A stretch of 64,000 nucleotides of DNA from Flavitalea plasmicola (lineage in GTDB: Bacteria; Bacteroidota; Bacteroidia; Chitinophagales; Chitinophagaceae): contig NZ_JAUOTO010000002.1 in the NCBI RefSeq assembly GCF_030546645.1, forward strand, positions 496,001 through 560,000, read 5' to 3'. Shown here one piece after another: positions 1 through 64,000 of the stretch. The notes beneath the pieces are model-generated. The model worked only from the letters and a program-made list of their open reading frames with translations, did no database searches and was not told the origin of the DNA. Both the position numbers and the translations under genes were made by a program. Within the stretch, counting starts at the first letter, position 1, and every line of letters begins with the position of its first letter.

Positions 1-101
1 AGCCTGGCCAGGGAGAAGACGCCCCAAATGACCAGCAGCAACGTACCTACCCCAATAGCCAGCTTGTTCCTGATGGAGAACTGAATGATCTTATCGAACA
101 T
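1..101 (-). CDS. CusA/CzcA-family heavy-metal efflux RND permease, N-terminus only (runs off window start)
   Basis: Only the first 33 codons lie inside the window, read leftwards from an ATG at 101. The peptide opens MFDKIIQFSIRNKLAIGVGT and runs into a hydrophobic stretch, the usual start of CusA/CzcA inner-membrane pumps: a short amphipathic lead followed by the first membrane helix. Such pumps use proton flow to expel Cu, Ag, Zn, Co or Cd through a tripartite complex across the envelope. The Cys-rich gene 64 bases upstream on the same strand fits a metal-efflux operon. The metal cannot be told from this fragment. Confidence 0.8.
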   Translation of the reverse strand, partial: MFDKIIQFSIRNKLAIGVGTLLLVIWGVFSLAR

Positions 102-165
102 AAGATAATAATGTTTTGCAGCAAACGGTTCGTTCGCCGGAATGAAATGAAGTGTCAGAAAGAAT

Positions 166-480
166 TCAGGCGGCTAATTGGGGCGGCTGCCAGACGGGAA
201 GGGAAATTTCCCGGATATCGGAGAGATAAAAATCCGTGTATCCGGTGCAGATCTGCGGCGCCGGAGCGATGGGAGGAATGGAGTGGAAAATAATGGTAAA
301 CCCTGCGCAGCAGGCACATTGGCAGAAGGGGGAACAGGCGTCATTTTGCGGCGTTCCCGGGCAGTTGTGCGCCCTGGAGACGGCTGCTTTCGCATTGTCG
401 TGCATGGCAAATGCGTCATCGCAGGGCATGAAGCTCTGTATGAGAACGATGAATGCCATGGCAAAAACGAATGCCTTCAT
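166..480 (-). CDS. Small exported Cys-rich protein next to the metal efflux pump (DUF6660-like)
   Basis: A 104-residue protein starting at an ATG at 480. Residues 1-25 form a hydrophobic export signal ending near a Cys-Asp-Asp motif (Cys20), followed by a soluble segment. The middle carries a dense Cys cluster, CSPFCQCACC, at residues 49-58, which looks suited to binding a soft metal. Small proteins of this form stand directly before CusA/CzcA genes in many Bacteroidota and, as far as I recall, are filed as DUF6660; that family name is from memory. It precedes the CusA start by 64 bases on the same strand, so co-transcription is likely. Binding of copper or a similar metal in the periplasm is inference. 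Confidence 0.65.
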   Translation of the reverse strand: MKAFVFAMAFIVLIQSFMPCDDAFAMHDNAKAAVSRAHNCPGTPQNDACSPFCQCACCAGFTIIFHSIPPIAPAPQICTGYTDFYLSDIREISLPVWQPPQLAA

Positions 481-507
481 TGGTCAAAGATATAAAAAAA
501 TGCATCG

Positions 508-1308
508 CTACCTTCTTTTCGCATTGGGTTCAGCGGGTTCCTTCAGGCGCACCAGCACTGCAATACCGTCAGACTCCTTTCCTTTTCTCTCCTGGATCTC
601 AAACTCGGGCATACTTCTGATCAAGGGGGTCAACTTCTTATACCCGTAATTTCTCGGGTCAAAATCAGGTTGTTTTTTTATGATCAATACGCCAAGATTT
701 CCAAGGAATACCCATCCGTCGTCCCCTGCCAAATCATTAATGCTGTCCTTGATCAATCTTATTAGTTCGGGGGTAACTTTCGACATTGGCTTAGCAACAG
801 CCACAGGAACTGCTTTTTTCTTTGCCATGGAAGCACCATCAGCCTCTGGCTTTTCTTCGGGCGCCGGCGCTTCCAGTATTTCTATATATATGAATTTATC
901 GCAGGCTGAAATAAAGGGCAAGGGCGTCTTTTTCTCCCCCATTCCCAAAACCATCATGCCCGCCTCTCTGAGCCGTGTTGCCAGCCTGGTAAAATCGCTG
1001 TCACTGGATACGATGCAAAAGCCGCTGACTTTACCGGAATACAGGATATCCATCGCATCTATGATCAAGGCTGCATCGGTGGAGTTTTTCCCGGAGGTGT
1101 AGCTATATTGCTGAATAGGCGTAATGGCGTAAGGTAGTAAAACGGACTTCCAGCCGGACTTGGTCGAAGAAGTCCAGTCACCATAGATGCGCTTAAAGGT
1201 AGGCGTGCCATACTTGGCGATCTCTTCCAGCATCGCCTTGATCCTGCCGGGAGGCACGTTGTCCGCATCGATTAATACGGCAAGTTTCTGATCTGCACTG
1301 TTTTCCAT
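508..1308 (-). CDS. NYN domain plus OST-HTH/LOTUS domain protein (predicted RNase)
   Basis: A 266-residue protein. Residues 8-145 form an NYN (PIN-like) nuclease domain with its acidic residues in place: Asp14 and Asp16 in LIDADN, Asp78 in STDAALIID, and Asp103 and Asp105 in SSDSDF. A linker rich in Ala, Pro and Lys (about 148-172) leads to a C-terminal OST-HTH/LOTUS winged-helix domain (about 175-252), with the typical 'DGWVFLGNLG' segment. The LabA/limkain-b1 family pairs these domains to cut or bind structured RNA in the cytoplasm. The RNA substrate is unknown. It is divergent from the AraC gene at 1369, so the roughly 60 bases between them must hold both promoters. Confidence 0.85.
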   Translation of the reverse strand: MENSADQKLAVLIDADNVPPGRIKAMLEEIAKYGTPTFKRIYGDWTSSTKSGWKSVLLPYAITPIQQYSYTSGKNSTDAALIIDAMDILYSGKVSGFCIVSSDSDFTRLATRLREAGMMVLGMGEKKTPLPFISACDKFIYIEILEAPAPEEKPEADGASMAKKKAVPVAVAKPMSKVTPELIRLIKDSINDLAGDDGWVFLGNLGVLIIKKQPDFDPRNYGYKKLTPLIRSMPEFEIQERKGKESDGIAVLVRLKEPAEPNAKRR

Positions 1309-1368
1309 AATGATAAGTTAAGTAAATATCCGGAAAGTAAAGTAAATTTGAGCATAATCAATGCCCCC

Positions 1369-2259
1369 ATGTCCGGCAGTTCCACCGACACTGAGCACAA
1401 AAGGAGAATAGCTCATGTTATCGACTATATCTTCGGCCATCCTGACAGCCAAATTTCTTTGGAAACCCTTGCCGGCATCGCCCACTATTCCCCCTTTCAT
1501 TTACAAAAGCTTTTCAAACAAATCATTGGCGACTCGCCGAAACAATATACTATAAAACTGCGATTGGAAACCGCCTTCCACCTGCTGATCATCCATCCCC
1601 AAAGATCCATTCAGGAAATATCTATCGAAAGTGGCTTTTCCTCTCCGGCCGTGTTTTCAAGAGCCATGAAGCGCTTTTTTGGTTATTCACCCGAACAAAT
1701 ACGCGATCTGCCCCATAGAAAGAAGATGATGCTTCTGCATGCCGTTGCGCCAAAATCCGCTGTAGCGCAGGCCGGGGCATCCGGAGCCTCGCTGCACACC
1801 GGAAAAGTTCCCATCCATACCGTCAAAAAAGAGTCCGTGAAAGGCATCTATCTTACTGCTCCTTTCGACAACCCTGCAGAAATCCAGCGTTCATTCGCCG
1901 AACTATCCATGACCGCCCGGTCAAACGACTGGCTCACACCAGGAGGTATGTATGGCATACTGAGCCCTCACCTGAGGAATATGTACAGAGCCTTTCTTCC
2001 TGTCGATCCGGAAATGGCCGGAACAGGCAAATTCACTTTCGCCGAGATCAAGGGAGGGAACTTTGCCACCTTCAAAGTGAGGGGGGATCTGAAACAAACG
2101 AATAAGGTTGCGCATTATTTTTATCAGCGCTGGCTGCCCGACAGTGGGTATAAAATTGCCGGGGTCACCGGCTTTGAGCGCTTTTCCGGCGATCCCGCCG
2201 TCATCTCCTACTATCAACTGGAGCGGGAGGTCCATATCCCCATCGAGCCCGTACGGTGA
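1369..2259 (+). CDS. AraC-family regulator with GyrI-like effector-binding domain
   Basis: A protein of 296 residues if it starts at the ATG at 1369; a TTG at 1348 in the same frame would add seven residues. The N-terminal ~105 residues hold two helix-turn-helix units of AraC type, with the 'SIQEISIESGFSSPAVFSRA' segment and the following FFGYSP motif as in SoxS/Rob/MarA. From about residue 140 a GyrI-like/SOUL-type effector domain follows and ends in the typical 'YYQLEREVHIPI' strand. Such proteins bind DNA and small hydrophobic or cationic ligands through the C-terminal domain. It may control itself, the divergent NYN gene or the membrane genes downstream; nothing in the sequence decides this. 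Confidence 0.88.
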   Translation: MSGSSTDTEHKRRIAHVIDYIFGHPDSQISLETLAGIAHYSPFHLQKLFKQIIGDSPKQYTIKLRLETAFHLLIIHPQRSIQEISIESGFSSPAVFSRAMKRFFGYSPEQIRDLPHRKKMMLLHAVAPKSAVAQAGASGASLHTGKVPIHTVKKESVKGIYLTAPFDNPAEIQRSFAELSMTARSNDWLTPGGMYGILSPHLRNMYRAFLPVDPEMAGTGKFTFAEIKGGNFATFKVRGDLKQTNKVAHYFYQRWLPDSGYKIAGVTGFERFSGDPAVISYYQLEREVHIPIEPVR

Positions 2260-2350
2260 GAATCGCAAGATTTGCAAAGTCTTTCCCTGGTTTTGTCATG
2301 ACGAAACGCCTCCAGGGCTGCAATTTTGCAGTTGCAACTATTTTTTTACT

Positions 2351-2473
2351 ATGACGTTGAATAATAAGCAGAAAACGCCGCGGTGGGTAAAGATCTCCGG
2401 TGTCGTCACGATCGTTCTTGTCCTGGGCCTTATCATCCTCCACCTCACCGGTCACGGCTTTCACCATCGCTGA
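2351..2473 (+). CDS. Very small single-pass membrane protein (40 aa)
   Basis: A 40-codon frame with an ATG at 2351. The basic start MTLNNKQKTPRWVK is followed by one clear membrane helix (about residues 15-32) and a short His-rich tail, HLTGHGFHHR. It ends two bases before the ATG of the next membrane gene, the spacing expected of an operon pair, which is the main reason to believe it is real. Proteins of this shape (positive start, one helix, His-rich end) occur beside small integral membrane proteins in Chitinophagaceae. Its function is unknown. Confidence 0.55.
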   Translation: MTLNNKQKTPRWVKISGVVTIVLVLGLIILHLTGHGFHHR

Positions 2474-2475
2474 CC

Positions 2476-2961
2476 ATGACTCCTCTATTGCGCAAACTGG
2501 TGCTCCTCACGCATATCATCACCGCAGTCGGCTGGCCTGGCGCCGTTGCCGGCTTTCTGGCCCTTGCTGTCACCGGCGTTACCAGCGCCAATGCCCGGAT
2601 CGTATCAGCCGTTTACGTGGCGATGACGCCGGTCACCTGGTACGTCATCGTCCCCCTGGCTTTTGCATCCCTGCTGACCGGTGTATTCCTCTCCCTGGGG
2701 ACCAAATGGGGATTGTTCCGGCATTATTGGGTGCTGGCCAAGTTTCTGATAAATGCGCTTTCCATCGTGCTGCTGCTGCTGCATACCCGGGTCATCGGGC
2801 GTGTGGCGACGGTGGCTTCAAAGACCGCATTATCCGGTGCTGATCTCCGTGAAGAGCGGGTCCAGCTTGTGGTGAGCGCTGTCGCTGCCCTGCTGGCATT
2901 GCTGGCAGCCACCATCCTGTCTGTCTATAAGCCGAGGGGGAGGACATCTTTGGGGGAGTAA
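2476..2961 (+). CDS. Four-helix integral membrane protein (DUF2269-like)
   Basis: A 161-residue protein. The ATG at 2476 lies just after the stop of the 40-aa gene and starts MTPLLRKLVLLTHI. Four hydrophobic helices are visible at about residues 7-35, 50-75, 80-105 and 130-155. His14 in the first helix and the order of helices recall small DUF2269-like proteins of unknown role. It probably sits in the inner membrane. The short upstream gene is its likely partner. No catalytic motif was recognised. Confidence 0.7.
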   Translation: MTPLLRKLVLLTHIITAVGWPGAVAGFLALAVTGVTSANARIVSAVYVAMTPVTWYVIVPLAFASLLTGVFLSLGTKWGLFRHYWVLAKFLINALSIVLLLLHTRVIGRVATVASKTALSGADLREERVQLVVSAVAALLALLAATILSVYKPRGRTSLGE

Positions 2962-3012
2962 AGAGAGCGTAATTATACAGGTTTGTTTCTACCGGCCGTG
3001 GGTCCCATGCTT

Positions 3013-3546
3013 TTACCAGATCTCCTTAAAATCAATTGTGGCAGAACAGTCTCCCAAAGAAAACTGATAAGAGAAGGACCTTCCTTTTTGGTCAAGCGAA
3101 TAGGCGTTGCCATTTAATTTGTACACCTCCACTTCCTCCGTATCGGGCGCAATGATGAGGTAATAAGGAATCCCCTGCATTTCATAAATGGAATATTTGC
3201 TATGCCGGTCTTTTAATGCAGTGGCTGGCGATAATATTTCAACTACCAGAGCGGGTGCAAAATCAAGGTACTTTTTTGTTATTTCCCCGCAGACCACCAA
3301 CATATCCGGCTGCAAAATGGTGTCATCCGAAATACGATAATCTATGGGCTGGTATGCTGTACATTGTTTACAGCTTTTAAGCATTATGGTAAATTCAGCC
3401 CCTAATGCCATGGCAATCTTCTGATGCTTAGGCACGGGTAACGGACTCATGGCGTAGGGAATACCTTCAATTAACTCCCACTGCCCCTTCCACTGCTCGT
3501 AATCGCTGTATGTGTAATGAGGTAATATTTTAATTGCGCCTGACAT
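3013..3546 (-). CDS. Uma2-family (DUF820) putative nuclease
   Basis: A 177-residue protein. I prefer the ATG at 3546 (MSGAIKIL...); a TTG at 3564 would add six residues. It has the layout of the Uma2 family, a restriction-endonuclease (PD-(D/E)XK) fold common in cyanobacteria and Bacteroidota. The early segment 'YEQWKGQWELIEGIPYAMSP' is followed by the acidic 'LQPDMLVVCGE', the strand 'PALVVEILSPAT', and a tail naming 'YKLNG'. The family is predicted to cut DNA but its biological role is not established. It stands alone, convergent with the gene at 2476. The 242 bases upstream, to 3788, hold nothing I can identify. Confidence 0.85.
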   Translation of the reverse strand: MSGAIKILPHYTYSDYEQWKGQWELIEGIPYAMSPLPVPKHQKIAMALGAEFTIMLKSCKQCTAYQPIDYRISDDTILQPDMLVVCGEITKKYLDFAPALVVEILSPATALKDRHSKYSIYEMQGIPYYLIIAPDTEEVEVYKLNGNAYSLDQKGRSFSYQFSLGDCSATIDFKEIW

Positions 3547-3788
3547 GAGTCCTAATTTAAGCAAAGATATTCGAAATTAGGCGAAATGTTACTGCCGCTG
3601 TAACCAATTGAATATCAAACAAAATAATGAGACTCGTCTATTTTGGGTCTAAATCAGAATATTTTAGGAAATTAGCGTAGTAGCCCTTCAACCAGACCTG
3701 TCGCAACGCTTAGCATCTGATCCCTCAAAGTGCCGAAAGGCAAAGGAAAAACAGAGCCATTTTTTCTAACGATTACTAATTTATTGGA

Positions 3789-4631
3789 ATGGGCAAACTC
3801 TCCAAGCGACCAAACCGTCGGAACAGGCACCACCCGGATACTCTGTTGAATGTACGGCCGCGACCGAAAATAAGCGGCTTTACACTAATTATAGTAACGC
3901 TATTGTCTGCCTTCATGCTGTATGGCGTGATCAAATTCTTCCGGTATCCTAAACCTGCTCTTGAAAAAGAAAAGGCGGCCGCCAGGGAAAATCATTCGCC
4001 TAACCTTCAGCCGGGAAAGTTAGATCCGAGTTCTTATGTAATAATGGAAAAGGACCCTGTTTTTTATAGAGAGCCTTTCGCAGGCAATGCCCCTGTAATC
4101 AATGGGATCCGGTTGAAAAGATATGACTCCAGCGGATTTACCATATTTGGCATCGGCAACACAGCTATCCCTCTTCCTAACCCGGACCTGCAGCGGGGGA
4201 TAACGTTTTCCATCGGACACCCGTTTGGTTGTAAGGATCATAAGATCTCCCTCTTTCTTAAAAACATGAAGCTCTATGTTGCTGCAGATTTCAAGGATCT
4301 GGGAAAGGAGGAGACCATGGGCGCCATGGAATTTAACCACTGGAAGCTATATAAAGCCAATCTGATAGATTTCAGCAGCGACGATTTTGGGTTTGAGATA
4401 AAAGACAAGCAAGGGAAGATCGCTTTTTCCATCTGCTGCGGATATGGCAATGTCGTTTATCTGGCGGGTTATTTCATCAATCAGCGGTCTGTCATGGTTC
4501 TTCAAAACAATTATCTGAACAACAAGGCCCAGCTGGGATGTTTCGGAAAAAGTGACAGCGGTTGGAGACAACGGGCTGAAGGTGAGGTTGGGCTAATAAA
4601 GTCGCTGTTTGGGCCTGACAGACCGTATTAA
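3789..4631 (+). CDS. Unknown membrane-anchored protein with a periplasmic domain
   Basis: A 280-residue protein that I do not recognise. The first 28 residues are strongly basic (RPNRRNRHH), then one membrane helix spans about residues 30-50, so most of the chain should lie outside the inner membrane. The rest is a mixed domain with a beta-rich look and a Cys pair in 'SICCGYGNVVYLAGY'. There is no lipobox, catalytic triad or repeat. It is flanked by a Uma2 gene on the other strand and by a convergent epoxide hydrolase, so context gives no hint. Codon use looks like that of its neighbours. Confidence 0.7.
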   Translation: MGKLSKRPNRRNRHHPDTLLNVRPRPKISGFTLIIVTLLSAFMLYGVIKFFRYPKPALEKEKAAARENHSPNLQPGKLDPSSYVIMEKDPVFYREPFAGNAPVINGIRLKRYDSSGFTIFGIGNTAIPLPNPDLQRGITFSIGHPFGCKDHKISLFLKNMKLYVAADFKDLGKEETMGAMEFNHWKLYKANLIDFSSDDFGFEIKDKQGKIAFSICCGYGNVVYLAGYFINQRSVMVLQNNYLNNKAQLGCFGKSDSGWRQRAEGEVGLIKSLFGPDRPY

Positions 4632-4666
4632 CCTTCCCCAACCGCCAGCCCGTGTATCGAATCCCC

Positions 4667-5929
4667 TCAGCGCAGAGACCTGAAGGCCGTCCGTAATTCT
4701 TCCGTAAAGAGCTGAGGTTGTTCCCAGGCTGCAAAGTGACCACCTTTGGCAAGTTTGTTGTAATGAATGAGCTTGGGATACGCCCGCTCTGTCCAGCTCT
4801 GCGGAGCTGCATAGATCTCGTCCGGGAAGACGCTTACTGCAGTGGGGATCTCCACGTGTTTCGGCGCGAAAAAGGGAAGCTTGCTTTCCCAATACAGGCG
4901 AGCGGAGGAGACTGCCGTGTTCGTAAACCAATAAAGTGTGATGTTGTCGAGGATGTCGTCACGCGTGAGGCCTTCGGACTGACCGTCGAAGACCCGTGCG
5001 ATCAGCGCGAGGCTGGCCGCGTCGTGGTCCAGCATCCAGGCAGCCAGACCGACCGGAGAATCCTCGATACCATATAGTGTCTGGGGGCGGTTAGCCATCT
5101 CCAGGGCATAACCCAGGCCGTGCTTGTAGAAAAAGTCCAGCTGATCCCACGCATGCTGCTCTTCGCCTGAGAGGCCGGATGGAGGGGGTGTGCTGAACTG
5201 GAGCGCCTTCGAAATGTCGTCGGGAAGAGTGGCCGGCATATTGGTGTGGATGCCAATCAATTCGGGGGCCCCCAGCAGCGCCATCTGTTCCGTAACAGCA
5301 TTCCCCCAATCGCCGCCCTGTGCTACAAATCGCGTATAGCCAAGACGCTTCATCAGCACGATCCATGCGCGGGCGATACGAATAGGATCCCATCCCGTGA
5401 CAGTCGGCTTGCCTGAAAACCCATGGCCAGGCAGTGAGGGTATCACTACGTCAAAGGCATCTTCGGCCTTTCCTCCATAGGCGGTAGGATCTGTAAGTGG
5501 ACCGATGATCTTCAGCTGCTCGATGACCGAACCCGGCCAGCCGTGGGTAATGATGACCGGCAACGCGTTCTTATGTTTCGAACGAACGTGAATAAAATGA
5601 ATATCGACCCCATCTATCGTCGTCATGAACTGGGGATAGGTGTTGAGTTTTGCCTCAATTTTTCGCCAGTCGTAATTGGTCGTCCAATAGCTGGCGAGCT
5701 TCTGGATCGTAGCGAGTGGTACGCCCTGCGAAAAATCAGAAACCGTTTCGCGTTCGGGCCACTTTGTCGCCTTCACCCGTTGTTTCAGATCGACGAGCGC
5801 TTTTTCCGGAATGCTGACATGGAAGGGGCGAATTGCGTCGGAATTCTGAGCACCGGCGCTTAACCCTGATGCTGCGATGACTGCACCGGAAAGGATAGTT
5901 CCGGCGATCAGGCTTTTTTTCTTTTGCAT
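4667..5929 (-). CDS. Exported epoxide hydrolase (EHN domain plus alpha/beta hydrolase)
   Basis: A 420-residue protein. A Sec signal peptide covers about residues 1-27 (MQKKKSLIAG... ending AGAQ). The epoxide-hydrolase N-terminal domain (EHN, about 34-145) contains 'FSQGVPLATIQKLASYW'. The alpha/beta hydrolase core follows, with the oxyanion motif HGWPGS from His129 and the nucleophile Asp207 in GGDWG. Near the end, 'KGGHFAAWEQP' supplies the catalytic His. Microsomal-type epoxide hydrolases open epoxides with water through an Asp-ester intermediate. Export suggests action on an external or periplasmic compound. The natural substrate is unknown. It is a single gene facing the gene at 3789. Confidence 0.9.
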   Translation of the reverse strand: MQKKKSLIAGTILSGAVIAASGLSAGAQNSDAIRPFHVSIPEKALVDLKQRVKATKWPERETVSDFSQGVPLATIQKLASYWTTNYDWRKIEAKLNTYPQFMTTIDGVDIHFIHVRSKHKNALPVIITHGWPGSVIEQLKIIGPLTDPTAYGGKAEDAFDVVIPSLPGHGFSGKPTVTGWDPIRIARAWIVLMKRLGYTRFVAQGGDWGNAVTEQMALLGAPELIGIHTNMPATLPDDISKALQFSTPPPSGLSGEEQHAWDQLDFFYKHGLGYALEMANRPQTLYGIEDSPVGLAAWMLDHDAASLALIARVFDGQSEGLTRDDILDNITLYWFTNTAVSSARLYWESKLPFFAPKHVEIPTAVSVFPDEIYAAPQSWTERAYPKLIHYNKLAKGGHFAAWEQPQLFTEELRTAFRSLR

Positions 5930-6196
5930 GGTCCTGTTTTTGAAATGTTTTGAATTGTTTATGCGAAAGTAATTCTGGCTTCATGCAACGGGCAACAACC
6001 ATCCGGGGCAACCGGGCAAGATCGGGGTTGAGGCAGGCATTTTTTGACATTAAACATTGGGGGTGATATTCAAGAATCTAACCATGTGTTATTTCAAAAG
6101 CCCGGGCGACCTTTCATCACAAAAGTCTTCCATCTACGAAGTAATTCGTTAATCTTAGCGCCGAATTTGCCTAACCTACCGGTCAAACCATAACCA

Positions 6197-8632
6197 ATGC
6201 GAAAGTTTTTGTCAGCCGTTCTCTTACCGGCAGTCCTGTTCATTCTGCCCGGACACGTATTCTCCCAGGCTACAATGAAGTTGTCGGGAACCGTTTCTGA
6301 CAGCAGCAGGCCTCTTGCATTGGTAACGGTCCGCCTATTTAAAAAAAACAATAAAGCTCCATTGCAGACAACCTTATCAAAGGAGAATGGCAGCTTTCAA
6401 TTCAATAAGCCAGATACGGGCAATTACATGCTTTCCTTTACTTATACCGGCTTTACTGAATACAAGATCAATATTAATGTCGCTTCCCGGGCCGGGGATA
6501 TGCAGATAGACCCTGTGCAATTGACAAGAGCACCCGGCACGCTTACAGCCGTAGTGGTAAATGGACAACGACCGCTGGTGGAGCAGTCTGATGATAAAAT
6601 TGTTTTCAATGTGGAAGACGACCCGGCGAGCAAAACAGAAACGGCCATTGACATTTTGCGAAAAACTCCTTTCATAACGGTGGACGGCGAGGACAATATA
6701 AAAGTGAACGGGAAATCGAATTTCAAAGTGTTGCTCAACGGCAGGGAAACTTCCATGTTCGCCAGGAACGTGAAAGAGGCATTGAGAGGATTCCCGGGGG
6801 TCGTGATCTCAAAAATAGAAGTCATCACAACGCCTTCCGCCAAATATGATGGCGAAGGAATAGGAGGCCTGATCAATATCATCACGAAGAAAAAAGTCGT
6901 GGGCTATAATGGGACGCTCTCTTCTTTTTCCAGGACCAGCGATAAGATGAATAATTTTTCCGTCAATGGGAACGCGAAAGTCGGCAATGTCGGTCTCAGC
7001 GTTTTCCTGAATTCGGGGATCACGGATCCCGTGCAGCAGCATAATACCAGTACTACCATCCCATCAACACAAAACATCTATGCCAAAAGAACGCTGGACG
7101 GCGACCAGCAAACCAGCTCAGGGTGGAGTTTCGGCAACGCAGAGTTGAGCTGGGAACTCGACAGCCTGAACACGATCAGTCTGTATACCAATATTGACAG
7201 CTGGCGGAACAAAACCATAACGGATCAAACGATCACCACTGATTATGCTTCAGCTCCTTCGACGGTGAGCTATTATAGTCTCAATAACAAGACCAATAAC
7301 CCTGGTGTGAATGTAGGCAGCGATTTCATAAAACACTTTAGAAAGAATAAGGAAAGAGAATTCAGCCTGCGATTTTTGGGTGAGTTCGGTAAAAATGACG
7401 CTAAGCTGAACAGTTTCCAGGATAATCCCGGTACAGACCGGTATTTAATCAATAACAGCTATGCAACCAACAATCAATTTACCATCCAGGCAGACAACAG
7501 TATCCCGGTGTCGAAGAACGGCAAGTTCGAAGGAGGATTAAAGGCAATCCTGCGCCGCGCAAGCTCCGACTTTCAAAGTCTTGTCAAATATGATGCAGCA
7601 GATAATTATTCCGAAAATGCCACCAACACGGATCATTTTAAATACAACCAGAATGTGATCAGTCTTTACAGCATGTATAGTCTGAGATGGAAGAAATCGA
7701 GCTTCCGTGCCGGCGTCCGTGCAGAGTACACCAGTGTCAACGGAGACTTCATTTCATCCAAAACGCGGGTAGACCATAGATATGTCACTTTCCTTCCCAA
7801 CGTTCAATTCACCAACCGTATGTCCCAGATAACGACGCTGGTGTTTACCTATTCCAAAAGATTGCAACGGCCTTATATCTGGGACCTCAACCCTTTTGTC
7901 TACAACAATGACTCGTTGAATATTTCATTCGGCAACCCTAATCTTGGCCCACAAACCGTCCATGCGCTGTCCGGGCAGCTGCGATATGCCAGGGGGAATA
8001 CATTTGCCGGAATAAATATCGAAGGAAGCTACAGCGGCAATAAGATCCTGCAGTATTCATCCTTTGATCCGCAGACAGGCATTACAAAAACTACCAGTCT
8101 CAATATCGGCAAGGAAATCCAGTCCAGCCTGAACCTGAATTTCAGTACAAAGATCACTCCCAAATGGAGCCTGTTTGTGAATGGTTCACTCCGTTACAGT
8201 ACGGTGAAAAACAATTCCGACGTATCTCAATCCAACAGCGGATGGGGGTGTAATTTCAATTTAAATACGAATTACAGGTTCTCGGATAAATTCTCCGTGA
8301 GCAGCTATCTTGGTTTGTGGCAGGAGCCCCGGACCATTCAGACCACTTACCCGTTCAACACCTGGCACAATGTTGCCTTCAATTATAAAATATTCAAGAA
8401 TAAGATCAATATTTCATTGCGGGCTGTGAACTATACTGAAAAAACGCATGATTTCAACACGATCACAAAGGACCGGAATTTCTACAATACGAATATTACC
8501 CGGCAGATCAGGCGTGGCGGGGTGCTTGCGGTGACATGGAATTTTGGGAAGCTGTCGGAGAATGTGTCTAAAAAGAAAGGGGTGAATAATGATGATATTC
8601 TTAGTAAGCCGGCGGCGCCTGGGAGTAATTAG
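6197..8632 (+). CDS. TonB-dependent-receptor-like outer-membrane beta-barrel protein (OMP_b-brl_3 type)
   Basis: An 811-residue protein. It has a signal peptide (1-24, ending FSQ), a carboxypeptidase-regulatory-like beta-sandwich (about 26-110, 'LSGTVSDSSRPLALVTVRLF'), a plug-like region (about 115-235, with 'SKIEVITTPSAKYDGEGIGG'), then a long beta-barrel rich in aromatic and Asn residues. It is shorter than SusC proteins and has no SusD neighbour. The type is usually annotated as outer membrane beta-barrel family protein. It probably moves or senses a ligand at the outer membrane with TonB, but the ligand is unknown. The 267 bases upstream show no convincing promoter by eye. Confidence 0.85.
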   Translation: MRKFLSAVLLPAVLFILPGHVFSQATMKLSGTVSDSSRPLALVTVRLFKKNNKAPLQTTLSKENGSFQFNKPDTGNYMLSFTYTGFTEYKININVASRAGDMQIDPVQLTRAPGTLTAVVVNGQRPLVEQSDDKIVFNVEDDPASKTETAIDILRKTPFITVDGEDNIKVNGKSNFKVLLNGRETSMFARNVKEALRGFPGVVISKIEVITTPSAKYDGEGIGGLINIITKKKVVGYNGTLSSFSRTSDKMNNFSVNGNAKVGNVGLSVFLNSGITDPVQQHNTSTTIPSTQNIYAKRTLDGDQQTSSGWSFGNAELSWELDSLNTISLYTNIDSWRNKTITDQTITTDYASAPSTVSYYSLNNKTNNPGVNVGSDFIKHFRKNKEREFSLRFLGEFGKNDAKLNSFQDNPGTDRYLINNSYATNNQFTIQADNSIPVSKNGKFEGGLKAILRRASSDFQSLVKYDAADNYSENATNTDHFKYNQNVISLYSMYSLRWKKSSFRAGVRAEYTSVNGDFISSKTRVDHRYVTFLPNVQFTNRMSQITTLVFTYSKRLQRPYIWDLNPFVYNNDSLNISFGNPNLGPQTVHALSGQLRYARGNTFAGINIEGSYSGNKILQYSSFDPQTGITKTTSLNIGKEIQSSLNLNFSTKITPKWSLFVNGSLRYSTVKNNSDVSQSNSGWGCNFNLNTNYRFSDKFSVSSYLGLWQEPRTIQTTYPFNTWHNVAFNYKIFKNKINISLRAVNYTEKTHDFNTITKDRNFYNTNITRQIRRGGVLAVTWNFGKLSENVSKKKGVNNDDILSKPAAPGSN

Positions 8633-8634
8633 GA

Positions 8635-8847
8635 TTACAGAATGTCGAATTTCCTGGCCTTATGGATGATGCAAAACGGAGCTTTAGCCGCCAGTTTGTT
8701 CAGTCTTTCTGCTTCCGCCTCCGGATCTTTCTTATCCGTCTTGCGTAAATCACCTGTTCTCAGCTGATTAACTACCTTGAGGGTGGTCTTTTGGGGGTAT
8801 CGTGGGCTGTACAGGGTATTTTTGGTGGAAATGGCGGATTTTATCAT
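8635..8847 (-). CDS. Small hypothetical protein (70 aa)
   Basis: A 70-residue frame from an ATG at 8847; an upstream ATG at 8910 would make 91 residues. It begins MIKSAISTKNTLYSPRY and carries a charged middle (RTGDLRKTDKKDPEAEAERL). There is no signal peptide, membrane helix or known motif. It converges with the receptor gene, whose stop lies two bases away. The composition looks like that of a genuine soluble small protein rather than a shadow frame, but the evidence stops there. Function unknown. Confidence 0.4.
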   Translation of the reverse strand: MIKSAISTKNTLYSPRYPQKTTLKVVNQLRTGDLRKTDKKDPEAEAERLNKLAAKAPFCIIHKARKFDIL

Positions 8848-8999
8848 TGGCAAGGATTTAAATATGACAGCAAAGGTGGGAAGAATTAGTTTATCTGCCT
8901 GAGTATGCATCCTGCCATTTTGGGGTTTTATCAGTAAACTTATCCGGGATTAAGGTCAAATACTTATTTTTTCTAATATAAATATGACTTATCTTATCA

Positions 9000-10154
9000 T
9001 CACTCCGGAAACGTCGCGGCTTTCTTCGGCATGCGCAGCACTGTATTACCCCGCTTGTCATTCCTCCGCAGGGCGTCCAGCACCTCTTCATTGGCTTTTC
9101 TCCAGCGACTGGTCCTGCGACCATGCACCCGGCCCAGGATCCAATTCATCAGCAGGGAAAAGGCGATCACGCCGAATATACGCGACTCCATCGGCAGCTC
9201 CTGGAATGCGAGTACAAACCAGCCGATGATGGTATTCACCAGCAACAGCACCCCCACGGCCTGCAGATGAGATAAGCCCAGATCGATCAGTCGATGATGA
9301 AGATGGCTGCGGTCTGCGGAAAAAGGGAGTTTTCCCTGGAACAGCCGGAGAAGAAAGACCCGTAATGTATCGTAGATAGGAATGATCAGCAGGCCCAGCA
9401 CGATGACAGGTGCGCCTTTCACCGGAACAGCATTGAGCGTCCCCGGTTTGCCGGATTCGATGAAAACGATGGAGAACACCGAAAGCATGAATCCCAGCAG
9501 GAGCGCACCGGTATCCCCCATAAAAATACGGGCGGGCGTCCGGTTGTAAACCAGGAACCCGGAAAGACAGCCGCACAATGCAATGGCCAGGAAATAATAG
9601 CCGGTCAAATGCAACTGCCAGAATAAACAGGCAAAGCATATGCAGACCAGCAGACCAATGCTGCCTGCCAGGCAATTGATCCCATCGATCAGATTGAAAG
9701 CGTTTGTTACCAATAAGATGAACAGCACGCTGGTGATTATGCCTACCCAGTAAGGCATCTCTCCCCATCCCAGAAACCCTTGCCAGCTGGTGAAATGCAG
9801 TCCGCCCGGGAGGACAAGGATAAGGGCGGCCACCAACTGCCCCAGGATCTTCTTATTAGGGTTCATCCCTACGAGATCGTCCGTCAGGCCGAGGAAAAAT
9901 ATCACGATCGATCCGGCCAGTATATAATTCTGGCGATCAATGCCGGTGTGAGGCATAAAAAAACAAACCGATATCAGCATGGATGAAAAAATCGCTACAC
10001 CTCCCAGGTTGGGGGTACGCGTGATATGCACCTTCCTTAATTCGCTCGGCTCATCGAACAGATGTTTCTTATGCGATACGTAAATGATCTTACGGATAGC
10101 ATAGCATACTAATGCAAAAGCCAGCAAAGCAGTCAAAATAGAATAAGTTAGCAT
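9000..10154 (-). CDS. Undecaprenyl-phosphate sugar-1-phosphate transferase, WecA/TagO-like (glycosyltransferase family 4 membrane enzyme)
   Basis: A 384-residue polytopic membrane protein with about ten helices. It carries the MraY/WecA-family signatures 'KVHITRTPNLGGVAIF' near residue 40, 'FFLGLTDDLVG' with the DD pair, 'NAFNLIDGINCLAGSIG' and, late, 'SADRSHLHHRLIDLG', the HxHH-type loop. These enzymes move a sugar-1-phosphate (GlcNAc-1-P or similar) from UDP-sugar to undecaprenyl phosphate on the inner face of the inner membrane, the first step of many surface glycans. It is the last gene of the minus-strand glycosyltransferase run (15176 to 9000), so it probably starts the glycan made there. 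A role in another lipid-linked glycan cannot be excluded. Confidence 0.88.
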   Translation of the reverse strand: MLTYSILTALLAFALVCYAIRKIIYVSHKKHLFDEPSELRKVHITRTPNLGGVAIFSSMLISVCFFMPHTGIDRQNYILAGSIVIFFLGLTDDLVGMNPNKKILGQLVAALILVLPGGLHFTSWQGFLGWGEMPYWVGIITSVLFILLVTNAFNLIDGINCLAGSIGLLVCICFACLFWQLHLTGYYFLAIALCGCLSGFLVYNRTPARIFMGDTGALLLGFMLSVFSIVFIESGKPGTLNAVPVKGAPVIVLGLLIIPIYDTLRVFLLRLFQGKLPFSADRSHLHHRLIDLGLSHLQAVGVLLLVNTIIGWFVLAFQELPMESRIFGVIAFSLLMNWILGRVHGRRTSRWRKANEEVLDALRRNDKRGNTVLRMPKKAATFPE

Positions 10155-10186
10155 CTTTTAAGCTTTTTGTTCTTAAATATCTTACG

Positions 10187-11104
10187 TCACACTTTTATCT
10201 CATAATCATCTACCAGCGATCTTCTTACCAGCGCAAGACCTTCTTTCGGCAGCCGCCTGAGATAGTCTGCAAGATTACTCCACCCGCCGGCAAAAGGAAA
10301 GATCATCAGGCTATACAGCGCGTCCAGGTATTGTCTTTTCCGGAAACTCCGGAATATTCTCGCCTTATAGTACCTTGCCCGGTAAATTTTTTTGTGCGCC
10401 GCATTTTTCATCCGCCGCAGGCAAGCCGCCATGATGACCGAATAATGCGCGCAGGCGGCCTCCCTTTCCTTTCCTGCATTCGATATAGAGCCCGCATGGA
10501 TGCGGTAGTAATACAGCGGCTCATCTATGAAGAGGATCTTACCCACTTCCTCCAGCTTATAGTAAAGGTCCTGGTCCACCGCCTTACGGTTCAACGGAGA
10601 CAGTCCCTCCGTCAGGTGATAGCAAGCTTTCTTGAAAGTGGCAAAATGATGCACCCTGCCGTCACTCAGCAAGAGATAAGGGGTGTCCGGAGGCAGCGCC
10701 CTGGGATAGTCCGCTATCCGCCGCACCTGCAGCTCCGGGTCGCAGATGTAATGCGTGGAATGGATCAGGCTGCATGCAGGATGATGTTTATGCGCCGCCG
10801 CCATGACTGCCAGTGCCCCGGGCGCCAGCGCATCATCAGGGTCCAAAAAAGCCAGCAGGGTACCGGAGGCCAATTCCGCGCATCTCCGTTTCGTATACCC
10901 GCAGCCTTCATTCCGGGCATTGCGAAATACCCTGATCCGCGGATCCCGCCGCCAGGAGGCAATGACCTTTTCAAAGCCATCCGTAGAAGCGTCGTCCACG
11001 AGAATGACCTCCCAGTCCTTACAGGTCTGCACATGCAGGCTTGCCAGCGCAGTATCCAGGAACCTCGAATTATTGTAGTTGGCGATCAGGATTGAAAAGA
11101 GCAT
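10187..11104 (-). CDS. Family 2 glycosyltransferase
   Basis: A 305-residue cytoplasmic GT-A enzyme. The N-terminus has the GT2 pattern: 'FSILIANYNNSRFLDTAL', then 'EVILVDDASTDG' and the metal/nucleotide motif 'LAFLDPDDALAPG' near residue 90. The C-terminal third is basic and hydrophobic and may touch the membrane. The expected reaction is transfer of a sugar from a nucleotide sugar to a lipid-linked glycan; the sugar is not predictable. Its start overlaps the end of the gene at 11070 by 35 bases, consistent with coupled translation within the exopolysaccharide operon. Confidence 0.88.
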   Translation of the reverse strand: MLFSILIANYNNSRFLDTALASLHVQTCKDWEVILVDDASTDGFEKVIASWRRDPRIRVFRNARNEGCGYTKRRCAELASGTLLAFLDPDDALAPGALAVMAAAHKHHPACSLIHSTHYICDPELQVRRIADYPRALPPDTPYLLLSDGRVHHFATFKKACYHLTEGLSPLNRKAVDQDLYYKLEEVGKILFIDEPLYYYRIHAGSISNAGKEREAACAHYSVIMAACLRRMKNAAHKKIYRARYYKARIFRSFRKRQYLDALYSLMIFPFAGGWSNLADYLRRLPKEGLALVRRSLVDDYEIKV

Positions 11105-12146
11105 AAGGCTCGGTTTTTAAAGATTGAGCGACCTTTTCCGGCGAATGATGCTCCAGGAGATAGTGATATATCTCCTTCCGCATGGTGTCCTGTAATGATC
11201 TTTTCCCAATCAGGTCTCCAATGAGCGCGACATCTTTCTTCAAATTACCAGACAGGAAAAATCCATTCTTCCCTTCCTCTATGACCTCTTCCACGGCATT
11301 GACCCGGTTGGTCAGCACGATCTTTCCCATTTTCATGCTTTGCAGGAGGCTGCCGCTGAATGGATGAAAGAAGCGGTAATCTGAAAAAAGAAGCAACGCG
11401 AACCCCGCCTGCCGGAAAATATCCTGCAGGTCCTCGTCCGCCACATACCCGAGGTAGTGTACCTGGCGCTGGTAACGCCGGCGCAGCGCTTCAAAATAAC
11501 GCTGCTCTTTTCCCATTGCCTTGCCGACAACATAGAAATGACTATCGGGAAAACGTTCCATCAGATGCGTGTGCAGCTTCAAAGAATAGCCGATGCCCTT
11601 ATTCCGGCCTACAAAACCGAAGAAGATGAAATTATTGTCGGCAGTCCTGCCTCTCACCATCTGCGCAGGATCGATGACATGCGGCAGATAATGGACATTG
11701 CCGAGGCCATACTTCTTCTTCAGCACCTCGCTCCCCCTCCTGCTCAGCACATAGATGGCCCTGATCTTTTGCAGGAAGGGCTTCTCCCACCGGAAACGGT
11801 TGACATACACGTCATAGAACTTCGAGACATTATGCAGGAAAGGGTGCCGGAATGGTCTTTGCGGGTATTTCAGCAAAGGAGGATCATGCAGGGTGACGGA
11901 CACGTTCCTGTAATTTGCCCTCAGCATAGTGAAAAGGATCTCCTGTTCTTTCTGCTGAAAGATGCCCAGCTCGATGTGCACATGGTCCCTGGAAGAGATC
12001 GTAGAGAGGATGTGGATGATGTCCTGCGCACTGTCCATAAATATATATCCCCTATCCTTCATTATCAACTGGTAAAAATCCCGGGAATATTTACAGATCC
12101 CGGAATTTCCCTGAAGGTGACTGATATAATAATAATTCGGTTTCAT
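11070..12146 (-). CDS. Glycosyltransferase with GT-B (GT4/GT1-like) fold
   Basis: A 358-residue protein. The ATG at 12146 is chosen because it forms an ATGA overlap with the stop of the upstream gene; the frame could extend to 12251 but that would run deep into the neighbour. The N-terminal half is a Rossmann-like acceptor domain ('SHLQGNSGICKYSRDFYQLI'). The C-terminal half has the nucleotide-sugar side, with 'FFGFVGRNKGIGYSLKLH', 'YLGYVADEDLQDIFRQAGFA' and the acidic 'NAVEEVIEEGKNGFFL'. It is a retaining-type GT4-like enzyme of the glycan pathway. Donor and acceptor are unknown. Confidence 0.82.
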   Translation of the reverse strand: MKPNYYYISHLQGNSGICKYSRDFYQLIMKDRGYIFMDSAQDIIHILSTISSRDHVHIELGIFQQKEQEILFTMLRANYRNVSVTLHDPPLLKYPQRPFRHPFLHNVSKFYDVYVNRFRWEKPFLQKIRAIYVLSRRGSEVLKKKYGLGNVHYLPHVIDPAQMVRGRTADNNFIFFGFVGRNKGIGYSLKLHTHLMERFPDSHFYVVGKAMGKEQRYFEALRRRYQRQVHYLGYVADEDLQDIFRQAGFALLLFSDYRFFHPFSGSLLQSMKMGKIVLTNRVNAVEEVIEEGKNGFFLSGNLKKDVALIGDLIGKRSLQDTMRKEIYHYLLEHHSPEKVAQSLKTEPYALFNPDRQLQ

Positions 12147-13135
12147 CTGGATATGTTTATTCTCTCTATATTTTCCCTCAGGGCCGGCCATTGGGGCCGC
12201 AATAGGAGCAGCTGGCGCATGTAAGCCATATTCCAATGGAGATAGATCCACCTACCCTGCTTCTTCGGAGGCCGCAGCATATATTTCACCACCCTGAACA
12301 GGCAGAGCGCCATGTGGATATACCAGTTGCGTATGGGCTGATGGCTTCGGCGGCTGCTGAGATACGAGTAGTAAAGATTGCGGACAGGCCCGTCCTTACC
12401 AAAGGCGATGAATAATTTCTTTACATAATCGAAGGTCAGGCGCTGGCGCGGCAGGTAATGAAAAAATGTCAGCTCCTTTGCAAAATGAAGGCGATAGCCC
12501 AACAGCACCAGCGCGTAGGTCAGCTCCGTGTCCTCCGAGGAGCTAAGCCCGCCCCCCGTCCGTCCCTGCATCGTGGAAACAAAGCCGGAATGCTGCAGCT
12601 GCCGGAGCGCCTGCTGCCTGACAGCCAATCCAGCCCCGTACAGATGCAGGATACGCCCCCCTTCCTCGTTGATGGCCTGTGATCCCACCGCAAAGGCTTC
12701 CTGGTACTCGTCAAACCAACCTGGCTTTGCCGTATCAAAAGCCGGGATGCCCATCCCGCCGCAAGCCGCCAGGCCCGCGTCGGACTCCAGTATATCAAAG
12801 ACGCCTTCCACGTATTCCGGGCACAGCCGGTTGTCATCGTCACAAAAAAGCGCAATGGAATACAGGGCGGACCTTATACCCTTGTTACGGGCATTCATCA
12901 GGCCCGGCGCAGCCTCCAGGGTTATCTGCAATGGTGTAGATCCTCCTATCTCCTCCCATATAGCCTCGGCCAGGGCTGCCGTATTATCGGTGGAAGCATT
13001 GTCCACGAGGACAATTTCCCATGCCAATGGCTGCCGAAACCTTTGCCCCGCCAATGCCTGCAAAGTGTTGCGTATCCGGGTTGCGCTGTTGTAGCAGCAG
13101 ATGATCACCGAAACACCCTTTTGCCAGTTGTTCAT
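12143..13135 (-). CDS. Family 2 glycosyltransferase
   Basis: A 330-residue GT-A enzyme. It opens with 'VSVIICCYNSATRIRNTLQA', then has 'EIVLVDNASTDNTAALAEAI' and the acidic motif 'ALFCDDDNRL' near residue 98. A later 'SSEDTELTYALVLLGYRLHF' segment fits the acceptor-side ED motif. No membrane anchor is obvious, though a basic, hydrophobic stretch lies near residues 265-300. ATGA overlaps at both ends (12143-12146 and 13132-13135) tie it tightly to its neighbours in one transcript. Sugar specificity cannot be read from the sequence. Confidence 0.88.
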   Translation of the reverse strand: MNNWQKGVSVIICCYNSATRIRNTLQALAGQRFRQPLAWEIVLVDNASTDNTAALAEAIWEEIGGSTPLQITLEAAPGLMNARNKGIRSALYSIALFCDDDNRLCPEYVEGVFDILESDAGLAACGGMGIPAFDTAKPGWFDEYQEAFAVGSQAINEEGGRILHLYGAGLAVRQQALRQLQHSGFVSTMQGRTGGGLSSSEDTELTYALVLLGYRLHFAKELTFFHYLPRQRLTFDYVKKLFIAFGKDGPVRNLYYSYLSSRRSHQPIRNWYIHMALCLFRVVKYMLRPPKKQGRWIYLHWNMAYMRQLLLLRPQWPALRENIERINISR

Positions 13136-14019
13136 GATTCGGCGGGGATCAGCTGTTTGGATTTGGATGTAAAGCTGGATACCGTAGCCTGACCCATCCG
13201 GAAGACGGACGGCGTATTCAATGCCCGGTTGATCAACGACCTTTTCCTGTCAAAGAACCAACCCCATTTATTGAAATACTTGATGGACGACTTCAAATGA
13301 TACCCCAGCAAGCGGAAATTCTTATACGAAGCTTTTGCATACGCGTGGACAATGGTCTCGGCCGGATAATACACGGTCCGGTAATGCTCGTTGATCCTCC
13401 GGCACAGGTCTGTGTCCTCCAGGTACATGAAATACTGTTCGTCGAAGAGGCCTACCTTTGAAAAGATCTCCGTTCTCAGGAACATGAAGCAACCCGATAA
13501 GTTAGGCACTTCCATGACGGAGTCATAGTCCAGGTGCTTCAGCTCATAGGTCTCCAAAGGCTTTTTGAAAAATCGTTTAATGGGACCCGGTATAAATCTC
13601 CGGAGGATGAGGTCGGCCGGAGAAGGCAATTTCTTACAGAGGTGCTGCAGCTCACCGCTCTTATACAGCACTTTTGGCATGACCAGGCCAATATCCCTGT
13701 TTTGCTGCATGAAAGAGAACAATCCATTCAATATACCCGGGTTGAACTCCACGTCCGGGTTTAATACAATATGATAAAGAGAATGATCTTTCGCCCTGTT
13801 GATGGCGATGTTGTGCGCTGCTCCATAGCCAAGGTTCCTTCCCGTAAAAATATATTCTATCTGGGGAGAAATGAACTGGTACCGCAATGTGTCTTCCGCA
13901 GAATTATCGACCAGGTATAGTTTCGCATCCCGGGAATAGCTTAGAAAGCTCTCGATAGGCTTCCTGAGTTCCTCCACCGTATTATGGAATAGCACAATGG
14001 AGCAGCTGATCGCGATCAT
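13132..14019 (-). CDS. Family 2 glycosyltransferase, rhamnosyltransferase-like
   Basis: A 295-residue protein. The GT-A features are 'SIVLFHNTVEELRKPI', 'LYLVDNSAED', 'GRNLGYGAAHNIAI', the DxD-like 'HIVLNPDVEF' and the late acidic 'YFMYLEDTDLCRRINE'. This pattern (NLGYGxAHN, NPDVE, LEDxDLCRR) is typical of WbbL/RfbF-like rhamnosyl- or related transferases. It probably adds a deoxysugar or hexose to the lipid-linked glycan. The stop overlaps the next start as ATGA. The exact donor is an open guess. Confidence 0.87.
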   Translation of the reverse strand: MIAISCSIVLFHNTVEELRKPIESFLSYSRDAKLYLVDNSAEDTLRYQFISPQIEYIFTGRNLGYGAAHNIAINRAKDHSLYHIVLNPDVEFNPGILNGLFSFMQQNRDIGLVMPKVLYKSGELQHLCKKLPSPADLILRRFIPGPIKRFFKKPLETYELKHLDYDSVMEVPNLSGCFMFLRTEIFSKVGLFDEQYFMYLEDTDLCRRINEHYRTVYYPAETIVHAYAKASYKNFRLLGYHLKSSIKYFNKWGWFFDRKRSLINRALNTPSVFRMGQATVSSFTSKSKQLIPAES

Positions 14020-14030
14020 TGACTTGAGTT

Positions 14031-15176
14031 TTAATTTATTGAAAAATGATTGTCTAATAAGGTCTTTACCTCACGGGCCGTCTTTTCCCATGAGAACTTT
14101 CGTACCTGGATCAGGCCTTTCTCTCTCAGCAGGCGGCATGTCCCTTCGTCGGAGATCAACTGCTCTATGACCGCCCTGATACTACCTTTATCCGAAGGGT
14201 CGAAGTACAATGCGGCATCCCCGCAAACCTCGGGCATGGAAGAAGTGCCGGACACTGCCACAGGGCATCCGCAAGCCATTGCTTCCAGCAGCGGAATACC
14301 AAAGCCCTCATACAGGCTGGGAAAGATCAGCGCATGGGCTTCACGATACAGTGAAGGCATCAGGGTCATTGGTACATACCCCGTAAAATAAACATCCGTA
14401 CCCAGGTGCAGCTGTTCAACCCGGCGCTTCAAATAATTAGTATATTCCTTTTTTCCGCCGGCAATTACCAAGGGATGCCGGCTGCGAACGGCGGGGCGAA
14501 GCTCATGGTAAGCCAGCAAAAGCATTTCCAGGTTCTTGTGCGGATAGGTAGGTCCCACCGCCAGCAAATAATCCTTGAACCCATACTCCCTGTATATTAT
14601 ATTATCTTTTCCCGCCTGGGGAAAATAACGGGATTCATCATACCCATTGTAAACCACCTTTACCTTTTCTTCCGGGCACTTCAACAAACGGATGATATCC
14701 TGGCGGGTAGTCTCCGACACCGTCAGGATCAGCGCCGCACGCGACACGAGCAATGGAAGGAGATATTTGAAGTACAGCCGCTGGTGGGTGCTGATATGCC
14801 TGTACCGGAGTGAAAGCAGGTCATGGATGGTGATGACCTGGTTCTTCAGTAAAAAGCTGCCGTGGGTCGTTGGACTGATCAACAGATCGTAATTCCGCGC
14901 CTGTAATGGATAAGAGAAAGTATTCCAGAGGAAGCGGCAGAACGCCGCTATCCTGCCATATTTTGAAGATTGCAGCAATTCAGATAGTTTCACCACTTTA
15001 AGACCTTTATCCAGCAAGGTCTGCGTTGGTGAAAATACCGTCAGTTTCCTACCTCCCTCCTTTCCATAAAGACAGAAGAGATGATTGATCAGATTGAATG
15101 AATAAACTCCCACTCCCGTAGGCTGCTCATCCAGCATAGAACCGTTCATACCGATCGACAGGTCGTGTTTGGTCAT
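14031..15176 (-). CDS. Family 4 glycosyltransferase (mannosyltransferase-like), first gene of the minus-strand exopolysaccharide operon
   Basis: A 381-residue GT-B enzyme. The N-terminal domain begins 'LSIGMNGSMLDEQPTGVGVY'. The donor domain has 'LLAVGPTYPHKNLEMLLLAY', 'VYFTGYVPMTLMPSLYREAH' and the classic GT4 motif 'FPSLYEGFGIPLLEAMACGC', in which the two Glu residues contact the nucleotide sugar. Close relatives are often called mannosyltransferases, but this is family resemblance only. It stands first in the minus-strand run. The 235 bases upstream (15177-15411) are shared with the divergent gene at 15412. Confidence 0.88.
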   Translation of the reverse strand: MTKHDLSIGMNGSMLDEQPTGVGVYSFNLINHLFCLYGKEGGRKLTVFSPTQTLLDKGLKVVKLSELLQSSKYGRIAAFCRFLWNTFSYPLQARNYDLLISPTTHGSFLLKNQVITIHDLLSLRYRHISTHQRLYFKYLLPLLVSRAALILTVSETTRQDIIRLLKCPEEKVKVVYNGYDESRYFPQAGKDNIIYREYGFKDYLLAVGPTYPHKNLEMLLLAYHELRPAVRSRHPLVIAGGKKEYTNYLKRRVEQLHLGTDVYFTGYVPMTLMPSLYREAHALIFPSLYEGFGIPLLEAMACGCPVAVSGTSSMPEVCGDAALYFDPSDKGSIRAVIEQLISDEGTCRLLREKGLIQVRKFSWEKTAREVKTLLDNHFSIN

Positions 15177-15322
15177 TGGGTCTCACCATTTAGAAACAGG
15201 TTCGGCAAAGGGCTTAAGCAACCGGGGTCTGGCTTAATAGAAATTGGATAGAAAGCGTTTTAAAGGGGTGAGATCTGTAGAAAAGATTTTTTCCGTTGAC
15301 ACAAGAAAGGTCATTCATTCCC

Positions 15323-15350
15323 TTTAACTAATTGTTAACGCACTGTTACT
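15323..15350 (+). promoter_or_regulatory. 11-bp phased TTAA repeat array (Pho-box-like operator) before the gene at 15412
   Basis: Three hexamers stand exactly 11 bases apart: TTTAAC at 15323, GTTAAC at 15334 and GTTACT at 15345. The same hexamer and period recur before the genes at 17300, 25984 and 27643. Period and core match the direct-repeat boxes bound by PhoB/PhoP/SphR-type response regulators. No clear -7 element was found at the distance seen in the other three arrays, so the promoter position here is unresolved. Confidence 0.55.
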
Positions 15351-15411
15351 ATTCTATTTTCATTTAAAAATCTTATACACATCAACGGGGAATATCTTTA
15401 TTTGCACGCCA

Positions 15412-16167
15412 ATGGTTCATCTTATTAAGTTCTGGTATGCGATGATCCTGCTGCTGATGAGCGGGGGCTGTTTCGCGCAATGGAAAATCTCTCCCGGCTT
15501 TCAATTGGTGAGATCCTCTATCATAGATAAGAACTTCAGCGCGGCCCCTTTTTCAGGCGTTGTTCCGGGAGCGTCCATTTCCCTAACGCACGAGGGGGAT
15601 CGCTGCATCCATGCGTTATCCATCAATTATATAGGAGGAAGCTTACCAATGTCGAACCACCCGGAATATGAGGTAAGCGTGAAATACTTCGATGGGGCGT
15701 ATAGCTGGCTGTATAAGTTGAAGAAGGCAGGTGGGGCGTGGAGCGGAGGGGTTGGCGGCGGGCTAATGGTGTTGTATGACAGCAGGAGCTACGCGGGCAT
15801 CGTCAATAACAATACATCATTTGATTTTGCCGCCTCCCTGGCGTTGTCGGGCGCCGTCGCCTATTCCCTTAATAATATATGGTCACTTTCAGACCAGATG
15901 AATATTCCTGTCGTCTCCTGGATGATCCATCCTCCTTATGGGCAGGAATCGGGGCTGTCTTCTTTTGGAGGTTCGGGCAACCGGCACCAAATAGCCAGTT
16001 TCTCTTCGTATATGCGGTTGAAAAATGCGTTGTCGCTGAACAGGCAAGTGGGCGCCCGGGGAATGTTCAGCCTGGCTTACTGCTGGGATTATTACAGGAT
16101 CGACGACCTCAGAGCGGTGCGACAGGCCGTTCACAGTGGGGGAATTATATACAGGTTAACACTTTAG
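15412..16167 (+). CDS. Predicted small outer-membrane beta-barrel protein
   Basis: A 251-residue protein with a signal peptide (about 1-22, ending GCFAQ). The rest has alternating polar and hydrophobic strands with many Gly, Ser, Tyr and Trp residues ('ASISLTHEGDRCIHALSINY', 'GGVGGGLMVLYDS') and ends in 'GGIIYRLTL', a terminal beta-strand suited to outer-membrane insertion. No family was recognised. It is followed after two bases by the S41 peptidase lipoprotein, so the two are almost surely one operon. The TTAA array at 15323 lies 62 bases before its start. Confidence 0.65.
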   Translation: MVHLIKFWYAMILLLMSGGCFAQWKISPGFQLVRSSIIDKNFSAAPFSGVVPGASISLTHEGDRCIHALSINYIGGSLPMSNHPEYEVSVKYFDGAYSWLYKLKKAGGAWSGGVGGGLMVLYDSRSYAGIVNNNTSFDFAASLALSGAVAYSLNNIWSLSDQMNIPVVSWMIHPPYGQESGLSSFGGSGNRHQIASFSSYMRLKNALSLNRQVGARGMFSLAYCWDYYRIDDLRAVRQAVHSGGIIYRLTL

Positions 16168-16169
16168 CT

Positions 16170-17192
16170 ATGCATGACCGTCATTGGGTGATAAGAATTA
16201 CCGGCGTCTTGTTTACCGCAGCGCTGCTGCTGACGACCACGGGGTGTGAAAAAGCATTGAACCTCAAAGACCCAGCCGTCAACGCCACTGCCGTCTTCGA
16301 CGAGCTCTGGACAGTCATGGATAAACATTACTCCTTATTTCCTTATAAAGGAGTGAACTGGGACAGCGCTTATGGGCCGTTCCGTGCAAAGGTCCGCGAC
16401 GGTATGCCGGAGACGGAGCTTTTCGGCGTCTTATCGGACATGCTGGCAGCGCTGAAGGACGGTCATGTTACTCTCACCTCCTCCATAGATACTTTCACTT
16501 ACCTGGGCTTCTACAAACCCTACCCTTACAACTTCAATTACGAGAATATTGTCAATACCTATCTGCAGCATGCATACAGCACCAGCGGCCCCCTCATCTA
16601 TAAGATATCGTCCGGCGTAGGATACCTGTATTATAAGCGCTTTGCCAATGACGTCACCGATCAGCAAATAGATAAGGTGTTGACAGACATGGCGCAAACG
16701 AAGGGGCTGATCATTGACGTAAGGGATAATACAGGGGGCAGCACAGCAAATGCCGACAGGATGTTCCAGCGTTTCATCACGGCAAGAACATTGGTGAAGT
16801 TTGAGCTGTCTAAGAAAGGGCCCGGACATGATGATTATACGGCCCCTCAGCCTTATTATATATCACCTGCGGGCGTCCATTACGGCCAACCTATCGTCGT
16901 GCTGACGAATCGTGCCTGCTTCAGCGCCTGCAATGATTTTGTACTCTACCTGTCCGGGCTTCAGAACGTAACCCAGATCGGCGATCAGACGGGAGGAGGG
17001 GGCGGCATACCAGGTGACTACCTACTCTCCAATGGATGGAAGCTGCAGTATACTGCAACTGTTACGCTATCTTCCGCCAAAGCGCCGGTGGAAAATGGTA
17101 TCGTTCCGGACATTCCTATCAACATTTCCCCCAGCGATGAGAGCAATGGGAAGGATCCTATTCTTGAAAAAGCATTTCAATCACTGCAGTGA
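16170..17192 (+). CDS. S41-family (C-terminal-processing-like) peptidase, lipoprotein
   Basis: A 340-residue protein. The frame is open upstream to 15879, but the ATG at 16170 sits two bases after the previous stop and starts a proper lipoprotein signal ending TTTGC (Cys26), so I take it as the start. A tail-specific-protease N-terminal helix bundle (about 35-115) precedes the S41 catalytic core. The nucleophile is Ser252 in NRACFSACNDF, after the substrate strand 'GLIIDVRDNTGGSTANADR'. No PDZ domain is evident. S41 peptidases trim proteins at their C-termini in the periplasm or at the cell surface. The partner is probably the barrel protein or the receptors downstream (inference). Confidence 0.85.
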   Translation: MHDRHWVIRITGVLFTAALLLTTTGCEKALNLKDPAVNATAVFDELWTVMDKHYSLFPYKGVNWDSAYGPFRAKVRDGMPETELFGVLSDMLAALKDGHVTLTSSIDTFTYLGFYKPYPYNFNYENIVNTYLQHAYSTSGPLIYKISSGVGYLYYKRFANDVTDQQIDKVLTDMAQTKGLIIDVRDNTGGSTANADRMFQRFITARTLVKFELSKKGPGHDDYTAPQPYYISPAGVHYGQPIVVLTNRACFSACNDFVLYLSGLQNVTQIGDQTGGGGGIPGDYLLSNGWKLQYTATVTLSSAKAPVENGIVPDIPINISPSDESNGKDPILEKAFQSLQ

Positions 17193-17225
17193 TCCTTTCT
17201 GTGTGGCCTTCAAAAATAATAGGAT

Positions 17226-17271
17226 GTTAATGATCCGTTAACACAAACATTCTCATCATAAGCTAGTTTTG
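17226..17271 (+). promoter_or_regulatory. 11-bp phased TTAA repeats with a TAnnTTTG -7 element before the receptor gene at 17300
   Basis: GTTAAT at 17226 and GTTAAC at 17237 are 11 bases apart. A weak third copy, CATTCT, stands at 17248. A perfect Bacteroidota -7 element, TAGTTTTG, lies at 17264-17271, 27 bases after the start of the last strong repeat. No TTG-type -33 element is present at normal spacing, as expected of a promoter that needs an activator bound at -35. Confidence 0.65.
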
Positions 17272-17299
17272 GAAAAATTAGCCATTCGACCCAAAACTT

Positions 17300-20074
17300 A
17301 TGCCTGTGCTCAATCAAAGACGCAGGGCGGGCTTTCTATTGCCTGCCTGCTCCTCCATACTGCTATTGTTAGCATGTACGCGCGCCGCAGCTCAAACACC
17401 TGGTTATGACTCAACGATAGCAAGGCTTGGACCTACAACCATTCAGCCGGGCACCGATAAAGATGGCGCGCAGCTGCTGAAGCGGTTAAACGGTGTGATC
17501 GTAGAGAACAAAGCAGGTGCTGCCTATCTCTCCTCGCTGAATATATCCGGAATGGGAGAAAGGTACAACCAGGTGCTATTCAACGGCGCGCCTTTGCCCA
17601 GCTTCAGCCCCACGGGCAGGGCCTGGCCCCTGGATCTTATTCCCGTAGAAACGATCGAAGAAGTGCGTGTTTTCAAAATAGCCAGCTCCTCCATTCCTGC
17701 CGGAGCTGCCGGAGGGACCATCGCTATCCGGACCAGGGACATGCCGGATCACAATTTCTTCTACATAAAGGCTGGCGGTGGATTTTCCAGCGCCACCACG
17801 GGAAAGGATTTTTATTCCGACAAGCGCAGTGGAGGAGAATGGCTGAGCTTTCCAGGATCTGTGAGAAACCTTCCTGGCGCTTTCCCGACCACCCGGTCTC
17901 AATTTTCTCTCGACCAGCTGAACCCGCAGGAACAGGTGGCCCAGTCGAAGGCACTTAGCAATAACCTGGCACCTGTAAACCATGGCAGCGCCAAGCCCAA
18001 CGATAACGTGGCGTTAGCCTTCGGCAGGGTGATATCCTTAAAAAAGGGGGAGACCATCGGCATTCTCGCTCTCATCAACCACCAGGGCGCCGAGCGCATC
18101 GATGGATCCACTGTCCAGGCGGTGCCGGACCTGCCAGCCAATCTCTACCCATTTGCCGACGGCAGCAAACCCCTGGTAAAGTCGTTGTCCGAAGATATCC
18201 ATTATCGTTATACCTCTCAGCTGGGCGCCACGCTGAATGCATCTATCCTGTTTGGCAATAGCAAGATCTCCCTGAAGAATTTTTTCAGCCACCGTTTTAC
18301 CAATACCTATACCCGGAGATCACAGCTTTTCAAGCCGGATGAAGATAGCCTCGCTCACACAGGGATCAACTATCTCACGGAGCAGACGACCTTCCTGCAT
18401 ACACAATTGTCAGGCGAGCATGCCCTGGGAGGCGACGGCAAATTCAAATTGAGCTGGCAGGCATCCTATGCCTACCTCCGCCAGCAAAACCCGGATGAAC
18501 GCAATTTCCTGCTGAGGCAGGACACTGTAAATGGCAATACTTATGAAATAGCCCGCCCGCAGGTGATACTGAGCGTCGATCCGCTGAATCCCAATAGTCA
18601 GCGTACGATCGACCCCAGCTTTACTAATTCGGCAAGGCAATGGAGGGACGCCACGGAGCATAATTTCACCGGCTCGGTCGGCATCCTCGTTCCTTTTCAT
18701 GTCTCCGGCCAGGAGCAGGTCCTGTCCGGCGGGGTGAGCATTCAATCCAAATACAGGGTCCTCCACAGCGATCTTTTATTGACACGGGGGACCGGTTATT
18801 ATTCTTTAAACGATCTCCTTGCGCCGGAACGCTACTTTCCCGGAGGACTTACCGTAGCCAATTACTTCATCAATGGGAGATCGATCTTTGCAGCCAGCAA
18901 CAGCGCGTATATCGATGGGACCAACAGGGGTAATTATGTCGCTTCCTCCAACCTTGGATCAGCCTATATCATGCTGGAAGATCATTTGATGAGATCCTTA
19001 TCCCTTAACTGGGGATTGCGCCTGGAATCCAACAGCCAATTGGTCTCCAGCACCCAATATGCCTATAGTGCAGGATTCAAAAATCCCCAGCTTCTCACCA
19101 TAGACGAAAATACCAGGGTCACCAATACCGACGTGCTGCCTTCCGTGGAGCTCGTCTACCGTCCCCTCTCCAAAGTTCAGCTGCATGCGGCCGGGTTCAG
19201 GACGGTGAGCAGGCCGGAATTACAGGAACTATCGGCTTACAGGCATTATGATGCCCTTTCATTCATGGTCACTACGGGCAATCAACTGCTGGCAAACTCG
19301 CTGGTCAGCAATTATGACATAGGAGTGGATTGGTTCCCCCACACCGGCAGCCATATCGCTGTCGCAGGGTTCTATAAAAAAATAGATCAACCTATCGAAA
19401 ACATCCTGTCACCGTATTCAAATTCAGTGGGCAACCTGGCCAGCACTCCTTACAACACTCCATCCGCGGATGTACGTGGATTGACCGCCTCATTCAGAAC
19501 GAACCTGAGTTTTATTGCCGATGCCGGCTGGCTCACGGATCTCACTTTCTTTGCAGGCGGCAGCTGGCTTACGTCCTCCGCTTCAGGAGGCGCCATCAAA
19601 AGTACCGTCACCCCGAATGTTGTCGAGCACAAGCTGAGCGGAAGCCCCGATCGTACGATGAATGCGGGTGTGGTGATACAGGTCCCCCGCTGTCCCATGT
19701 TAACCGTCCTGTACAACCGCATAGGGGATTATATTTCCGCGCTGGGCTCGGGCACCAGATACAGGCTGCCCAACGCCGCGGAAGTCTCCGCCATCCCTGA
19801 CTACAGGGTAAAGGATAGGGATCAGCTGGATATCCAGATCTCTCAAAAATTGTTTAAAGCAAGGATACAGCTGATCGCGGGCGTAAATAACCTTACCAAC
19901 AGCGCCTACACCGAATACCAGGACCTGAATGGCAATAAGAAGTACGACCAGCCTCTCTCCCTTATCATTAAGAACAACAGCGGAGGTTTTTTCAACGGCG
20001 GGGTGGACAACACCGTCCTGAGCATAAAAGCCCAGCGCACCTATTATCTAACTGTTTCATACCTCTTCAGATAG
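17300..20074 (+). CDS. TonB-dependent outer-membrane receptor (no N-terminal regulatory domain)
   Basis: A 924-residue protein. The signal peptide (about 1-33, ending AAAQ) leads directly into a plug domain, without the carboxypeptidase-regulatory sandwich found in the paralogue at 21453. Plug features are 'LLKRLNGVIVENKAGAAYLS', 'NISGMGERYNQVLFNGAPLP' and 'IKASSSIPAG'-like residues near 130. A 22-strand barrel region follows and ends 'RTYYLTVSYLFR'. Near the end, 'YQDLNGNKKYD' resembles a calcium-binding loop. The protein should move a ligand across the outer membrane using TonB. Four bases separate it from the beta-helix lipoprotein gene; no SusD is present. The ligand is unknown. Confidence 0.87.
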   Translation: MPVLNQRRRAGFLLPACSSILLLLACTRAAAQTPGYDSTIARLGPTTIQPGTDKDGAQLLKRLNGVIVENKAGAAYLSSLNISGMGERYNQVLFNGAPLPSFSPTGRAWPLDLIPVETIEEVRVFKIASSSIPAGAAGGTIAIRTRDMPDHNFFYIKAGGGFSSATTGKDFYSDKRSGGEWLSFPGSVRNLPGAFPTTRSQFSLDQLNPQEQVAQSKALSNNLAPVNHGSAKPNDNVALAFGRVISLKKGETIGILALINHQGAERIDGSTVQAVPDLPANLYPFADGSKPLVKSLSEDIHYRYTSQLGATLNASILFGNSKISLKNFFSHRFTNTYTRRSQLFKPDEDSLAHTGINYLTEQTTFLHTQLSGEHALGGDGKFKLSWQASYAYLRQQNPDERNFLLRQDTVNGNTYEIARPQVILSVDPLNPNSQRTIDPSFTNSARQWRDATEHNFTGSVGILVPFHVSGQEQVLSGGVSIQSKYRVLHSDLLLTRGTGYYSLNDLLAPERYFPGGLTVANYFINGRSIFAASNSAYIDGTNRGNYVASSNLGSAYIMLEDHLMRSLSLNWGLRLESNSQLVSSTQYAYSAGFKNPQLLTIDENTRVTNTDVLPSVELVYRPLSKVQLHAAGFRTVSRPELQELSAYRHYDALSFMVTTGNQLLANSLVSNYDIGVDWFPHTGSHIAVAGFYKKIDQPIENILSPYSNSVGNLASTPYNTPSADVRGLTASFRTNLSFIADAGWLTDLTFFAGGSWLTSSASGGAIKSTVTPNVVEHKLSGSPDRTMNAGVVIQVPRCPMLTVLYNRIGDYISALGSGTRYRLPNAAEVSAIPDYRVKDRDQLDIQISQKLFKARIQLIAGVNNLTNSAYTEYQDLNGNKKYDQPLSLIIKNNSGGFFNGGVDNTVLSIKAQRTYYLTVSYLFR

Positions 20075-20077
20075 AAA

Positions 20078-21439
20078 ATGAAAAAACATTTGCGTCATAC
20101 GTTTCCCATCAGCTGCCTGGGGTTAGCGCTTCTCTGCATACCCGGTTGTAAAAAGGCTGAAAACGTCACCATATCCGCGTCAAAGCCGGAAAAAGACATC
20201 AAAAGTTTTTTCGGTTCGGATAACAGCGTGAACAGACCCAAGGTCATACACCTGTATAGCGATACCGTTTACAATGTCTCCGAATCTTTTACCAGGGAGG
20301 CCGGCGAACAGTTGCTCATCGATGAAGGCACGGTGTTAAAAGCTGCAACTGCGACGATCACGATAAAACCCGGGGGCGCCCTGCTGGCGAATGGCACGCC
20401 CGATCGCCCGATCGTATTTACCAGTGCATCGGCTCCCGGCACCCAGAACAAGAACTGGGGAGGGATCATCATCCAGGGAAATGCCGCTGACAATTCCGCT
20501 GCCGCAAGCGGTAACCCGGCTGATTTCTCCGGATCGCTTCGCTATATCAGGATCGAGTTTGCCGGGCTGATCCTTGGCGGGGTTGGCAGCGGGACCACCG
20601 TGGAGAATATACAGGTAAGCTATGCACAGGGCCAGCCCGCATTTGAAATCGACGGAGGCACATTCAACGCCCGCAATCTGTTGTCTTATGCCTGCGGAGG
20701 GTCGGTGGACTTTTATATCACGCGGGGATACACCGGAAAAATGCAAAATGTGCTTGCCTACCGGCACCCTTTTTTCGGCGCCAACAACCCTGCCCCGCCC
20801 AATGTCCTCGCCGGCGTATACATCGAGAACAACCCCTATGATACGGCAAAAAGACCTTATACCAATCCCATCATTTCCAATCTCACCGTGATAGGTCCCG
20901 ATGCACAGAATGGCTCGGCCGCCGCCTACACCGACACCGTATCCTCCCGCTCTGCGGCGCTGGTGACTTCGCGCAATGCGCATTTCCGTATTCGCAACTC
21001 CCTGTTGCTGGGCTTCCCCGAAGGGGCGTGGTACCTGGACGATTCTCTTGTTGCGGCTGCCCTGGTCAGTAAGCAATCCGAATTCACCTATTCCATCGTG
21101 CATAGCAATGACAGCGCCCGGGCCTTCTATTTGAAGCCAGGCGCATACATTCCTTTTAATTCCCAGGATTTTAAAGAATATATGCTGGTGCAGTGCTATG
21201 ACCGGCAGTATAAAAATACCGGGGATCTTATGCTCAGGGATCCTTTTAATTATGATGCCCCCGACCCTATGCCGAAAGAAGGTTCGCCCGTGCTCACCGG
21301 CGCCGACTTCAGTGGCGCCGAATACAGCGACACTTATTTTAATAAAGTAACGTATGCCGGCGCCATTGGCAGCGATAACTGGCTCCGGGCATGGACCAAC
21401 TTCACCCCTTTGAAGACGAACTATAATTTTCCAAAATAA
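20078..21439 (+). CDS. Beta-helix lipoprotein, candidate surface partner of the TonB receptor
   Basis: A 453-residue lipoprotein with its lipobox ending IPGC at Cys24, followed by KK. The mature chain is a right-handed beta-helix by appearance: short strands with Gly/Asn turns, such as 'GTVLKAATATITIKPGGALL', 'NWGGIIIQGNA', 'LRYIRIEFAGLILGG' and 'NVLAYRHPFF'. It ends 'DNWLRAWTNF', a C-terminal motif shared with the lipoprotein at 24471. Members of this Bacteroidota family are often mislabelled multidrug transporter in databases, but there are no membrane segments. It lies four bases after one receptor and 13 before the next. Ligand capture in place of SusD is inference. Confidence 0.72.
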   Translation: MKKHLRHTFPISCLGLALLCIPGCKKAENVTISASKPEKDIKSFFGSDNSVNRPKVIHLYSDTVYNVSESFTREAGEQLLIDEGTVLKAATATITIKPGGALLANGTPDRPIVFTSASAPGTQNKNWGGIIIQGNAADNSAAASGNPADFSGSLRYIRIEFAGLILGGVGSGTTVENIQVSYAQGQPAFEIDGGTFNARNLLSYACGGSVDFYITRGYTGKMQNVLAYRHPFFGANNPAPPNVLAGVYIENNPYDTAKRPYTNPIISNLTVIGPDAQNGSAAAYTDTVSSRSAALVTSRNAHFRIRNSLLLGFPEGAWYLDDSLVAAALVSKQSEFTYSIVHSNDSARAFYLKPGAYIPFNSQDFKEYMLVQCYDRQYKNTGDLMLRDPFNYDAPDPMPKEGSPVLTGADFSGAEYSDTYFNKVTYAGAIGSDNWLRAWTNFTPLKTNYNFPK

Positions 21440-21452
21440 AGAATTGACTGCA

Positions 21453-24400
21453 ATGCATCAACATATCAACAGGACCTGGATACGATTGTGCCTTTTGTCG
21501 CTTTGCACCTTCCAGCTCTCTCTCCTGGTATTTGCGCAAAAAGGGTCTGGGAAGCTCACCGGTAAGATCCAGGATGCCGCCACCAATGAAACGCTGGCCG
21601 GCGTAACCATCACGGCGAAAGGCCTCAAATACGGAACCACCACGATCACGGATGGAACCTACATTCTTTCCCTTCCCGAGGGCACTTATACCATACGGTA
21701 TTCCTATACGGGACACAAAACAAAGGAGATCACCGGTGTAGTTATTAAGCCCGGGGAAAGCACTTTCCAGGATATCCTGCTGGAATCAGCCACCAAAGAG
21801 CTGCAAGGGGTGGTGGTCACGGCCAGTGCCAAAAAAGAATCGCAGTCCTCCGTCTACTCGGCCCAGAAACGCAGTGCGGCCATGTCGGACGGCATATCCC
21901 TGGAAGCTATTCGTAAAACACCCGACAACAACGCCGGTCAGATCCTCAAAAGAGTATCCGGGGTAAACGTACAAGACAATCGCTTTGTCGTGGTGAGGGG
22001 TCTTGGAGATCAGTATAACCAGACTACGCTGAACGGGGCTGTAATGACCAGCACGGAAACGAACCGGAATGCCTTTGCTTTCGATCTGATCCCCGCCGCC
22101 GTCCTGGATAATATCACCATTAATAAGACCGCCACACCGGATATGCCCGGCAACTTCGGAGGCGGCATTGTACAGATCAATACCAAGGATTTCCCTTCCA
22201 CCGATTTTTTCTCCCTCCTTCTGCAGGGAGGATTTGCGGACGGCACCTATGGAAAGGATTTTTATGGCGACCGGCGAGGTAAAATGGAATGGCTTGGATA
22301 CGGAGGGAGCATCCGCGATCTGCCAAAGGGCCTTCCCACCGGCGCGGGCAGGACTACCATCGCGGATCTGAGCCTGCAGGAAGAATATAGGTATTTAAAG
22401 CAGCTGCCCAATAACCTTGCGCCAATGAATCACGGACCTGCCAGGATCAATCCCACCGGACAATTGGGCTATGGCAAGACCATTAAATTCAAGGATGACA
22501 CCCAGCTGGGCATCGTGGCTGCGCTTAACTACCGCAAGATACAGATCATTGAACAGGAGACCACTGTCAGAGACCCGCTGCTTTCCATCGGAGGCTCACC
22601 CCATGATACGATCCGCGGGTTTTCCTATTCCTTCAAAGACACCCGCTACCGTGGCACCGTCGAGTTCGGGGGAATCCTGAATATAGCCTATCGTTTTGGC
22701 AATAACAAGGTGTCACTAAAGAACTTCTATACCAATGTGTTCAACAGCACCTTTACCAGCCGCCCGGATATGATCATCAGCACGGAGGCATATACCCCAA
22801 ACCCTCCTGTAGGAGGCAGACCCGAGAGGATATTGGGTTTGGGATATTATATCGAACAAAAAAGCATCCTGAACAGCATCCTGGGAGGCGAGCACAGGAC
22901 AGGGAAAAACAATGAAACGAAATTGGAGTGGAATGTGAATACGACTGCCATTACAACCAATACCCCTGATCTCAGGAACTATGTGCTGACATACGACTCC
23001 GTAACCGGGAATTATTATACCAGCGCCAATCCCGCCGATCTCACCCAGGCGCTGGTGATCAACAGCAGGGCCTGGAGCCTTACTAAAGATCGCATATACG
23101 GGGGGGCATTCAATCTCACCACCCCCTTTGGTTTGCTGAACAATAAGCAGCTGTTGAAAGGCGGCATCCTCTTCCAGAACAGGGAAAGGAAAAACACCGG
23201 CACCGTGCTTCCCGTCTCCCATCTTGGCGGTCCGTCGATAGAAAGCCTGATGGCACCTTCCAGCTACGTTCCTTTTTATGGGGCGGGCATAGACGTGGGT
23301 ACCGCAGCGTTGTTAGGCGGCAGCGGAAATTACAATTCGGGCAGCAGCCTGCTGGCGGCTTATGAAAGTCTTGAGAACACGATCCGAAAGAAGATCCGTA
23401 TCATCTGGGGACTACGCGTGGAAAGCTACCAGCAGACGGTGAATTTGTATAGCCCGGTGTATTACAGCAATTTCGAGGACCCCGAGCTCCAGCCTCAAAA
23501 ATTTGCGTCCCGGACAACCTTTAATTTCCTTCCCTCTGTAAATGCCGTCTATAGTCCCATCCCTGATATAAACATCAGAGGCGCCTATTCCAATACTGTC
23601 ATCCGCCCGGACCTGAAAGACCTGGCCGATTACCAGCGCTATGACCTGGCATCCTTTTCTTTGGCCTCCGGCAACAGCCGCCTGAAAAGTACCTCTCTGC
23701 GCAACTATGATCTCAAGTTCGAGTGGTTCCCTTCTTCCGGAGAGATCATTTCATTTTCCGCCTTCTATAAAAATATACAGGACCCTATCGAGTATGCCCG
23801 TGCCGATCTGGGCAACGACTATAGCACCAAATACGCCATCAACAGCGGGAAGGCCTATGTAAAGGGCCTGGAAACAGAGTTCAGGAAAAAGCTCGATTTC
23901 ATACCCTTCGCGCCCTGGCTGGCCCATATTACCATTTTCGGCAACGCATCCATCATCCGGTCGAAAGTGTCGGGCAAGCAGATCAATAGCTTTGTGCTCA
24001 GCAGCTTCAGCGAACACACGCTCACCGGCCAGCCGGATTATATCATGAATGGAGGCGTTAGCCTGCTGGCATTCAACAACAGTTTTGAGATCACGGCTTC
24101 CTATAATAAAACAGGTGATTATATCAATGAATTGGGAACCTCCGATCTGGCGGTGCATCTTGCCAATGGTGTAAATATTCCCATGGTTCCACACTACCGG
24201 GTGAGATCCAGGGATATGGTCGACCTGGTCCTGGGCCAGTCCTTGTTTAAAAATAAATGTAAGCTGAAACTGAATGTGATCAATTTGCTGAAAAAAAGAT
24301 ATATTCTATACCAGGACCTCAATGGCAATAAGAAGTTCGACACCCCTGTGACCGTTAAGCCAGGCGGCAAGACGACCAATTATCTCGCCGGTGTCGATAA

Positions 24401-24461
24401 TACGCCCATCAGCATCGATCCCCAAAGAGCCTATTCATTTTCGGTTTCTTACACATTTTAA
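21453..24461 (+). CDS. TonB-dependent outer-membrane receptor with carboxypeptidase-regulatory-like domain
   Basis: A protein of 1002 residues from the ATG at 21453; a TTG at 21444 would add three. After the signal peptide (about 1-29, ending FAQ) comes the regulatory sandwich ('GKLTGKIQDAATNETLAGVT', about 32-115). The plug follows (about 125-250), with 'ILKRVSGVNVQDNRFVVVRG' and 'TPDMPGNFGGGIVQINTKDF', then the barrel ending 'RAYSFSVSYTF'. Many segments match the receptor at 17300, including 'KDFYGDRRG', 'NNLAPMNHGPA' and 'YQDLNGNKKFD', so the two are paralogues. It is the third gene of the 17300-25841 operon. The cargo is unknown; phosphate-containing compounds are a guess from the operator. 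Confidence 0.88.
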   Translation: MHQHINRTWIRLCLLSLCTFQLSLLVFAQKGSGKLTGKIQDAATNETLAGVTITAKGLKYGTTTITDGTYILSLPEGTYTIRYSYTGHKTKEITGVVIKPGESTFQDILLESATKELQGVVVTASAKKESQSSVYSAQKRSAAMSDGISLEAIRKTPDNNAGQILKRVSGVNVQDNRFVVVRGLGDQYNQTTLNGAVMTSTETNRNAFAFDLIPAAVLDNITINKTATPDMPGNFGGGIVQINTKDFPSTDFFSLLLQGGFADGTYGKDFYGDRRGKMEWLGYGGSIRDLPKGLPTGAGRTTIADLSLQEEYRYLKQLPNNLAPMNHGPARINPTGQLGYGKTIKFKDDTQLGIVAALNYRKIQIIEQETTVRDPLLSIGGSPHDTIRGFSYSFKDTRYRGTVEFGGILNIAYRFGNNKVSLKNFYTNVFNSTFTSRPDMIISTEAYTPNPPVGGRPERILGLGYYIEQKSILNSILGGEHRTGKNNETKLEWNVNTTAITTNTPDLRNYVLTYDSVTGNYYTSANPADLTQALVINSRAWSLTKDRIYGGAFNLTTPFGLLNNKQLLKGGILFQNRERKNTGTVLPVSHLGGPSIESLMAPSSYVPFYGAGIDVGTAALLGGSGNYNSGSSLLAAYESLENTIRKKIRIIWGLRVESYQQTVNLYSPVYYSNFEDPELQPQKFASRTTFNFLPSVNAVYSPIPDINIRGAYSNTVIRPDLKDLADYQRYDLASFSLASGNSRLKSTSLRNYDLKFEWFPSSGEIISFSAFYKNIQDPIEYARADLGNDYSTKYAINSGKAYVKGLETEFRKKLDFIPFAPWLAHITIFGNASIIRSKVSGKQINSFVLSSFSEHTLTGQPDYIMNGGVSLLAFNNSFEITASYNKTGDYINELGTSDLAVHLANGVNIPMVPHYRVRSRDMVDLVLGQSLFKNKCKLKLNVINLLKKRYILYQDLNGNKKFDTPVTVKPGGKTTNYLAGVDNTPISIDPQRAYSFSVSYTF

Positions 24462-24470
24462 GAATTCCAA

Positions 24471-25841
24471 ATGACTACAAACATGTCGCAAAATAAAAAT
24501 AAGTTCCTGGTTCCCGTCATCCTCCCGTTGCTGATGCTGTACGGGCAAGCCTGTAAAAAATATTCGCCATTCATAAAAAGGGCCAAGCCGGAAATAACGA
24601 TCGCAGGAAATGACAGCAGACTGGCGGGAAAATCAATCCATCTTTTCCAGGATACGGTGTATATCCTCACCACCTGGCTGGCCAGGGATAGCGGACAGGA
24701 CCTTATCATCGACGCGGGCACGCTGATTAAAGTCGATGATAATATTTCCATCATTATCGGGCAAGGAGCGACCATTCAGGCAAACGGCACCGCCACGGCC
24801 CCCATCGTTTTTACAAGCACCGCCTATGCCGGCACTGCAGGCGTCGGCATATCAGGCAACAACACCAATGCCGGCCATCGCTGGAACGGCCTTTGGATCT
24901 ATGGCAATTCGGGCGCCCCGTCGTCCGCCACCTCGGGGACATTACATTATGTGAGGATCGAATTTGCCGGGGGGTACCAGGGTGATGTAACAGCAGGGCT
25001 CTATTTGCATAATGTTTCGAAGACCACCAGCATCGAGCATGTACAGGTGAGCTACTCCTACCTGAACCCGTCGTTCGAGTTTGCGGGAGGGGATTGTGAT
25101 GCAAAGTACCTGGCCTCTTATGCATCCGTTGGCTCCGACTTCTATCTGCACCAGGGATATACGGGACGACTGCAATATATTTTAGCCTATCGTCACCCTT
25201 ATTTTCCGGATAACCAGAGCAGCTATTACCCGGGCGACGCCCTGGCGGGTATGCTGATCCGTGACGACACGACCTTGCCGTCCATCTCCAACCTGACAGT
25301 GCTGGGACCCGACCCGGCGCAGACAAGCAGCAAATATTCGGAAACAGGTCATCGTGCAGCCGGCTTCGTTGCTTTGGGCGGCGCAAAGTTCCATATCAGG
25401 AATTCCGTGGTCCTCAGCTTCCCCAAAGCAGGATGGTACCTGGACGATGCCGCCGTGGCGACGGCCATTTCCAATGGACAAGCCGATCTCACCTGGTCCA
25501 TCGTTCACTGTACTGACAGCTCAGGAGCATTCTACCTGAAGCCGGGCACCTTTGGCACAGCCACCTCCGCCGACTTTAAACAATATATGCTCCAAACCCC
25601 GTTTGGAAACCAGCTGCTGTTGAACACCAATGATCTGGTGCTGACGGATCCTTTCAATTATGACCGGCACCCGGACCCCATGCCGAAGACAGGATCTCCT
25701 TTGCTGACTGGCGCCCATTTCGATGCTCCCTTTGATGATGCCTTCTTTAATAAAGTGGATTACCGGGGGGCATTGGGCACTGACAATTGGTTGAAAGACT
25801 GGACTAATTTTCTTCCCCTGCAAACAAATTATAATAACTAG
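24471..25841 (+). CDS. Beta-helix lipoprotein, paralogue of the 20078 gene
   Basis: A 456-residue protein. A lipobox ends GQAC at Cys28, followed by KK; the start could also be the ATG four codons later. The body repeats the pattern of the 20078 product: 'LIIDAGTLIKVDDNISIIIG', 'GLWIYGNSGAP', 'LHYVRIEFAGGYQGD', 'VQVSYSYLNPSFEFAGGDCD', 'ILAYRHPYF', 'RNSVVLSFPKAGWYLDD' and the end 'TDNWLKDWTNFLPLQTNYN'. The receptor-lipoprotein pair has thus been duplicated as a unit and each copy has diverged. It follows its receptor by nine bases and ends the operon. It probably sits on the outer membrane and helps the adjacent receptor (inference). Confidence 0.72.
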   Translation: MTTNMSQNKNKFLVPVILPLLMLYGQACKKYSPFIKRAKPEITIAGNDSRLAGKSIHLFQDTVYILTTWLARDSGQDLIIDAGTLIKVDDNISIIIGQGATIQANGTATAPIVFTSTAYAGTAGVGISGNNTNAGHRWNGLWIYGNSGAPSSATSGTLHYVRIEFAGGYQGDVTAGLYLHNVSKTTSIEHVQVSYSYLNPSFEFAGGDCDAKYLASYASVGSDFYLHQGYTGRLQYILAYRHPYFPDNQSSYYPGDALAGMLIRDDTTLPSISNLTVLGPDPAQTSSKYSETGHRAAGFVALGGAKFHIRNSVVLSFPKAGWYLDDAAVATAISNGQADLTWSIVHCTDSSGAFYLKPGTFGTATSADFKQYMLQTPFGNQLLLNTNDLVLTDPFNYDRHPDPMPKTGSPLLTGAHFDAPFDDAFFNKVDYRGALGTDNWLKDWTNFLPLQTNYNN

Positions 25842-25848
25842 GAGATCG

Positions 25849-25916
25849 CTTAACACTAACATCTCTTTCTGTTAATATCGTGTTAATGATCCGGTCATGT
25901 TGCCTTACTAACTTCA
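25849..25916 (+). promoter_or_regulatory. 11-bp phased TTAA repeat array and -7-like element before the lipoprotein gene at 25984
   Basis: Hexamers in one 11-base phase: CTTAAC at 25849, a degenerate copy at 25860, GTTAAT at 25871, GTTAAT at 25882 and GGTCAT at 25893. A -7-like TAACTTCA stands at 25909-25916, 27 bases after the start of the last strong repeat. The array begins eight bases after the previous gene and gives the 25984 gene its own promoter. The layout matches the array at 27486 base for base in length. Confidence 0.65.
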
Positions 25917-25983
25917 TCCAACATTCGAAAATAGTCAGTGTAAGTACAATCAAACCTTTCCATTAATTTAAAACCTTCATTAG

Positions 25984-27390
25984 ATGAAAAAAATCATTTT
26001 CGCCTTCTTAGGCGTAGCTACGCTTTTCACTGTCTCCTGCAAAAAAGATGGATTTCACGAGAGCAAAGAACTGGTGTCCGGCGGCGCTTCCGGCGTCGAC
26101 ACACTGGTAGGAACGATCTCCCATGACACAACGGTGGTAAGAACCACTTATCTGAAAGGCATCGTATACGTTGCCCCCGGCGCGACTTTGCGGATCAACG
26201 CCGGTGTCACGATCAAGGGCAGCCCCGGTGGCGTTGCTCCCGATACGATCAACCTTGCCAATAATAAAGGTACCCTGGTCGTTGAAAAAGGCGCGAAGCT
26301 GATAGCCAATGGTACGCCCACTTCACCTATCGTCTGGACTTCTACGGCTGCAGCCGGCTCCCGCCATTTCGGCGACTGGGGTGGCGTCATCCTGTTGGGG
26401 AATGCTACTATTCACACTGCTACCGGTGCAACCACCAATACTTTCGAAGCACTTCCTTCTTCTGATCCCCGTAACAGCTATGGCGGCACCAATGACGCTG
26501 ACAATTCCGGCTCCATGACTTACAATCGCCTGGAATTCGGCGGTGGCGTGATCGCCAAGCCTAACCAGGAAGTCAACGGTCTGACTTTCTGCGGCGTGGG
26601 TAATGGCACCGTGATCAATCACGTTGAGGTCACCAACTCCGGCGATGACGGGTTCGAATGGTTTGGCGGCGCCGTCAATTGTGACCACCTGGTCGACTTC
26701 AGCCCCAAAGACGACGAATACGACTTTGATGAAGGCTACCATGGTAAGCTGCAGTTCATCATCGCATACCGGCTTAACATCAATGACAATTCGGGCTCCC
26801 ATTGCATCGAGACGGACAATGATGCCAGCGCAACGAATGGCAATCCTCATACGCTGCCCTTCATCGCCAACGCTACTTTCATCGGACCTGCCGACACCAC
26901 CAGCGGCGTCGGACCCGGCAACTACTATGACGGCGAGATCTTCTTCAGAAGGAACAGCCGCCTGAGACTGCTGAACAGCCTCATCGTTGCCCAGGCACAG
27001 CCATGGGCCGTAGTGAGCACACCTACTACCAAGCCACTGGTTGCCAGCGCATTTAATCTGACCACCGATTCCGTACTCATCGCTTTCAACATTTTCCAGA
27101 CCAATGGCTCGCATGCCGTTGTCACTTCCAGCATCGAAGGCAATCCTTCCGTAGTCACCGACGACGCGACTACGCTGGCCAAGCTGGGCGGGCTGAGCAA
27201 CTCCTCACTGAGCACCTTTGCAGATTTCAAGCTGGACGGGGCCCTGGCTCCTACCACCGGATCTCCTGCTCTCAGCGGCGGTGTTAACTTATCCGCTTCC
27301 GGATTTGTAGGCACTACGCAACGCGGTGCTGTTATCACCAGTGACCTGTGGACTTCCACTGGTACCTGGCTTTCTACTGCTACCAACTAG
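25984..27390 (+). CDS. Beta-helix lipoprotein, first of a tandem near-identical pair
   Basis: A 468-residue lipoprotein with lipobox ending TVSC at Cys19, then KKDG. The mature N-terminus through about residue 66 is identical to that of the 27643 product. The fold again looks like a beta-helix with Gly/Asp-rich turns: 'FGDWGGVILLGNA', 'NSYGGTNDADNSGSMTYNRL', 'NSGDDGFEWFGG', 'DDEYDFDEGYHG' and 'NDNSGSH'. The many Asp and Glu residues in these turns suggest calcium binding. Its codon choice, rich in GCT/GGT/AAC, hints at strong expression. It has its own operator before it and a hairpin terminator after it. Its role is unknown; a surface binding protein shared by the receptors upstream is my best guess. 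Confidence 0.72.
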   Translation: MKKIIFAFLGVATLFTVSCKKDGFHESKELVSGGASGVDTLVGTISHDTTVVRTTYLKGIVYVAPGATLRINAGVTIKGSPGGVAPDTINLANNKGTLVVEKGAKLIANGTPTSPIVWTSTAAAGSRHFGDWGGVILLGNATIHTATGATTNTFEALPSSDPRNSYGGTNDADNSGSMTYNRLEFGGGVIAKPNQEVNGLTFCGVGNGTVINHVEVTNSGDDGFEWFGGAVNCDHLVDFSPKDDEYDFDEGYHGKLQFIIAYRLNINDNSGSHCIETDNDASATNGNPHTLPFIANATFIGPADTTSGVGPGNYYDGEIFFRRNSRLRLLNSLIVAQAQPWAVVSTPTTKPLVASAFNLTTDSVLIAFNIFQTNGSHAVVTSSIEGNPSVVTDDATTLAKLGGLSNSSLSTFADFKLDGALAPTTGSPALSGGVNLSASGFVGTTQRGAVITSDLWTSTGTWLSTATN

Positions 27391-27433
27391 TCTTTCGAAG
27401 ACATGCTGATTATTTTCGAATGCCCTTTTTGAG

Positions 27434-27468
27434 GGATGCCTCGTCGTGTCGACGGGGCATCCTTATTT
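27434..27468 (+). terminator. Rho-independent-like terminator after the 25984 gene
   Basis: A 13-base stem, 27434-27446 pairing with 27450-27462, has a three-base TGT loop and one T:G wobble. The run TTATTTG follows. It lies 44 bases after the stop and separates the two tandem lipoprotein genes into distinct transcripts. Confidence 0.75.
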
Positions 27469-27485
27469 GTTGATAAAATTATTTA

Positions 27486-27553
27486 GTTAACATTAACGTT
27501 CCTTTATGATAATACTGCGTTAATCATTCGATCATGTTGGCACTCTACCTTCA
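27486..27553 (+). promoter_or_regulatory. 11-bp phased TTAA repeat array and -7-like element before the lipoprotein gene at 27643
   Basis: Hexamers in one 11-base phase: GTTAAC at 27486, a degenerate copy at 27497, GATAAT at 27508, GTTAAT at 27519 and GATCAT at 27530. A -7-like TACCTTCA stands at 27546-27553, 27 bases after the start of the last strong repeat. Every spacing equals that of the 25849 array, with many changes in the bases between repeats. Confidence 0.65.
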
Positions 27554-27642
27554 CGTCCTTATTCGAAACGTAATTCTCCGCATTCTCCGATCCACCCTAA
27601 AAACTGACCTTAATTTCAAACCAATTAATTAAAAATCGACAA

Positions 27643-29061
27643 ATGAAAAAGCTCATTTTCGCATGCATGGGTGTAGCTGTGATCTTCGCCAGCTCCTGTA
27701 AAAAAGACGGATTTCACGAGAGCAAAGAACTGGTGTCCGGTGGCGCTTCGGGCGTTGACACACTGGTAGGAACGATCTCCCATGACACAACGGTTGTAAG
27801 GACTACTTACCTGAAAGGCATCGTGTATGTTGCCCCCGGCGTAACTTTGCGGATTAACGCTGGTGTAACGATCAAGGGCAGCGCTGGTAGTGTTGCACCT
27901 GACACGGTCAACCTCGCCAATAATAAGGGTACCCTGGTAATTCAGAAAGGCGCCAAGATCATTGCCAATGGCACGCCCACTTCACCTATCGTTTGGACTT
28001 CTACCAAGCCTGCCGGCTCCCGTCATTTCGGCGACTGGGGCGGTCTTGTCCTCCTGGGCAATGCTACAATCCACACGGCTACCGGCGCGACCACGAATAC
28101 TTTCGAAGCGCTTCCCTCTTCTGATCCCCGCAACAGCTATGGCGGCACCAACGATGCCGACAATTCAGGCTCCGTCACTTACAACCGTTTTGAGTTCGGT
28201 GGCGGCGTGGTTCTCAAGCCCAACCAGGAAGTTAATGGCGTTACTTTCTGCGGCGTAGGCAACGGCACCGTGTTCAACCACGTTGAAGTCTCCAACTCCG
28301 GCGACGACGGTTTCGAATGGTTCGGCGGTTCTGTTAACTGCGACCACCTGCTGGACTTCAGCCCTAAGGATGACGAATACGACTTCGACGAAGGCTACCA
28401 TGGCAACCTGCAGTTCATCATCGCTTACAGACTCAATATCAATGACAACTCCGGTTCTCATGGTATTGAAAGCGACAACGATGCCAGCGGTACAGCTGTT
28501 GGTCCTCATACGCTGCCTTTCATCGCCAACGCTACTTTCATCGGCCCTGCTGATACGGCCAGCGCAACGGGTGACGGCAACCACAACTACTATGACGGAG
28601 AGATCTTCTTCAGAAGAAATTCCCGCCTCCGCCTGGTAAACAGCCTGATCATTGCACAAGCACAGCCCTGGGCAGTCGTAAGCACGCCTACTACCAAGCC
28701 TTTGGTTGCCAAGAATGCTTCTTTGTCTGATTCCGTGCTGATCGCTTACAACATCTTCCAGACAAACTCAGCTCATCCTATCGTTTCTTCCAGCATCGAA
28801 GGCAATCCTGCTGTCGTCACTGACGACGCGGCTACCCTGGGCAAGCTGGCTGGCCTGAACAACACCGCTCTTGGAGCTTTCGGCGATTTCAAACTGGACG
28901 GCGCCCTGAAGCCGCTGCCCGGCTCTCCCGCCCTCAGCGGTGGTGTTAACCTGGCTGCGCTTGGTCTGACACAGTTTGTCGGAACCACACAGCGTGGTGC
29001 AGTTCTCTCCACTGATGCCTGGACTACCACGGGTACCTGGCTCTCTACTTCTACTAATTAA
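27643..29061 (+). CDS. Beta-helix lipoprotein, second of a tandem near-identical pair
   Basis: A 472-residue lipoprotein with lipobox ending ASSC at Cys19, followed by KKDG. It matches the 25984 product along the whole length, identical for about 48 residues from Ser18 and differing mainly in the signal peptide, in loops such as 'GTAVGPH', and in the C-terminal third. Shared motifs are 'FGDWGG', 'NSGDDGFEWFGG', 'DDEYDFDEGYHG' and 'FFRRNSRLRL'. The conserved acidic turns and variable loops would fit a surface protein whose ligand side is under selection, but this is inference. Its own operator (27486) and a terminator (29105) make it monocistronic. Confidence 0.72.
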   Translation: MKKLIFACMGVAVIFASSCKKDGFHESKELVSGGASGVDTLVGTISHDTTVVRTTYLKGIVYVAPGVTLRINAGVTIKGSAGSVAPDTVNLANNKGTLVIQKGAKIIANGTPTSPIVWTSTKPAGSRHFGDWGGLVLLGNATIHTATGATTNTFEALPSSDPRNSYGGTNDADNSGSVTYNRFEFGGGVVLKPNQEVNGVTFCGVGNGTVFNHVEVSNSGDDGFEWFGGSVNCDHLLDFSPKDDEYDFDEGYHGNLQFIIAYRLNINDNSGSHGIESDNDASGTAVGPHTLPFIANATFIGPADTASATGDGNHNYYDGEIFFRRNSRLRLVNSLIIAQAQPWAVVSTPTTKPLVAKNASLSDSVLIAYNIFQTNSAHPIVSSSIEGNPAVVTDDAATLGKLAGLNNTALGAFGDFKLDGALKPLPGSPALSGGVNLAALGLTQFVGTTQRGAVLSTDAWTTTGTWLSTSTN

Positions 29062-29104
29062 TGGCTGCTGATTACTTCGAATAAGTATCCGCTAAACCTC
29101 CTGG

Positions 29105-29137
29105 GGCCGTCGCTGACAAAGTGGCGGCCTCCTTTTT
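29105..29137 (+). terminator. Terminator after the 27643 gene
   Basis: A nine-base GC-rich stem, 29105-29113 with 29121-29129, contains wobble pairs and is followed by CC and six T residues. It closes the uptake cluster before the exporter genes begin at 29211. Confidence 0.65.
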
Positions 29138-29210
29138 TATTCAAAGAGTTAACAAAAGGGTAAAAGCCGTCCGGCCGGATGGCCAGCGGATAGTCCTAAC
29201 TTTAAATCGC

Positions 29211-30071
29211 ATGAACCCGAACGCAATGAAAAGGACCTGGAGAGAGACCATTACGCCGCAAAAAAATATTTTCTCCCTGGATCTGAAAGAGATCTGGAAT
29301 TACAGAGACCTTCTCTTCATCCTGGTCCGCCGGGATATACTCGCCATCTATAAACAAACTATACTGGGACCGCTGTGGTTCTTTCTTCAACCGCTGCTGA
29401 CCACGTTCACCTTCGTCATTGTCTTTGCCCGGGTGGGCAATCTCTACCATTCCGACTTTCCCCCGCTGCTGTTCTATCTCAGCGGCCTGGTGCTCTGGGC
29501 CTATTTTTCGGAATGCGTGCTGCGCACCTCGACTTTTCTGCGCGATAACAACCCCATTCTCAGTAAGGTATACTTTCCCAGGCTCATCGTTCCCTTATCG
29601 CTGATCCTGACAAACCTGGTAAAGCTTTTCATTCAGCTGATCGTTTTCCTCCTGGTTTACACTTACTTCCTCATAAAGACGCCTACGGTCAGGCCCAACG
29701 CATATGCGCTCCTCTTTCCCTTGCTGATCCTGCTCATCGCCGGTCTCGGGTTGGGAGCGGGTATGATCATCTCCTCCCTTACCACCCGCTATAAAGACCT
29801 CAGCCACCTGACCACTTTTGGTGTCCAATTGCTCATGTTCGTATCCCCTGTCATCCTCCCGATGTCATCTTACGGCAACGGCAGCTACCGCCTGTTGATC
29901 CTGGCCAATCCTATGACGGGGATCATCGAAGCATTCCGGTACGGGTTCTCAGGGCAGGGTTATTTCAGCTGGGCGCTGCTGGGATACGACACGGCGTGCG
30001 TCATCTTGTTCATGAGCCTGGGTATCCTCACTTTCAATGCAGTAGAAAAAAACTTTATCGATAGCATCTAA
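29211..30071 (+). CDS. Polysaccharide ABC exporter permease (Wzm-like, ABC-2 type)
   Basis: A protein of 286 residues from the ATG at 29211; an ATG at 29226 is equally possible, and an upstream extension to 29121 is unlikely because it would cover the previous terminator. The cytoplasmic start 'IWNYRDLLFILVRRDILAIY' and 'QTILGPLWFFLQPLLTTFTF' are hallmarks of Wzm/TagG permeases, followed by six membrane helices and 'NPMTGIIEAFRYGFSG'. It forms the inner-membrane channel that flips or exports a lipid-linked polysaccharide with the ATPase encoded nine bases downstream. It begins the second exopolysaccharide block. Confidence 0.9.
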   Translation: MNPNAMKRTWRETITPQKNIFSLDLKEIWNYRDLLFILVRRDILAIYKQTILGPLWFFLQPLLTTFTFVIVFARVGNLYHSDFPPLLFYLSGLVLWAYFSECVLRTSTFLRDNNPILSKVYFPRLIVPLSLILTNLVKLFIQLIVFLLVYTYFLIKTPTVRPNAYALLFPLLILLIAGLGLGAGMIISSLTTRYKDLSHLTTFGVQLLMFVSPVILPMSSYGNGSYRLLILANPMTGIIEAFRYGFSGQGYFSWALLGYDTACVILFMSLGILTFNAVEKNFIDSI

Positions 30072-30080
30072 TCCGCGATC

Positions 30081-31340
30081 ATGAAAAGCGACATTATTTC
30101 CGTAGAAGGCATATCGAAAATGTACAGGTTGGGAGAGATCAGCACCGGTACGCTCAGTCATGATCTCACCCGGTGGTGGGGTAAGCTCCGGGGAAGAACG
30201 GACCCATTCGAGCCGGTGGCCGAGGTGAACGACCGGCAAAAGAAGAGCCAGTCAGGTTTTGTCTGGTCGCTGAAGGACGTCGAATTTTCCGTAAAGGAAG
30301 GAGAAGTGTTCGGGATCATAGGCAAAAATGGCGCGGGGAAGTCCACCTTATTGAAGATCCTGTCCAAGATCACCCGGCCGACGAAGGGATTTGTGAAGAT
30401 GGACGGCCGCGTGGCTTCCCTGCTGGAAGTAGGTACGGGCTTTCATCCCGACCTCAGCGGAAGGGAGAATGTCTTCCTGAACGGGGCCATCCTTGGCATG
30501 CGTAAACATGAGATCAAAAGCAGGTTTGACGAGATCGTTGATTTCTCTGGCATCGAGCGGTATATCGACACGCCGGTGAAGCGCTACAGCTCCGGCATGT
30601 ATGTCCGACTGGCCTTTGCCGTTGCGGCGCATCTCCAACCCGAGATCCTCATCATCGACGAGGTGCTGGCGGTAGGAGACGCCGAGTTCCAGAAGAAATG
30701 CCTGGGTAAGATGCAGGATGTCTCGCTGCGGCATGGGAGGACGGTGCTTTTTGTAAGCCACAATGTGGTAGCCATTAAACATTTATGCAGCCGGGGGCTG
30801 CTGCTGGACAAAGGCCAGGTACAGCGCATCGGAACGGTGGACCAGATATTGGAAAGCTACCAGGGGCCGGAGACGGATGCCGAGAACGGGGTGAGGGGCG
30901 TTTATCCGGACAACGAGCTGGGTTTCTTTACAGAGTGGAGGCTGGAGGGGCAGACGTCCTCCGATGCGCATAGCTGCTATACGCGGGAGGAATGTTGTAT
31001 CGTCTTTACTTTCCGTGCGTTGACGCGGCTGACCCGATGCGAGCTCAATTTCAGGATACTGCAAAACGATGGCAGCTCGTTGCTGTATGTGAACAGCATG
31101 GATTTCTTCGGAAGCCAGTTCGCGCTGGAACCCGGGGATCATCAGCTGCGGATCCATTTTGCCCTGCCTGTGAGCAAGGGACGTTATGTCATCGAAGCGG
31201 GTGTGTATGCCGACAAGTGGATCGACATCTGGCATACGACCACGCGCCTCACCGTGCTGGATACCTTCGAAGGGCATGCAAGGGACAGTGCGGCAGGCAT
31301 ACTGAACATTAAAACAACTTTTAGCATCACTGCCGTATGA
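30081..31340 (+). CDS. Polysaccharide ABC exporter ATPase with Wzt C-terminal carbohydrate-binding domain
   Basis: A 419-residue protein. The ATPase has Walker A 'GIIGKNGAGKST' near residue 79, the signature 'YSSGMYVRLAFAVA' near 168, and Walker B 'ILIIDEVLAVGD' near 189. An insertion of about 30 residues before Walker A ('WGKLRGRTDPFEPVAEVNDR') is common in this subfamily. The C-terminal part (about 260-415) is a Wzt-type beta-sandwich, with 'RCELNFRILQNDGSSLLYVN' and 'SKGRYVIEAGVYAD', which in studied systems binds the modified end of the glycan and makes export selective. It works with the 29211 permease and overlaps the next gene by ATGA. Confidence 0.92.
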   Translation: MKSDIISVEGISKMYRLGEISTGTLSHDLTRWWGKLRGRTDPFEPVAEVNDRQKKSQSGFVWSLKDVEFSVKEGEVFGIIGKNGAGKSTLLKILSKITRPTKGFVKMDGRVASLLEVGTGFHPDLSGRENVFLNGAILGMRKHEIKSRFDEIVDFSGIERYIDTPVKRYSSGMYVRLAFAVAAHLQPEILIIDEVLAVGDAEFQKKCLGKMQDVSLRHGRTVLFVSHNVVAIKHLCSRGLLLDKGQVQRIGTVDQILESYQGPETDAENGVRGVYPDNELGFFTEWRLEGQTSSDAHSCYTREECCIVFTFRALTRLTRCELNFRILQNDGSSLLYVNSMDFFGSQFALEPGDHQLRIHFALPVSKGRYVIEAGVYADKWIDIWHTTTRLTVLDTFEGHARDSAAGILNIKTTFSITAV

Positions 31341-32260
31341 TATCCATCATCATCTGTTCTGTGAACAAGGAGCTGCTGTCAAGGCTGGAGCTGCATATAG
31401 CCGGCACCATCGGCGTGCCTTACGAGGTGATCGCTATCGACAATTCGGGAAACAGATATGGCATCTGCGCGGCTTACAACGAGGGCGCAGACCGTGCACA
31501 ATTTCCCATCCTTTGTTTTATGCACGAGGATATTTCCTTTGAGACCAGGGACTGGGGGCAAAAGATATGCAGACACCTGGATGATCCCGCTATCGGTCTG
31601 CTGGGTGTTGCCGGCGGGGATGCGAAGAGCCGGGTACCCTCCTCGTGGAGCCTGCCTGTCGGAAGTAATCATATTAACCTGGTGCAGCATTATAAGCAAC
31701 AGGGGATGGCTGCCGATCGGATCCGTACGACCAACATTGGAGCTGATGCCAGCAGGGCAAGGGTCATTGCCGTAGACGGGGTGTGGCTTTGCACAAGGAA
31801 GGACGTATTTGATCAATTCAGGTTTGACGAACAAATGTTCCCGGGCTTCCATGGCTATGACATCGATTATTCGCTGCAGGTGAATACGAAGTATCATGTG
31901 TACGTGGTATTCGATGTGCTGATCCATCACTATTCTGAGGGGAGGCCGGACAGGAAATGGATGGAAAGCGCCTGTCTTGTCAGTAAAAAATGGAAGCATC
32001 TGCTTCCTCTTTCAGTGGATGAGGTCCCCGAGAAAGTTTATTTCCTTCATCACTGGCATGCCATGCATGTCTTCCTCAGGAAATTGTGGGAGCTGGACTA
32101 CACCTATGTCCGGATCGTGTATTACCTGTGCGCTTATTCTTTTTCCAAATATTTCAACCTGCGGCGATTCCTCTCCATGTGGAAGTTTACGATCGAATGT
32201 CAGCTGGGGAGGACGGGTTCACAAAAACTTAATGTTCCCGCCATACGGGAGCAACATTAA
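31337..32260 (+). CDS. Glycosyltransferase, GT2-like (streptomycin-StrF-type)
   Basis: A 307-residue GT-A protein. The start 'MISIIICSVNKELLSRLELH' and 'YEVIAIDNSGNRYGICAAYN' are followed by the acidic site 'PILCFMHEDISF'. 'PGFHGYDIDYSLQVNTKYHV' in the second half is the acceptor-side motif seen in small GT2 enzymes of surface-glycan clusters. It overlaps the Wzt gene by ATGA, so the two are translated together. The transferred sugar is unknown. Confidence 0.82.
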   Translation: MISIIICSVNKELLSRLELHIAGTIGVPYEVIAIDNSGNRYGICAAYNEGADRAQFPILCFMHEDISFETRDWGQKICRHLDDPAIGLLGVAGGDAKSRVPSSWSLPVGSNHINLVQHYKQQGMAADRIRTTNIGADASRARVIAVDGVWLCTRKDVFDQFRFDEQMFPGFHGYDIDYSLQVNTKYHVYVVFDVLIHHYSEGRPDRKWMESACLVSKKWKHLLPLSVDEVPEKVYFLHHWHAMHVFLRKLWELDYTYVRIVYYLCAYSFSKYFNLRRFLSMWKFTIECQLGRTGSQKLNVPAIREQH

Positions 32261-32277
32261 ATAGTTACTTTTCGAAT

Positions 32278-33165
32278 ATGACAAATCCTTTAGAGACGCC
32301 GGTCCTGCTGCTGGTATTCGCCAGGCCTGCCGCTACGAAGCTCGTCTTTCAGGAGATCCGGAAGGCCAGGCCCCGCAAGCTTTATATTGCCGCGGATGGC
32401 CCGGTGCAGGGCAATCCTGGCAGCGCTGAGAAATGCGCCCGGGTGAGAGAAAGCGTGGCACAGGTGGATTGGGACTGCGAGGTGCGGACTTTGTTCAGGG
32501 AAACCAACCTGGGCTGCAGAGCTGCTGTCAGCGAGGCGCTCCATTGGTTCTTTTCACAAGAAAATGAAGGCATCATCCTGGAAGACGACTGTCTGCCCGG
32601 CCAGTCCTTCTTTTCCTTTTGCGAAAGCATGCTGGAAAAATACCGTAACGACAAAAGGGTCATGCATATATCGGGCACCAATCTGCAATTCGGACAGAAG
32701 CGAGGGGATGCTTCCTATTATTTCTCTTCCATCCCTTCGGTGTGGGGATGGGCGGCCTGGAAAAGAAGCTGGGAGCAATACGACGTGCAGATGAGCCTGT
32801 ACCCGGAGTTCAAAGCCTCGGGGCTGATAAAAACCATCCTGCCGGATGAACGCGTCGCTGCGCATGTCATGCATGTGCTCCAGATGAACTACGAGGGGAA
32901 GATCAGCACATGGGATCATCAATATGGTTTTTCCCTTGTCATTAATAACGGGCTGTGTATCGTACCCAATGTCAACCTTATCAGTAACCTGGGCTATTCG
33001 AAGACAGACGATCCCCTGGCTGCCGACAACTACCTGCTATCCAGGATCCCCGTGGAGGAGATAACATTTCCTTTGACGCATCCAGTATTTTTCGTTCCTG
33101 ATAAGGAAGCAGATCTTTTCCAGGCGCAGCTGGATGTATTCGACTTCAAAAAACACACCGCATGA
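32278..33165 (+). CDS. Nucleotide-diphospho-sugar transferase, HlpA/GNT-I-like, copy 1
   Basis: A 295-residue protein. It opens 'LETPVLLLVFARPAATKLVF' and has the acidic metal site 'EGIILEDDCLPGQSFF' near residue 98, then 'VMHISGTNLQFGQKRGDASY' and 'SVWGWAAWKRSWEQYD'. This pattern is found in proteins labelled hemolytic protein HlpA-like or nucleotide-diphospho-sugar transferases. The fold is expected to be GT-A, as in N-acetylglucosaminyltransferase I. The next gene is a paralogue with the same motifs and overlaps it by ATGA. The two probably add similar or successive sugars to the glycan. Confidence 0.78.
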   Translation: MTNPLETPVLLLVFARPAATKLVFQEIRKARPRKLYIAADGPVQGNPGSAEKCARVRESVAQVDWDCEVRTLFRETNLGCRAAVSEALHWFFSQENEGIILEDDCLPGQSFFSFCESMLEKYRNDKRVMHISGTNLQFGQKRGDASYYFSSIPSVWGWAAWKRSWEQYDVQMSLYPEFKASGLIKTILPDERVAAHVMHVLQMNYEGKISTWDHQYGFSLVINNGLCIVPNVNLISNLGYSKTDDPLAADNYLLSRIPVEEITFPLTHPVFFVPDKEADLFQAQLDVFDFKKHTA

Positions 33166-34106
33166 GCACCACCAAATCGCCCGTCCTGCTCCTTTTGTTC
33201 AATCGCCCGGACCGCACGGCAAGGGTATTCGATGCGATCAGGAGATATGGTCCTCAGCGATTGTATGTTGCGGGCGATGGTCCCCGTGCCACCGTCCCCG
33301 AAGATGCGGCGAACTGCCAGGCGGCAAGGGCCGTCGTCAGCCCTGACTGGGAATGCCAGGTACAAACCCGCTACAGCGATACCAACCTGGGGTGCAAAAA
33401 GGCGGTGAGCAGCGCTATCACCTGGTTCTTTCAGCAGGAAGAGGAAGGCATTATCCTGGAGGACGATTGCCTGCCAGGAGAGACATTCTTCTATTACTGC
33501 CAGGAATTGCTGGAAAGGTACAGGCACGATGACCGGGTCATGCATATCGGCGGCTCCAACCTGCAGTTTGGCAGGCAGAGCGGCAGCGCCAGCTATTATT
33601 TTTCCAGCATTGCTTCCATCTGGGGCTGGGCTGGCTGGAGACGTGTATGGGAAAAATATGATCCCGCCATGTCCCTGTTTGAAAAGTTCGAAAAGACCCG
33701 GCTGATGGAATCCGTCTTTCCCGACCGACACACAGCCGAATGGTGCCTTGCCATGACAAGGCAGGTGTACGAAGGCCGGATCGATACCTGGGATTATCCG
33801 CTGGCCTTTTCCATCATGATCAACAATGGGCTGTGCATCACCCCCAACGTGAACCTGGTAAGCAATATAGGATTTGGCAGTGGGGGAACCCGCACCACCA
33901 ATGAAAAAGATATCCATGCCAATATTCCTATCCGGGAATTGGGCGAGATGGTGCATCCCAGGTTCTTTATTCCGGACAGGGCCGCTGACCTTTACCAGCT
34001 CTCTCATTCCATACCGAAGGCGCCCGTGGTACCTCAACGCCGGGGAATCCTGGAACGAGCGATGGCAAAGGCGAAAACATCTGTGAAAAAGTTCCTTCAT
34101 TCCTGA
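33162..34106 (+). CDS. Nucleotide-diphospho-sugar transferase, HlpA/GNT-I-like, copy 2
   Basis: A 314-residue paralogue of the preceding gene. It keeps the order of motifs: 'KSPVLLLLFNRPDRTARVFD', 'LYVAGDGPRA', 'EGIILEDDCLPGETFF', 'VMHIGGSNLQFGRQSGSASY' and 'SIWGWAGWRRVWEKYD'. It has about 20 extra basic residues at the C-terminus (RAMAKAKTSVKKFLHS) that could aid membrane contact. The second half has diverged from copy 1, so the copies may differ in acceptor. It is translationally coupled to copy 1 by ATGA. Confidence 0.78.
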   Translation: MSTTKSPVLLLLFNRPDRTARVFDAIRRYGPQRLYVAGDGPRATVPEDAANCQAARAVVSPDWECQVQTRYSDTNLGCKKAVSSAITWFFQQEEEGIILEDDCLPGETFFYYCQELLERYRHDDRVMHIGGSNLQFGRQSGSASYYFSSIASIWGWAGWRRVWEKYDPAMSLFEKFEKTRLMESVFPDRHTAEWCLAMTRQVYEGRIDTWDYPLAFSIMINNGLCITPNVNLVSNIGFGSGGTRTTNEKDIHANIPIRELGEMVHPRFFIPDRAADLYQLSHSIPKAPVVPQRRGILERAMAKAKTSVKKFLHS

Positions 34107-34116
34107 AGACATTACT

Positions 34117-35136
34117 ATGAGTAAAATAATATTTACCCTTTGCAGCAACAATTACCTGGCACAGGCAAAGGTCCTGGCAGCATCCGTCAGGCAACACCAG
34201 CCTGGCTGGAAATTCGTTTTGGGTTTGGTGGATACGAAGCTGGAACAAGTGGACTACCTGTCCTTTGGCTTCGAAGTGGTGACTGCCGCAGACATAGAGC
34301 CGGCGATGCAGCAGCTGGCTGAAAAATATTCGATCATCGAGCTGAACACCTGCCTCAAACCGGCATTCTTCCTTTATTTCTTCCAGCAACGGCAGGCGCA
34401 GCATGTCGTGTACCTTGACCCGGATATCAGCCTGTACAGTCCCCTCCGGGAAATGGAAATATACTTTCTTGCCGGGGATATCATCCTCACCCCCCATGTC
34501 GTCACACCCATCCCATTGGATGGGCGAACACCGGGAGAAAAGCTCTTCCTGAACTATGGCCTTTATAACCTGGGGTTCCTGGCCCTGAAAAAAAGTCACA
34601 ATACCGAGCGGTTCCTGTACTGGTGGAAAGAAAGGACGTATGCGCAGGGGTATGACCGGCCTGCGGAAGGCCTGTTCACCGACCAGCTGTGGATCAACCT
34701 CGTTCCTATTTATTTCCCCCGTGTAAAAGTACTGAGGCATACCGGTTATAATATGGCGCCATGGAACCTGCATGAGCGATACCTGGAGGACATCGGAGGG
34801 GAATTCCGGGTAGCCCCAAAAAAGAAATTGGTATTCTTTCATTTCAGCGGATTTGACCTGCAGCAGAACAGGCTGCACAAAGATTACTCCCGCTTCCATC
34901 CCGACCAGCGTCCCGACCTGCGGAGGTTATACGACGATTATGGCATGAGGCTGCGGGAAGAGGATCATGCATTTTATTCATCCCTGCCTTGTTATTACAG
35001 GGAGGTCCGGAATATATTCCTTCGCCGGGAGACTATCGAGCCTGTGAATGGCAGTCCGAACAGGTTGATCCGACGGATCAAGAAGATGATGCCTTCCGGA
35101 TTGAAGAGGGCGACCCTTAACCTGATCAAAGCATGA
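34117..35136 (+). CDS. Glycosyltransferase, GT8-like
   Basis: A 339-residue GT-A protein. The start 'IIFTLCSNNYLAQAKVLAAS' (first sugar-nucleotide strand) and the DxD site 'HVVYLDPDISLYSPL' near residue 105 follow the plan of family 8-like retaining transferases. Later come 'NYGLYNLGFLALKK' and 'GLFTDQLWINLVP', as expected of the acceptor side. The C-terminal tail is basic. It lies ten bases after copy 2 and overlaps the next gene by ATGA. The donor is unknown. Confidence 0.8.
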   Translation: MSKIIFTLCSNNYLAQAKVLAASVRQHQPGWKFVLGLVDTKLEQVDYLSFGFEVVTAADIEPAMQQLAEKYSIIELNTCLKPAFFLYFFQQRQAQHVVYLDPDISLYSPLREMEIYFLAGDIILTPHVVTPIPLDGRTPGEKLFLNYGLYNLGFLALKKSHNTERFLYWWKERTYAQGYDRPAEGLFTDQLWINLVPIYFPRVKVLRHTGYNMAPWNLHERYLEDIGGEFRVAPKKKLVFFHFSGFDLQQNRLHKDYSRFHPDQRPDLRRLYDDYGMRLREEDHAFYSSLPCYYREVRNIFLRRETIEPVNGSPNRLIRRIKKMMPSGLKRATLNLIKA

Positions 35137-35948
35137 CGAGGGATTGGCCACGGATATCCGTCATTACGCCCAGCTATAACCAGGGACAATATCTTGAACA
35201 GACCATCCTGTCCGTATTGTCGCAGAACTATCCCCACCTGGAATATATTATTATAGACGGAGGCAGCACGGACGATTCGGTACAGATCATCCGTAAATAT
35301 GCCGATCGGATCAGCCGCTGGGTCAGCGAGCCCGACTCAGGACAAAGTGAAGCGCTGGAAAAAGGCTTTGCCCTTGCTACGGGGGAGATTGCCGCCTGGA
35401 TCAATTCCGATGACTACTATGAGCAGGATGCCCTTTATAAAGTGGCCCGGGCATACCAGGAACAGCCCTTCTCATTTTATTGCGGCACCTGCCGCATGGT
35501 GGATCCTGAAGGGAAGCAGCTGCGCGTACTTCATACCCCGCAGGTCACGCACAGGACATTGACACAGTACTGGAAACCGCACTTTTGCCCGCCGCAGCCT
35601 TCCATCTTTTTCCGGAGGGGGGTGCTGCATGAGCTCGGCGGCCTTGACAGGAGCCTTCATTACGCCATGGACTTCGATCTCTGGCTCAGGGCCAGCAGGA
35701 AATATTCATTTCGTCATACCACCGAAAATTTATCCTATTACAGGGTCCATACGGATTCCAAAACGGGCTCTCCCGGCGGGCTGGGAAAATTCATCCCGGA
35801 ATGGAAGCAGCTGATCGAAAGAAGCCTGCGGGAAAGGACACTGCCCGAGAGAGGACGGTATCATGTTGATGAAAATATATTTCTACTGAAAAAGATCATC
35901 CGGCAATGGTGGAAGAGATTGACAGCAAGGGCATCCGTATCTCCGTAG
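35133..35948 (+). CDS. Family 2 glycosyltransferase
   Basis: A 271-residue GT-A protein of WcaA type. It contains 'RISVITPSYNQGQYLEQTIL', 'LEYIIIDGGSTDDSVQII', 'WVSEPDSGQSEALEKGFALA' and the metal motif 'AAWINSDDYYEQDAL' near residue 92, then 'HYAMDFDLWLRASRKYSF' with the catalytic-base type Asp. The set PSYNQG, DGGSTD, SEPDxGQS, NSDD is one of the clearest GT2 signatures. Its start overlaps the preceding stop as ATGA, and its own end overlaps the next gene by 43 bases. Confidence 0.9.
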   Translation: MTRDWPRISVITPSYNQGQYLEQTILSVLSQNYPHLEYIIIDGGSTDDSVQIIRKYADRISRWVSEPDSGQSEALEKGFALATGEIAAWINSDDYYEQDALYKVARAYQEQPFSFYCGTCRMVDPEGKQLRVLHTPQVTHRTLTQYWKPHFCPPQPSIFFRRGVLHELGGLDRSLHYAMDFDLWLRASRKYSFRHTTENLSYYRVHTDSKTGSPGGLGKFIPEWKQLIERSLRERTLPERGRYHVDENIFLLKKIIRQWWKRLTARASVSP

Positions 35949-36886
35949 TCATTCCATGCTATAACTACGGGCAATATCTGCCGGAGGCATTGGAAAGCCT
36001 CCGTCGGCAAAGCTTTACCCAATGGGAATGCTGGGTCGTCGACGATGGGTCCACGGATGAGACGGCTGACATCGTACAAAGCATGATGGGTGGCGATCCC
36101 AGGATCCATTACGTCTTCCAGGAGAACAGCGGCCAGCCGGCGGCCAGGAATACAGGATTGCTGCATGCCCGGGGCGACTGTATCCAATTCCTCGATGCCG
36201 ACGACCTCCTGGAGCCGGAGAAATTCAGCCGGCAGCTGGCCTACCTGGATGAGCATTCCGCCACAGATGTCGTTTATGGAGCCGTTCGTTATTTTAGCGA
36301 GGATGCACCGGGGATCCTTTTACTCAACCGGTGGGGCGACCCCATGAAGGATTGGATGCCCCGCATATCCGGGAGGGGGGGGCCATTAATACGGGCAGTC
36401 GTGGAAGGGAATATTTTCGAGCTGGGCTGTGGCCTGTTCCGGAAGGCGGCCATCGACCGCATCGGCCCTTTTGATACCCGGCTGCAGGGGGTGGAGGATC
36501 ATGCGTATCTTTTCCGTGCCGCCATCTCGGGGCTTCATTTCCAATACCTGGAAGGGGACCACACCCGGACATTGATGCGGCACCATCCGGGAAGCTACAG
36601 CAAGAGCCGTATCGTCATGTATAAAAAGGACCTGCTCCTTCGCCGGAGCATGGCGGCAACTTTGCGGCAGCGGGGAGACCGGCTGCTGCTGGAGGTGAAT
36701 GCGCTTCATTACGGCCGGCGGCTCCGGAGGCTGCAGGATCATTTCATCGATCAGGCTATAAAGCAGCACCGCATCAGCCGCGGGGAAATGAAATGGGTCT
36801 GGTCTCACTCCAGCCTGCGGCAGAAGCTCTATTTTTTTCCCCGAATGTTAAAGGCCCTCGGCGGGCGGATCAATCCATTTTTTTAA
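35906..36886 (+). CDS. Family 2 glycosyltransferase
   Basis: A 326-residue GT-A protein. '[20 protein letters not shown]', '[17 protein letters not shown]', '[16 protein letters not shown]' and '[15 protein letters not shown]' are the standard GT2 motifs in order. The chosen ATG at 35906 gives a 43-base overlap with the previous gene; no nearer ATG gives a sensible start. It is the last plus-strand transferase of this block and overlaps the convergent acyltransferase gene by 39 bases at the 3' end. Confidence 0.88.
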
Positions 36887-37480
36887 TTCAGGCGAATATG
36901 TTTTCACCAGCACCGCCGGGTTACCGCTGATGAGGCTATAGTCCGGAAAGGAGCGGGTGACCACTGACTGTGCGCCTACGACACAATACTTACCCAGGGT
37001 AACGCCGGCCAATATGCATACATTGATCCCAATTCCTGAATAAGCGCCGATCTTCACATACCCTCTCGATATCAGCCTCCTTTTACGAATAGGCACGCCT
37101 TCTTCGGGCGTGATGCTGTGGATATGGTCCGACACATACAGGAAATCGGCTGTCTCCACCCCATCTTCAAAGATGATCTTATTGACGGCTGTGATGGAGG
37201 CATACCCGCCGATGAACACATCATTGCCGACGATGATCTGGGGGGTGAATTGCTGGTTGCTGTAAGGATAGTGATCATAAGCAGCGATCCACGCCTCCGG
37301 CCCCAGATAGGAGTTGTTGCCAAAGCTGATATATTGCTTGCCATCAATGGGCCTTCGCGGCCTGCCGATGGTGGTGCCCGTGCCTGTTTTGATCCCGAAA
37401 TTAGGCGGCTCGGGGGCAGGAGGAGGTGGCGTGCCCAGGACCACTCTTTTCGCTAAGCGCAGCATTCTACGAACTAACAT
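36848..37480 (-). CDS. Hexapeptide-repeat (left-handed beta-helix) acyltransferase
   Basis: A 210-residue protein. Hexapeptide repeats are visible as '[20 protein letters not shown]', '[20 protein letters not shown]' and '[20 protein letters not shown]', ending '[20 protein letters not shown]' and 'GNPAVLV', the usual tail of WbbJ/NodL-like O-acetyltransferases. It would acetylate, or similarly acylate, a sugar of the exported glycan with acetyl-CoA. The Wzt C-terminal domain encoded at 30081 might recognise such an end group. Its gene lies upstream of nothing else on this strand except by read-through from Wzz (24 bases between them). Confidence 0.87.
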
Positions 37481-37503
37481 ATCGTCGAAGTTTTAGTGTT
37501 TAG

Positions 37504-38586
37504 TCAGATCTTTTGTAACTGTATCCATATCTTTTTCCACAGAAAATAACCTATGACCAGCAGGGCGCCCAGGAAAAAACCGATCAGCGCAAATTTTATC
37601 CAACTGCTTCGCAGCACTTTCAGGGGAAGCACGGGCTGGTCCAGGTACTGGATCAGCGGCGTATCCCGCATGAGGGCTGTCTTGGCCGATTCCAGGCTCC
37701 TGGTCAGCTCTATGTATGAGGCCCGGAGGATCTGGATATCCGTCTGCTGCCGCTCGCGGGTAACCATGGGCAGCTGCCGGTTGGGATTAAAAAAAGCGTC
37801 CGCAAATTCCGCCCGGCCGTATAAGGCTATATTGTAAGCATGCCGGATAGAATCGGTCCGCTGCTGGATAAAGTCCACATTCATCTTAGCGCGCTCTGTC
37901 TTCTTTTCGATGTAATATTGCGTCACCGTGTGCATCAGCTCTTCCAGGAAGAATTTGGAGAACAGCTCGTGGGTGCTGGTGCAGAGGACGGAGATGATGG
38001 TGGTCCCCTTCCCTTTCTTATCGATCTTGAGATTCCGGTCGATCAGGGTCTCGTACATGGACCGCATGATACCATTCCCGAACAACGCCTCCTGTTTATC
38101 CGTCTTTTTTGCAAGGAAGTCGAGGTGATAGAAGCGGCTTTTCTTCATCCATTTTTCCCTATAGTCCAGGGAGTCCAGGAAAAAATCCGCCAGCAGGACA
38201 TTTTTCCCTTCCACGTTGACTGTGCTGCGCAATGTCTTTTCGATAAGCAGCCGCGACATCATCAGCTCCGCGATATTGGTAGGACTGCTGAATACGCTTC
38301 CGGCATCGCTGCCAAGGCCCAGCTCCTCGCTCAGCTGCGAAATACCGCTCTTCGGTGACTGTGTAGCTTCCTCATCCAGCACAAATGTCATTTCAGCAAC
38401 ATACTGCGGCTTCTTAGTAAGGGCATAGGCAGCCCCTGCGATACCAAAGACGAGGGCCACGGCCAAAATGATCAGCCATTTGGACAATATATAGCGGCCT
38501 AATCCCTGTACCTGGAGAATAAACCTGCGGGGAGAAAATTCCTGGTACTCCCGGGGCTGTTCCTGATCGGAGCGGTTCGAGGTCAT
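37504..38586 (-). CDS. Wzz-like polysaccharide co-polymerase / chain-length determinant
   Basis: A 360-residue inner-membrane protein. The N-terminal helix lies at about residues 30-55 ('WLIILAVALVFGIAGAAYAL') and the C-terminal one at about 330-352. A large periplasmic coiled-coil domain lies between, with 'LPMVTRERQQTDIQILRASY', and Pro residues precede the second helix ('QYLDQPVLPLKVLRSSWIKF'), as in Wzz/PCP proteins. No tyrosine-kinase domain is attached, unlike Wzc. It probably sets chain length or bridges the polymerase and the outer-membrane Wza-like protein, whose gene precedes it by nine bases. Confidence 0.88.
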   Translation of the reverse strand: MTSNRSDQEQPREYQEFSPRRFILQVQGLGRYILSKWLIILAVALVFGIAGAAYALTKKPQYVAEMTFVLDEEATQSPKSGISQLSEELGLGSDAGSVFSSPTNIAELMMSRLLIEKTLRSTVNVEGKNVLLADFFLDSLDYREKWMKKSRFYHLDFLAKKTDKQEALFGNGIMRSMYETLIDRNLKIDKKGKGTTIISVLCTSTHELFSKFFLEELMHTVTQYYIEKKTERAKMNVDFIQQRTDSIRHAYNIALYGRAEFADAFFNPNRQLPMVTRERQQTDIQILRASYIELTRSLESAKTALMRDTPLIQYLDQPVLPLKVLRSSWIKFALIGFFLGALLVIGYFLWKKIWIQLQKI

Positions 38587-38595
38587 GTATATTGA

Positions 38596-41070
38596 TTACT
38601 TAAATGCGATTACCAGTAAAGTGGCCAGGGTGACGACAAGCGATACGATCTCCAGGACCCGCAGCCGTTCACGCTCACGTTTCATCGGGACATAGATCTC
38701 GGCTCCGGGCCTCACCTTGGGATAATGCCTGAAGAAAAGAAAAGACTTTGTGCCTTTCACCGATCCGTTGGCATAGACGACGTAGGATTTCTTTTTCGCG
38801 GACCTTTCGCTGAAACCACCGGCGCCCAGGATATAGTCCTTAAATCCCAGTTCCTTATCATAGCGCACCAATGTAGGATAGAGCACTTCTCCGTTGACGC
38901 GTACGGTTTGCAGGAGCTTGGGAATGCGCAGGGTATCCCCGTCATTCAGCAGCAGGTCATATTCGGAGCCCGGATGGGCCATTATCTTTCCAAGGTCGAT
39001 GCCGACATTGTCCGACTTCTTTTGCGCCATCCTCAGCAGATCGTTTTGCACGACAGCCGTTGATCCTCCCGCTTCATAGCTTTGCTTCAGCAGGTTGTTC
39101 AGTCCCTGTTCGATGTTGGACTGTTCCCCGCGGGAAAGATTCCGGGTACGCACCAGCACGGCTCCTTCGGGGTAGGCTTCCGGCGTAAGACCACCCGCTC
39201 GTTTGACCAGGTCCGAGATCCTGTCGCTTTTTGCTGCCAGCGTGTACTTCCCCGTGTAGATGGCCTCTCCTTCGATGACGGCGTTCTTTTGCACGGCATA
39301 GCCCGGCGCGGGGCGTATGACCACTTCATCGAAAGGGGAAAGAACGAGCTTGCCGAGTGAAGCGCTGTCCCGCAGGTCCGGCGTGATGTTCTGCTCATAG
39401 ATGATCGCCGTCTTCCGGTTGGGAGCCTTCGGGTCCGCATCTTTCACTCTTCTGGAGATCTCTATCCGCTGTACGGAAGCGGATTCCTTCAACCCTCCCG
39501 CCAGGAGAATAAGGTCCTGTACGGTGATGCCCTCCTCATACAGGAAAACACCTGGATTGGCCACCTCTCCTTCCATACTTACATAATATCCTTCCTTGAG
39601 GTCAAACCTGGAGTAGAGCGTAATGCGATCCTCTTTTTTCAGCGGGATATCCGGCGTGGCTCCGCTGAACAGCTTTTCGGGTTCGAAGGAAATGATCTGC
39701 GGGCTCAGGTCATCTTTCAGGCGATGTATGATGGCGCGGTTGCCAAAGGCGTCTTCGCGGATGCCGTCCGCTTCCGCGATCAGGTCTTTTACCGTCATCC
39801 CCTCTTTCAGCTCGTATTCTCCGGGTCTGTAGACAGCTCCTTTGATGCTGACTCTGTTGGTGAACCTGTTCAGGATCTTTCCTATGATGTAATTGTCACC
39901 CCGTCTTGGAATGAGATTGTCAATCTTTGACTCGCTGACCGTTGTTACTTCGCGGTCTTTGGAGGTGTTGCGGAAGACCTGGATGCGGGCCGTATAGGCA
40001 TTGTCCGTGAATCCGCCCGCATATCGTATCAGCGAGCCCAACGTCTCGCCCTTCATCACGTCGTACAGACCCGGCTTTTTCACCTCCCCCTTCAGCTCTA
40101 CCCGGACGGCGTACGTGCTGATCCGGATGACATCCTGGTCCATGAGCCGGATGTCATGTTGTTTGCTGCCGGAGGTAAGGTATTGGTAGATGTCGATGGT
40201 CGACACGACGGCATTGTTGCGGATGACCTGGATATTCCTGTACGATCCGTTGAGATTGGGACCGCCGCAGGCATACAGGGCATTGTAAGCGGAGGCCAGG
40301 GAAGGCAGGGTATACGTGCCCGGGACTGTCGCCTCCCCGATGATGGTCACTTTGATACTGCGGATAGAGCCAAGGGTCACCTCCACGTTGGTTTTCCCCC
40401 CTCTGATGTCCGAATAGATAGTGGAAGCGAGTTTTTGGACGATGGCTCTTTTTGCCTGTTCGATCGTAAGACCATTCACCATGACGGCGCCGGCTACAGG
40501 GATCCTGATCTTTCCCTCGGGAGAGACCTTCAGCCTGTAATTGGCTTCCGAGTAGCCCGATACATCGATCAGCAGCTCGTCGTCAGCCGCCAGCTGATAG
40601 TTCTTCGGCGTAGGGATCCTCATATTCGGCTCGAAGCTGATGCGGGGATTGTTAAATACGCCCGCACCGAAATTCCTCATCTTCAGCGATGCGAACACTG
40701 CATTGAAATCCATCAGGGGCCGTTGCTCCAGTGCGCTGATGGAGTCGAGCTGCCGCCCTCCGGGAGCGGAGGCGGGAGGAGGGGGAATGTTATTGCCGAC
40801 CCCCATGGCTTTCCGCATCGCCTGGACCCTATCCTTTAGCTTGACTACTTCCACAGGGCTCATACCCCGCTGAAGCGCAAGGTCCTCAATTTGTTCGTCC
40901 TTCATTCCAAGCCTGTCGGCTTCGACAACAAACCGCCGGACCTGGTCGTCCGTCAGCTCCTCCACCTTCACGTTGCCGAGGTCATCGAATGTTTGGCCAT
41001 AAGCACAAGGCCGGGCTAAAAGGAACAGAAAAAGAAAAGCGGCGGATATAAGCGACTGTAAGGGCGACAT
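38596..41070 (-). CDS. Wza-like polysaccharide export protein with several SLBB domains
   Basis: An 824-residue protein. The signal peptide (about 1-25, ending AYG) leads to a helical segment with 'DDQVRRFVVEADRLGM', a Poly_export domain (about 155-245, 'YQLAADDELLIDVSGYSEAN'), then about six SLBB repeats ('VEVTLGSIRSIKVTIIGEAT', 'VRVELKGEVKKPGLYDVMKG', 'YYVSMEGEVANPGVFLYEEG', 'AVIEGEAIYTGKYTLAAKSD'). A C-terminal membrane helix ends 'LATLLVIAFK'. E. coli Wza is half this length; long versions with extra SLBB units are usual in Bacteroidota. It forms the outer-membrane and periplasmic conduit for the glycan and is first in the Wza-Wzz-acyltransferase run. Confidence 0.9.
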   Translation of the reverse strand: MSPLQSLISAAFLFLFLLARPCAYGQTFDDLGNVKVEELTDDQVRRFVVEADRLGMKDEQIEDLALQRGMSPVEVVKLKDRVQAMRKAMGVGNNIPPPPASAPGGRQLDSISALEQRPLMDFNAVFASLKMRNFGAGVFNNPRISFEPNMRIPTPKNYQLAADDELLIDVSGYSEANYRLKVSPEGKIRIPVAGAVMVNGLTIEQAKRAIVQKLASTIYSDIRGGKTNVEVTLGSIRSIKVTIIGEATVPGTYTLPSLASAYNALYACGGPNLNGSYRNIQVIRNNAVVSTIDIYQYLTSGSKQHDIRLMDQDVIRISTYAVRVELKGEVKKPGLYDVMKGETLGSLIRYAGGFTDNAYTARIQVFRNTSKDREVTTVSESKIDNLIPRRGDNYIIGKILNRFTNRVSIKGAVYRPGEYELKEGMTVKDLIAEADGIREDAFGNRAIIHRLKDDLSPQIISFEPEKLFSGATPDIPLKKEDRITLYSRFDLKEGYYVSMEGEVANPGVFLYEEGITVQDLILLAGGLKESASVQRIEISRRVKDADPKAPNRKTAIIYEQNITPDLRDSASLGKLVLSPFDEVVIRPAPGYAVQKNAVIEGEAIYTGKYTLAAKSDRISDLVKRAGGLTPEAYPEGAVLVRTRNLSRGEQSNIEQGLNNLLKQSYEAGGSTAVVQNDLLRMAQKKSDNVGIDLGKIMAHPGSEYDLLLNDGDTLRIPKLLQTVRVNGEVLYPTLVRYDKELGFKDYILGAGGFSERSAKKKSYVVYANGSVKGTKSFLFFRHYPKVRPGAEIYVPMKRERERLRVLEIVSLVVTLATLLVIAFK

Positions 41071-41135
41071 GGAAAGTATTAAAGCCGTAAAGATTATCTA
41101 TGTTAAGTGATTAACGAATTATCATTATATTAAAT

Positions 41136-41894
41136 CTATCGGGCTCTCTTCTGATAAACCCTCACGTAGTCGATGACAAACCGGTCCGGGAGCCCTTTCT
41201 CATCCAATGGTCCGGCAGCGAGCTTGTTGACTCCCAGGCTCAGGACGATGAACTCCGGTACATGGGAGATATGGCTATTCCCTTTAAATGTTGGCAAACC
41301 ATCCACAAAAGTCGTGTAGCCGTAAGGCGTCCACTCCAGGCCAAACGTGTGGAACCCGTCCTTTGTCGCCTGCATCAATCCCCAGACAGGCCCGGCAACC
41401 TGGTGAGCGGCTCCATAACCGCCATAATGGAGGGTGTGGGCCACGGCGTCCGTTCTCAGGTTGGGAAAATATTCAAAGATGTCCAACTCGGCTCCATTCG
41501 TCGCTGGCGACCCCTTTTCTTCTCCAATCCCAGGGGACTGAAGCCAGAATGCGGGGTAAAGCCCCTTTGTGCTTGTCAAAGAGGCCCTGCATTCGAAATA
41601 GCCGTATCGTATTTCGAAAAGACCGTTAGTCCCAATCATGCCTGTGAGGATGGAATCGCCGCTGTGCCGTGCTTCTATGATCAGAAAACCTTTTCCGTCC
41701 AGACGAATGGCGGCAGGGCTAAGATAGGCGTCATCCCTTTTTCCGGAACCCCGGTAGCACCATTTAGTTCTGTCGAGCGCCGCACCATTGAATTCATCAG
41801 ACCATACGCGCTTATATGCCCTCACGGGAAGGTCTTTTTGCAGGGGCCGGGGCCCAGTGAGAAGCAAGGCAAGAAGAAGCGCTCTTGTCATCAT
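41136..41894 (-). CDS. Exported GH16 family beta-glucanase-like hydrolase
   Basis: A 252-residue protein with a short signal peptide (about 1-16). The GH16 beta-jelly-roll features are 'KRVWSDEFNGAALDRTKWCY' at the start and the catalytic motif ExDxxE as ELDIFE, with Glu136 as nucleophile and Glu141 as acid/base. 'HTFGLEWTPYGYTTFVDGLP' and 'FVIDYVRVYQK' follow. The family cuts beta-1,3/1,4-glucans, galactans and similar chains, often with transglycosylation. Placed between the Wza and Wzy-like genes, it may trim or release the exported polymer, as hydrolases do in alginate and succinoglycan clusters. Its substrate is unproven. Confidence 0.9.
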   Translation of the reverse strand: MMTRALLLALLLTGPRPLQKDLPVRAYKRVWSDEFNGAALDRTKWCYRGSGKRDDAYLSPAAIRLDGKGFLIIEARHSGDSILTGMIGTNGLFEIRYGYFECRASLTSTKGLYPAFWLQSPGIGEEKGSPATNGAELDIFEYFPNLRTDAVAHTLHYGGYGAAHQVAGPVWGLMQATKDGFHTFGLEWTPYGYTTFVDGLPTFKGNSHISHVPEFIVLSLGVNKLAAGPLDEKGLPDRFVIDYVRVYQKRAR

Positions 41895-42005
41895 TGCCCT
41901 GCAATTTAGGAGCCTTGTGTGATCGGGGTATTATCTTAGAGGAATTAACAAAATGATGATATTGGCTTTTTCCGGCAGGCGCAGAAAGTCATACTTTCAG
42001 GTCTG

Positions 42006-43211
42006 ATGAAAAGATATTATCTCATAGATCACAGGATATTGTTCTTTTTCGGCTATGTATTTTATCTTTTTACGCCTTGCCTGGTGGGGATGACCAATGC
42101 TTTTCCCGGGTATCCGGGCATGGAGCTTTACCAGGGATTTTTCAGGCTGATACCGAAAGGCAAGCTGCTCCAATATATGCTGGTGACATTGTCGTGGCTA
42201 CCGGCATTCTATCTCGGTCACTTCAGCTTCAGGCTTTTTGTCCACCATAAGAGGAACCTGCAGCTTTTCCCGGCTAACCCTACGACGAGGGCCGTGTCCT
42301 ATGTCGGTCTGGCGTTGCTGTTGGTGCTGGCGCTCTTTGCTTACCTGGGGCGCGCCTCCCTGCTGGGCGGGTATGGATCTTATGATATTGCCGCCAGGGG
42401 TAAGATGTCCACGCTGCTGGTGATCTTCAACTTCTTTCTCTTATACCAGCTGCTCAGCACGCAAAAGCCGTCCGTCTTTCTTGTGACCGGCACCCTGCTG
42501 ACGGGCTTGCTCCTCCTTTCCATGGGTGGCCGCATGTATGTCATTCAAACGTTCCTGATCTACCTGATCTATAAGACTTCGTTTGCGGCCAGGAGATGGC
42601 CGCTGTCCCGAATTGCGATTGTCCTCTTCGCAGGCTTCCTTGCGGGCAGCTTTATGGGGCTATGGAGAATGAATACAACCTTCAAATGGGACAGGGCCGC
42701 CTATTCCCTGCTGGCGGAGCCTGTTTTTACCTGGTTCAGCACCAGCACCTATCTTATTTCCAATGATATTCCCGTGGTAAGCATACCCTGGAATTTTCTC
42801 ACTTCATTTTTGAACCTGATCCCTAACACGATCATCAGCTTTAAACCCTACCTGGTTTCCACGGGCAGCATGGTGAAAAATTACCAGAATCCACTGGGGG
42901 CCGACAGCGTATGGAGCACGATTGTCATCAATTTCGGAGCAGCCGGCTCTTTCCTGTTTATTTTTATAACGGGGTTTATGCTCAACCTGCTTCGGCATAT
43001 TTCGGAAAGGAGCCGGTTCTGGGCGGTCTATTACATTTGTGTATGCGGGATGCTGCCCTTTCAATTCTTCCGGGACGGATTTTACATCATCCACAAGCAG
43101 TTGTACTTTAACTTCCTGCTCTTCCCTGCCCTTATTCTGATCGTTTTGAAAACAATACTCCTACTGCAGTCTAATTATAAGGCACCGCTAAATAAGCCCC
43201 ACCTACACTGA
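42006..43211 (+). CDS. Wzy-like oligosaccharide repeat-unit polymerase (membrane protein)
   Basis: A 401-residue polytopic membrane protein with about ten helices and long periplasmic loops. 'ARGKMSTLLVIFNFFLLYQL' and 'GGRMYVIQTFLIYLIYKTSF' resemble the O-antigen polymerase (Wzy/EpsG-like) superfamily. A late loop with 'NPLGADSVWSTIVINFGAAG' followed by 'SRFWAVYYICVCGMLPFQFF' also fits. Polymerases vary widely in sequence and are identified mainly by topology and context, so confidence is moderate. It lies beyond the GH16 gene in the export block and overlaps the convergent lipoprotein gene by 41 bases. Confidence 0.72.
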   Translation: MKRYYLIDHRILFFFGYVFYLFTPCLVGMTNAFPGYPGMELYQGFFRLIPKGKLLQYMLVTLSWLPAFYLGHFSFRLFVHHKRNLQLFPANPTTRAVSYVGLALLLVLALFAYLGRASLLGGYGSYDIAARGKMSTLLVIFNFFLLYQLLSTQKPSVFLVTGTLLTGLLLLSMGGRMYVIQTFLIYLIYKTSFAARRWPLSRIAIVLFAGFLAGSFMGLWRMNTTFKWDRAAYSLLAEPVFTWFSTSTYLISNDIPVVSIPWNFLTSFLNLIPNTIISFKPYLVSTGSMVKNYQNPLGADSVWSTIVINFGAAGSFLFIFITGFMLNLLRHISERSRFWAVYYICVCGMLPFQFFRDGFYIIHKQLYFNFLLFPALILIVLKTILLLQSNYKAPLNKPHLH

Positions 43212-43509
43212 AAGCGTTGGCGACCAGCTTTCCGTCAATGCGGATCTCCCAGTTATAAATGGTATCCGTGAAAGAGGCAGCGTTGACGGTGATCCCGATG
43301 CTGGTGCCGGGCTTTCGCCAGAATTCATAATGGAAGGCACCTGTATAGAGCTGGTCTTTCAGGAAGCCACTGGTGGAATCGATAAAATTCAATTTGAGAT
43401 GGGTACCTGTTACCAGATAGGTTACATGTCTGGGACTAGTGTTCAGCGGCTTGTCCTTTTTGCAGGCAAAGGCAAGGGCAGCCAGGCAGATGAGTGGGAA
43501 GTGTTTCAT
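43171..43509 (-). CDS. Small lipoprotein, unknown
   Basis: A protein of 112 residues from the ATG at 43509; upstream codons to 43551 look less signal-like. The lipobox ends AFAC at Cys16 and is followed by KKDK, the C-K-K-D start also seen in the beta-helix lipoproteins of this window. The rest is a small beta-rich domain ('RHVTYLVTGTHLKLNFIDST', 'YNWEIRIDGKLVANAFSVGG') that may be a compact sandwich. It was not assigned to any family. Its end overlaps the convergent Wzy-like gene by 41 bases. Confidence 0.6.
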   Translation of the reverse strand: MKHFPLICLAALAFACKKDKPLNTSPRHVTYLVTGTHLKLNFIDSTSGFLKDQLYTGAFHYEFWRKPGTSIGITVNAASFTDTIYNWEIRIDGKLVANAFSVGGAYLAVPYN

Positions 43510-43578
43510 GGTATGAAATAAAACTAGATAAAATTCATACCAGTTGTCCATATTCCATATTATCTCTGTATGAAGAGC

Positions 43579-43890
43579 TTACCCATCCGCTGTCGTTGTC
43601 TCCAGGTCATCCTGCAATGTCTCTTCTATTGCCAGGCCGATCGCATCGCCCAGTAAGGACTGCTTTCCTGAATCAACGTGTACCCAAACACGGGAGCCAT
43701 TGACATCCAGGCATTTGATATCCAGGTCAGGAAGCACGCTGCCCTGTGGATTTTCCCTTCCTTCAATCTGTATCCCGGAAATCTTATAGTGAGGGGTGGA
43801 ATGATGTAATGCGACCCGGGCGTTTAAAATAATTCCTCTACTAATTGCGTCAAGCTTAAACGTAAACGCTATTTTAATGTCGCGGTCCAT
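43579..43890 (-). CDS. Hypothetical protein (103 aa), cytoplasmic
   Basis: A protein of 103 residues from the ATG at 43890. It begins 'MDRDIKIAFTFKLDAISRGI' and continues with short beta-like stretches ('HYKISGIQIEGRENPQGSVL', 'DVNGSRVWVHVDSGKQSLL') and an acidic tail (DDLETTTADG). There is no signal peptide or membrane helix. I did not recognise a family. It is separated by 69 bases from the lipoprotein gene on the same strand, and faces away from the kinase gene at 44112. Confidence 0.5.
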   Translation of the reverse strand: MDRDIKIAFTFKLDAISRGIILNARVALHHSTPHYKISGIQIEGRENPQGSVLPDLDIKCLDVNGSRVWVHVDSGKQSLLGDAIGLAIEETLQDDLETTTADG

Positions 43891-44111
43891 AATTAAGGGT
43901 TTTAGGATGCCAGTGCAAAATAGTGCCAGCCTCCGAAAACTACTAACACATTCTATCATATACGCCTGTATACCAATTGTTTACACATAGTATTCTGGTC
44001 TAATTGCAGGGTAAAGCCACTGATTACGGGCGTAGAATAACTTCCACAAACCGGAATGTTGCATATGTAGCATTTTTAGTATACTTTTAAAGCGATCCAA
44101 GATGTTAACCG

Positions 44112-45860
44112 TTGAAAAACCAGGAAGCCCCCCATCCTACGCTCCATCCTAAGGCCAGGTTCTGGCAGCTCAATACATTTATTGTAGTAGCTATGTGCTG
44201 TAACCTTATCAATTTCTTTTTCTATATCGTTGACGGAATGAAGCAGAGCGCCGCTATAGAGATAGCCGGCATCTTTGTATTGTTCGTTTTCATCCTATTC
44301 AACATGAAAGGCATGTCAGCCGTGCCTACCCTGCTCAGTATCTTTTTTGTGAACCTGCATGCTTTCTCCCTTTCTTATGTGCAGGGAACCGATCAGGGAT
44401 CTTTTTTATACCTGTTCCCTTTTGTCATGGCCATGATCTTCTTTCTCCGTGTACGGAAGAACAACCTGGTAGTGACCACCTTTGTCATCGCCACGGGGTT
44501 GAACCTCCTTGTGATCGTCCTGTTCCTTCCGCATCATTCCGGCGCATTCGAACAGATAACCGAGGCTGTCGCCTACAACCACCGGAAACTGAATATCATC
44601 ATCAACTTTTTACTGGTGATCGTTTTTTTCTATGTGGTATTGCGCCTGCTGGATGCCAAAGAAAAGAAGAACAAGAAACACATCGCTTCGCTGGTGCAGG
44701 CGGAATTCGAAATTACCCAGGCGAAAGAACGGGCGGAAAAAGCAGCCGCGGCGAAGACCCGGTTTATGAGCAATATGAGCCACGAGCTGCGCACGCCGTT
44801 GAATGCCATCATCGGCACTACGCACCTGATGATGCAGGACCAGGAGCTATTGCAGGAGAACGAGCATGTCAGGATATTGATGGATTCGTCGCAGCATATG
44901 CTGCACCTGGTGAATGAGGTGCTGGATTTTAACAAGCTGGATGAAGGTAAGCTGGAATTAGTGCAGGAACCTTTCAACCTGTCGGAGACCCTCCGGCAGG
45001 CAGCCGATGCTATTACCACCACCATACAGACCAAAAATATCCGCCTTTCCCTCGAAATCGAGACGCTGCCCAGGGACAAAAAGGTCGTGGGGGATGAGAT
45101 GCGTTTAAAGCAGGTGATCCTTAATCTCCTGTCGAATGCCGTCAAATTCACAGAGGCCGGTGAGGTGACGGTGAAGGCCCATGTCAGCCATCTCACAGAC
45201 GGGGGCGCCGAGGTGCTTTTTGCCGTCGCGGATACGGGCATTGGCATCCCGGCCGAAAAGATCGACCTTATCTTTGACAGCTTTACCCAGGCCGATGCGG
45301 AAACCACCCGTAAGTACGGGGGTTCGGGACTGGGGCTCAGCATTTGTAAGGAGCTGGTGCGTAAGATGGGTGGTCAGCTGCAGGTGAAGAGCGATCCGGG
45401 CAAGGGCAGCATCTTTTATTTTACTTTACAGCTATCATTTAAACAAAGTACGAATATCATTGCGAAGGAAAAGCTCACGGGAGAGAAGAAGCTGGACGGC
45501 GTGAGGATCCTGCTTGTCGACGACAATGCGGTCAACATGCGGATCGCCCGGCGCTTCCTCGACAGCTGGGGCGCCAGCATCGAAACGGCAGAAAACGGCT
45601 CTGTTGCATGGGAGCTGTTCCAGCGCCATACCTTCGATCTGCTGCTGGTGGACCTGGAAATGCCCCAGATGGATGGCAAGGAATTGCTGGCGCAGGTGCG
45701 GAAAGTCAATAAGAACATACCCGCCATTGCGTTTACGGCTGCTGTTTATGAGAACATGTACGACGATCTGCAGCAGCATGGGTTCAACGGATATCTCCAT
45801 AAGCCGTTTCGGCCTGATGAAATGCACCATCATATTTTGCGGCATTTGGGCTTGAATTAG
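44112..45860 (+). CDS. Hybrid sensor histidine kinase/response regulator with polytopic membrane input
   Basis: A 582-residue protein with a TTG start at 44112; the first in-frame ATG is 27 codons later and would damage the first helix. About six helices occupy residues 20-185. A coiled-coil linker leads to HisKA with the phosphorylated His224 in SNMSHELRTP. The HATPase domain (about 330-445) has 'NLLSNAVKFTEAGEVT', 'ADTGIGIP' and 'GGSGLGLSICKELV'. The C-terminal receiver (about 462-580) has phospho-acceptor Asp514 in LLLVDLEMP. It senses an unknown signal in or near the membrane. No output regulator is adjacent; an orphan phosphorelay is likely. Confidence 0.92.
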   Translation: MKNQEAPHPTLHPKARFWQLNTFIVVAMCCNLINFFFYIVDGMKQSAAIEIAGIFVLFVFILFNMKGMSAVPTLLSIFFVNLHAFSLSYVQGTDQGSFLYLFPFVMAMIFFLRVRKNNLVVTTFVIATGLNLLVIVLFLPHHSGAFEQITEAVAYNHRKLNIIINFLLVIVFFYVVLRLLDAKEKKNKKHIASLVQAEFEITQAKERAEKAAAAKTRFMSNMSHELRTPLNAIIGTTHLMMQDQELLQENEHVRILMDSSQHMLHLVNEVLDFNKLDEGKLELVQEPFNLSETLRQAADAITTTIQTKNIRLSLEIETLPRDKKVVGDEMRLKQVILNLLSNAVKFTEAGEVTVKAHVSHLTDGGAEVLFAVADTGIGIPAEKIDLIFDSFTQADAETTRKYGGSGLGLSICKELVRKMGGQLQVKSDPGKGSIFYFTLQLSFKQSTNIIAKEKLTGEKKLDGVRILLVDDNAVNMRIARRFLDSWGASIETAENGSVAWELFQRHTFDLLLVDLEMPQMDGKELLAQVRKVNKNIPAIAFTAAVYENMYDDLQQHGFNGYLHKPFRPDEMHHHILRHLGLN

Positions 45861-45958
45861 CTGCAAGCTGCAAGCTACAAGCTGCAAGCGGTGAGCTGCG
45901 AGCTGCAAGCTGCAAGCGGTGAGCTAAGAGATGGGGCCTTGAGCGGTGAGCTGCAAGC
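45859..45958. repeat. Heptameric tandem repeat, consensus AGCTGCA
   Basis: About 14 consecutive or near-consecutive seven-base units start at the stop codon of the kinase gene: mostly AGCTGCA, with variants AGCTACA, AGCGGTG, AGCTGCG and AGCTAAG, and one interruption near 45928-45940. AGCGGTG units recur after blocks of AGCTGCA, forming a higher-order pattern. The tract fills the space between the kinase gene and the GH92 promoter region. It has no CRISPR-like spacers. Slipped-strand expansion is the likely origin. Confidence 0.85.
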
Positions 45959-46016
45959 CAGGTTTTTTTAGGTTGCTAAACAGGAGCAAAAATGTCCGTT
46001 TAGTATATTTACGGGT

Positions 46017-48137
46017 ATGAAGCACCAGTTCCTCGTTTTGCTTGCCTTTGGTTTCACGCAATTGCAGGCGCAGCAGCCACCTACCGCGTATGTAAATCCT
46101 TTTCTCGGCACCGCCACTTTATGGGACAGCGCCGAGATCGGGTTTAAGCCTACGCATCGAACCTGGGGAGCCGAGGTGTTCCCGGGATCTTCGCTTCCCA
46201 ATGCCATGGTCCAACTGAGCCCGGTGACACAGTTCCACAGCGGCTCCGGCTACCAGTATGAGGACACTGTCATTTATGGTTTCATCCATACCAGCAAAGG
46301 GCATTGGAATTTAGGCTATGTTCCCTTATTGCCTGTTACGGGCGAGGTATCGCCGGATAATTACGCGTCCGGTTACAGTCATAGTAAGGAGTCGGCGCAT
46401 CCCGGCTATTACCAGGTGTACCTTCAGCGTTATGGTATCAATGCGGAGCTGACCTCGACGCTGCGCTGCGCCTTCCATAAATATACGTACGGGGCGGGTG
46501 AGCATCAGCGGTTGCTGGCGGACTTATCTGAATCCAACGAGCGGGTGAGGAGCTGGCAGATCCAACGGGAAGGCGACCATGTCTTCACGGGTTTTCAGCA
46601 GGCGGGAGAAAAAATATACTTCTATGCGGTGGCCAACCATACCATCAAAAGCATCGATTCGCTGAAAAGCGAAAAGAAAACGGTGCCAGTGATCGACTTT
46701 ATGGATGCGCCCGGGCCCCTGGAGCTGCAGATCGGCTTCTCTTTCGTAAGCGTACAGCATGCAAAGGCGAACCTGGAAAAAGAGATGATGGGCAGGAGCT
46801 TTGCGGAGGTGAGAAAGCAGGCTACGCAGACGTGGGACACGTTGCTGTCGAAGATCAGGGTGTCGGGCGGCACTGAAAGGCAGCGGGGACTGTTTTATTC
46901 CACCTTGTACCGGAGCTTTCTCTGGCCCGCGTTGCGCAGCGATGTGAATGGAGATTTTACCGACATCAGCGGCAAGGTGGTAAACAAAGGTTTCAACTAT
47001 TATACGGAGCCTTCTTTATGGGATGATTACAGGAACAAACTGATCTTACTGGGCCTGCTTTCTCCTGCCGTTACCAACGACGTGATCAGGTCCCTTATCG
47101 ATAAGGGGGAAGCGAAGGGCTTTATGCCCACTTTCTTTCACGGCGACCATGCATCCGTCTTTATCACGGGGTCGTACCTGCGAGGGCTGCGCGGGTTCGA
47201 TGTGCAGGCTGCCTATAAGCTTATGCTGAAGAATGCAACAGTGGAAGGCACCCGCAAATACGTGCAGGAATACAACGATAAAGGATATATAGCAGAGCTG
47301 GACGTTGCGCATCCGGTGGTTGAAACCGTGACGAAGGCCGCCGTTACGAAAACGCTGGAATATGCGTATGACGATTATGCGGTGGCCCTGCTGGCGAAAG
47401 CGCTGGGCGATACGGGGAATTACCATATGCTGATGAAGCGGACAGGTAATTACAAGAACGTATTCGATCCGTCGACAAGGTTTATGAGAGGGCGACTGGC
47501 CAATGGGGATTGGGTGCAACATTTCGATCCGCAATATCCCTATTATGAATATATGTACCGGGAGGCAAACGGATGGCAGTCGTCTTTCTTTGCCCCGCAG
47601 GACCCCAGGGGGCTGGTGGCGCTTTATGGCAGCAAGGATGATTTCGATAAAAAGCTGGATTCCCTTTTCACCCTTCCATGGGATGGGGTCGAGGCCTACA
47701 ACATATCCGGCTTCATCGGCCAATACTGTCAGGGTAATCAGCCTGACCACAGCGTACCCTATATGTACTATTTCATTGACAAGCAGGAAAAGTCGCAGGT
47801 GATACTGGACAGCATCATGCAGCACTTTTATGATATGGGGAAGCACAGGCTGGCATATGCCGGAATGGATGATGCCGGCGAGATGTCGTCCTGGTATGTA
47901 TTCAATGCCATGGGATTCTATCCTTTTTCGCCGGCTGATGCCCAATATATCGTTTCCGTACCTCTCTTCGACAAAGTGGAGATAAAGGCGGGCGATAACA
48001 GGATCTTCACGATCGTCAGGCAGGGCAAGGGTAAAAAAATAAGCGGGATCCGTGTCGGGGACAGGAAGATGGAAGGCTATTTTTTAGCCGACAGGGACCT
48101 GAAAAGCGGAAAAAAGATGGTCATAACCACCCGATAG
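46017..48137 (+). CDS. Exported GH92 family alpha-mannosidase-like glycoside hydrolase
   Basis: A 706-residue protein with a signal peptide (about 1-19, ending LQAQ). The N-terminal beta-sandwich starts 'AYVNPFLGTATLWDSAEIGF'. The (alpha/alpha)6 catalytic domain keeps Glu516 in YREANGWQSS, the position of the general acid in GH92, and the Asp618-Asp619 pair in MDDAGEMSSW, tied in the family to calcium and the base. The usual GNEPSHH segment reads GNQPDHS here. GH92 enzymes are calcium-dependent exo-alpha-mannosidases acting on N-glycans or other mannosides. Export suggests a periplasmic role. No SusC/D gene is adjacent, so its link to a polysaccharide locus is loose. Confidence 0.88.
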   Translation: MKHQFLVLLAFGFTQLQAQQPPTAYVNPFLGTATLWDSAEIGFKPTHRTWGAEVFPGSSLPNAMVQLSPVTQFHSGSGYQYEDTVIYGFIHTSKGHWNLGYVPLLPVTGEVSPDNYASGYSHSKESAHPGYYQVYLQRYGINAELTSTLRCAFHKYTYGAGEHQRLLADLSESNERVRSWQIQREGDHVFTGFQQAGEKIYFYAVANHTIKSIDSLKSEKKTVPVIDFMDAPGPLELQIGFSFVSVQHAKANLEKEMMGRSFAEVRKQATQTWDTLLSKIRVSGGTERQRGLFYSTLYRSFLWPALRSDVNGDFTDISGKVVNKGFNYYTEPSLWDDYRNKLILLGLLSPAVTNDVIRSLIDKGEAKGFMPTFFHGDHASVFITGSYLRGLRGFDVQAAYKLMLKNATVEGTRKYVQEYNDKGYIAELDVAHPVVETVTKAAVTKTLEYAYDDYAVALLAKALGDTGNYHMLMKRTGNYKNVFDPSTRFMRGRLANGDWVQHFDPQYPYYEYMYREANGWQSSFFAPQDPRGLVALYGSKDDFDKKLDSLFTLPWDGVEAYNISGFIGQYCQGNQPDHSVPYMYYFIDKQEKSQVILDSIMQHFYDMGKHRLAYAGMDDAGEMSSWYVFNAMGFYPFSPADAQYIVSVPLFDKVEIKAGDNRIFTIVRQGKGKKISGIRVGDRKMEGYFLADRDLKSGKKMVITTR

Positions 48138-48196
48138 CACAATAATCCGCTGCCAAAAATAGTTAATGCCACATATCCTTACAAAAACCTAAGCAT

Positions 48197-48307
48197 ATGT
48201 CGCCACAAAAAGAAAATACAACGCATGTCGAGGACACTGCGTCCAATCCCAGTATCATACAGATCATCTTTGACGAACAGATATTCAGCCGCAGTGACTT
48301 CTCCTAG
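48197..48307 (+). CDS. Possible small peptide gene (36 aa)
   Basis: An ATG-started frame of 36 codons, MSPQKENTTHVEDTASNPSI and so on, lies in the 187-base gap between the GH92 gene and the convergent kinase gene. It is hydrophilic and acidic with no signal. There is no supporting family or close operon spacing (60 bases after the GH92 stop). It may be a real small protein, the remnant of a longer gene, or chance. Confidence 0.25.
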   Translation: MSPQKENTTHVEDTASNPSIIQIIFDEQIFSRSDFS

Positions 48308-48324
48308 CTTCTTATAGGCGGGCT

Positions 48325-49827
48325 CTATGCGGGCTCTATGCGGCCCGATCGTTTAGCGTTGATCGCAGTCCCCCATTTTTCCAGCCTGGTGAGCAGTGCA
48401 TTGATCTCCACGGGTTTCGAGATATAGTCATCCATTCCTGCCTGGATGCAATCGTCCTGGTCACCTTCCATGGCATTGGCTGTCATGGCGATGATGACAG
48501 GCTGTTTTTTCAGACAGAGACGCAACATCCTGGTGGCTTCCAGTCCATCCATCACGGGCATCTGCACGTCCATCAGGATCACATCGTATTGTTCCAGGTC
48601 GGCCATCTCCAGCACTTCCTTGCCATTTTCAGCGAGTCCGGCCTTATATCCCAGCTTGCCGAGCACTTTCATGGTCAGTTTCTGATTGATCGCATTGTCT
48701 TCGGCCACCAGGATGCGCAACGGAAATTCTTTTGCAAACTCCTCCGACAGCCTGCGTGCGGGGTCAGCCACACCCGTGGCGCCCGTGAGCTTTATCTTTT
48801 TGCCGGCGTCTGAAAATCCCGGGTTCAACGGTGAATATTTCGGTTTGAGGGCGGGCGAGAAATAGAGCCTGCAGGTGAATGTGCTGCCCCGGTTCAGCTG
48901 ACTTTCCACGGTGATCGTCCCCCCCATCAGTCCTGCCAATTTTTTACAAACGACCAGTCCCAGACCTCCGGGGGCGGCGCCGGCATTGAGCGGCTCCTGG
49001 GAAGTGATACCTTTGAATAGCTGGCCTATTTTATTTTCCGGGATCCCGCTGCCCGAATCCTTCACCTCAAATGCAAGACCGATGCTTCCGAAGCTGTGCG
49101 CGTCGGCGGGTGTGTCCATGATGCTGCGTACGGTGATCAGGATCTCTCCTTTTGTGGTATACCTGACGGCGTTCTCCACGAGGTTCATCAATATCTGGCT
49201 CACCCGTTTCCTGTCGCCATTGACCTGCTCCGGCACCTGGGCTTCCATACAATAGGCCAGGTCGGGGCCACCGGGCGCTATCCTGCCCGCAAACATCATC
49301 AGCACCTCTTTTATACAATTCCGGATCTCGAAATCCTTTTTCTCGAGCTCCTCGCCTTCCCTTTCCGATTTTGAAAAGTTAAGGATGTCACTCACGAGGA
49401 TATCGTTGACGGCGACCAGCAGGCTTTCGCCGCAGAAACGTATGGTATCGACATATTCACGCTGATCCGTGCTGAGCGGCGTCTCCACCAGCAGGGAGGT
49501 CATTCCCAGCATACCGTTCATAGGCGTCCTTATCTCATGGTTGACGGTGGCCAGCAGCCTTCGCTTCACGTCTTTTGCCCTTTCTGCTTCCTTATATGCC
49601 TTTTGCTCCTTGGATATCGAGGAATCCAGCTGCAGGTGCAGCTCCTCCACCTCTTTTTCCAGGTGGATCGTACGGTACTGCATTCCTTTCAGGCGTGTCA
49701 TATAGAAATGATAGACCGAGAAAAGCATCCCTGCGCCGATCGCTGCCAGCGACCACCAGGCAGAATAATGCAGCAGTACAAAAAATGCCACTGTCAAGAC
49801 AAGGAACACAACAAAAAACCTCTTCAT
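48325..49827 (-). CDS. Hybrid sensor histidine kinase/response regulator, two-helix membrane anchor
   Basis: A 500-residue protein. Two helices at about residues 4-38 with almost no periplasmic loop are followed by a coiled coil (about 48-88). HisKA has His97 in ATVNHEIRTP. HATPase (about 195-320) has 'MNLVENAVRYTTKGEILI', 'VKDSGSGIPENKIGQLF' and 'GGLGLVVCKKLAGLMG'. The receiver (about 372-490) has Asp420 in ILMDVQMPVMDG. The lack of a sensor domain suggests signal input through the membrane or the coiled coil. It is a single gene; two unknown genes lie 33 bases upstream of its start on the same strand, so it could be the last gene of their transcript. Confidence 0.92.
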   Translation of the reverse strand: MKRFFVVFLVLTVAFFVLLHYSAWWSLAAIGAGMLFSVYHFYMTRLKGMQYRTIHLEKEVEELHLQLDSSISKEQKAYKEAERAKDVKRRLLATVNHEIRTPMNGMLGMTSLLVETPLSTDQREYVDTIRFCGESLLVAVNDILVSDILNFSKSEREGEELEKKDFEIRNCIKEVLMMFAGRIAPGGPDLAYCMEAQVPEQVNGDRKRVSQILMNLVENAVRYTTKGEILITVRSIMDTPADAHSFGSIGLAFEVKDSGSGIPENKIGQLFKGITSQEPLNAGAAPGGLGLVVCKKLAGLMGGTITVESQLNRGSTFTCRLYFSPALKPKYSPLNPGFSDAGKKIKLTGATGVADPARRLSEEFAKEFPLRILVAEDNAINQKLTMKVLGKLGYKAGLAENGKEVLEMADLEQYDVILMDVQMPVMDGLEATRMLRLCLKKQPVIIAMTANAMEGDQDDCIQAGMDDYISKPVEINALLTRLEKWGTAINAKRSGRIEPA

Positions 49828-49860
49828 GATACACGATTGTTCGTTAACAATAATTCGGAA

Positions 49861-50463
49861 CTACCTCTTCCAATCCCTGCATACTCCCAATACAAAATAT
49901 CTTTGGTTGGATGAGGGATGAAATATATACAAGGGGATCGTCCAGCTCCCCAGGCAAATCCCCATCTGCATACCCGGCTCCCATTTAGGATCCAACTGGT
50001 AAGATGACCATTGTTGCATGGTCACGCCCGCATAAAACTGATCTGATAGCTGGCAATTCAGCTCGCTCCAGCTGAAAAGGTTGCTTTTATGCTGTCCGGG
50101 GCATAATCCATATTGCATAGAGGATGAAAAGCTGAATGCATTATGCGACAGCGAGCTGTTGAGCCCGAAGGATGCCCCCTGCAGCCGGCCTCCGGACAAT
50201 CCCGCCACCGGCGTAATTGCATAGGACCAGCGCCCTTCCTTTGAGAAAGTCCTGCCCACCGAACAGGCGATGGTTCCTTCCTCCTCATAGTTATACCTGA
50301 CCTCTCCGTACCACCTGGAGCTGCCCTGGTAGAAAACCCTGGAAGAGAGGGATGGCCACAAGGCGCCATTACCGGGATAATAATATACGTCGGCTCCTTT
50401 TTCCTCCTGGGCCACAGCAGCATCTCCGTATATAAATAATAGTATGATCAACATGCTACGCAT
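49861..50463 (-). CDS. Predicted exported/outer-membrane beta-strand protein
   Basis: A protein of 200 residues from the ATG at 50463; a TTG at 50469 is the only alternative nearby. The signal peptide (about 1-19, ending AAVAQ) is followed by alternating aromatic beta-strands ('FYQGSSRWYGEVRYNYEEEG', 'GRWSYAITPVAGLSGGRLQG', 'FSFSSSMQYGLCP') ending 'RYFVLGVCRDWKR'. This looks like a small outer-membrane barrel of the kind encoded at 15412. Its start overlaps the stop of the upstream membrane protein gene by eight bases, so translation is coupled. No family was recognised. Confidence 0.65.
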   Translation of the reverse strand: MRSMLIILLFIYGDAAVAQEEKGADVYYYPGNGALWPSLSSRVFYQGSSRWYGEVRYNYEEEGTIACSVGRTFSKEGRWSYAITPVAGLSGGRLQGASFGLNSSLSHNAFSFSSSMQYGLCPGQHKSNLFSWSELNCQLSDQFYAGVTMQQWSSYQLDPKWEPGMQMGICLGSWTIPLYIFHPSSNQRYFVLGVCRDWKR

Positions 50464-51001
50464 TTTCAATAAGTGTTACTTCCGCGGAGGCCAGCCTGTT
50501 CATGATCGATATATCTTTCAGATAGGGATTCCAGCAGAACACCAGCTGATCGATGGGCCGCCACAGTATAACCCAGCTAAAGACCTCCAGGGTATTGGTC
50601 AGCCCGGAACTGATGCGATCGGTGCCAGGCAATAACAGCGGCAGCACTCCATGACAAAGCATCACGATGGCCAGGGCGAAGAACAGCACCAGGTAGGACC
50701 GGCGTTTGAACTTCTCGAACTCCAATTCCTTCAACGATTTCCTTTCGGCGAAATGCCGGCGGATGGCGTAGATCAGCGGTTCCATATATTGCTTATCCTC
50801 TTCGGATCTGCAACATACCTTGTAATTAATGACAGAATATCTTTTTACAGCGACGATGGAATTCATGATGTAGACTTCGAAAGCATGGCTTAGCTGCCTC
50901 TTGTAAATGGGCGCCGGATCATGGGGATTGAAATAGTCATTCAGACTTTGCTGATCCACCGAAATGAAGATGCTGATCCTGGAAAGTAATGACTTGTTCA
51001 T
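50456..51001 (-). CDS. Unknown two-helix membrane protein
   Basis: A protein of 181 residues from the ATG at 51001; a TTG at 51019 would add six. A soluble N-terminal half (about 1-100) begins 'NKSLLSRISIFISVDQQSLN' and carries charged helices ('YAIRRHFAERKSLKELEFEK'). Two membrane helices follow at about 107-128 and 140-160. The last residues are soluble. I do not recognise the family. It is translationally coupled to the barrel-like gene at 49861 and lies near two-component genes, suggesting an envelope function, but this is only proximity. Confidence 0.6.
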   Translation of the reverse strand: MNKSLLSRISIFISVDQQSLNDYFNPHDPAPIYKRQLSHAFEVYIMNSIVAVKRYSVINYKVCCRSEEDKQYMEPLIYAIRRHFAERKSLKELEFEKFKRRSYLVLFFALAIVMLCHGVLPLLLPGTDRISSGLTNTLEVFSWVILWRPIDQLVFCWNPYLKDISIMNRLASAEVTLIENA

Positions 51002-51224
51002 ATAGGACTGATGATGCAATGGTTACAGACACATTCCTGGGCAATAAATCGCTTATTTCAATGATTTATGAGCGCCCGGGCCTACCTTTTCGCAAGAATA
51101 AATAAAAGCGAACCATACGCTAAGTACAAATACTTGTTTTTATAGTAGTGCCCGGAAAAGACAGACTATCAAAGTAATAAGTCCCGTTTATCCTACACAA
51201 CGCCTGTCTGAAAACCTTGTATTC

Positions 51225-52406
51225 ATGATGGAAAACGCCGTCCGCGCCAATGAACAGAAATTCTCAGCGATCATTATGAATGCTCCCGTAGGCATCCTTG
51301 AGATGGATGCCACCGGCGCCATCGTATTTATGAATACCATGAGCCGCAGCCTGCTGGCCCCTATCTCCCTCTTCACTGAGAAAGACAATTTTCATGACCT
51401 GCTAGCCCGCCGGGCGCCGGGCATCCTGGAGAAAATAAACGCGTTCACAGGCAATAATGGAGTGATATTCAACGGGATCGTGGAGCATTTTAAGATCATT
51501 GTCAACAAATTATGCGCTGATTCCTTCATCGTGTCGATCGAAGACGTTTCCAACCTCCTGGAAAAAGAGCTGGCTTTCCGGGAGGCTACAGTGGATAAGG
51601 CCGTAGCCCAGGGAAAATTCGAGATCGCGGCTGATGTCCTGCACGACATCGGCAATGCCATCGTGGGCCTCGGCTCCTATCTCACCCGCATCAAACGTGC
51701 CGTGGAAGCGGATAACAGTGAGCATATCCAGCAGCTCGCCGACTTCTTCTCCGCAAAGCAGCCGGAAATAAGCCAGGCCATCGGAGCATCCAAAGCGGCG
51801 GCGGTAGTCACCATGCTGTATAGCCTGGTGCAGGCGCGTCATGCCCAACGGGAGGATGTTCAAAAGTCCATCTCGGAACAATTGAGCATCATTACCCATA
51901 TCCAGGAATTGTTGCATATTCAGCGCCAGTATGTCGTCGCAGGCGATACGGTGGAAAAAAAGGCCGCCAACCTGCGAAGCATTATAAACGACTGCCTTTC
52001 AATGCTGTATGCCTCCATGGAGAAAAGAGGGATACAGGTGGAGCTTGAAATTATCGTAGAGAGCCCTATCATCCAGGGCCATCGTACGAAGCTGATGCAG
52101 GTGATCATGAACGTATTGAAGAATAGCATCGAGGCCATCGATGTCCACGCGGCCGAAAAGAGGATATCCGTTCGACTGTTCCAGGAAGGCCGGCAGGTGA
52201 TCCTCCAGGTCCGGGACAGCGGCAATGGCTTCGACGAAGACACGGGCAGACGGATCTTTGAAAGAGGCTATACCACCAAGTCATCCGGCACGGGGCTGGG
52301 CCTTCACAATTGCCGGACCATCCTCGAAGGTCATGCCGCCACGATGACCCTCCTCAGTGAAGGACCTGGCAAAGGCGCACTGAGCACCATAATATTTCAT
52401 ATCTAA
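51225..52406 (+). CDS. PAS-domain sensor histidine kinase
   Basis: A 393-residue protein with no membrane helix. A PAS-like domain (about 8-110) contains 'SAIIMNAPVGILEMDATGAI' and 'VSIEDVSNLLEKELAFREAT'. The H-box is atypical: 'AADVLHDIGNAIVGLGSYLT' with His140, not the usual SHELRTP. HATPase (about 275-393) has 'IMNVLKNSIEAIDVHA', 'VRDSGNGFDEDTGRRIFERG' and 'SSGTGLGLHNCRTILEG'. It is a cytoplasmic kinase. The next gene, 12 bases away, encodes a receiver-first kinase, so the two probably form a phosphorelay. The frame is open upstream without an ATG; 51225 is the first plausible start. Confidence 0.87.
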   Translation: MMENAVRANEQKFSAIIMNAPVGILEMDATGAIVFMNTMSRSLLAPISLFTEKDNFHDLLARRAPGILEKINAFTGNNGVIFNGIVEHFKIIVNKLCADSFIVSIEDVSNLLEKELAFREATVDKAVAQGKFEIAADVLHDIGNAIVGLGSYLTRIKRAVEADNSEHIQQLADFFSAKQPEISQAIGASKAAAVVTMLYSLVQARHAQREDVQKSISEQLSIITHIQELLHIQRQYVVAGDTVEKKAANLRSIINDCLSMLYASMEKRGIQVELEIIVESPIIQGHRTKLMQVIMNVLKNSIEAIDVHAAEKRISVRLFQEGRQVILQVRDSGNGFDEDTGRRIFERGYTTKSSGTGLGLHNCRTILEGHAATMTLLSEGPGKGALSTIIFHI

Positions 52407-52418
52407 ATATCCGATGTA

Positions 52419-54023
52419 ATGAAAGAGACCGCCAACACAGCAATTTTAGTCATTGACGACGAAGAGATGGTAAGGGATAATATCGAAGAGATCCTGGTGC
52501 CGAAAAAGAGCTTTTTGCAAAACGACAGCATTGACCAGGCTGCCAGCATCCTTTTCGATGGTCCCACGACTTCTGTACTTACTCCCCGGACGAGTAATAT
52601 TCCCAACTTTACGGTGCACAAGGCTTCCAACGGGATGGAAGGCGTGGAGCTGGTGAAGCGGTCGGTCGTCGAGGGGCAGCCTTATGCCGTTATCTTCCTG
52701 GACATGCGCATGCCGGGATGGGATGGCATGGAGACGGCCGTCCAGATCAGGAAATATGACAGCAAGGCAGAAATCATCTTTGTCACGGCCTTTAGCGATC
52801 GCACCATCGACGACATCATAGCGCGGGCAGGACAGAATGTTGGCTATCACTGTAAGCCCTATGCGGCGGAAGAGATCACGCAGCTGGCCACCAAGGCAGT
52901 AACGGACTATAACAAGCTGCGCAACCTGGAAAAGCTGATCGAAGCCATCTCATCGATCAACCTGGATGAATACCAGCTGAACTCGCTGCTGCAGAATGTG
53001 CTTGATCAACTCGCCACCTATGTGGAGACGGATATGGCCCTACTGGGGAAGCTGCATGACAATGCGGAGTATGAAAAGATCTTTTCGATCGGCTCCATCG
53101 AAGGCAAGATCGACCTGAAGGAGCTGCTGTCCCGCGTCAAGTCCGCCCCTATAGGAGATGGAGAAGTGATACAGCTGGATGAAGTGGTACTGGCGCGCCT
53201 GGACAATTACAGCATCTTTGCCGTATTGAAAAAAGATGAGAAATTAAAAACAGAGAAATTATACCTGCTGAAGCTGTTTGTGCTGAATGCCGCCAAGGCC
53301 ATCCGGAATGCGGAGCTGCGTGAAAAACTTTTACAGAAAGAAAAATTGTCGGCGATCGGGAATGCCATGAGCATGATGATGCATGACCTTCGTTCGCCGA
53401 TCAAGAACATCAATGTCATCACGGCCCTGATGAGAGAAGAGCATCCCCAAAGCGAATGGCTGGACATGATCGACCAGTGCGGCAACCAGGCTTCGGAGAT
53501 CTTCGATGACTTCCTGGACTTCATCAAAGAGACCCCTGCCAAACAATTACCCGTTGACATCAACAAGGTGGCTGAAGAAGGGATCAGGCTGGCGAAGGCA
53601 AGGAGCAGCACCGGGAGCATAGCCATACATACGAACATTCCTCCGGGACTACGGATATATGGCGACGAAAGTAAGCTGAAGCGTTCTATCATGAACCTGG
53701 TCAACAATGCCACGGACGCGCTGCTGGATCATAAGACCTCCGGGGCCCGCATCGATATCACCGCGGCCCGGGACCCGCAGGGGAAAGACATCGTTCTCAC
53801 GATCAGGGACAATGGACCCGGCGTCCCGGCGGAGATCGGCAAGACGTTGTTCGAGCCTTTTGTCACCCGGAAGAAAGCCAATGGCACGGGACTGGGGCTG
53901 GCCATCGTAAAACAGTATATCACCTCTCATGGCGGAAAGATAGCGGTCACCAACGACCGGGGCGCCGTCTTCACCATCCACCTGCCACTGTCCGGGGATC
54001 CTGCCAGTCAGTCGTGGCGATGA
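52419..54023 (+). CDS. Receiver-first hybrid: REC domain with insertion fused to a histidine kinase
   Basis: A 534-residue cytoplasmic protein. The receiver starts 'TAILVIDDEEMVRDNIEEIL', but the acceptor Asp95 in IFLDMRMPGWDG lies about 40 residues later than normal because an insertion (about residues 33-68) separates the first helix from the second strand. A GAF-like or helical linker (about 170-305) leads to His322 in MMMHDLRSP. HATPase follows, with 'SIMNLVNNATDALLDHK', 'IRDNGPGVPAEIGKTLFEPF' and 'GTGLGLAIVKQYI'. It lies 12 bases after the PAS kinase, whose phosphate it may receive on Asp95 to tune its own kinase activity (inference). Confidence 0.9.
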   Translation: MKETANTAILVIDDEEMVRDNIEEILVPKKSFLQNDSIDQAASILFDGPTTSVLTPRTSNIPNFTVHKASNGMEGVELVKRSVVEGQPYAVIFLDMRMPGWDGMETAVQIRKYDSKAEIIFVTAFSDRTIDDIIARAGQNVGYHCKPYAAEEITQLATKAVTDYNKLRNLEKLIEAISSINLDEYQLNSLLQNVLDQLATYVETDMALLGKLHDNAEYEKIFSIGSIEGKIDLKELLSRVKSAPIGDGEVIQLDEVVLARLDNYSIFAVLKKDEKLKTEKLYLLKLFVLNAAKAIRNAELREKLLQKEKLSAIGNAMSMMMHDLRSPIKNINVITALMREEHPQSEWLDMIDQCGNQASEIFDDFLDFIKETPAKQLPVDINKVAEEGIRLAKARSSTGSIAIHTNIPPGLRIYGDESKLKRSIMNLVNNATDALLDHKTSGARIDITAARDPQGKDIVLTIRDNGPGVPAEIGKTLFEPFVTRKKANGTGLGLAIVKQYITSHGGKIAVTNDRGAVFTIHLPLSGDPASQSWR

Positions 54024-54037
54024 TCGCTTATGGTCGT

Positions 54038-54307
54038 TCAACTATTTTCGTAATGGTCGATGGCTTTTCCAATTGCGAGGCTCAGGGAAGTTTCCTTATT
54101 GGAGTCTTTATGCACCCAGTGGCTATTCCACCGGCGGATCTCCTGTTCGGGAAGCAGCGAGGGACCTTTCTTCCCGGCACTTCTGAAATTCTTTGCCGTG
54201 TAATAGGCGGCGAAATGATGCAGTTCGACATCGGCGAGTAGCAGCATGCTAAAACTTTCATTACCAATAGAATAGTGGAACTGGACGGTAAAACTTGTCA
54301 CTGTCAT
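54038..54307 (-). CDS. Small hypothetical protein (89 aa)
   Basis: An 89-residue protein from the ATG at 54307. It is cytoplasmic by appearance: a beta-rich start 'TVTSFTVQFHYSIGNESFSM' is followed by 'LADVELHHFAAYYTAKNF' and a charged tail. No motif or family was recognised. It converges with the receiver-kinase gene 14 bases away and lies between that and the SusD gene. The regular composition argues for a real gene over a shadow frame. Confidence 0.55.
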   Translation of the reverse strand: MTVTSFTVQFHYSIGNESFSMLLLADVELHHFAAYYTAKNFRSAGKKGPSLLPEQEIRRWNSHWVHKDSNKETSLSLAIGKAIDHYENS

Positions 54308-54393
54308 TTGAATAAAGTTTATATCAAATGACAGATTGTATTTAAGGATGCGGCTTACATGTTATCGAAAATAAATATATGAATAATTATTGA

Positions 54394-54424
54394 CAATGCC
54401 TGACCGGAGACCGGTCAGGCATTG
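54394..54424 (-). terminator. Strong hairpin terminator of the SusCD operon
   Basis: A perfect 14-base stem, 54394-54407 with 54411-54424, and a three-base loop lie eight bases after the SusD stop (minus-strand reading). The T content after the stem is moderate on the minus strand and high on the plus strand (ATTTTATTTT), so it may stop transcripts from both sides. Confidence 0.8.
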
Positions 54425-54432
54425 ATTTTATT

Positions 54433-55956
54433 TTAATATCCAGGATTCTGGTACATTTTTACGGGATCCAACTTATACTCTGCCAGGGGAATGGGGAAGT
54501 AATAGTCTTTCGTAGTGATATTCGACAGGGGTGAGTTGTCGTAGTTCGCCTGGCTTTTCGCCTGGAAGAAAGACACCAGCTCTGCAGGATTGAAGAAGCG
54601 GACGAGGTCGTGCCAGCGGTGGTGCTCGAATGCGAGCTCGATCCGCCGTTCGTGCAGGATGGCCAGCTTCAGGGTCGGATACTTTGCCGCATAGGCCGCA
54701 TCGGTCATCATGGTGGCATAATCCGGCCGGCCGGCCCTGGCGCGGACCATGTTCAGCCAGGAGATGGCTGTTGCGTCGTCATTCAACAGCATATGAACCT
54801 CCGCCAGGTTCAGGATGATATCCGCATACCGGAGCAGGATCCAGTCGTTGCCGCCGTAGCCAAGGGTTCCGGCGGTGGTGCTGGCGTCCCTGAATTTGGT
54901 GATAAAGTATTTGTTGGTGGCCGTCGCAAATTTGACGGAGAAGTCCGTACGCACGTCACCCGTCTCGAATTCATTCAGCAGGTCTTTCGTGAACAGCCCT
55001 CCGTCGCCCTGTGAAATGAACAGGGAGTTGATGGTCTCACCTTTCGCCTGGTTATTTTTTGCCAGGGAAGAAGAATAGTTGATATCCCCCTGCTTGTACT
55101 GGATCTGCCAGATGATCTCGGGGTTAGTGGATTTCTTGTTCACATCGAATACGTCGGCGAAGGGGATATCGGACAGGTTGGTGAAGGTCCGTTGGTTGTA
55201 TGCGGCCAGCAGGTAGGTCTTCGCGTTGTTGAGATTATCCGTTTTGCCGGCGTCCAGGGCGGCGGCCATGGTCAGGTACACCTGTCCCAGCAGGGCGTTG
55301 GCGGCCTGCAAAGACACCCGGCCCTTGCCCGCAGCGGGCTGTACAACAGGAAGGCCGCTGTTCAGCGCATCCTTCAGGTCGGCGATGATCCGCGTATAGA
55401 CGGTGTCTCTCTTCACCCGGAAAGTGAGCGCCTTTGCCTGTTCGGGGTCTGATTGCTTGTCTGTCACCAGGGGTACATCCCCGAACTCTCTCACCAGTTG
55501 GAAATACAGGAAGGCCCTGATGAACTTGAGCTCTCCCTTATATTGCGCCTTGACTGCATCGCTGGCGAATGTAATTCCATCGATGAAGGATAATACGATG
55601 TTGGCCCGGTTGATGGGCGTGTACAGTGCGGCCCAGTGGCTCATCAGGTAGCTGTTGCTGGGTACCAGCGAAAAGGCGGTGAACTGAAACGGCTCACCGG
55701 AATTGGACTGGTTGTCGGTGGTATTCACGTCATCAGCGCGATCGTCCGTCCACAGCTGGGCGCCTTCGCCGACGCAGTTGGAGGATCTCAGTCCCTGGTA
55801 GACGCCATATAGACCTGCAGTGATGTCCGCCTCTGTTTTGTAGCCATTGGCGAGGGGTATGCCATTGGGGTTCGTTTGCTCCACAAATGATTTTTTGCAG
55901 CTGCCAAGACCTATAAGTAAGGTGAGCGACAATATGATGGAAATATTACTACGCAT
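54433..55956 (-). CDS. SusD/RagB-family nutrient-binding outer-membrane lipoprotein
   Basis: A 507-residue lipoprotein with its lipobox ending GLGSC at Cys20, then KKSF. SusD features are all present: the N-terminal TPR-like helices with 'KGELKFIRAFLYFQLVREFG' and 'DVPLVT', and the C-terminal 'WILLRYADIILNLAEVHMLL', 'RARAGRPDYA' and 'ILHERRIELAFEHHRWHDLV'. It lies over the extracellular face of the SusC barrel and captures the ligand. It follows SusC by 16 bases. The ligand is undetermined. The operon has no glycan-cutting enzyme of its own, so a peptide or another small molecule is possible. Confidence 0.95.
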   Translation of the reverse strand: MRSNISIILSLTLLIGLGSCKKSFVEQTNPNGIPLANGYKTEADITAGLYGVYQGLRSSNCVGEGAQLWTDDRADDVNTTDNQSNSGEPFQFTAFSLVPSNSYLMSHWAALYTPINRANIVLSFIDGITFASDAVKAQYKGELKFIRAFLYFQLVREFGDVPLVTDKQSDPEQAKALTFRVKRDTVYTRIIADLKDALNSGLPVVQPAAGKGRVSLQAANALLGQVYLTMAAALDAGKTDNLNNAKTYLLAAYNQRTFTNLSDIPFADVFDVNKKSTNPEIIWQIQYKQGDINYSSSLAKNNQAKGETINSLFISQGDGGLFTKDLLNEFETGDVRTDFSVKFATATNKYFITKFRDASTTAGTLGYGGNDWILLRYADIILNLAEVHMLLNDDATAISWLNMVRARAGRPDYATMMTDAAYAAKYPTLKLAILHERRIELAFEHHRWHDLVRFFNPAELVSFFQAKSQANYDNSPLSNITTKDYYFPIPLAEYKLDPVKMYQNPGY

Positions 55957-55972
55957 AGAGATTCTTTTTGAA

Positions 55973-58900
55973 TTAGAACTGAATTTTTATACCTGTGTTG
56001 AATGAGCGGGCCAACGGATATTTTCCATAGTCTACACCTGGCGTCAGGTTAGACCCATTGTTAAAGTCCACTTCAGGGTTGTAGCCGAGATATTTGGTAA
56101 CGGTGAACACGTTGTCAACGGAGACATAGATACGCAGGCCGCTGATGCCGGTGTTCTTCATGCCGACGAGCTGGGTAAGATTGACACCCGTCGAAATATT
56201 GGTACATCTGAAAAAGGAACCGTTCTGCAGGTAGTAATCGGACAGGCGCGTGCTGTTGCTTTGGGTCCCACCGCGGGACGACCTGTATTCATGGCCATTG
56301 CCGGGATGCTGCTCGTTCCGGTAGCGCTGATCGATGACAGCATACTGGTTACCCGACCCTTCCATGTTGCGGATGTAATAGTCCTGCCCGTCCAGGATCT
56401 TATTGCCCTGGGAACCGTTGAACGAGGCGCTGAAGTCGAAGGCCTTATAATTCGCATTGATACTGAAACCATAGGTGAAATCAGGGTATGGCGAGCCAAT
56501 GACGTCCTTATCCGCATCCGTTATCAGGCCGTCGCCGTTCTTATCCTTAAAGTAGAGGTCGCCGGGGTTCAGGGGCGTAGATGAAAAAGTGGAAATGGGG
56601 AAAGCCTGTAATTTGTAGCCTGGCGGGAACTTGCCGCCATTGGCCTTGTACACGGCCTGATCCGCAATGACGCCGGCCATGTCTTTCTCTCTTACCATCC
56701 CGGCTACTTTTACACCGTAGAAGGATCCTACGGGTGCACCTTCTCTCGTAACATGGGTGATATAGCTTCTTTCCGCTCCGTTGGTCTGGATCTCGCTGGC
56801 GCCGCCCAGGCTGATGACCTTATTCTTATTGGCCGTGATGTTGCCGCTGAAATTCAAATTGAAAACCTTAGTCTGTATGGCCTTCACATCCACCTGCAAG
56901 TCTACTCCCGTGTTGTGTATGTTTGAATTACGCAGGTTGGTGGTATAGGTGGTCGAGCCGGATATCGCGGAAATATTCCTGTTGTACAGCAGGTTGTAGG
57001 ACTTGCTCAGGTAGTAGTTGACAAAAAATGACACCCTGTTGTTCAATACCGTGGCATCCAATCCGAAATTATACTGGGACGTGGACTCCCAGCCCAGGGA
57101 AGGGTCTGCTATATCACCCGCCCAGTTGGCATTGTACACGGTGTTCCCGACAACCACTCCGCCGGCGCCTGTAATATACTGCTGATCTTTGTAGTTCGGG
57201 ATATTGTTATTGCCCGTGAGGCCCCAGCTGGCGCGCAGCTTCAGGCTGGAGTTCCGACCCAGCCAGTCGTGATAGAACGATTCGCTGGATAAGCTCCATC
57301 CTGCGGAAACCGATCCGAATTGTCCCCATTTGTTCTTCGGGCCAAACCGGGAGCTGGCGTCAGTCCGGAAGGAGCCACTCAGAAAATAGCGGTTATTGTA
57401 ACTGTATATCACCCGGCCCAGGTAAGACAGCAGGGTCGTCGTAGACTTGCCGGAATTCGTTTGCAGGGAGAAGTCTCCGGGAACGGAGCCGCCGGCGGTT
57501 ATCTCCTGGATATTATCGCTGGTGAAATCTTTCGTAGCCACCGCAACGATGTCCTGTTTGGATTCCTGTGCCGTATAGCCGCCCAATGCGTCAAATCTAT
57601 GCAGGCCAAAGGTCTTCTTATAGTTCAACGTAAATTCCGCCAACCTGTCCTGGGTGGTGAGGTTCTGCGCGGAAGCATTGGCAGCCGTGATGGACTGGGT
57701 GCTTCCGGGAGGGTTGATCCCGCTGCTTAGGTTCGTGGGGTAGTAATACTCATATTTCTCCGAATAAGTTTCCCCTCCCAGGTTTACCCTGAAAGCAAGG
57801 CCGTTGATGATCTGGTAAGTCGCATTGGCGATGTACGTAGCCCTTGTGCCCTTACGGGTGATCTTTACGCGCTGGGCCAGGGCGAGGGGGTTTTCGATCC
57901 CCTGAAAGGCGTAAGCGAATCCATCGGTCTGGGCGCCTGCACCTTTATCGGCCGTTGCCAGGGTGCCGTCAGGATTGAATGCGGGGAAAATGGGCATATA
58001 CACCAGCGCGCCTAAGATAGGGCCCTGGTTGAAGCGGCCTTCCTGCACTTCGCGGTTATCGGTGTTGGTGACGAAGACACTGGAGGAGACCTTCAATTTT
58101 GGGGTAAGGTCCGCGTCGATATTAGCCCGCAGGTTGATCCTTTTCTGATAGGTGCTGTTCAGGATACCCGGCTGGTCCAGGTAACCGCCGCTGATGAGAT
58201 AGCGGGTATTCTCGCTACCCCCTGTGAAAGACAAATTGTGCCGCTGTACGGAAGCATTACCATATAGCACATCCTGCCAGTCTGTGTTATACTTCGGCTG
58301 CCTGATGGTTTGGGTGGGAAAATCATACAGGTCCTTGATGATACAGACGGAGCAGCCCGTTTTCGTCTGGCCGGTCTTCGTCACCCGGGTCGCATTGTCA
58401 TCGGAATAGAATGCATCGTCCCAGGCGATGCCCTTGGCGATGAGGATATCCTTGTAATTCGCATTCCTGCCGTTGACGAAAAGATCCGTGAATTGGCTGG
58501 CATTTAGCAGCTTGACCTTTTTTGCCAGCTGTTGCCGGCTCAGCTGCAGATCATATTTCAGTACGCCTTTTCCGATCTTGCCCCGTTTGGTCGTGATCAG
58601 CACCACGCCTCCGGAGGCCCGCGAACCGTAGATAGCGGCTGAAGCGGCGTCTTTGAGAATCTCGATGGATTCTATATCATCCGGATTGATGAAGACATCA
58701 TTGCCGGAAGTGCCGGGGTTGTACCCGTTGGTTGCATTACCTCCATTGCCCTGTCCCTGGGTGATGTTACCGCCCACCGGGTATCCGTCGATCACGTACA
58801 GGGGCTCGGAGCTGGCATTGATGGAACCGACGCCGCGTACCCGTATCTTGGCGCCACCGTAGGGAGCGCCGCTGACCTGCGAGACCTGCACGCCCGCCAC

Positions 58901-59329
58901 TTTTCCTACCAGCGCCTGGCTGATGGTGGGTGTACTCAGGTTCAATTCACTGGCCTTCACGCTGGAGATGGCGCCGGTGACGTCGCTCTTGCGCAGGCGC
59001 TGATAGCCTACATAGACCTCTTCCAGCATTTTGCTGTTCTCTTTCAGGCGGATGGTCTGGGGTGTGCCGGATGCCGGCAGCTCCTGTGGAATATAGCCGA
59101 TGCTGGAGATCACCAGGATACTTCCTTCTTCCGCCTGGATGGTGAATTGTCCTTTCGCATCGGTGGTGGCGCCTCTTCTTTGTCCTTTCACTACCACGTT
59201 TGCGCCGGCCAGGGGCTTGCCGTTCTCGTCCGTCACGGTGCCGGATATGGTGATCCATCCTGCGGCATGGACGAGGGATGCATACAATAGCAGCGCGATA
59301 ACCAATAGTGTAATTTTTTTTCCTTGCAT
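55973..59329 (-). CDS. SusC/RagA-family TonB-linked outer-membrane transporter
   Basis: An 1118-residue protein. The signal peptide (about 1-22) precedes the carboxypeptidase-regulatory sandwich ('ITISGTVTDENGKPLAGANV', about 26-100). The conserved linker 'EEVYVGYQRLRKSDVTGAIS' leads to the plug ('VRGVGSINASSEPLYVIDGY', 'DDIESIEILKDAASAAIYGS'), then the barrel, ending 'SFNTGIKIQF'. It has the full SusC layout and pairs with the SusD lipoprotein gene downstream. A Cys pair in 'TKTGCSVCIIKDLYD' in a barrel loop is uncommon. The upstream partners at 59370 and 60293 probably share its transcript. Confidence 0.96.
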   Translation of the reverse strand: MQGKKITLLVIALLLYASLVHAAGWITISGTVTDENGKPLAGANVVVKGQRRGATTDAKGQFTIQAEEGSILVISSIGYIPQELPASGTPQTIRLKENSKMLEEVYVGYQRLRKSDVTGAISSVKASELNLSTPTISQALVGKVAGVQVSQVSGAPYGGAKIRVRGVGSINASSEPLYVIDGYPVGGNITQGQGNGGNATNGYNPGTSGNDVFINPDDIESIEILKDAASAAIYGSRASGGVVLITTKRGKIGKGVLKYDLQLSRQQLAKKVKLLNASQFTDLFVNGRNANYKDILIAKGIAWDDAFYSDDNATRVTKTGQTKTGCSVCIIKDLYDFPTQTIRQPKYNTDWQDVLYGNASVQRHNLSFTGGSENTRYLISGGYLDQPGILNSTYQKRINLRANIDADLTPKLKVSSSVFVTNTDNREVQEGRFNQGPILGALVYMPIFPAFNPDGTLATADKGAGAQTDGFAYAFQGIENPLALAQRVKITRKGTRATYIANATYQIINGLAFRVNLGGETYSEKYEYYYPTNLSSGINPPGSTQSITAANASAQNLTTQDRLAEFTLNYKKTFGLHRFDALGGYTAQESKQDIVAVATKDFTSDNIQEITAGGSVPGDFSLQTNSGKSTTTLLSYLGRVIYSYNNRYFLSGSFRTDASSRFGPKNKWGQFGSVSAGWSLSSESFYHDWLGRNSSLKLRASWGLTGNNNIPNYKDQQYITGAGGVVVGNTVYNANWAGDIADPSLGWESTSQYNFGLDATVLNNRVSFFVNYYLSKSYNLLYNRNISAISGSTTYTTNLRNSNIHNTGVDLQVDVKAIQTKVFNLNFSGNITANKNKVISLGGASEIQTNGAERSYITHVTREGAPVGSFYGVKVAGMVREKDMAGVIADQAVYKANGGKFPPGYKLQAFPISTFSSTPLNPGDLYFKDKNGDGLITDADKDVIGSPYPDFTYGFSINANYKAFDFSASFNGSQGNKILDGQDYYIRNMEGSGNQYAVIDQRYRNEQHPGNGHEYRSSRGGTQSNSTRLSDYYLQNGSFFRCTNISTGVNLTQLVGMKNTGISGLRIYVSVDNVFTVTKYLGYNPEVDFNNGSNLTPGVDYGKYPLARSFNTGIKIQF

Positions 59330-59369
59330 TTTTTTTATTTTAACAGTGATCAGTTGGTTTAGTCATGTG

Positions 59370-60245
59370 TTACCAGGTGATGCTCATCCAATTCACATTG
59401 TCACGGCGCGAGGAGGTCACGGCGATGCCTTTGCTGTAACCGGGGATGAAGGTGAAGCCTTCCAATTCGTCCTGTCGCTCGTCGATGTCCACGATCTTCA
59501 CCACCTCCTGTTTGCCGGACGCGATGGAAGCGGCCAGATCGACGTAGGTGAAGCGCCATTTCCGGCCTTCCGTTTGATCCTGGATCAGTAACAGTAGCCC
59601 CTTGTCCGCCATCCAGTAGAGATTTTGCACCCAGGGTGTGCAGACGAATTTTTTAAAGAGGACGCCTTTGTCCGAGGTCTTTTTAGCTTTGCTGAGGTTT
59701 TTAGGATCATAGAGCCTCACCTCGTTGCCCTTGTCACCATAATCCGCAGTAGCCACATACCATTTTTCATGGTATCGGACATATTCCGGACGCGTACCCT
59801 GGATGCAGGCATCGTCCTCGATGGTATTCAGCAGGTTGCCGTCCAGGCGCCTTGTCGCTTGCAGTCCTTTCCAGTCCACGCAATAGATGACGGCCCGCCA
59901 TGATGTTCCTTCCTTGTTCAGGCGGATGCTGATGCCGATGAAGAAGGGTGCATTTTTACGCCAGGCAAACCCTGTGGGGTGATTGATCACGTCGGTGTCA
60001 TTGCGCGTGAGCTTCATTTCCTTGTTGGTGTAGACGAGGCTGTCGCCTTGTTGCCGGTATTCTCTCACTATGCCTACCTCTCTGTCGCCATAGAGGAAGA
60101 TCCTTCCGTCCTGGTAGGAAATACCCTGGCAGGCGCCCAGTGAATCGACCGTGTAAGGCTGATCGATCTTCATGGACGGGCCGGCTTTGGATTTGGTAAG
60201 GAATGGCAGTACCAGCACGGCGATGCCAGCGATGATGTATTTCAT
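59370..60245 (-). CDS. Exported beta-propeller-like protein of unknown function
   Basis: A 291-residue protein. An N-terminal hydrophobic stretch (about 1-20, 'IIAGIAVLVLPFLTKSKAGP') acts as signal or anchor. The rest has repeating four-strand patterns like a propeller of five or six blades: 'ISYQDGRIFLYGDREVGIVR', 'KWYVATADYGDKGNEVRLYD', 'LYWMADKGLLLLIQDQT' and 'LEGFTFIPGYSKGIAVTSSR'. No catalytic residues were identified. It lies 40 bases upstream of SusC and 47 downstream of the DUF218 gene on the same strand, so it probably acts with the SusCD pair in the periplasm or at the surface. What it binds is unknown. Confidence 0.6.
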   Translation of the reverse strand: MKYIIAGIAVLVLPFLTKSKAGPSMKIDQPYTVDSLGACQGISYQDGRIFLYGDREVGIVREYRQQGDSLVYTNKEMKLTRNDTDVINHPTGFAWRKNAPFFIGISIRLNKEGTSWRAVIYCVDWKGLQATRRLDGNLLNTIEDDACIQGTRPEYVRYHEKWYVATADYGDKGNEVRLYDPKNLSKAKKTSDKGVLFKKFVCTPWVQNLYWMADKGLLLLIQDQTEGRKWRFTYVDLAASIASGKQEVVKIVDIDERQDELEGFTFIPGYSKGIAVTSSRRDNVNWMSITW

Positions 60246-60292
60246 TTTGTTCTTTTAGTCGTGCTCTGGCAAGCAATGCGGGATGAGGTCTT

Positions 60293-61552
60293 CTAGGGAT
60301 CGAGTGGTTCCAGCGGATTGATCTGCAGCGCATCCAGCTGCGGGTAGAACTCCATTTCCGTCGCGCTGAGACGATTTCCGATCTTATAAGGCGCTTCGTT
60401 CAGCTCTCTTTTACAGCGGTCGATCAGTGTTTTTTCGATCATGGCGCTTTGTCCCCGGGTAGTACAGGTAAGCGCCGCTTTGTCGAAGGGAATGCCATAG
60501 CGATAGATGATACGCACTGCATTACGCATATTGGTCGTAGTGTGCCTGGCATGCGGGTCTATCAGTATGGCATTGGCCGGTATGTGCAGCTTATCGACCA
60601 GGTACTTCTTCATTTCAGTGGCTTCACAGTATCTGGTCTTATAGGGATGGACTTTGCCCCCGGAGGTGAGAATGAAAGGCGCCCATCCTTTTCTGTATTG
60701 TAATGCGGCCAGCCGGCACCTCAGCATGCCTTCCCCGCTCAGTGGCGTTGCCGGGTCATCGGGTCCGGCTCCTGGCACCAGGATGAGGGAGTATTTATAC
60801 GTGTTCCATTTGATGGTGCTGATCCTGTCAAGGGCCGGCTTGTTCTCACCTTTTTCCATGGGTTCGAAGTCCGCGGCCTGGTCTCTTTCGTTGAGGTCTA
60901 TGAATGTCAGCGCTGCAGTGAGGGGTATGTCGAAGAAGGAGGTTTGATAAGCGTTTTCGGCGGCTATGAGGGACGCGGTGTTGTATAGAACTCCGGCGTT
61001 GATGCTGATGGAATCGATGTTGGGGTAATTAGGTTTCTTACCGTCGGCATAGACACTGATGGCGTAGTTGATACCTGCCGCGTCCTGTGACCAGGCTTTT
61101 GCCAGCATTTCTTCTGCGGGGAGGTCCTGGAATAATATGTAGGCGCCCGAGGGGATGAGGTGGTCTTTTACGAGCCTGCCGAGTTCGTTACCGGGACGGT
61201 AGAGTGCTTTTAGTCGTTGGGCGATTTGTTCGATCTCAGCTTCGCTGAATTTCAGGTAGGACGTGTAGCAGGCGCCGTTTTTCTCGCAGTTTTTCAAGGC
61301 TTGCTGCAGGGAGTCGAGCTTGTTTGCCGCAAAGGTTTTCAGGACCGGGTCTTTTTTAAGGATCGTGCTGACCTCTGGTAGCTGCTGGAAGAGGGTCAGG
61401 AGATAATAGTTCTTGGATTGGACGTAGCTGCCGGCGGTAACCAGCTTGTAGTGGGGATCGGGCAGTTGCTTTTGGGCAAATGTAGCCTGTGGCAGGTGGA
61501 ATAGCACTAAGAGCAGAAGCCTTGTAACCAGATCCGAAATAGAGAACGTCAT
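60293..61552 (-). CDS. DUF218/YdcF-ElyC-SanA-family exported protein, first gene of the SusCD operon
   Basis: A protein of 419 residues from the ATG at 61552; a TTG at 61576 would add eight. A signal peptide (about 1-26, ending TFAQ) is followed by about 220 residues of helical lead domain. The DUF218 core comes next: 'YSLILVPGAGPDDPATPLSG', 'MLRCRLAALQYRKGWAPFIL', 'TSGGKVHP', 'EATEMKKYLVDKLHIPANAI' and 'DPHARHTTTNMRNAVRIIYR'. YdcF and SanA proteins affect envelope integrity and may bind nucleotides or lipid-linked sugars, but their chemistry is unproven. The long lead domain is unusual for the family. Confidence 0.78.
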   Translation of the reverse strand: MTFSISDLVTRLLLLVLFHLPQATFAQKQLPDPHYKLVTAGSYVQSKNYYLLTLFQQLPEVSTILKKDPVLKTFAANKLDSLQQALKNCEKNGACYTSYLKFSEAEIEQIAQRLKALYRPGNELGRLVKDHLIPSGAYILFQDLPAEEMLAKAWSQDAAGINYAISVYADGKKPNYPNIDSISINAGVLYNTASLIAAENAYQTSFFDIPLTAALTFIDLNERDQAADFEPMEKGENKPALDRISTIKWNTYKYSLILVPGAGPDDPATPLSGEGMLRCRLAALQYRKGWAPFILTSGGKVHPYKTRYCEATEMKKYLVDKLHIPANAILIDPHARHTTTNMRNAVRIIYRYGIPFDKAALTCTTRGQSAMIEKTLIDRCKRELNEAPYKIGNRLSATEMEFYPQLDALQINPLEPLDP

Positions 61553-61633
61553 GTGCAGCCAGATTGTCGGGTGCAAAGTTGGAGGGTTTTAACGAATGGT
61601 TAACGGCGGAAGGAAGGAATTAATAATTAGGTA

Positions 61634-61661
61634 TTGTTGGGGTTACGGTTTGTTAATTTTG
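61634..61661 (+). promoter_or_regulatory. Bacteroidota-type promoter before the acyltransferase gene
   Basis: A -33 TTG at 61634-61636 and a perfect -7 TAATTTTG at 61654-61661 are separated by 17 bases, within the range for the main sigma factor of Bacteroidota. Transcription should start near 61668. The element lies inside the frame if the ATG at 61596 is used, which argues for the TTG start at 61725. Confidence 0.6.
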
Positions 61662-61724
61662 AAATTAGGTGCGGGTTGCTTATGGGAGAGTATTTCTTTA
61701 TCTTGCTCATTAAACTGCTGCAAA

Positions 61725-62903
61725 TTGAAACAACGTTTTTATTCCCTGGACGTATTCCGCGGCGCGACAGTGGCCCTGATGATCCTTGTCAACAACCCTG
61801 GCAGCTGGAGCTACATCTATGCGCCATTGGAGCACGCCCCCTGGCATGGCTGCACGCCGACGGACCTGGTGTTTCCGTTCTTTCTTTTTGCGGTGGGCAA
61901 TGCCATGGCTTTTGTGATGCCCAGGCTGCAGGAGGCGGGAAATGCGGCTTTCCTTAAGAAAGTATTCACCAGGACCTTGCTGATCTTTGGCATCGGCCTA
62001 TTCCTGAACTGGTTCCCTTTTGTCAAATGGTCGGGGGATCAACTGGTATTCAAAAAATGGGTTGAGGCGGCGGCGTCCGGAGGGATGCCCACAGGCGTGC
62101 GGATCCTGGGCGTCTTACAGCGAATCGCGCTGGCTTATTGTTTTGCCGCGCTGATCGTTTATTACGGAAAGATAAGGGGGGCCTTTGTGACAGGCGCCGT
62201 CATATTATTGGGCTATTGGCTGGTGTGTATGCTGGCGGGTGCGCCGGCCGATCCTTATAGTTTGTCAGGCTATTTTGGCACTGCGGTCGACAAGGCGGTG
62301 TTGGGAACGGCGCATATGTATAAGGGAGAAGGCGTGGCATTCGATCCCGAGGGGCTCGCGAGTTTGTTACCGGCCGTAGTACAGGTGATCCTGGGATACC
62401 TGGTGGGCAATTATATTTTACAGAAGGGTAAGACCTATGAAATGATCGCGGGCCTTTTCGTTATTGGTTGCATCTTTATATTTGCGGGCTTTTGCTGGGA
62501 CATGGTCTTCCCTATCAACAAGAAGATCTGGACCAGCTCTTTTGTCATCTATACCACCGGGCTGGCCATACTGGTGCTTTGTGTGCTGATGTACGCGATT
62601 GAAATGCGCGGGGTGCGGGGTGTCTGGAGCCGGTTTTTCGACGTATTTGGGAAAAATGCCTTGTTTATTTTTATGATCAGCGGGATCCTGCCCCGGATCT
62701 ATGGCCTGATCCGTATCACAGACGGAGTGGATGGAAAGGGGCAGATCATTCATAAGGGGCTAAGTCAATGGATGTATGATCATATTTTTGCGCCGGCTTT
62801 CGGTTATATGAACGGGTCATTACTGTATGCTGTTTTCAATATCCTTTTGATGTGGCTGCTCTGCTATTGGCTGGACAGGAAAAAGATCTATATCAAAGTT
62901 TGA
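61725..62903 (+). CDS. HGSNAT/NagX-like membrane acyltransferase (DUF5009)
   Basis: A protein of 392 residues from the TTG at 61725 (MKQRFYSLDVFRGATVALMI), the start typical of the family. An ATG at 61596 would add 43 residues that do not resemble a leader and would place the promoter at 61634 inside the gene. About ten membrane helices are visible. 'LEHAPWHGCTPTDLVFPFFL' carries the conserved His of heparan-alpha-glucosaminide N-acetyltransferase relatives. Such proteins may pass acetyl groups from acetyl-CoA across the inner membrane to periplasmic amino sugars. It lies between the SusCD operon and a GH31 gene, so it may act on sugars brought in there. Its 3' end overlaps the GH31 gene by 11 bases. 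Confidence 0.85.
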   Translation: MKQRFYSLDVFRGATVALMILVNNPGSWSYIYAPLEHAPWHGCTPTDLVFPFFLFAVGNAMAFVMPRLQEAGNAAFLKKVFTRTLLIFGIGLFLNWFPFVKWSGDQLVFKKWVEAAASGGMPTGVRILGVLQRIALAYCFAALIVYYGKIRGAFVTGAVILLGYWLVCMLAGAPADPYSLSGYFGTAVDKAVLGTAHMYKGEGVAFDPEGLASLLPAVVQVILGYLVGNYILQKGKTYEMIAGLFVIGCIFIFAGFCWDMVFPINKKIWTSSFVIYTTGLAILVLCVLMYAIEMRGVRGVWSRFFDVFGKNALFIFMISGILPRIYGLIRITDGVDGKGQIIHKGLSQWMYDHIFAPAFGYMNGSLLYAVFNILLMWLLCYWLDRKKIYIKV

Positions 62904-64000
62904 GGGTGACTGGTTTTCCACGGTAGGAAATAGTTTTGTGCAGCTGGTTAAGGACGATATTGAACTTCCTTTCCGTCAGCATGCCCGGGAAGCTACCTTG
63001 CCGGGGTCCGATGGTCAGGGTGCGGGTATTTTCATTCCAATGGAAGGCTATCTCGCTATAGCTGCCTTTTTCATAATGATAGCTGTCATTCTCGTCCTCA
63101 TAGAGGGTGAAGCTGGCATCGGCGCCGGGGTAGATCCGGACCTCCAGGTTATCCCATTTCTTTTCTGCGGCATATTCAACGTTGGGTCCCCAGGGTATGA
63201 TGGCGCCTGCCTTTATATAGAGGGGCATAACGTCCATGGGTGTCTGTTTTATATGTGTTGTGCCACCTTGCAGGAGCTCGTTCGTCCAGAAGTCATACCA
63301 GCGTGCGCCGGCCGGCAAGTAAACAGCTTGTTCCTTTGCTCCCTTCTCCGTCACCGGGCAAACGAGGAAGGACTTACCAAAAAGGTATTCATTGTCGATG
63401 TCGAGGGCTGCGGCGTCGTGGGGAAAATCCAGGTATAGTGCCCGCATCATGGAGCCGGCATGGGCTGTAACATCCCAGGCCATGGAATACAGGTAAGGCA
63501 GTAAATGATAGCGCAAGCGGATGAATTTTTCCTGCGCGTCGAAAGACCAGTCGCCCTGCCTTCCAAACTGGTATATTTCACGGGGTATATCGGTCCCATG
63601 CGAACGCATCATAGGTGTGAAGGCGGCAAATTGCAGCCAACGGGTGTAGAGTTCCTGGAAGTCGGGATTCTTCGCGCCTCCTCCTTTGACAAAGGCGCCG
63701 GCAAAAACCCCCCCGATGTCTGTATTCCAGTAGGGAATGCCGCTGAGGGAAAGGTTCAATCCCGCAGGGATCTGTTTGCGGAATACCTGCCAGGTGGAGA
63801 CGACGTCGCCACTCCAGTTACAGGCGCCAAATCGCTGTTGACCTGCAAAGGCGCTGCGTGTGAGGATCGTCACTCTTTTTTCGTTCGTGGTCTGCCGCTG
63901 ATGTTCGTACACGCCGCGGATATGTTGCAGCGGAAAGGCATTGCGGACGCTGCGGAACGTTCCCAGATAAGTAGGCAGATCGAAATCCTTTTCTTTCAGG
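62893..64000 (-). CDS. GH31 family alpha-glucosidase/alpha-xylosidase, C-terminal part (runs off window end)
   Basis: The frame continues without a stop to the window edge, so the 5' end is missing. About 369 codons are seen. 'RNAFPLQHIRGVYEHQR' at the edge and 'TRSAFAGQQRFGACNWSGDV' follow the (beta/alpha)8 barrel of GH31; the Asp in NWSGD is the general acid/base. The nucleophile-bearing strand (WxDxxEP) lies outside. 'RSHGTDIPREIYQFG' and 'LRYHLLPYLYSMAWD' follow, then C-terminal beta-domains with 'KAGAIIPWGP' and 'DASFTLYEDENDSYHYEKGS'. The sequence is closest by eye to alpha-xylosidases, but alpha-glucosidase is possible. Signal peptide and localisation cannot be judged. Confidence 0.92.
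   Translation of the reverse strand, partial: LKEKDFDLPTYLGTFRSVRNAFPLQHIRGVYEHQRQTTNEKRVTILTRSAFAGQQRFGACNWSGDVVSTWQVFRKQIPAGLNLSLSGIPYWNTDIGGVFAGAFVKGGGAKNPDFQELYTRWLQFAAFTPMMRSHGTDIPREIYQFGRQGDWSFDAQEKFIRLRYHLLPYLYSMAWDVTAHAGSMMRALYLDFPHDAAALDIDNEYLFGKSFLVCPVTEKGAKEQAVYLPAGARWYDFWTNELLQGGTTHIKQTPMDVMPLYIKAGAIIPWGPNVEYAAEKKWDNLEVRIYPGADASFTLYEDENDSYHYEKGSYSEIAFHWNENTRTLTIGPRQGSFPGMLTERKFNIVLNQLHKTISYRGKPVTLKL

Follow-up and report, generated by a model that had tools for sequence, protein, structure and literature searches.

What recognises the repeats that stand 11 bp apart before several genes of Flavitalea plasmicola, and do these genes share one regulator? The question was raised by an earlier note on the 64,000 nucleotides analysed here (the window), in which four groups of hexamers were described as phased arrays with a TTAA core and tentatively attributed to Pho-type activation. 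Bacteroidota are major polymer degraders of gut, soil and sea. What is known of their phosphate response comes from expression data; in the open-licence papers searched, the only binding box seen for it is the PhoP motif of Riemerella anatipestifer.

All 13 hexamers (15323 TTTAAC, 15334 GTTAAC and 15345 GTTACT before 15412; 17226 GTTAAT and 17237 GTTAAC before 17300; 25849 CTTAAC, 25871 GTTAAT, 25882 GTTAAT and 25893 GGTCAT before 25984; 27486 GTTAAC, 27508 GATAAT, 27519 GTTAAT and 27530 GATCAT before 27643) and the three -7-like elements match the letters and places given in that note, and from the start of the last strong hexamer to that of the -7 element (17264, 25909, 27546) the distance is 27 bases in each case. 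An extra in-phase unit, AATAAT at 17215, was missing from the list. The proposed TTAA core was not borne out, the core being TAAY. The elements are the following.

15323 to 15350, strand not assigned, three 11-bp phased hexamers before 15412, rejected as a member
17215 to 17242, + strand, predicted Pho-type array before the receptor operon at 17300, TAAY at 17217, 17228 and 17239
17264 to 17271, + strand, -7 element of the 17300 promoter, TAGTTTTG
25849 to 25898, + strand, predicted Pho-type array before the lipoprotein gene at 25984, TAAY at 25851, 25873 and 25884
25909 to 25916, + strand, -7 element of the 25984 promoter, TAACTTCA
27486 to 27535, + strand, predicted Pho-type array before the lipoprotein gene at 27643, TAAY at 27488, 27510 and 27521
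27546 to 27553, + strand, -7 element of the 27643 promoter, TACCTTCA

The putative operator consists of direct TAAY repeats every 11 bp, about three to five units at the place of the -33 element, with TAnnTTTG usually 14 or 25 bp downstream of the last full unit. Before 17300 the TAAY units lie 47, 36 and 25 bases upstream of the -7 element, and degenerate units complete the arrays before 25984 (25860 and 25893) and 27643 (27497 and 27530).

Pairs of TTAA 11 bp apart are weak evidence taken alone: the window has four, and 200 dinucleotide shuffles give 0.8 on average and at most 5. Genome-wide, their preference for 11 bp is modest. TTAAY-N6-TTAAY occurs 60+57 times (117) against 51+36 (87) for the pattern read backwards, and TTAAY-N4-6-RTTAAY 60+52 times against 62+55; the 100 places listed of these 112 were divided by hand count as 21/45/34 over spacings of 10/11/12. 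Strong evidence is provided by TAAY-11-TAAY in register with TAnnTTYR, of which the window holds three (shuffle mean 0.005, maximum 1). The signal is carried by the phase plus the fixed distance.

A genome scan with a matrix that keeps both properties, as the earlier note had suggested, is in essence what worked. The matrix was built from the lipoprotein promoters of 16 relatives, with the window sequence left out; these were 16 of 30 promoters, picked for having the array, and two of them (L099 and L100) belong to the nearest relatives of the window's gene. The scores of 35.5 at 27546 and 34.1 at 25909 therefore partly reflect descent; 17264 scored 18.1, and the three are the best matrix sites among 1.68 million positions (0.84 Mb). 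A further row, scoring 23.7, is 25909 shifted by one unit. Over 1.63 of the 8.73 Mb of the genome, 10 positions (nine sites) pass a score of 18, against none in reversed sequence, 0, 0, 1, 0 and 0 in five shuffles, and 1, 0, 1 and 0 for models of period 9, 10, 12 and 13; one shuffle of the five reached 19.7, above the 18.1 of 17264. Three of the nine sites form the window cluster and six lie in a single phosphate island on another contig (C17:115-142 kb), where they precede two receptor-type genes, a PlcP-like phosphoesterase with a glycosyltransferase, a PAP2 protein and a 424-aa ORF, one being an orphan. The alkaline phosphatase and the Pit transporter within this island have no site of their own. 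No site over 18 was present in 20 genome stretches, mostly picked for TTAA pairs (C15:854556 by a weak PstS), and the TTAA pair at 61589 has no matrix match. The match at 32266 (16.6) was rejected, being inside the range of the controls.

The transcription units had been described as unrelated, which holds less than was claimed, as four of the genes form one lipoprotein family (20078, 24471, 25984, 27643) and both 17300 and 21444 encode TonB-dependent receptors.

16170 to 17192, + strand, S41 peptidase (the ORF opens at 15879; start 16170 by inspection)
17300 to 20074, + strand, TonB-dependent receptor 1
20078 to 21439, + strand, lipoprotein-like protein, family of 25984
21444 to 24461, + strand, TonB-dependent receptor 2
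24471 to 25841, + strand, lipoprotein-like protein, family of 25984
25984 to 27390, + strand, lipoprotein, FI/FII-like by context
27643 to 29061, + strand, second copy of the 25984 lipoprotein, 85% identical

Because of the 85% identity of their proteins, the promoters of 25984 and 27643 count as one independent case, not two. The product of 25984 was modelled as an all-beta protein (pLDDT 78.9, pTM 0.84), for which Foldseek ranks beta-helix tailspikes and pectate lyases highest in the PDB, with no match below E 0.001; a PDB sequence search with the lipoprotein family gave no match. A beta-helix-like lipoprotein adjacent to a TonB-dependent receptor, together with an S41 peptidase, is also the make-up of the Flavobacterium johnsoniae clusters PUSIII and PUSIV (FI/FII lipoproteins, TBDTs, S41, phoBR; PMC8115612), a likeness by gene content. 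In that organism FI/FII/FIII lipoproteins, TBDTs and the S41 gene, which belongs to the Pi-induced PUSIII, are strongly induced on Pi depletion (PMC8115612), and phytase genes are Pi-induced as well; the published low-phosphate transcriptome counts 95 strongly induced genes. The ten ORFs at 15412-31340 contain neither phoBR nor a sigma or FecR family match; a phoBR-like pair sits on contig C17. The locus-tag order phoR-phoB-TBDT-lipoprotein of F. johnsoniae recurs in Chryseobacterium sp. Bi04 (L315), and the term 'pho box' is absent from the available main text of the F. johnsoniae study (PMC8115612). The low-phosphate extracellular lipoprotein ElpS / Cc0171 of Caulobacter likewise adjoins a TonB-dependent receptor, but is proteobacterial and T2SS-secreted (PMC2996285), and was likened by description.

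The array is conserved in relatives. Upstream of the lipoprotein gene, 28 relatives have 31 TAAY pairs at 11 bp where 1.2 are expected, and none at 10 or 12 bp; eight Flavobacteriia loci show no 11-bp peak there. Flavihumibacter keeps the order S41 - array - receptor - lipoprotein - receptor - lipoprotein - array - lipoprotein; its promoter at the place of 17264 scores 27.1, and the receptor behind that array is 38% identical to TonB-dependent receptor 1 over 879 columns. Among phosphate genes (pst, phoB, lipid-remodelling or phosphatase), matches stand before a 405-aa gene with pstSCAB-phoU (L191), a pstS-like gene (L194) and pstSCAB-phoU-phoB-phoR (L195). In the named loci, where genes were labelled by tblastn, they precede phoB-like (L323, L326), pstS-like (L322), plcP-like (L299, L311, L362) and DUF47 (L303) genes, with 108 matching positions in total against one in reversed sequence. 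In 30 genomes of the class, the region before pstC has a mean best score of 5.3, against -3.8 reversed (p 1e-5) and -0.1 on the opposite strand (p 0.012), with 27 TAAY pairs at 11 bp against about 6 at other spacings. A score of 18 is passed by 3/30 class PstC loci, and 16 is reached by 6/29 scorable PstS loci of the family. Phytase upstream regions, scored without regard to operon position, gave 0/30 at 16 or more; phytase, the host's own phoB and, at a score of 18, most pstC loci of the class are exceptions to the rule. A phosphate gene is present in 23/80 lipoprotein loci (F. johnsoniae is not among the 80 kept) and in 0/40 control pieces. At least 14 genomes of the family, compared by hand, have a PhoR-like kinase no more than 3 kb from the lipoprotein, and several lineages combine phoB- and phoR-like genes in one locus with the lipoprotein.

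Beyond the observed repeats, phase, distance to the -7 element, conservation and kinds of downstream genes, the arrays before 17300, 25984 and 27643 are predicted, with high confidence, to be operators for PhoB, the phosphate regulator of the Bacteroidota (PhoR-PhoB pair). Pho control is supported for these three because the array and its distance recur before pst operons and PlcP-like, PAP2, receptor and phoB-like genes, and because the window genes resemble the F. johnsoniae clusters induced by phosphate depletion; of the four units originally proposed, 15412 drops out. The regulator is likely the PhoB-like protein at C17:102741-103394, with its kinase at about C17:103443-104489. This PhoB falls below the cut-off of its model (223 vs 270 bits), and profile landmarks in the genome comprise one weak PstS, no PstB over the cut-off and no phytase. 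The promoter of the host's own phoB has no array (score 4.3), and three phoB promoters of relatives score -2.7, 9.1 and 3.7. PhoB of B. fragilis has been reported to bind its own pstC promoter fragment in EMSA; the accessible text gives no motif for it. When phosphate is scarce, PhoR would phosphorylate PhoB, dimers of which could occupy the repeats in head-to-tail order and keep RNA polymerase at a promoter that has no good -33 element; surface lipoproteins and TonB-dependent receptors would then be made to scavenge phosphorus compounds.

The arrays are tandem direct repeats of 11 bp, as in a Pho box, and before 17300, 25984 and 27643 they take the place of the -35/-33 element with a constant spacing to the -10/-7 element. 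The E. coli PhoB box is likewise built of direct repeats with an 11-bp step, some 10 bp ahead of the -10 element, but has two repeats with the core CTGTCAT (PMC1906773, PMC4415409), a consensus that the about 3-5 TAAY units here do not match. The cyanobacterial SphR box has its TTAAC core and 11-bp step in common with the arrays; it belongs to another phylum, whereas here the core is looser (TAAY) and the array keeps register with a -7 element, TAnnTTTG. PhoP of R. anatipestifer is a Pho-type regulator of the host's own phylum, whose motif (DAP-seq, EMSA) has TTTAACA as its most conserved letters; unlike the arrays here, it is given with no 11-bp array and no -7 distance in the accessible text (PMC9603813).

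Another OmpR/PhoB-family regulator, for example an ArcA-like or envelope-stress one, could bind the repeats, with phosphate genes as part of its targets. Full-length regulators of the OmpR type number at least 14 in this genome, E. coli ArcA was judged the closest likeness to the R. anatipestifer PhoP motif, and two target tables of that PhoP list no pst gene (PMC9603813). However, matches precede pst operons and plcP-like, PAP2 and phoB-like genes, and phoB-/phoR-like genes accompany the lipoprotein in several lineages, which makes this reading unlikely. Less probable still is that an ECF sigma factor / FecR pair drives the cluster and the repeats are incidental. F. johnsoniae PUSI, PUSII and PUSIII do have ECF sigma and/or FecR-like genes (PMC8115612), but no such family occurs in the ten ORFs at 15412-31340, and phase and distance are conserved across families and genera. 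Chance, through AT-rich upstream regions in which TTAA words fall in phase, is the least credible account of the three accepted arrays: such pairs are by themselves not rare, but the shuffling, reversal and other-period controls and the conservation in relatives speak against it.

With PhoB retained as the probable regulator, a wider use of the matrix can be considered. The 11-bp strip also precedes phosphate-uptake and scavenging genes of relatives, and therefore may predict genes switched on at phosphate exhaustion; a matrix marking pst, plcP-like, receptor and lipoprotein promoters phylum-wide would allow Pho regulons to be predicted from sequence, and the abundant FI/FII-type lipoproteins thereby gain a likely regulator. 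The matrix also points to candidate Pho-driven small RNAs. The candidates are orphan sites, each with a predicted short transcript running to an intrinsic terminator, in the host's own genome (C17:123353), Chitinophaga (L311 and L299, likely its counterpart), Pedobacter (L307, L329) and Chitinophagaceae (L343); three orphan stretches have no Rfam match over gathering. It is conceivable, though we hold it only tentatively, that one Pho operator (TAAY/11 bp, TAnnTTTG register) serves much of Bacteroidota and some Ignavibacteria and drives orphan small RNAs that reach a terminator after about 70-110 bases. The R. anatipestifer PhoP motif was already known; the phylum-wide promoter architecture and the candidate small RNAs are new.

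The hexamers before 15412 were rejected as a Pho member, with a matrix score of -5.2 and no -7 element in register on the + strand; they fit the - strand better (array part 15.6, full model 7.6). No match over 10 precedes the S41 unit of Flavihumibacter. Chance is the likely account of the words at 15412 and 61589. The gene behind the 15412 hexamers is as follows.

15412 to 16167, + strand, ORF of 251 aa without a Pfam or NCBIfam match at E 0.001

By tblastn this ORF has no homologue; by eye, an ORF directly before S41 in locus L395 resembles its product at the end.

The TAAY units and -7 elements of the window (contig C12, 496001-560000) accompany a cluster of receptors and lipoproteins (receptor and peptidase assignments from Pfam/NCBIfam):

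16170: S41 peptidase
17300: TonB-dependent receptor, array, -7 element at 17264
20078: lipoprotein family
21444: TonB-dependent receptor
24471: lipoprotein family
25984: lipoprotein family, array, -7 element at 25909
27643: lipoprotein family, array, -7 element at 27546

Every hexamer and -7-like element described in the earlier note is present where it had been placed, and the 11-bp phase holds, but the core is wider than the TTAA proposed there, being TAAY (CGTAAC, GGTAAT, GTTAAC, GATAAT). In the window we counted 4 TTAA pairs at 11 bp, where 200 dinucleotide shuffles average 0.8 and reach 5 at most; TAAY-11-TAAY in register with TAnnTTYR occurs 3 times, where the shuffles average 0.005 and never exceed 1. 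In the whole genome (8.73 Mb, 19 contigs), TTAAY-N6-TTAAY gives 60+57 matches versus 51+36 for the backwards pattern, and TTAA pairs with spacings 10-12 pooled give 60+52 versus 62+55; among 100 of these 112 matches listed, spacings 10, 11 and 12 account for 21, 45 and 34. The 11-bp phase by itself is weak evidence; combined with the spacing from the -7 element it becomes strong. The repeats, their phase and their register are demonstrated.

Conservation is equally demonstrated. The lipoprotein is encoded in 210 of the 294 genomes of the family. The upstream regions of 30 loci were reduced to 28 by dropping L103, a near-duplicate, and L128, a contig from a viral collection; in these 28, TAAY pairs number 31 at 11 bp and 23 at 22 bp, against 1.2 in shuffles for each, and none at 10 or 12 bp. 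The -7 consensus of Bacteroidota is TAnnTTTG, and in promoters aligned on it the units stand 14, 25, 36 and 47 bases before its TA. A simple score of at least 16 is reached by 19 of 30 relatives' lipoprotein promoters; in most lower-scoring relatives the gene, judged by eye, seems to lie close behind another ORF. A wider set of 80 named loci around the lipoprotein is mostly from Bacteroidota, with Ignavibacteria and Chlorobi MAGs, and 76 of them have enough upstream sequence; the 11-bp excess recurs across groups, in contrast to Flavobacteriia, where none is clear. L128 (IMG/VR contig 3300020204_000192, filed as viral) carries a 41% identical lipoprotein with two upstream TAAY units 11 bp apart.

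TAAY pairs upstream of the lipoprotein gene, at 11 bp versus the mean of other spacings (groups sorted from record titles)
Chitinophagaceae-type, 17 loci: 16 vs 2.0
Sphingobacteria, 11 loci: 14 vs 2.3
Cytophagales, 10 loci: 7 vs 0.7
Bacteroidales, 16 loci: 6 vs 1.2
Others, 14 loci: 11 vs 0.9
Flavobacteriia, 8 loci: 2 vs 1.5

A 60-position matrix was built from 16 of the 30 relatives' lipoprotein promoters, excluding the window and leaving out L102 and L103 (close to L124 and L107), L113, L114 and L128 (poor -7 elements) and nine array-less promoters. A genome scan of the kind suggested in the earlier note covered 1.63 of 8.73 Mb (19%); in 0.84 Mb the three window promoters are the best sites: 27546 (35.5), 25909 (34.1) and 17264 (18.1). 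The first two scores partly reflect descent, because the training set holds L099 and L100, the two loci most closely related to the 25984 gene (57-59%). Taken alone, 17264 is borderline against the controls, one of the five shuffles having reached 19.7. Above 18, ten positions representing nine sites were found in 1.63 Mb, against 0 in reversed sequence, 0, 0, 1, 0 and 0 in five shuffles, and 1, 0, 1 and 0 with models of period 9, 10, 12 and 13. The six remaining sites all lie on another contig, C17, between 118.6 and 139.3 kb, in a second phosphate island:

C17:118663 (43.6): before a receptor gene
C17:121414 (25.6): before a calcineurin-like phosphoesterase (PF00149/PF12850), then a glycosyltransferase
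C17:123353 (31.2): no ORF behind
C17:126831 (38.4): before an outer-membrane receptor-like gene
C17:139164 (24.2): before a PAP2 protein
C17:139277 (33.9): before a 424-aa ORF, with no family found for its first 233 aa

PF12850 is the family given for PlcP (PMC8115612), and PlcP with a glycosyltransferase is described as a lipid-remodelling pair of phosphate-starved bacteria (PMC4796936). An alkaline phosphatase carrying a GDPD_2 domain is encoded in the island too (PF00245+PF13653, a combination that the Pi-induced F. johnsoniae PhoA1 is reported to have), as are a DUF47 protein and a Pit transporter; none of these genes has an array site of its own. About 12 kb away, at C17:102741, lies the genome's top PhoB-like protein (223 bits, cut-off 270; next best 185), accompanied by a 349-aa kinase.

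The classes of gene behind the arrays are demonstrated too, and in relatives arrays stand before pst genes, which are among the phosphate genes that the earlier note named as a check. In L191 an array precedes a 405-aa gene of no known family, then pstS, pstC, pstB and phoU (above NCBIfam cut-offs; pstA by position), and in L195 a pstS-pstB-phoU-phoB-phoR operon (five above cut-off; pstC and pstA by position); in L194 it precedes a pstS-like gene (171 bits, below cut-off) with transporter genes. Above 18, the 80 loci have 108 positions and their reversed sequence has 1; 54 loci have at least one. As the loci were picked for the lipoprotein, matches in front of it and of its receptor are to be anticipated. 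Matches also precede genes of other families, labelled by tblastn as phoB-like (L323, a 129-aa ORF, and L326), pstS-like (L322), plcP-like (L299, L311, L362) and DUF47 (L303). At least one phosphate gene occurs in 23 of the 80 loci versus 0 of 40 own-genome pieces, a single-genome control, and at least 14 genomes, compared by hand, encode a PhoR-like kinase (below model cut-off) no more than 3 kb from the lipoprotein. For 30 genomes of the class, the region before pstC has a mean best score of 5.3; reversed sequence averages -3.8 (Wilcoxon p 1e-5), the opposite strand -0.1 (p 0.012) and the downstream side -5.0. Before pstC, 27 TAAY pairs lie 11 bp apart versus about 6 at other spacings, and 3 of 30 genomes exceed 18. 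Other results speak against the Pho reading: a score of at least 16 is reached in 6 of 29 PstS and 0 of 30 phytase upstream regions; the own phoB promoter scores only 4.3, and those of three relatives -2.7, 9.1 and 3.7. Within about 5-11 kb of the lipoprotein there is PstS in L189, L190, L191 and L192, joined in the last three by other pst/phoU-like genes. In Chitinophaga, Pho-type promoters (L299 6354, L311 6414, L362 6582) precede similar 132-147-aa ORFs that lie a short way after a plcP-like gene.

The four lipoproteins of the window are the sole ones found in the genome with the 25984 protein as query, and match no Pfam or NCBIfam family at E 0.001. The AlphaFold2 model of the 25984 protein (22 aligned relatives) is all-beta (pLDDT 78.9, pTM 0.84); the PDB structures ranked highest for it, beta-helix tailspikes and pectate lyases, have no E-value under 0.001. 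Lidbury et al. 2020 (PMC8115612) report three hypothetical lipoproteins of F. johnsoniae, FI, FII and FIII, whose folds are polygalacturonase-like and which show modest homology to a low-phosphate lipoprotein of Caulobacter. The genes for FI and FII are clustered with TBDTs and an S41 gene or phoBR, and belong to the most strongly induced ones when Pi is depleted. Compared by gene make-up, F. johnsoniae being absent from the 80 loci, the window cluster is similar to these reported clusters. The lipoprotein is absent from the five other sampled genomes of the genus (G035, G127, G194, G242, G282), and its nearest relatives (57-59% identity) are in other genera, which hints at gain by transfer or at loss in the others. 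Receiver domains of response regulators, weakly matching the PhoB model, lie at about 45507, 48379 and 52671 of the window.

In Flavihumibacter sp. ZG627 the order is S41, array (27.1), receptor, lipoprotein, receptor, lipoprotein, array (40.0), lipoprotein, with 38-58% identity to the window in five proteins compared; the 40.0 promoter belongs to the training set and the 27.1 promoter stands outside it. Since an array lies between S41 and receptor there too, the array before 17300 is conserved in place. No array stands before the S41 unit in Flavihumibacter, the sole match above 10 in its 19-kb stretch L395 being the receptor promoter. The array formerly proposed before 15412 scores -5.2 and is rejected from the set; on the minus strand, towards glycosyltransferase genes, its words fit better (15.6 for the array part, 7.6 for the full model), and they were not counted. 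Glycosyltransferase genes surround the cluster (9000-15176 and 31337-32260).

Direct repeats of 11 bp are reported to be bound by E. coli PhoB and cyanobacterial SphR, the latter requiring at least three units of CTTAACCT (PMC1906773, PMC4415409). B. fragilis PhoB is reported to bind its own pstC promoter in EMSA (PMC3547664), and our search of open-licence papers returned no Pho box described for Bacteroidota besides the DAP-seq motif of R. anatipestifer PhoP (core TTTAACA, likened to ArcA; PMC9603813). We infer that PhoB would bind the arrays and activate the promoters at low phosphate; which protein is the regulator and what the lipoproteins do are inferred as well.

Eleven orphan sites, not closely followed by an ORF of 60 aa, were inspected; in six (L249, L305, L307, L311, L329, L343) a terminator-like signal comes within 160 bases, at 82-111 bases for L311 20053, L307 12593, L329 12857 and L343 11606. 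L299 15185, with no terminator-like signal detected, resembles L311 in sequence, both being from Chitinophaga, and the two Pedobacter sequences (L307, L329) likewise resemble each other. In a phytase neighbourhood, L203 3843 (minus strand) has a Pho-type promoter (27.5) with no clear ORF or terminator behind. At L249 3353-3470 (C17:123353-123470) the promoter (31.2) is followed about 105 bases on by a terminator-like signal, the fold z-score is -3.2 and nothing exceeds Rfam gathering, making this a candidate Pho-driven small RNA. Two orphan sites, L286 2197 (36.8) and L305 8011 (37.7), are followed by 38-39-aa ORFs that are alike and resemble a small membrane protein.
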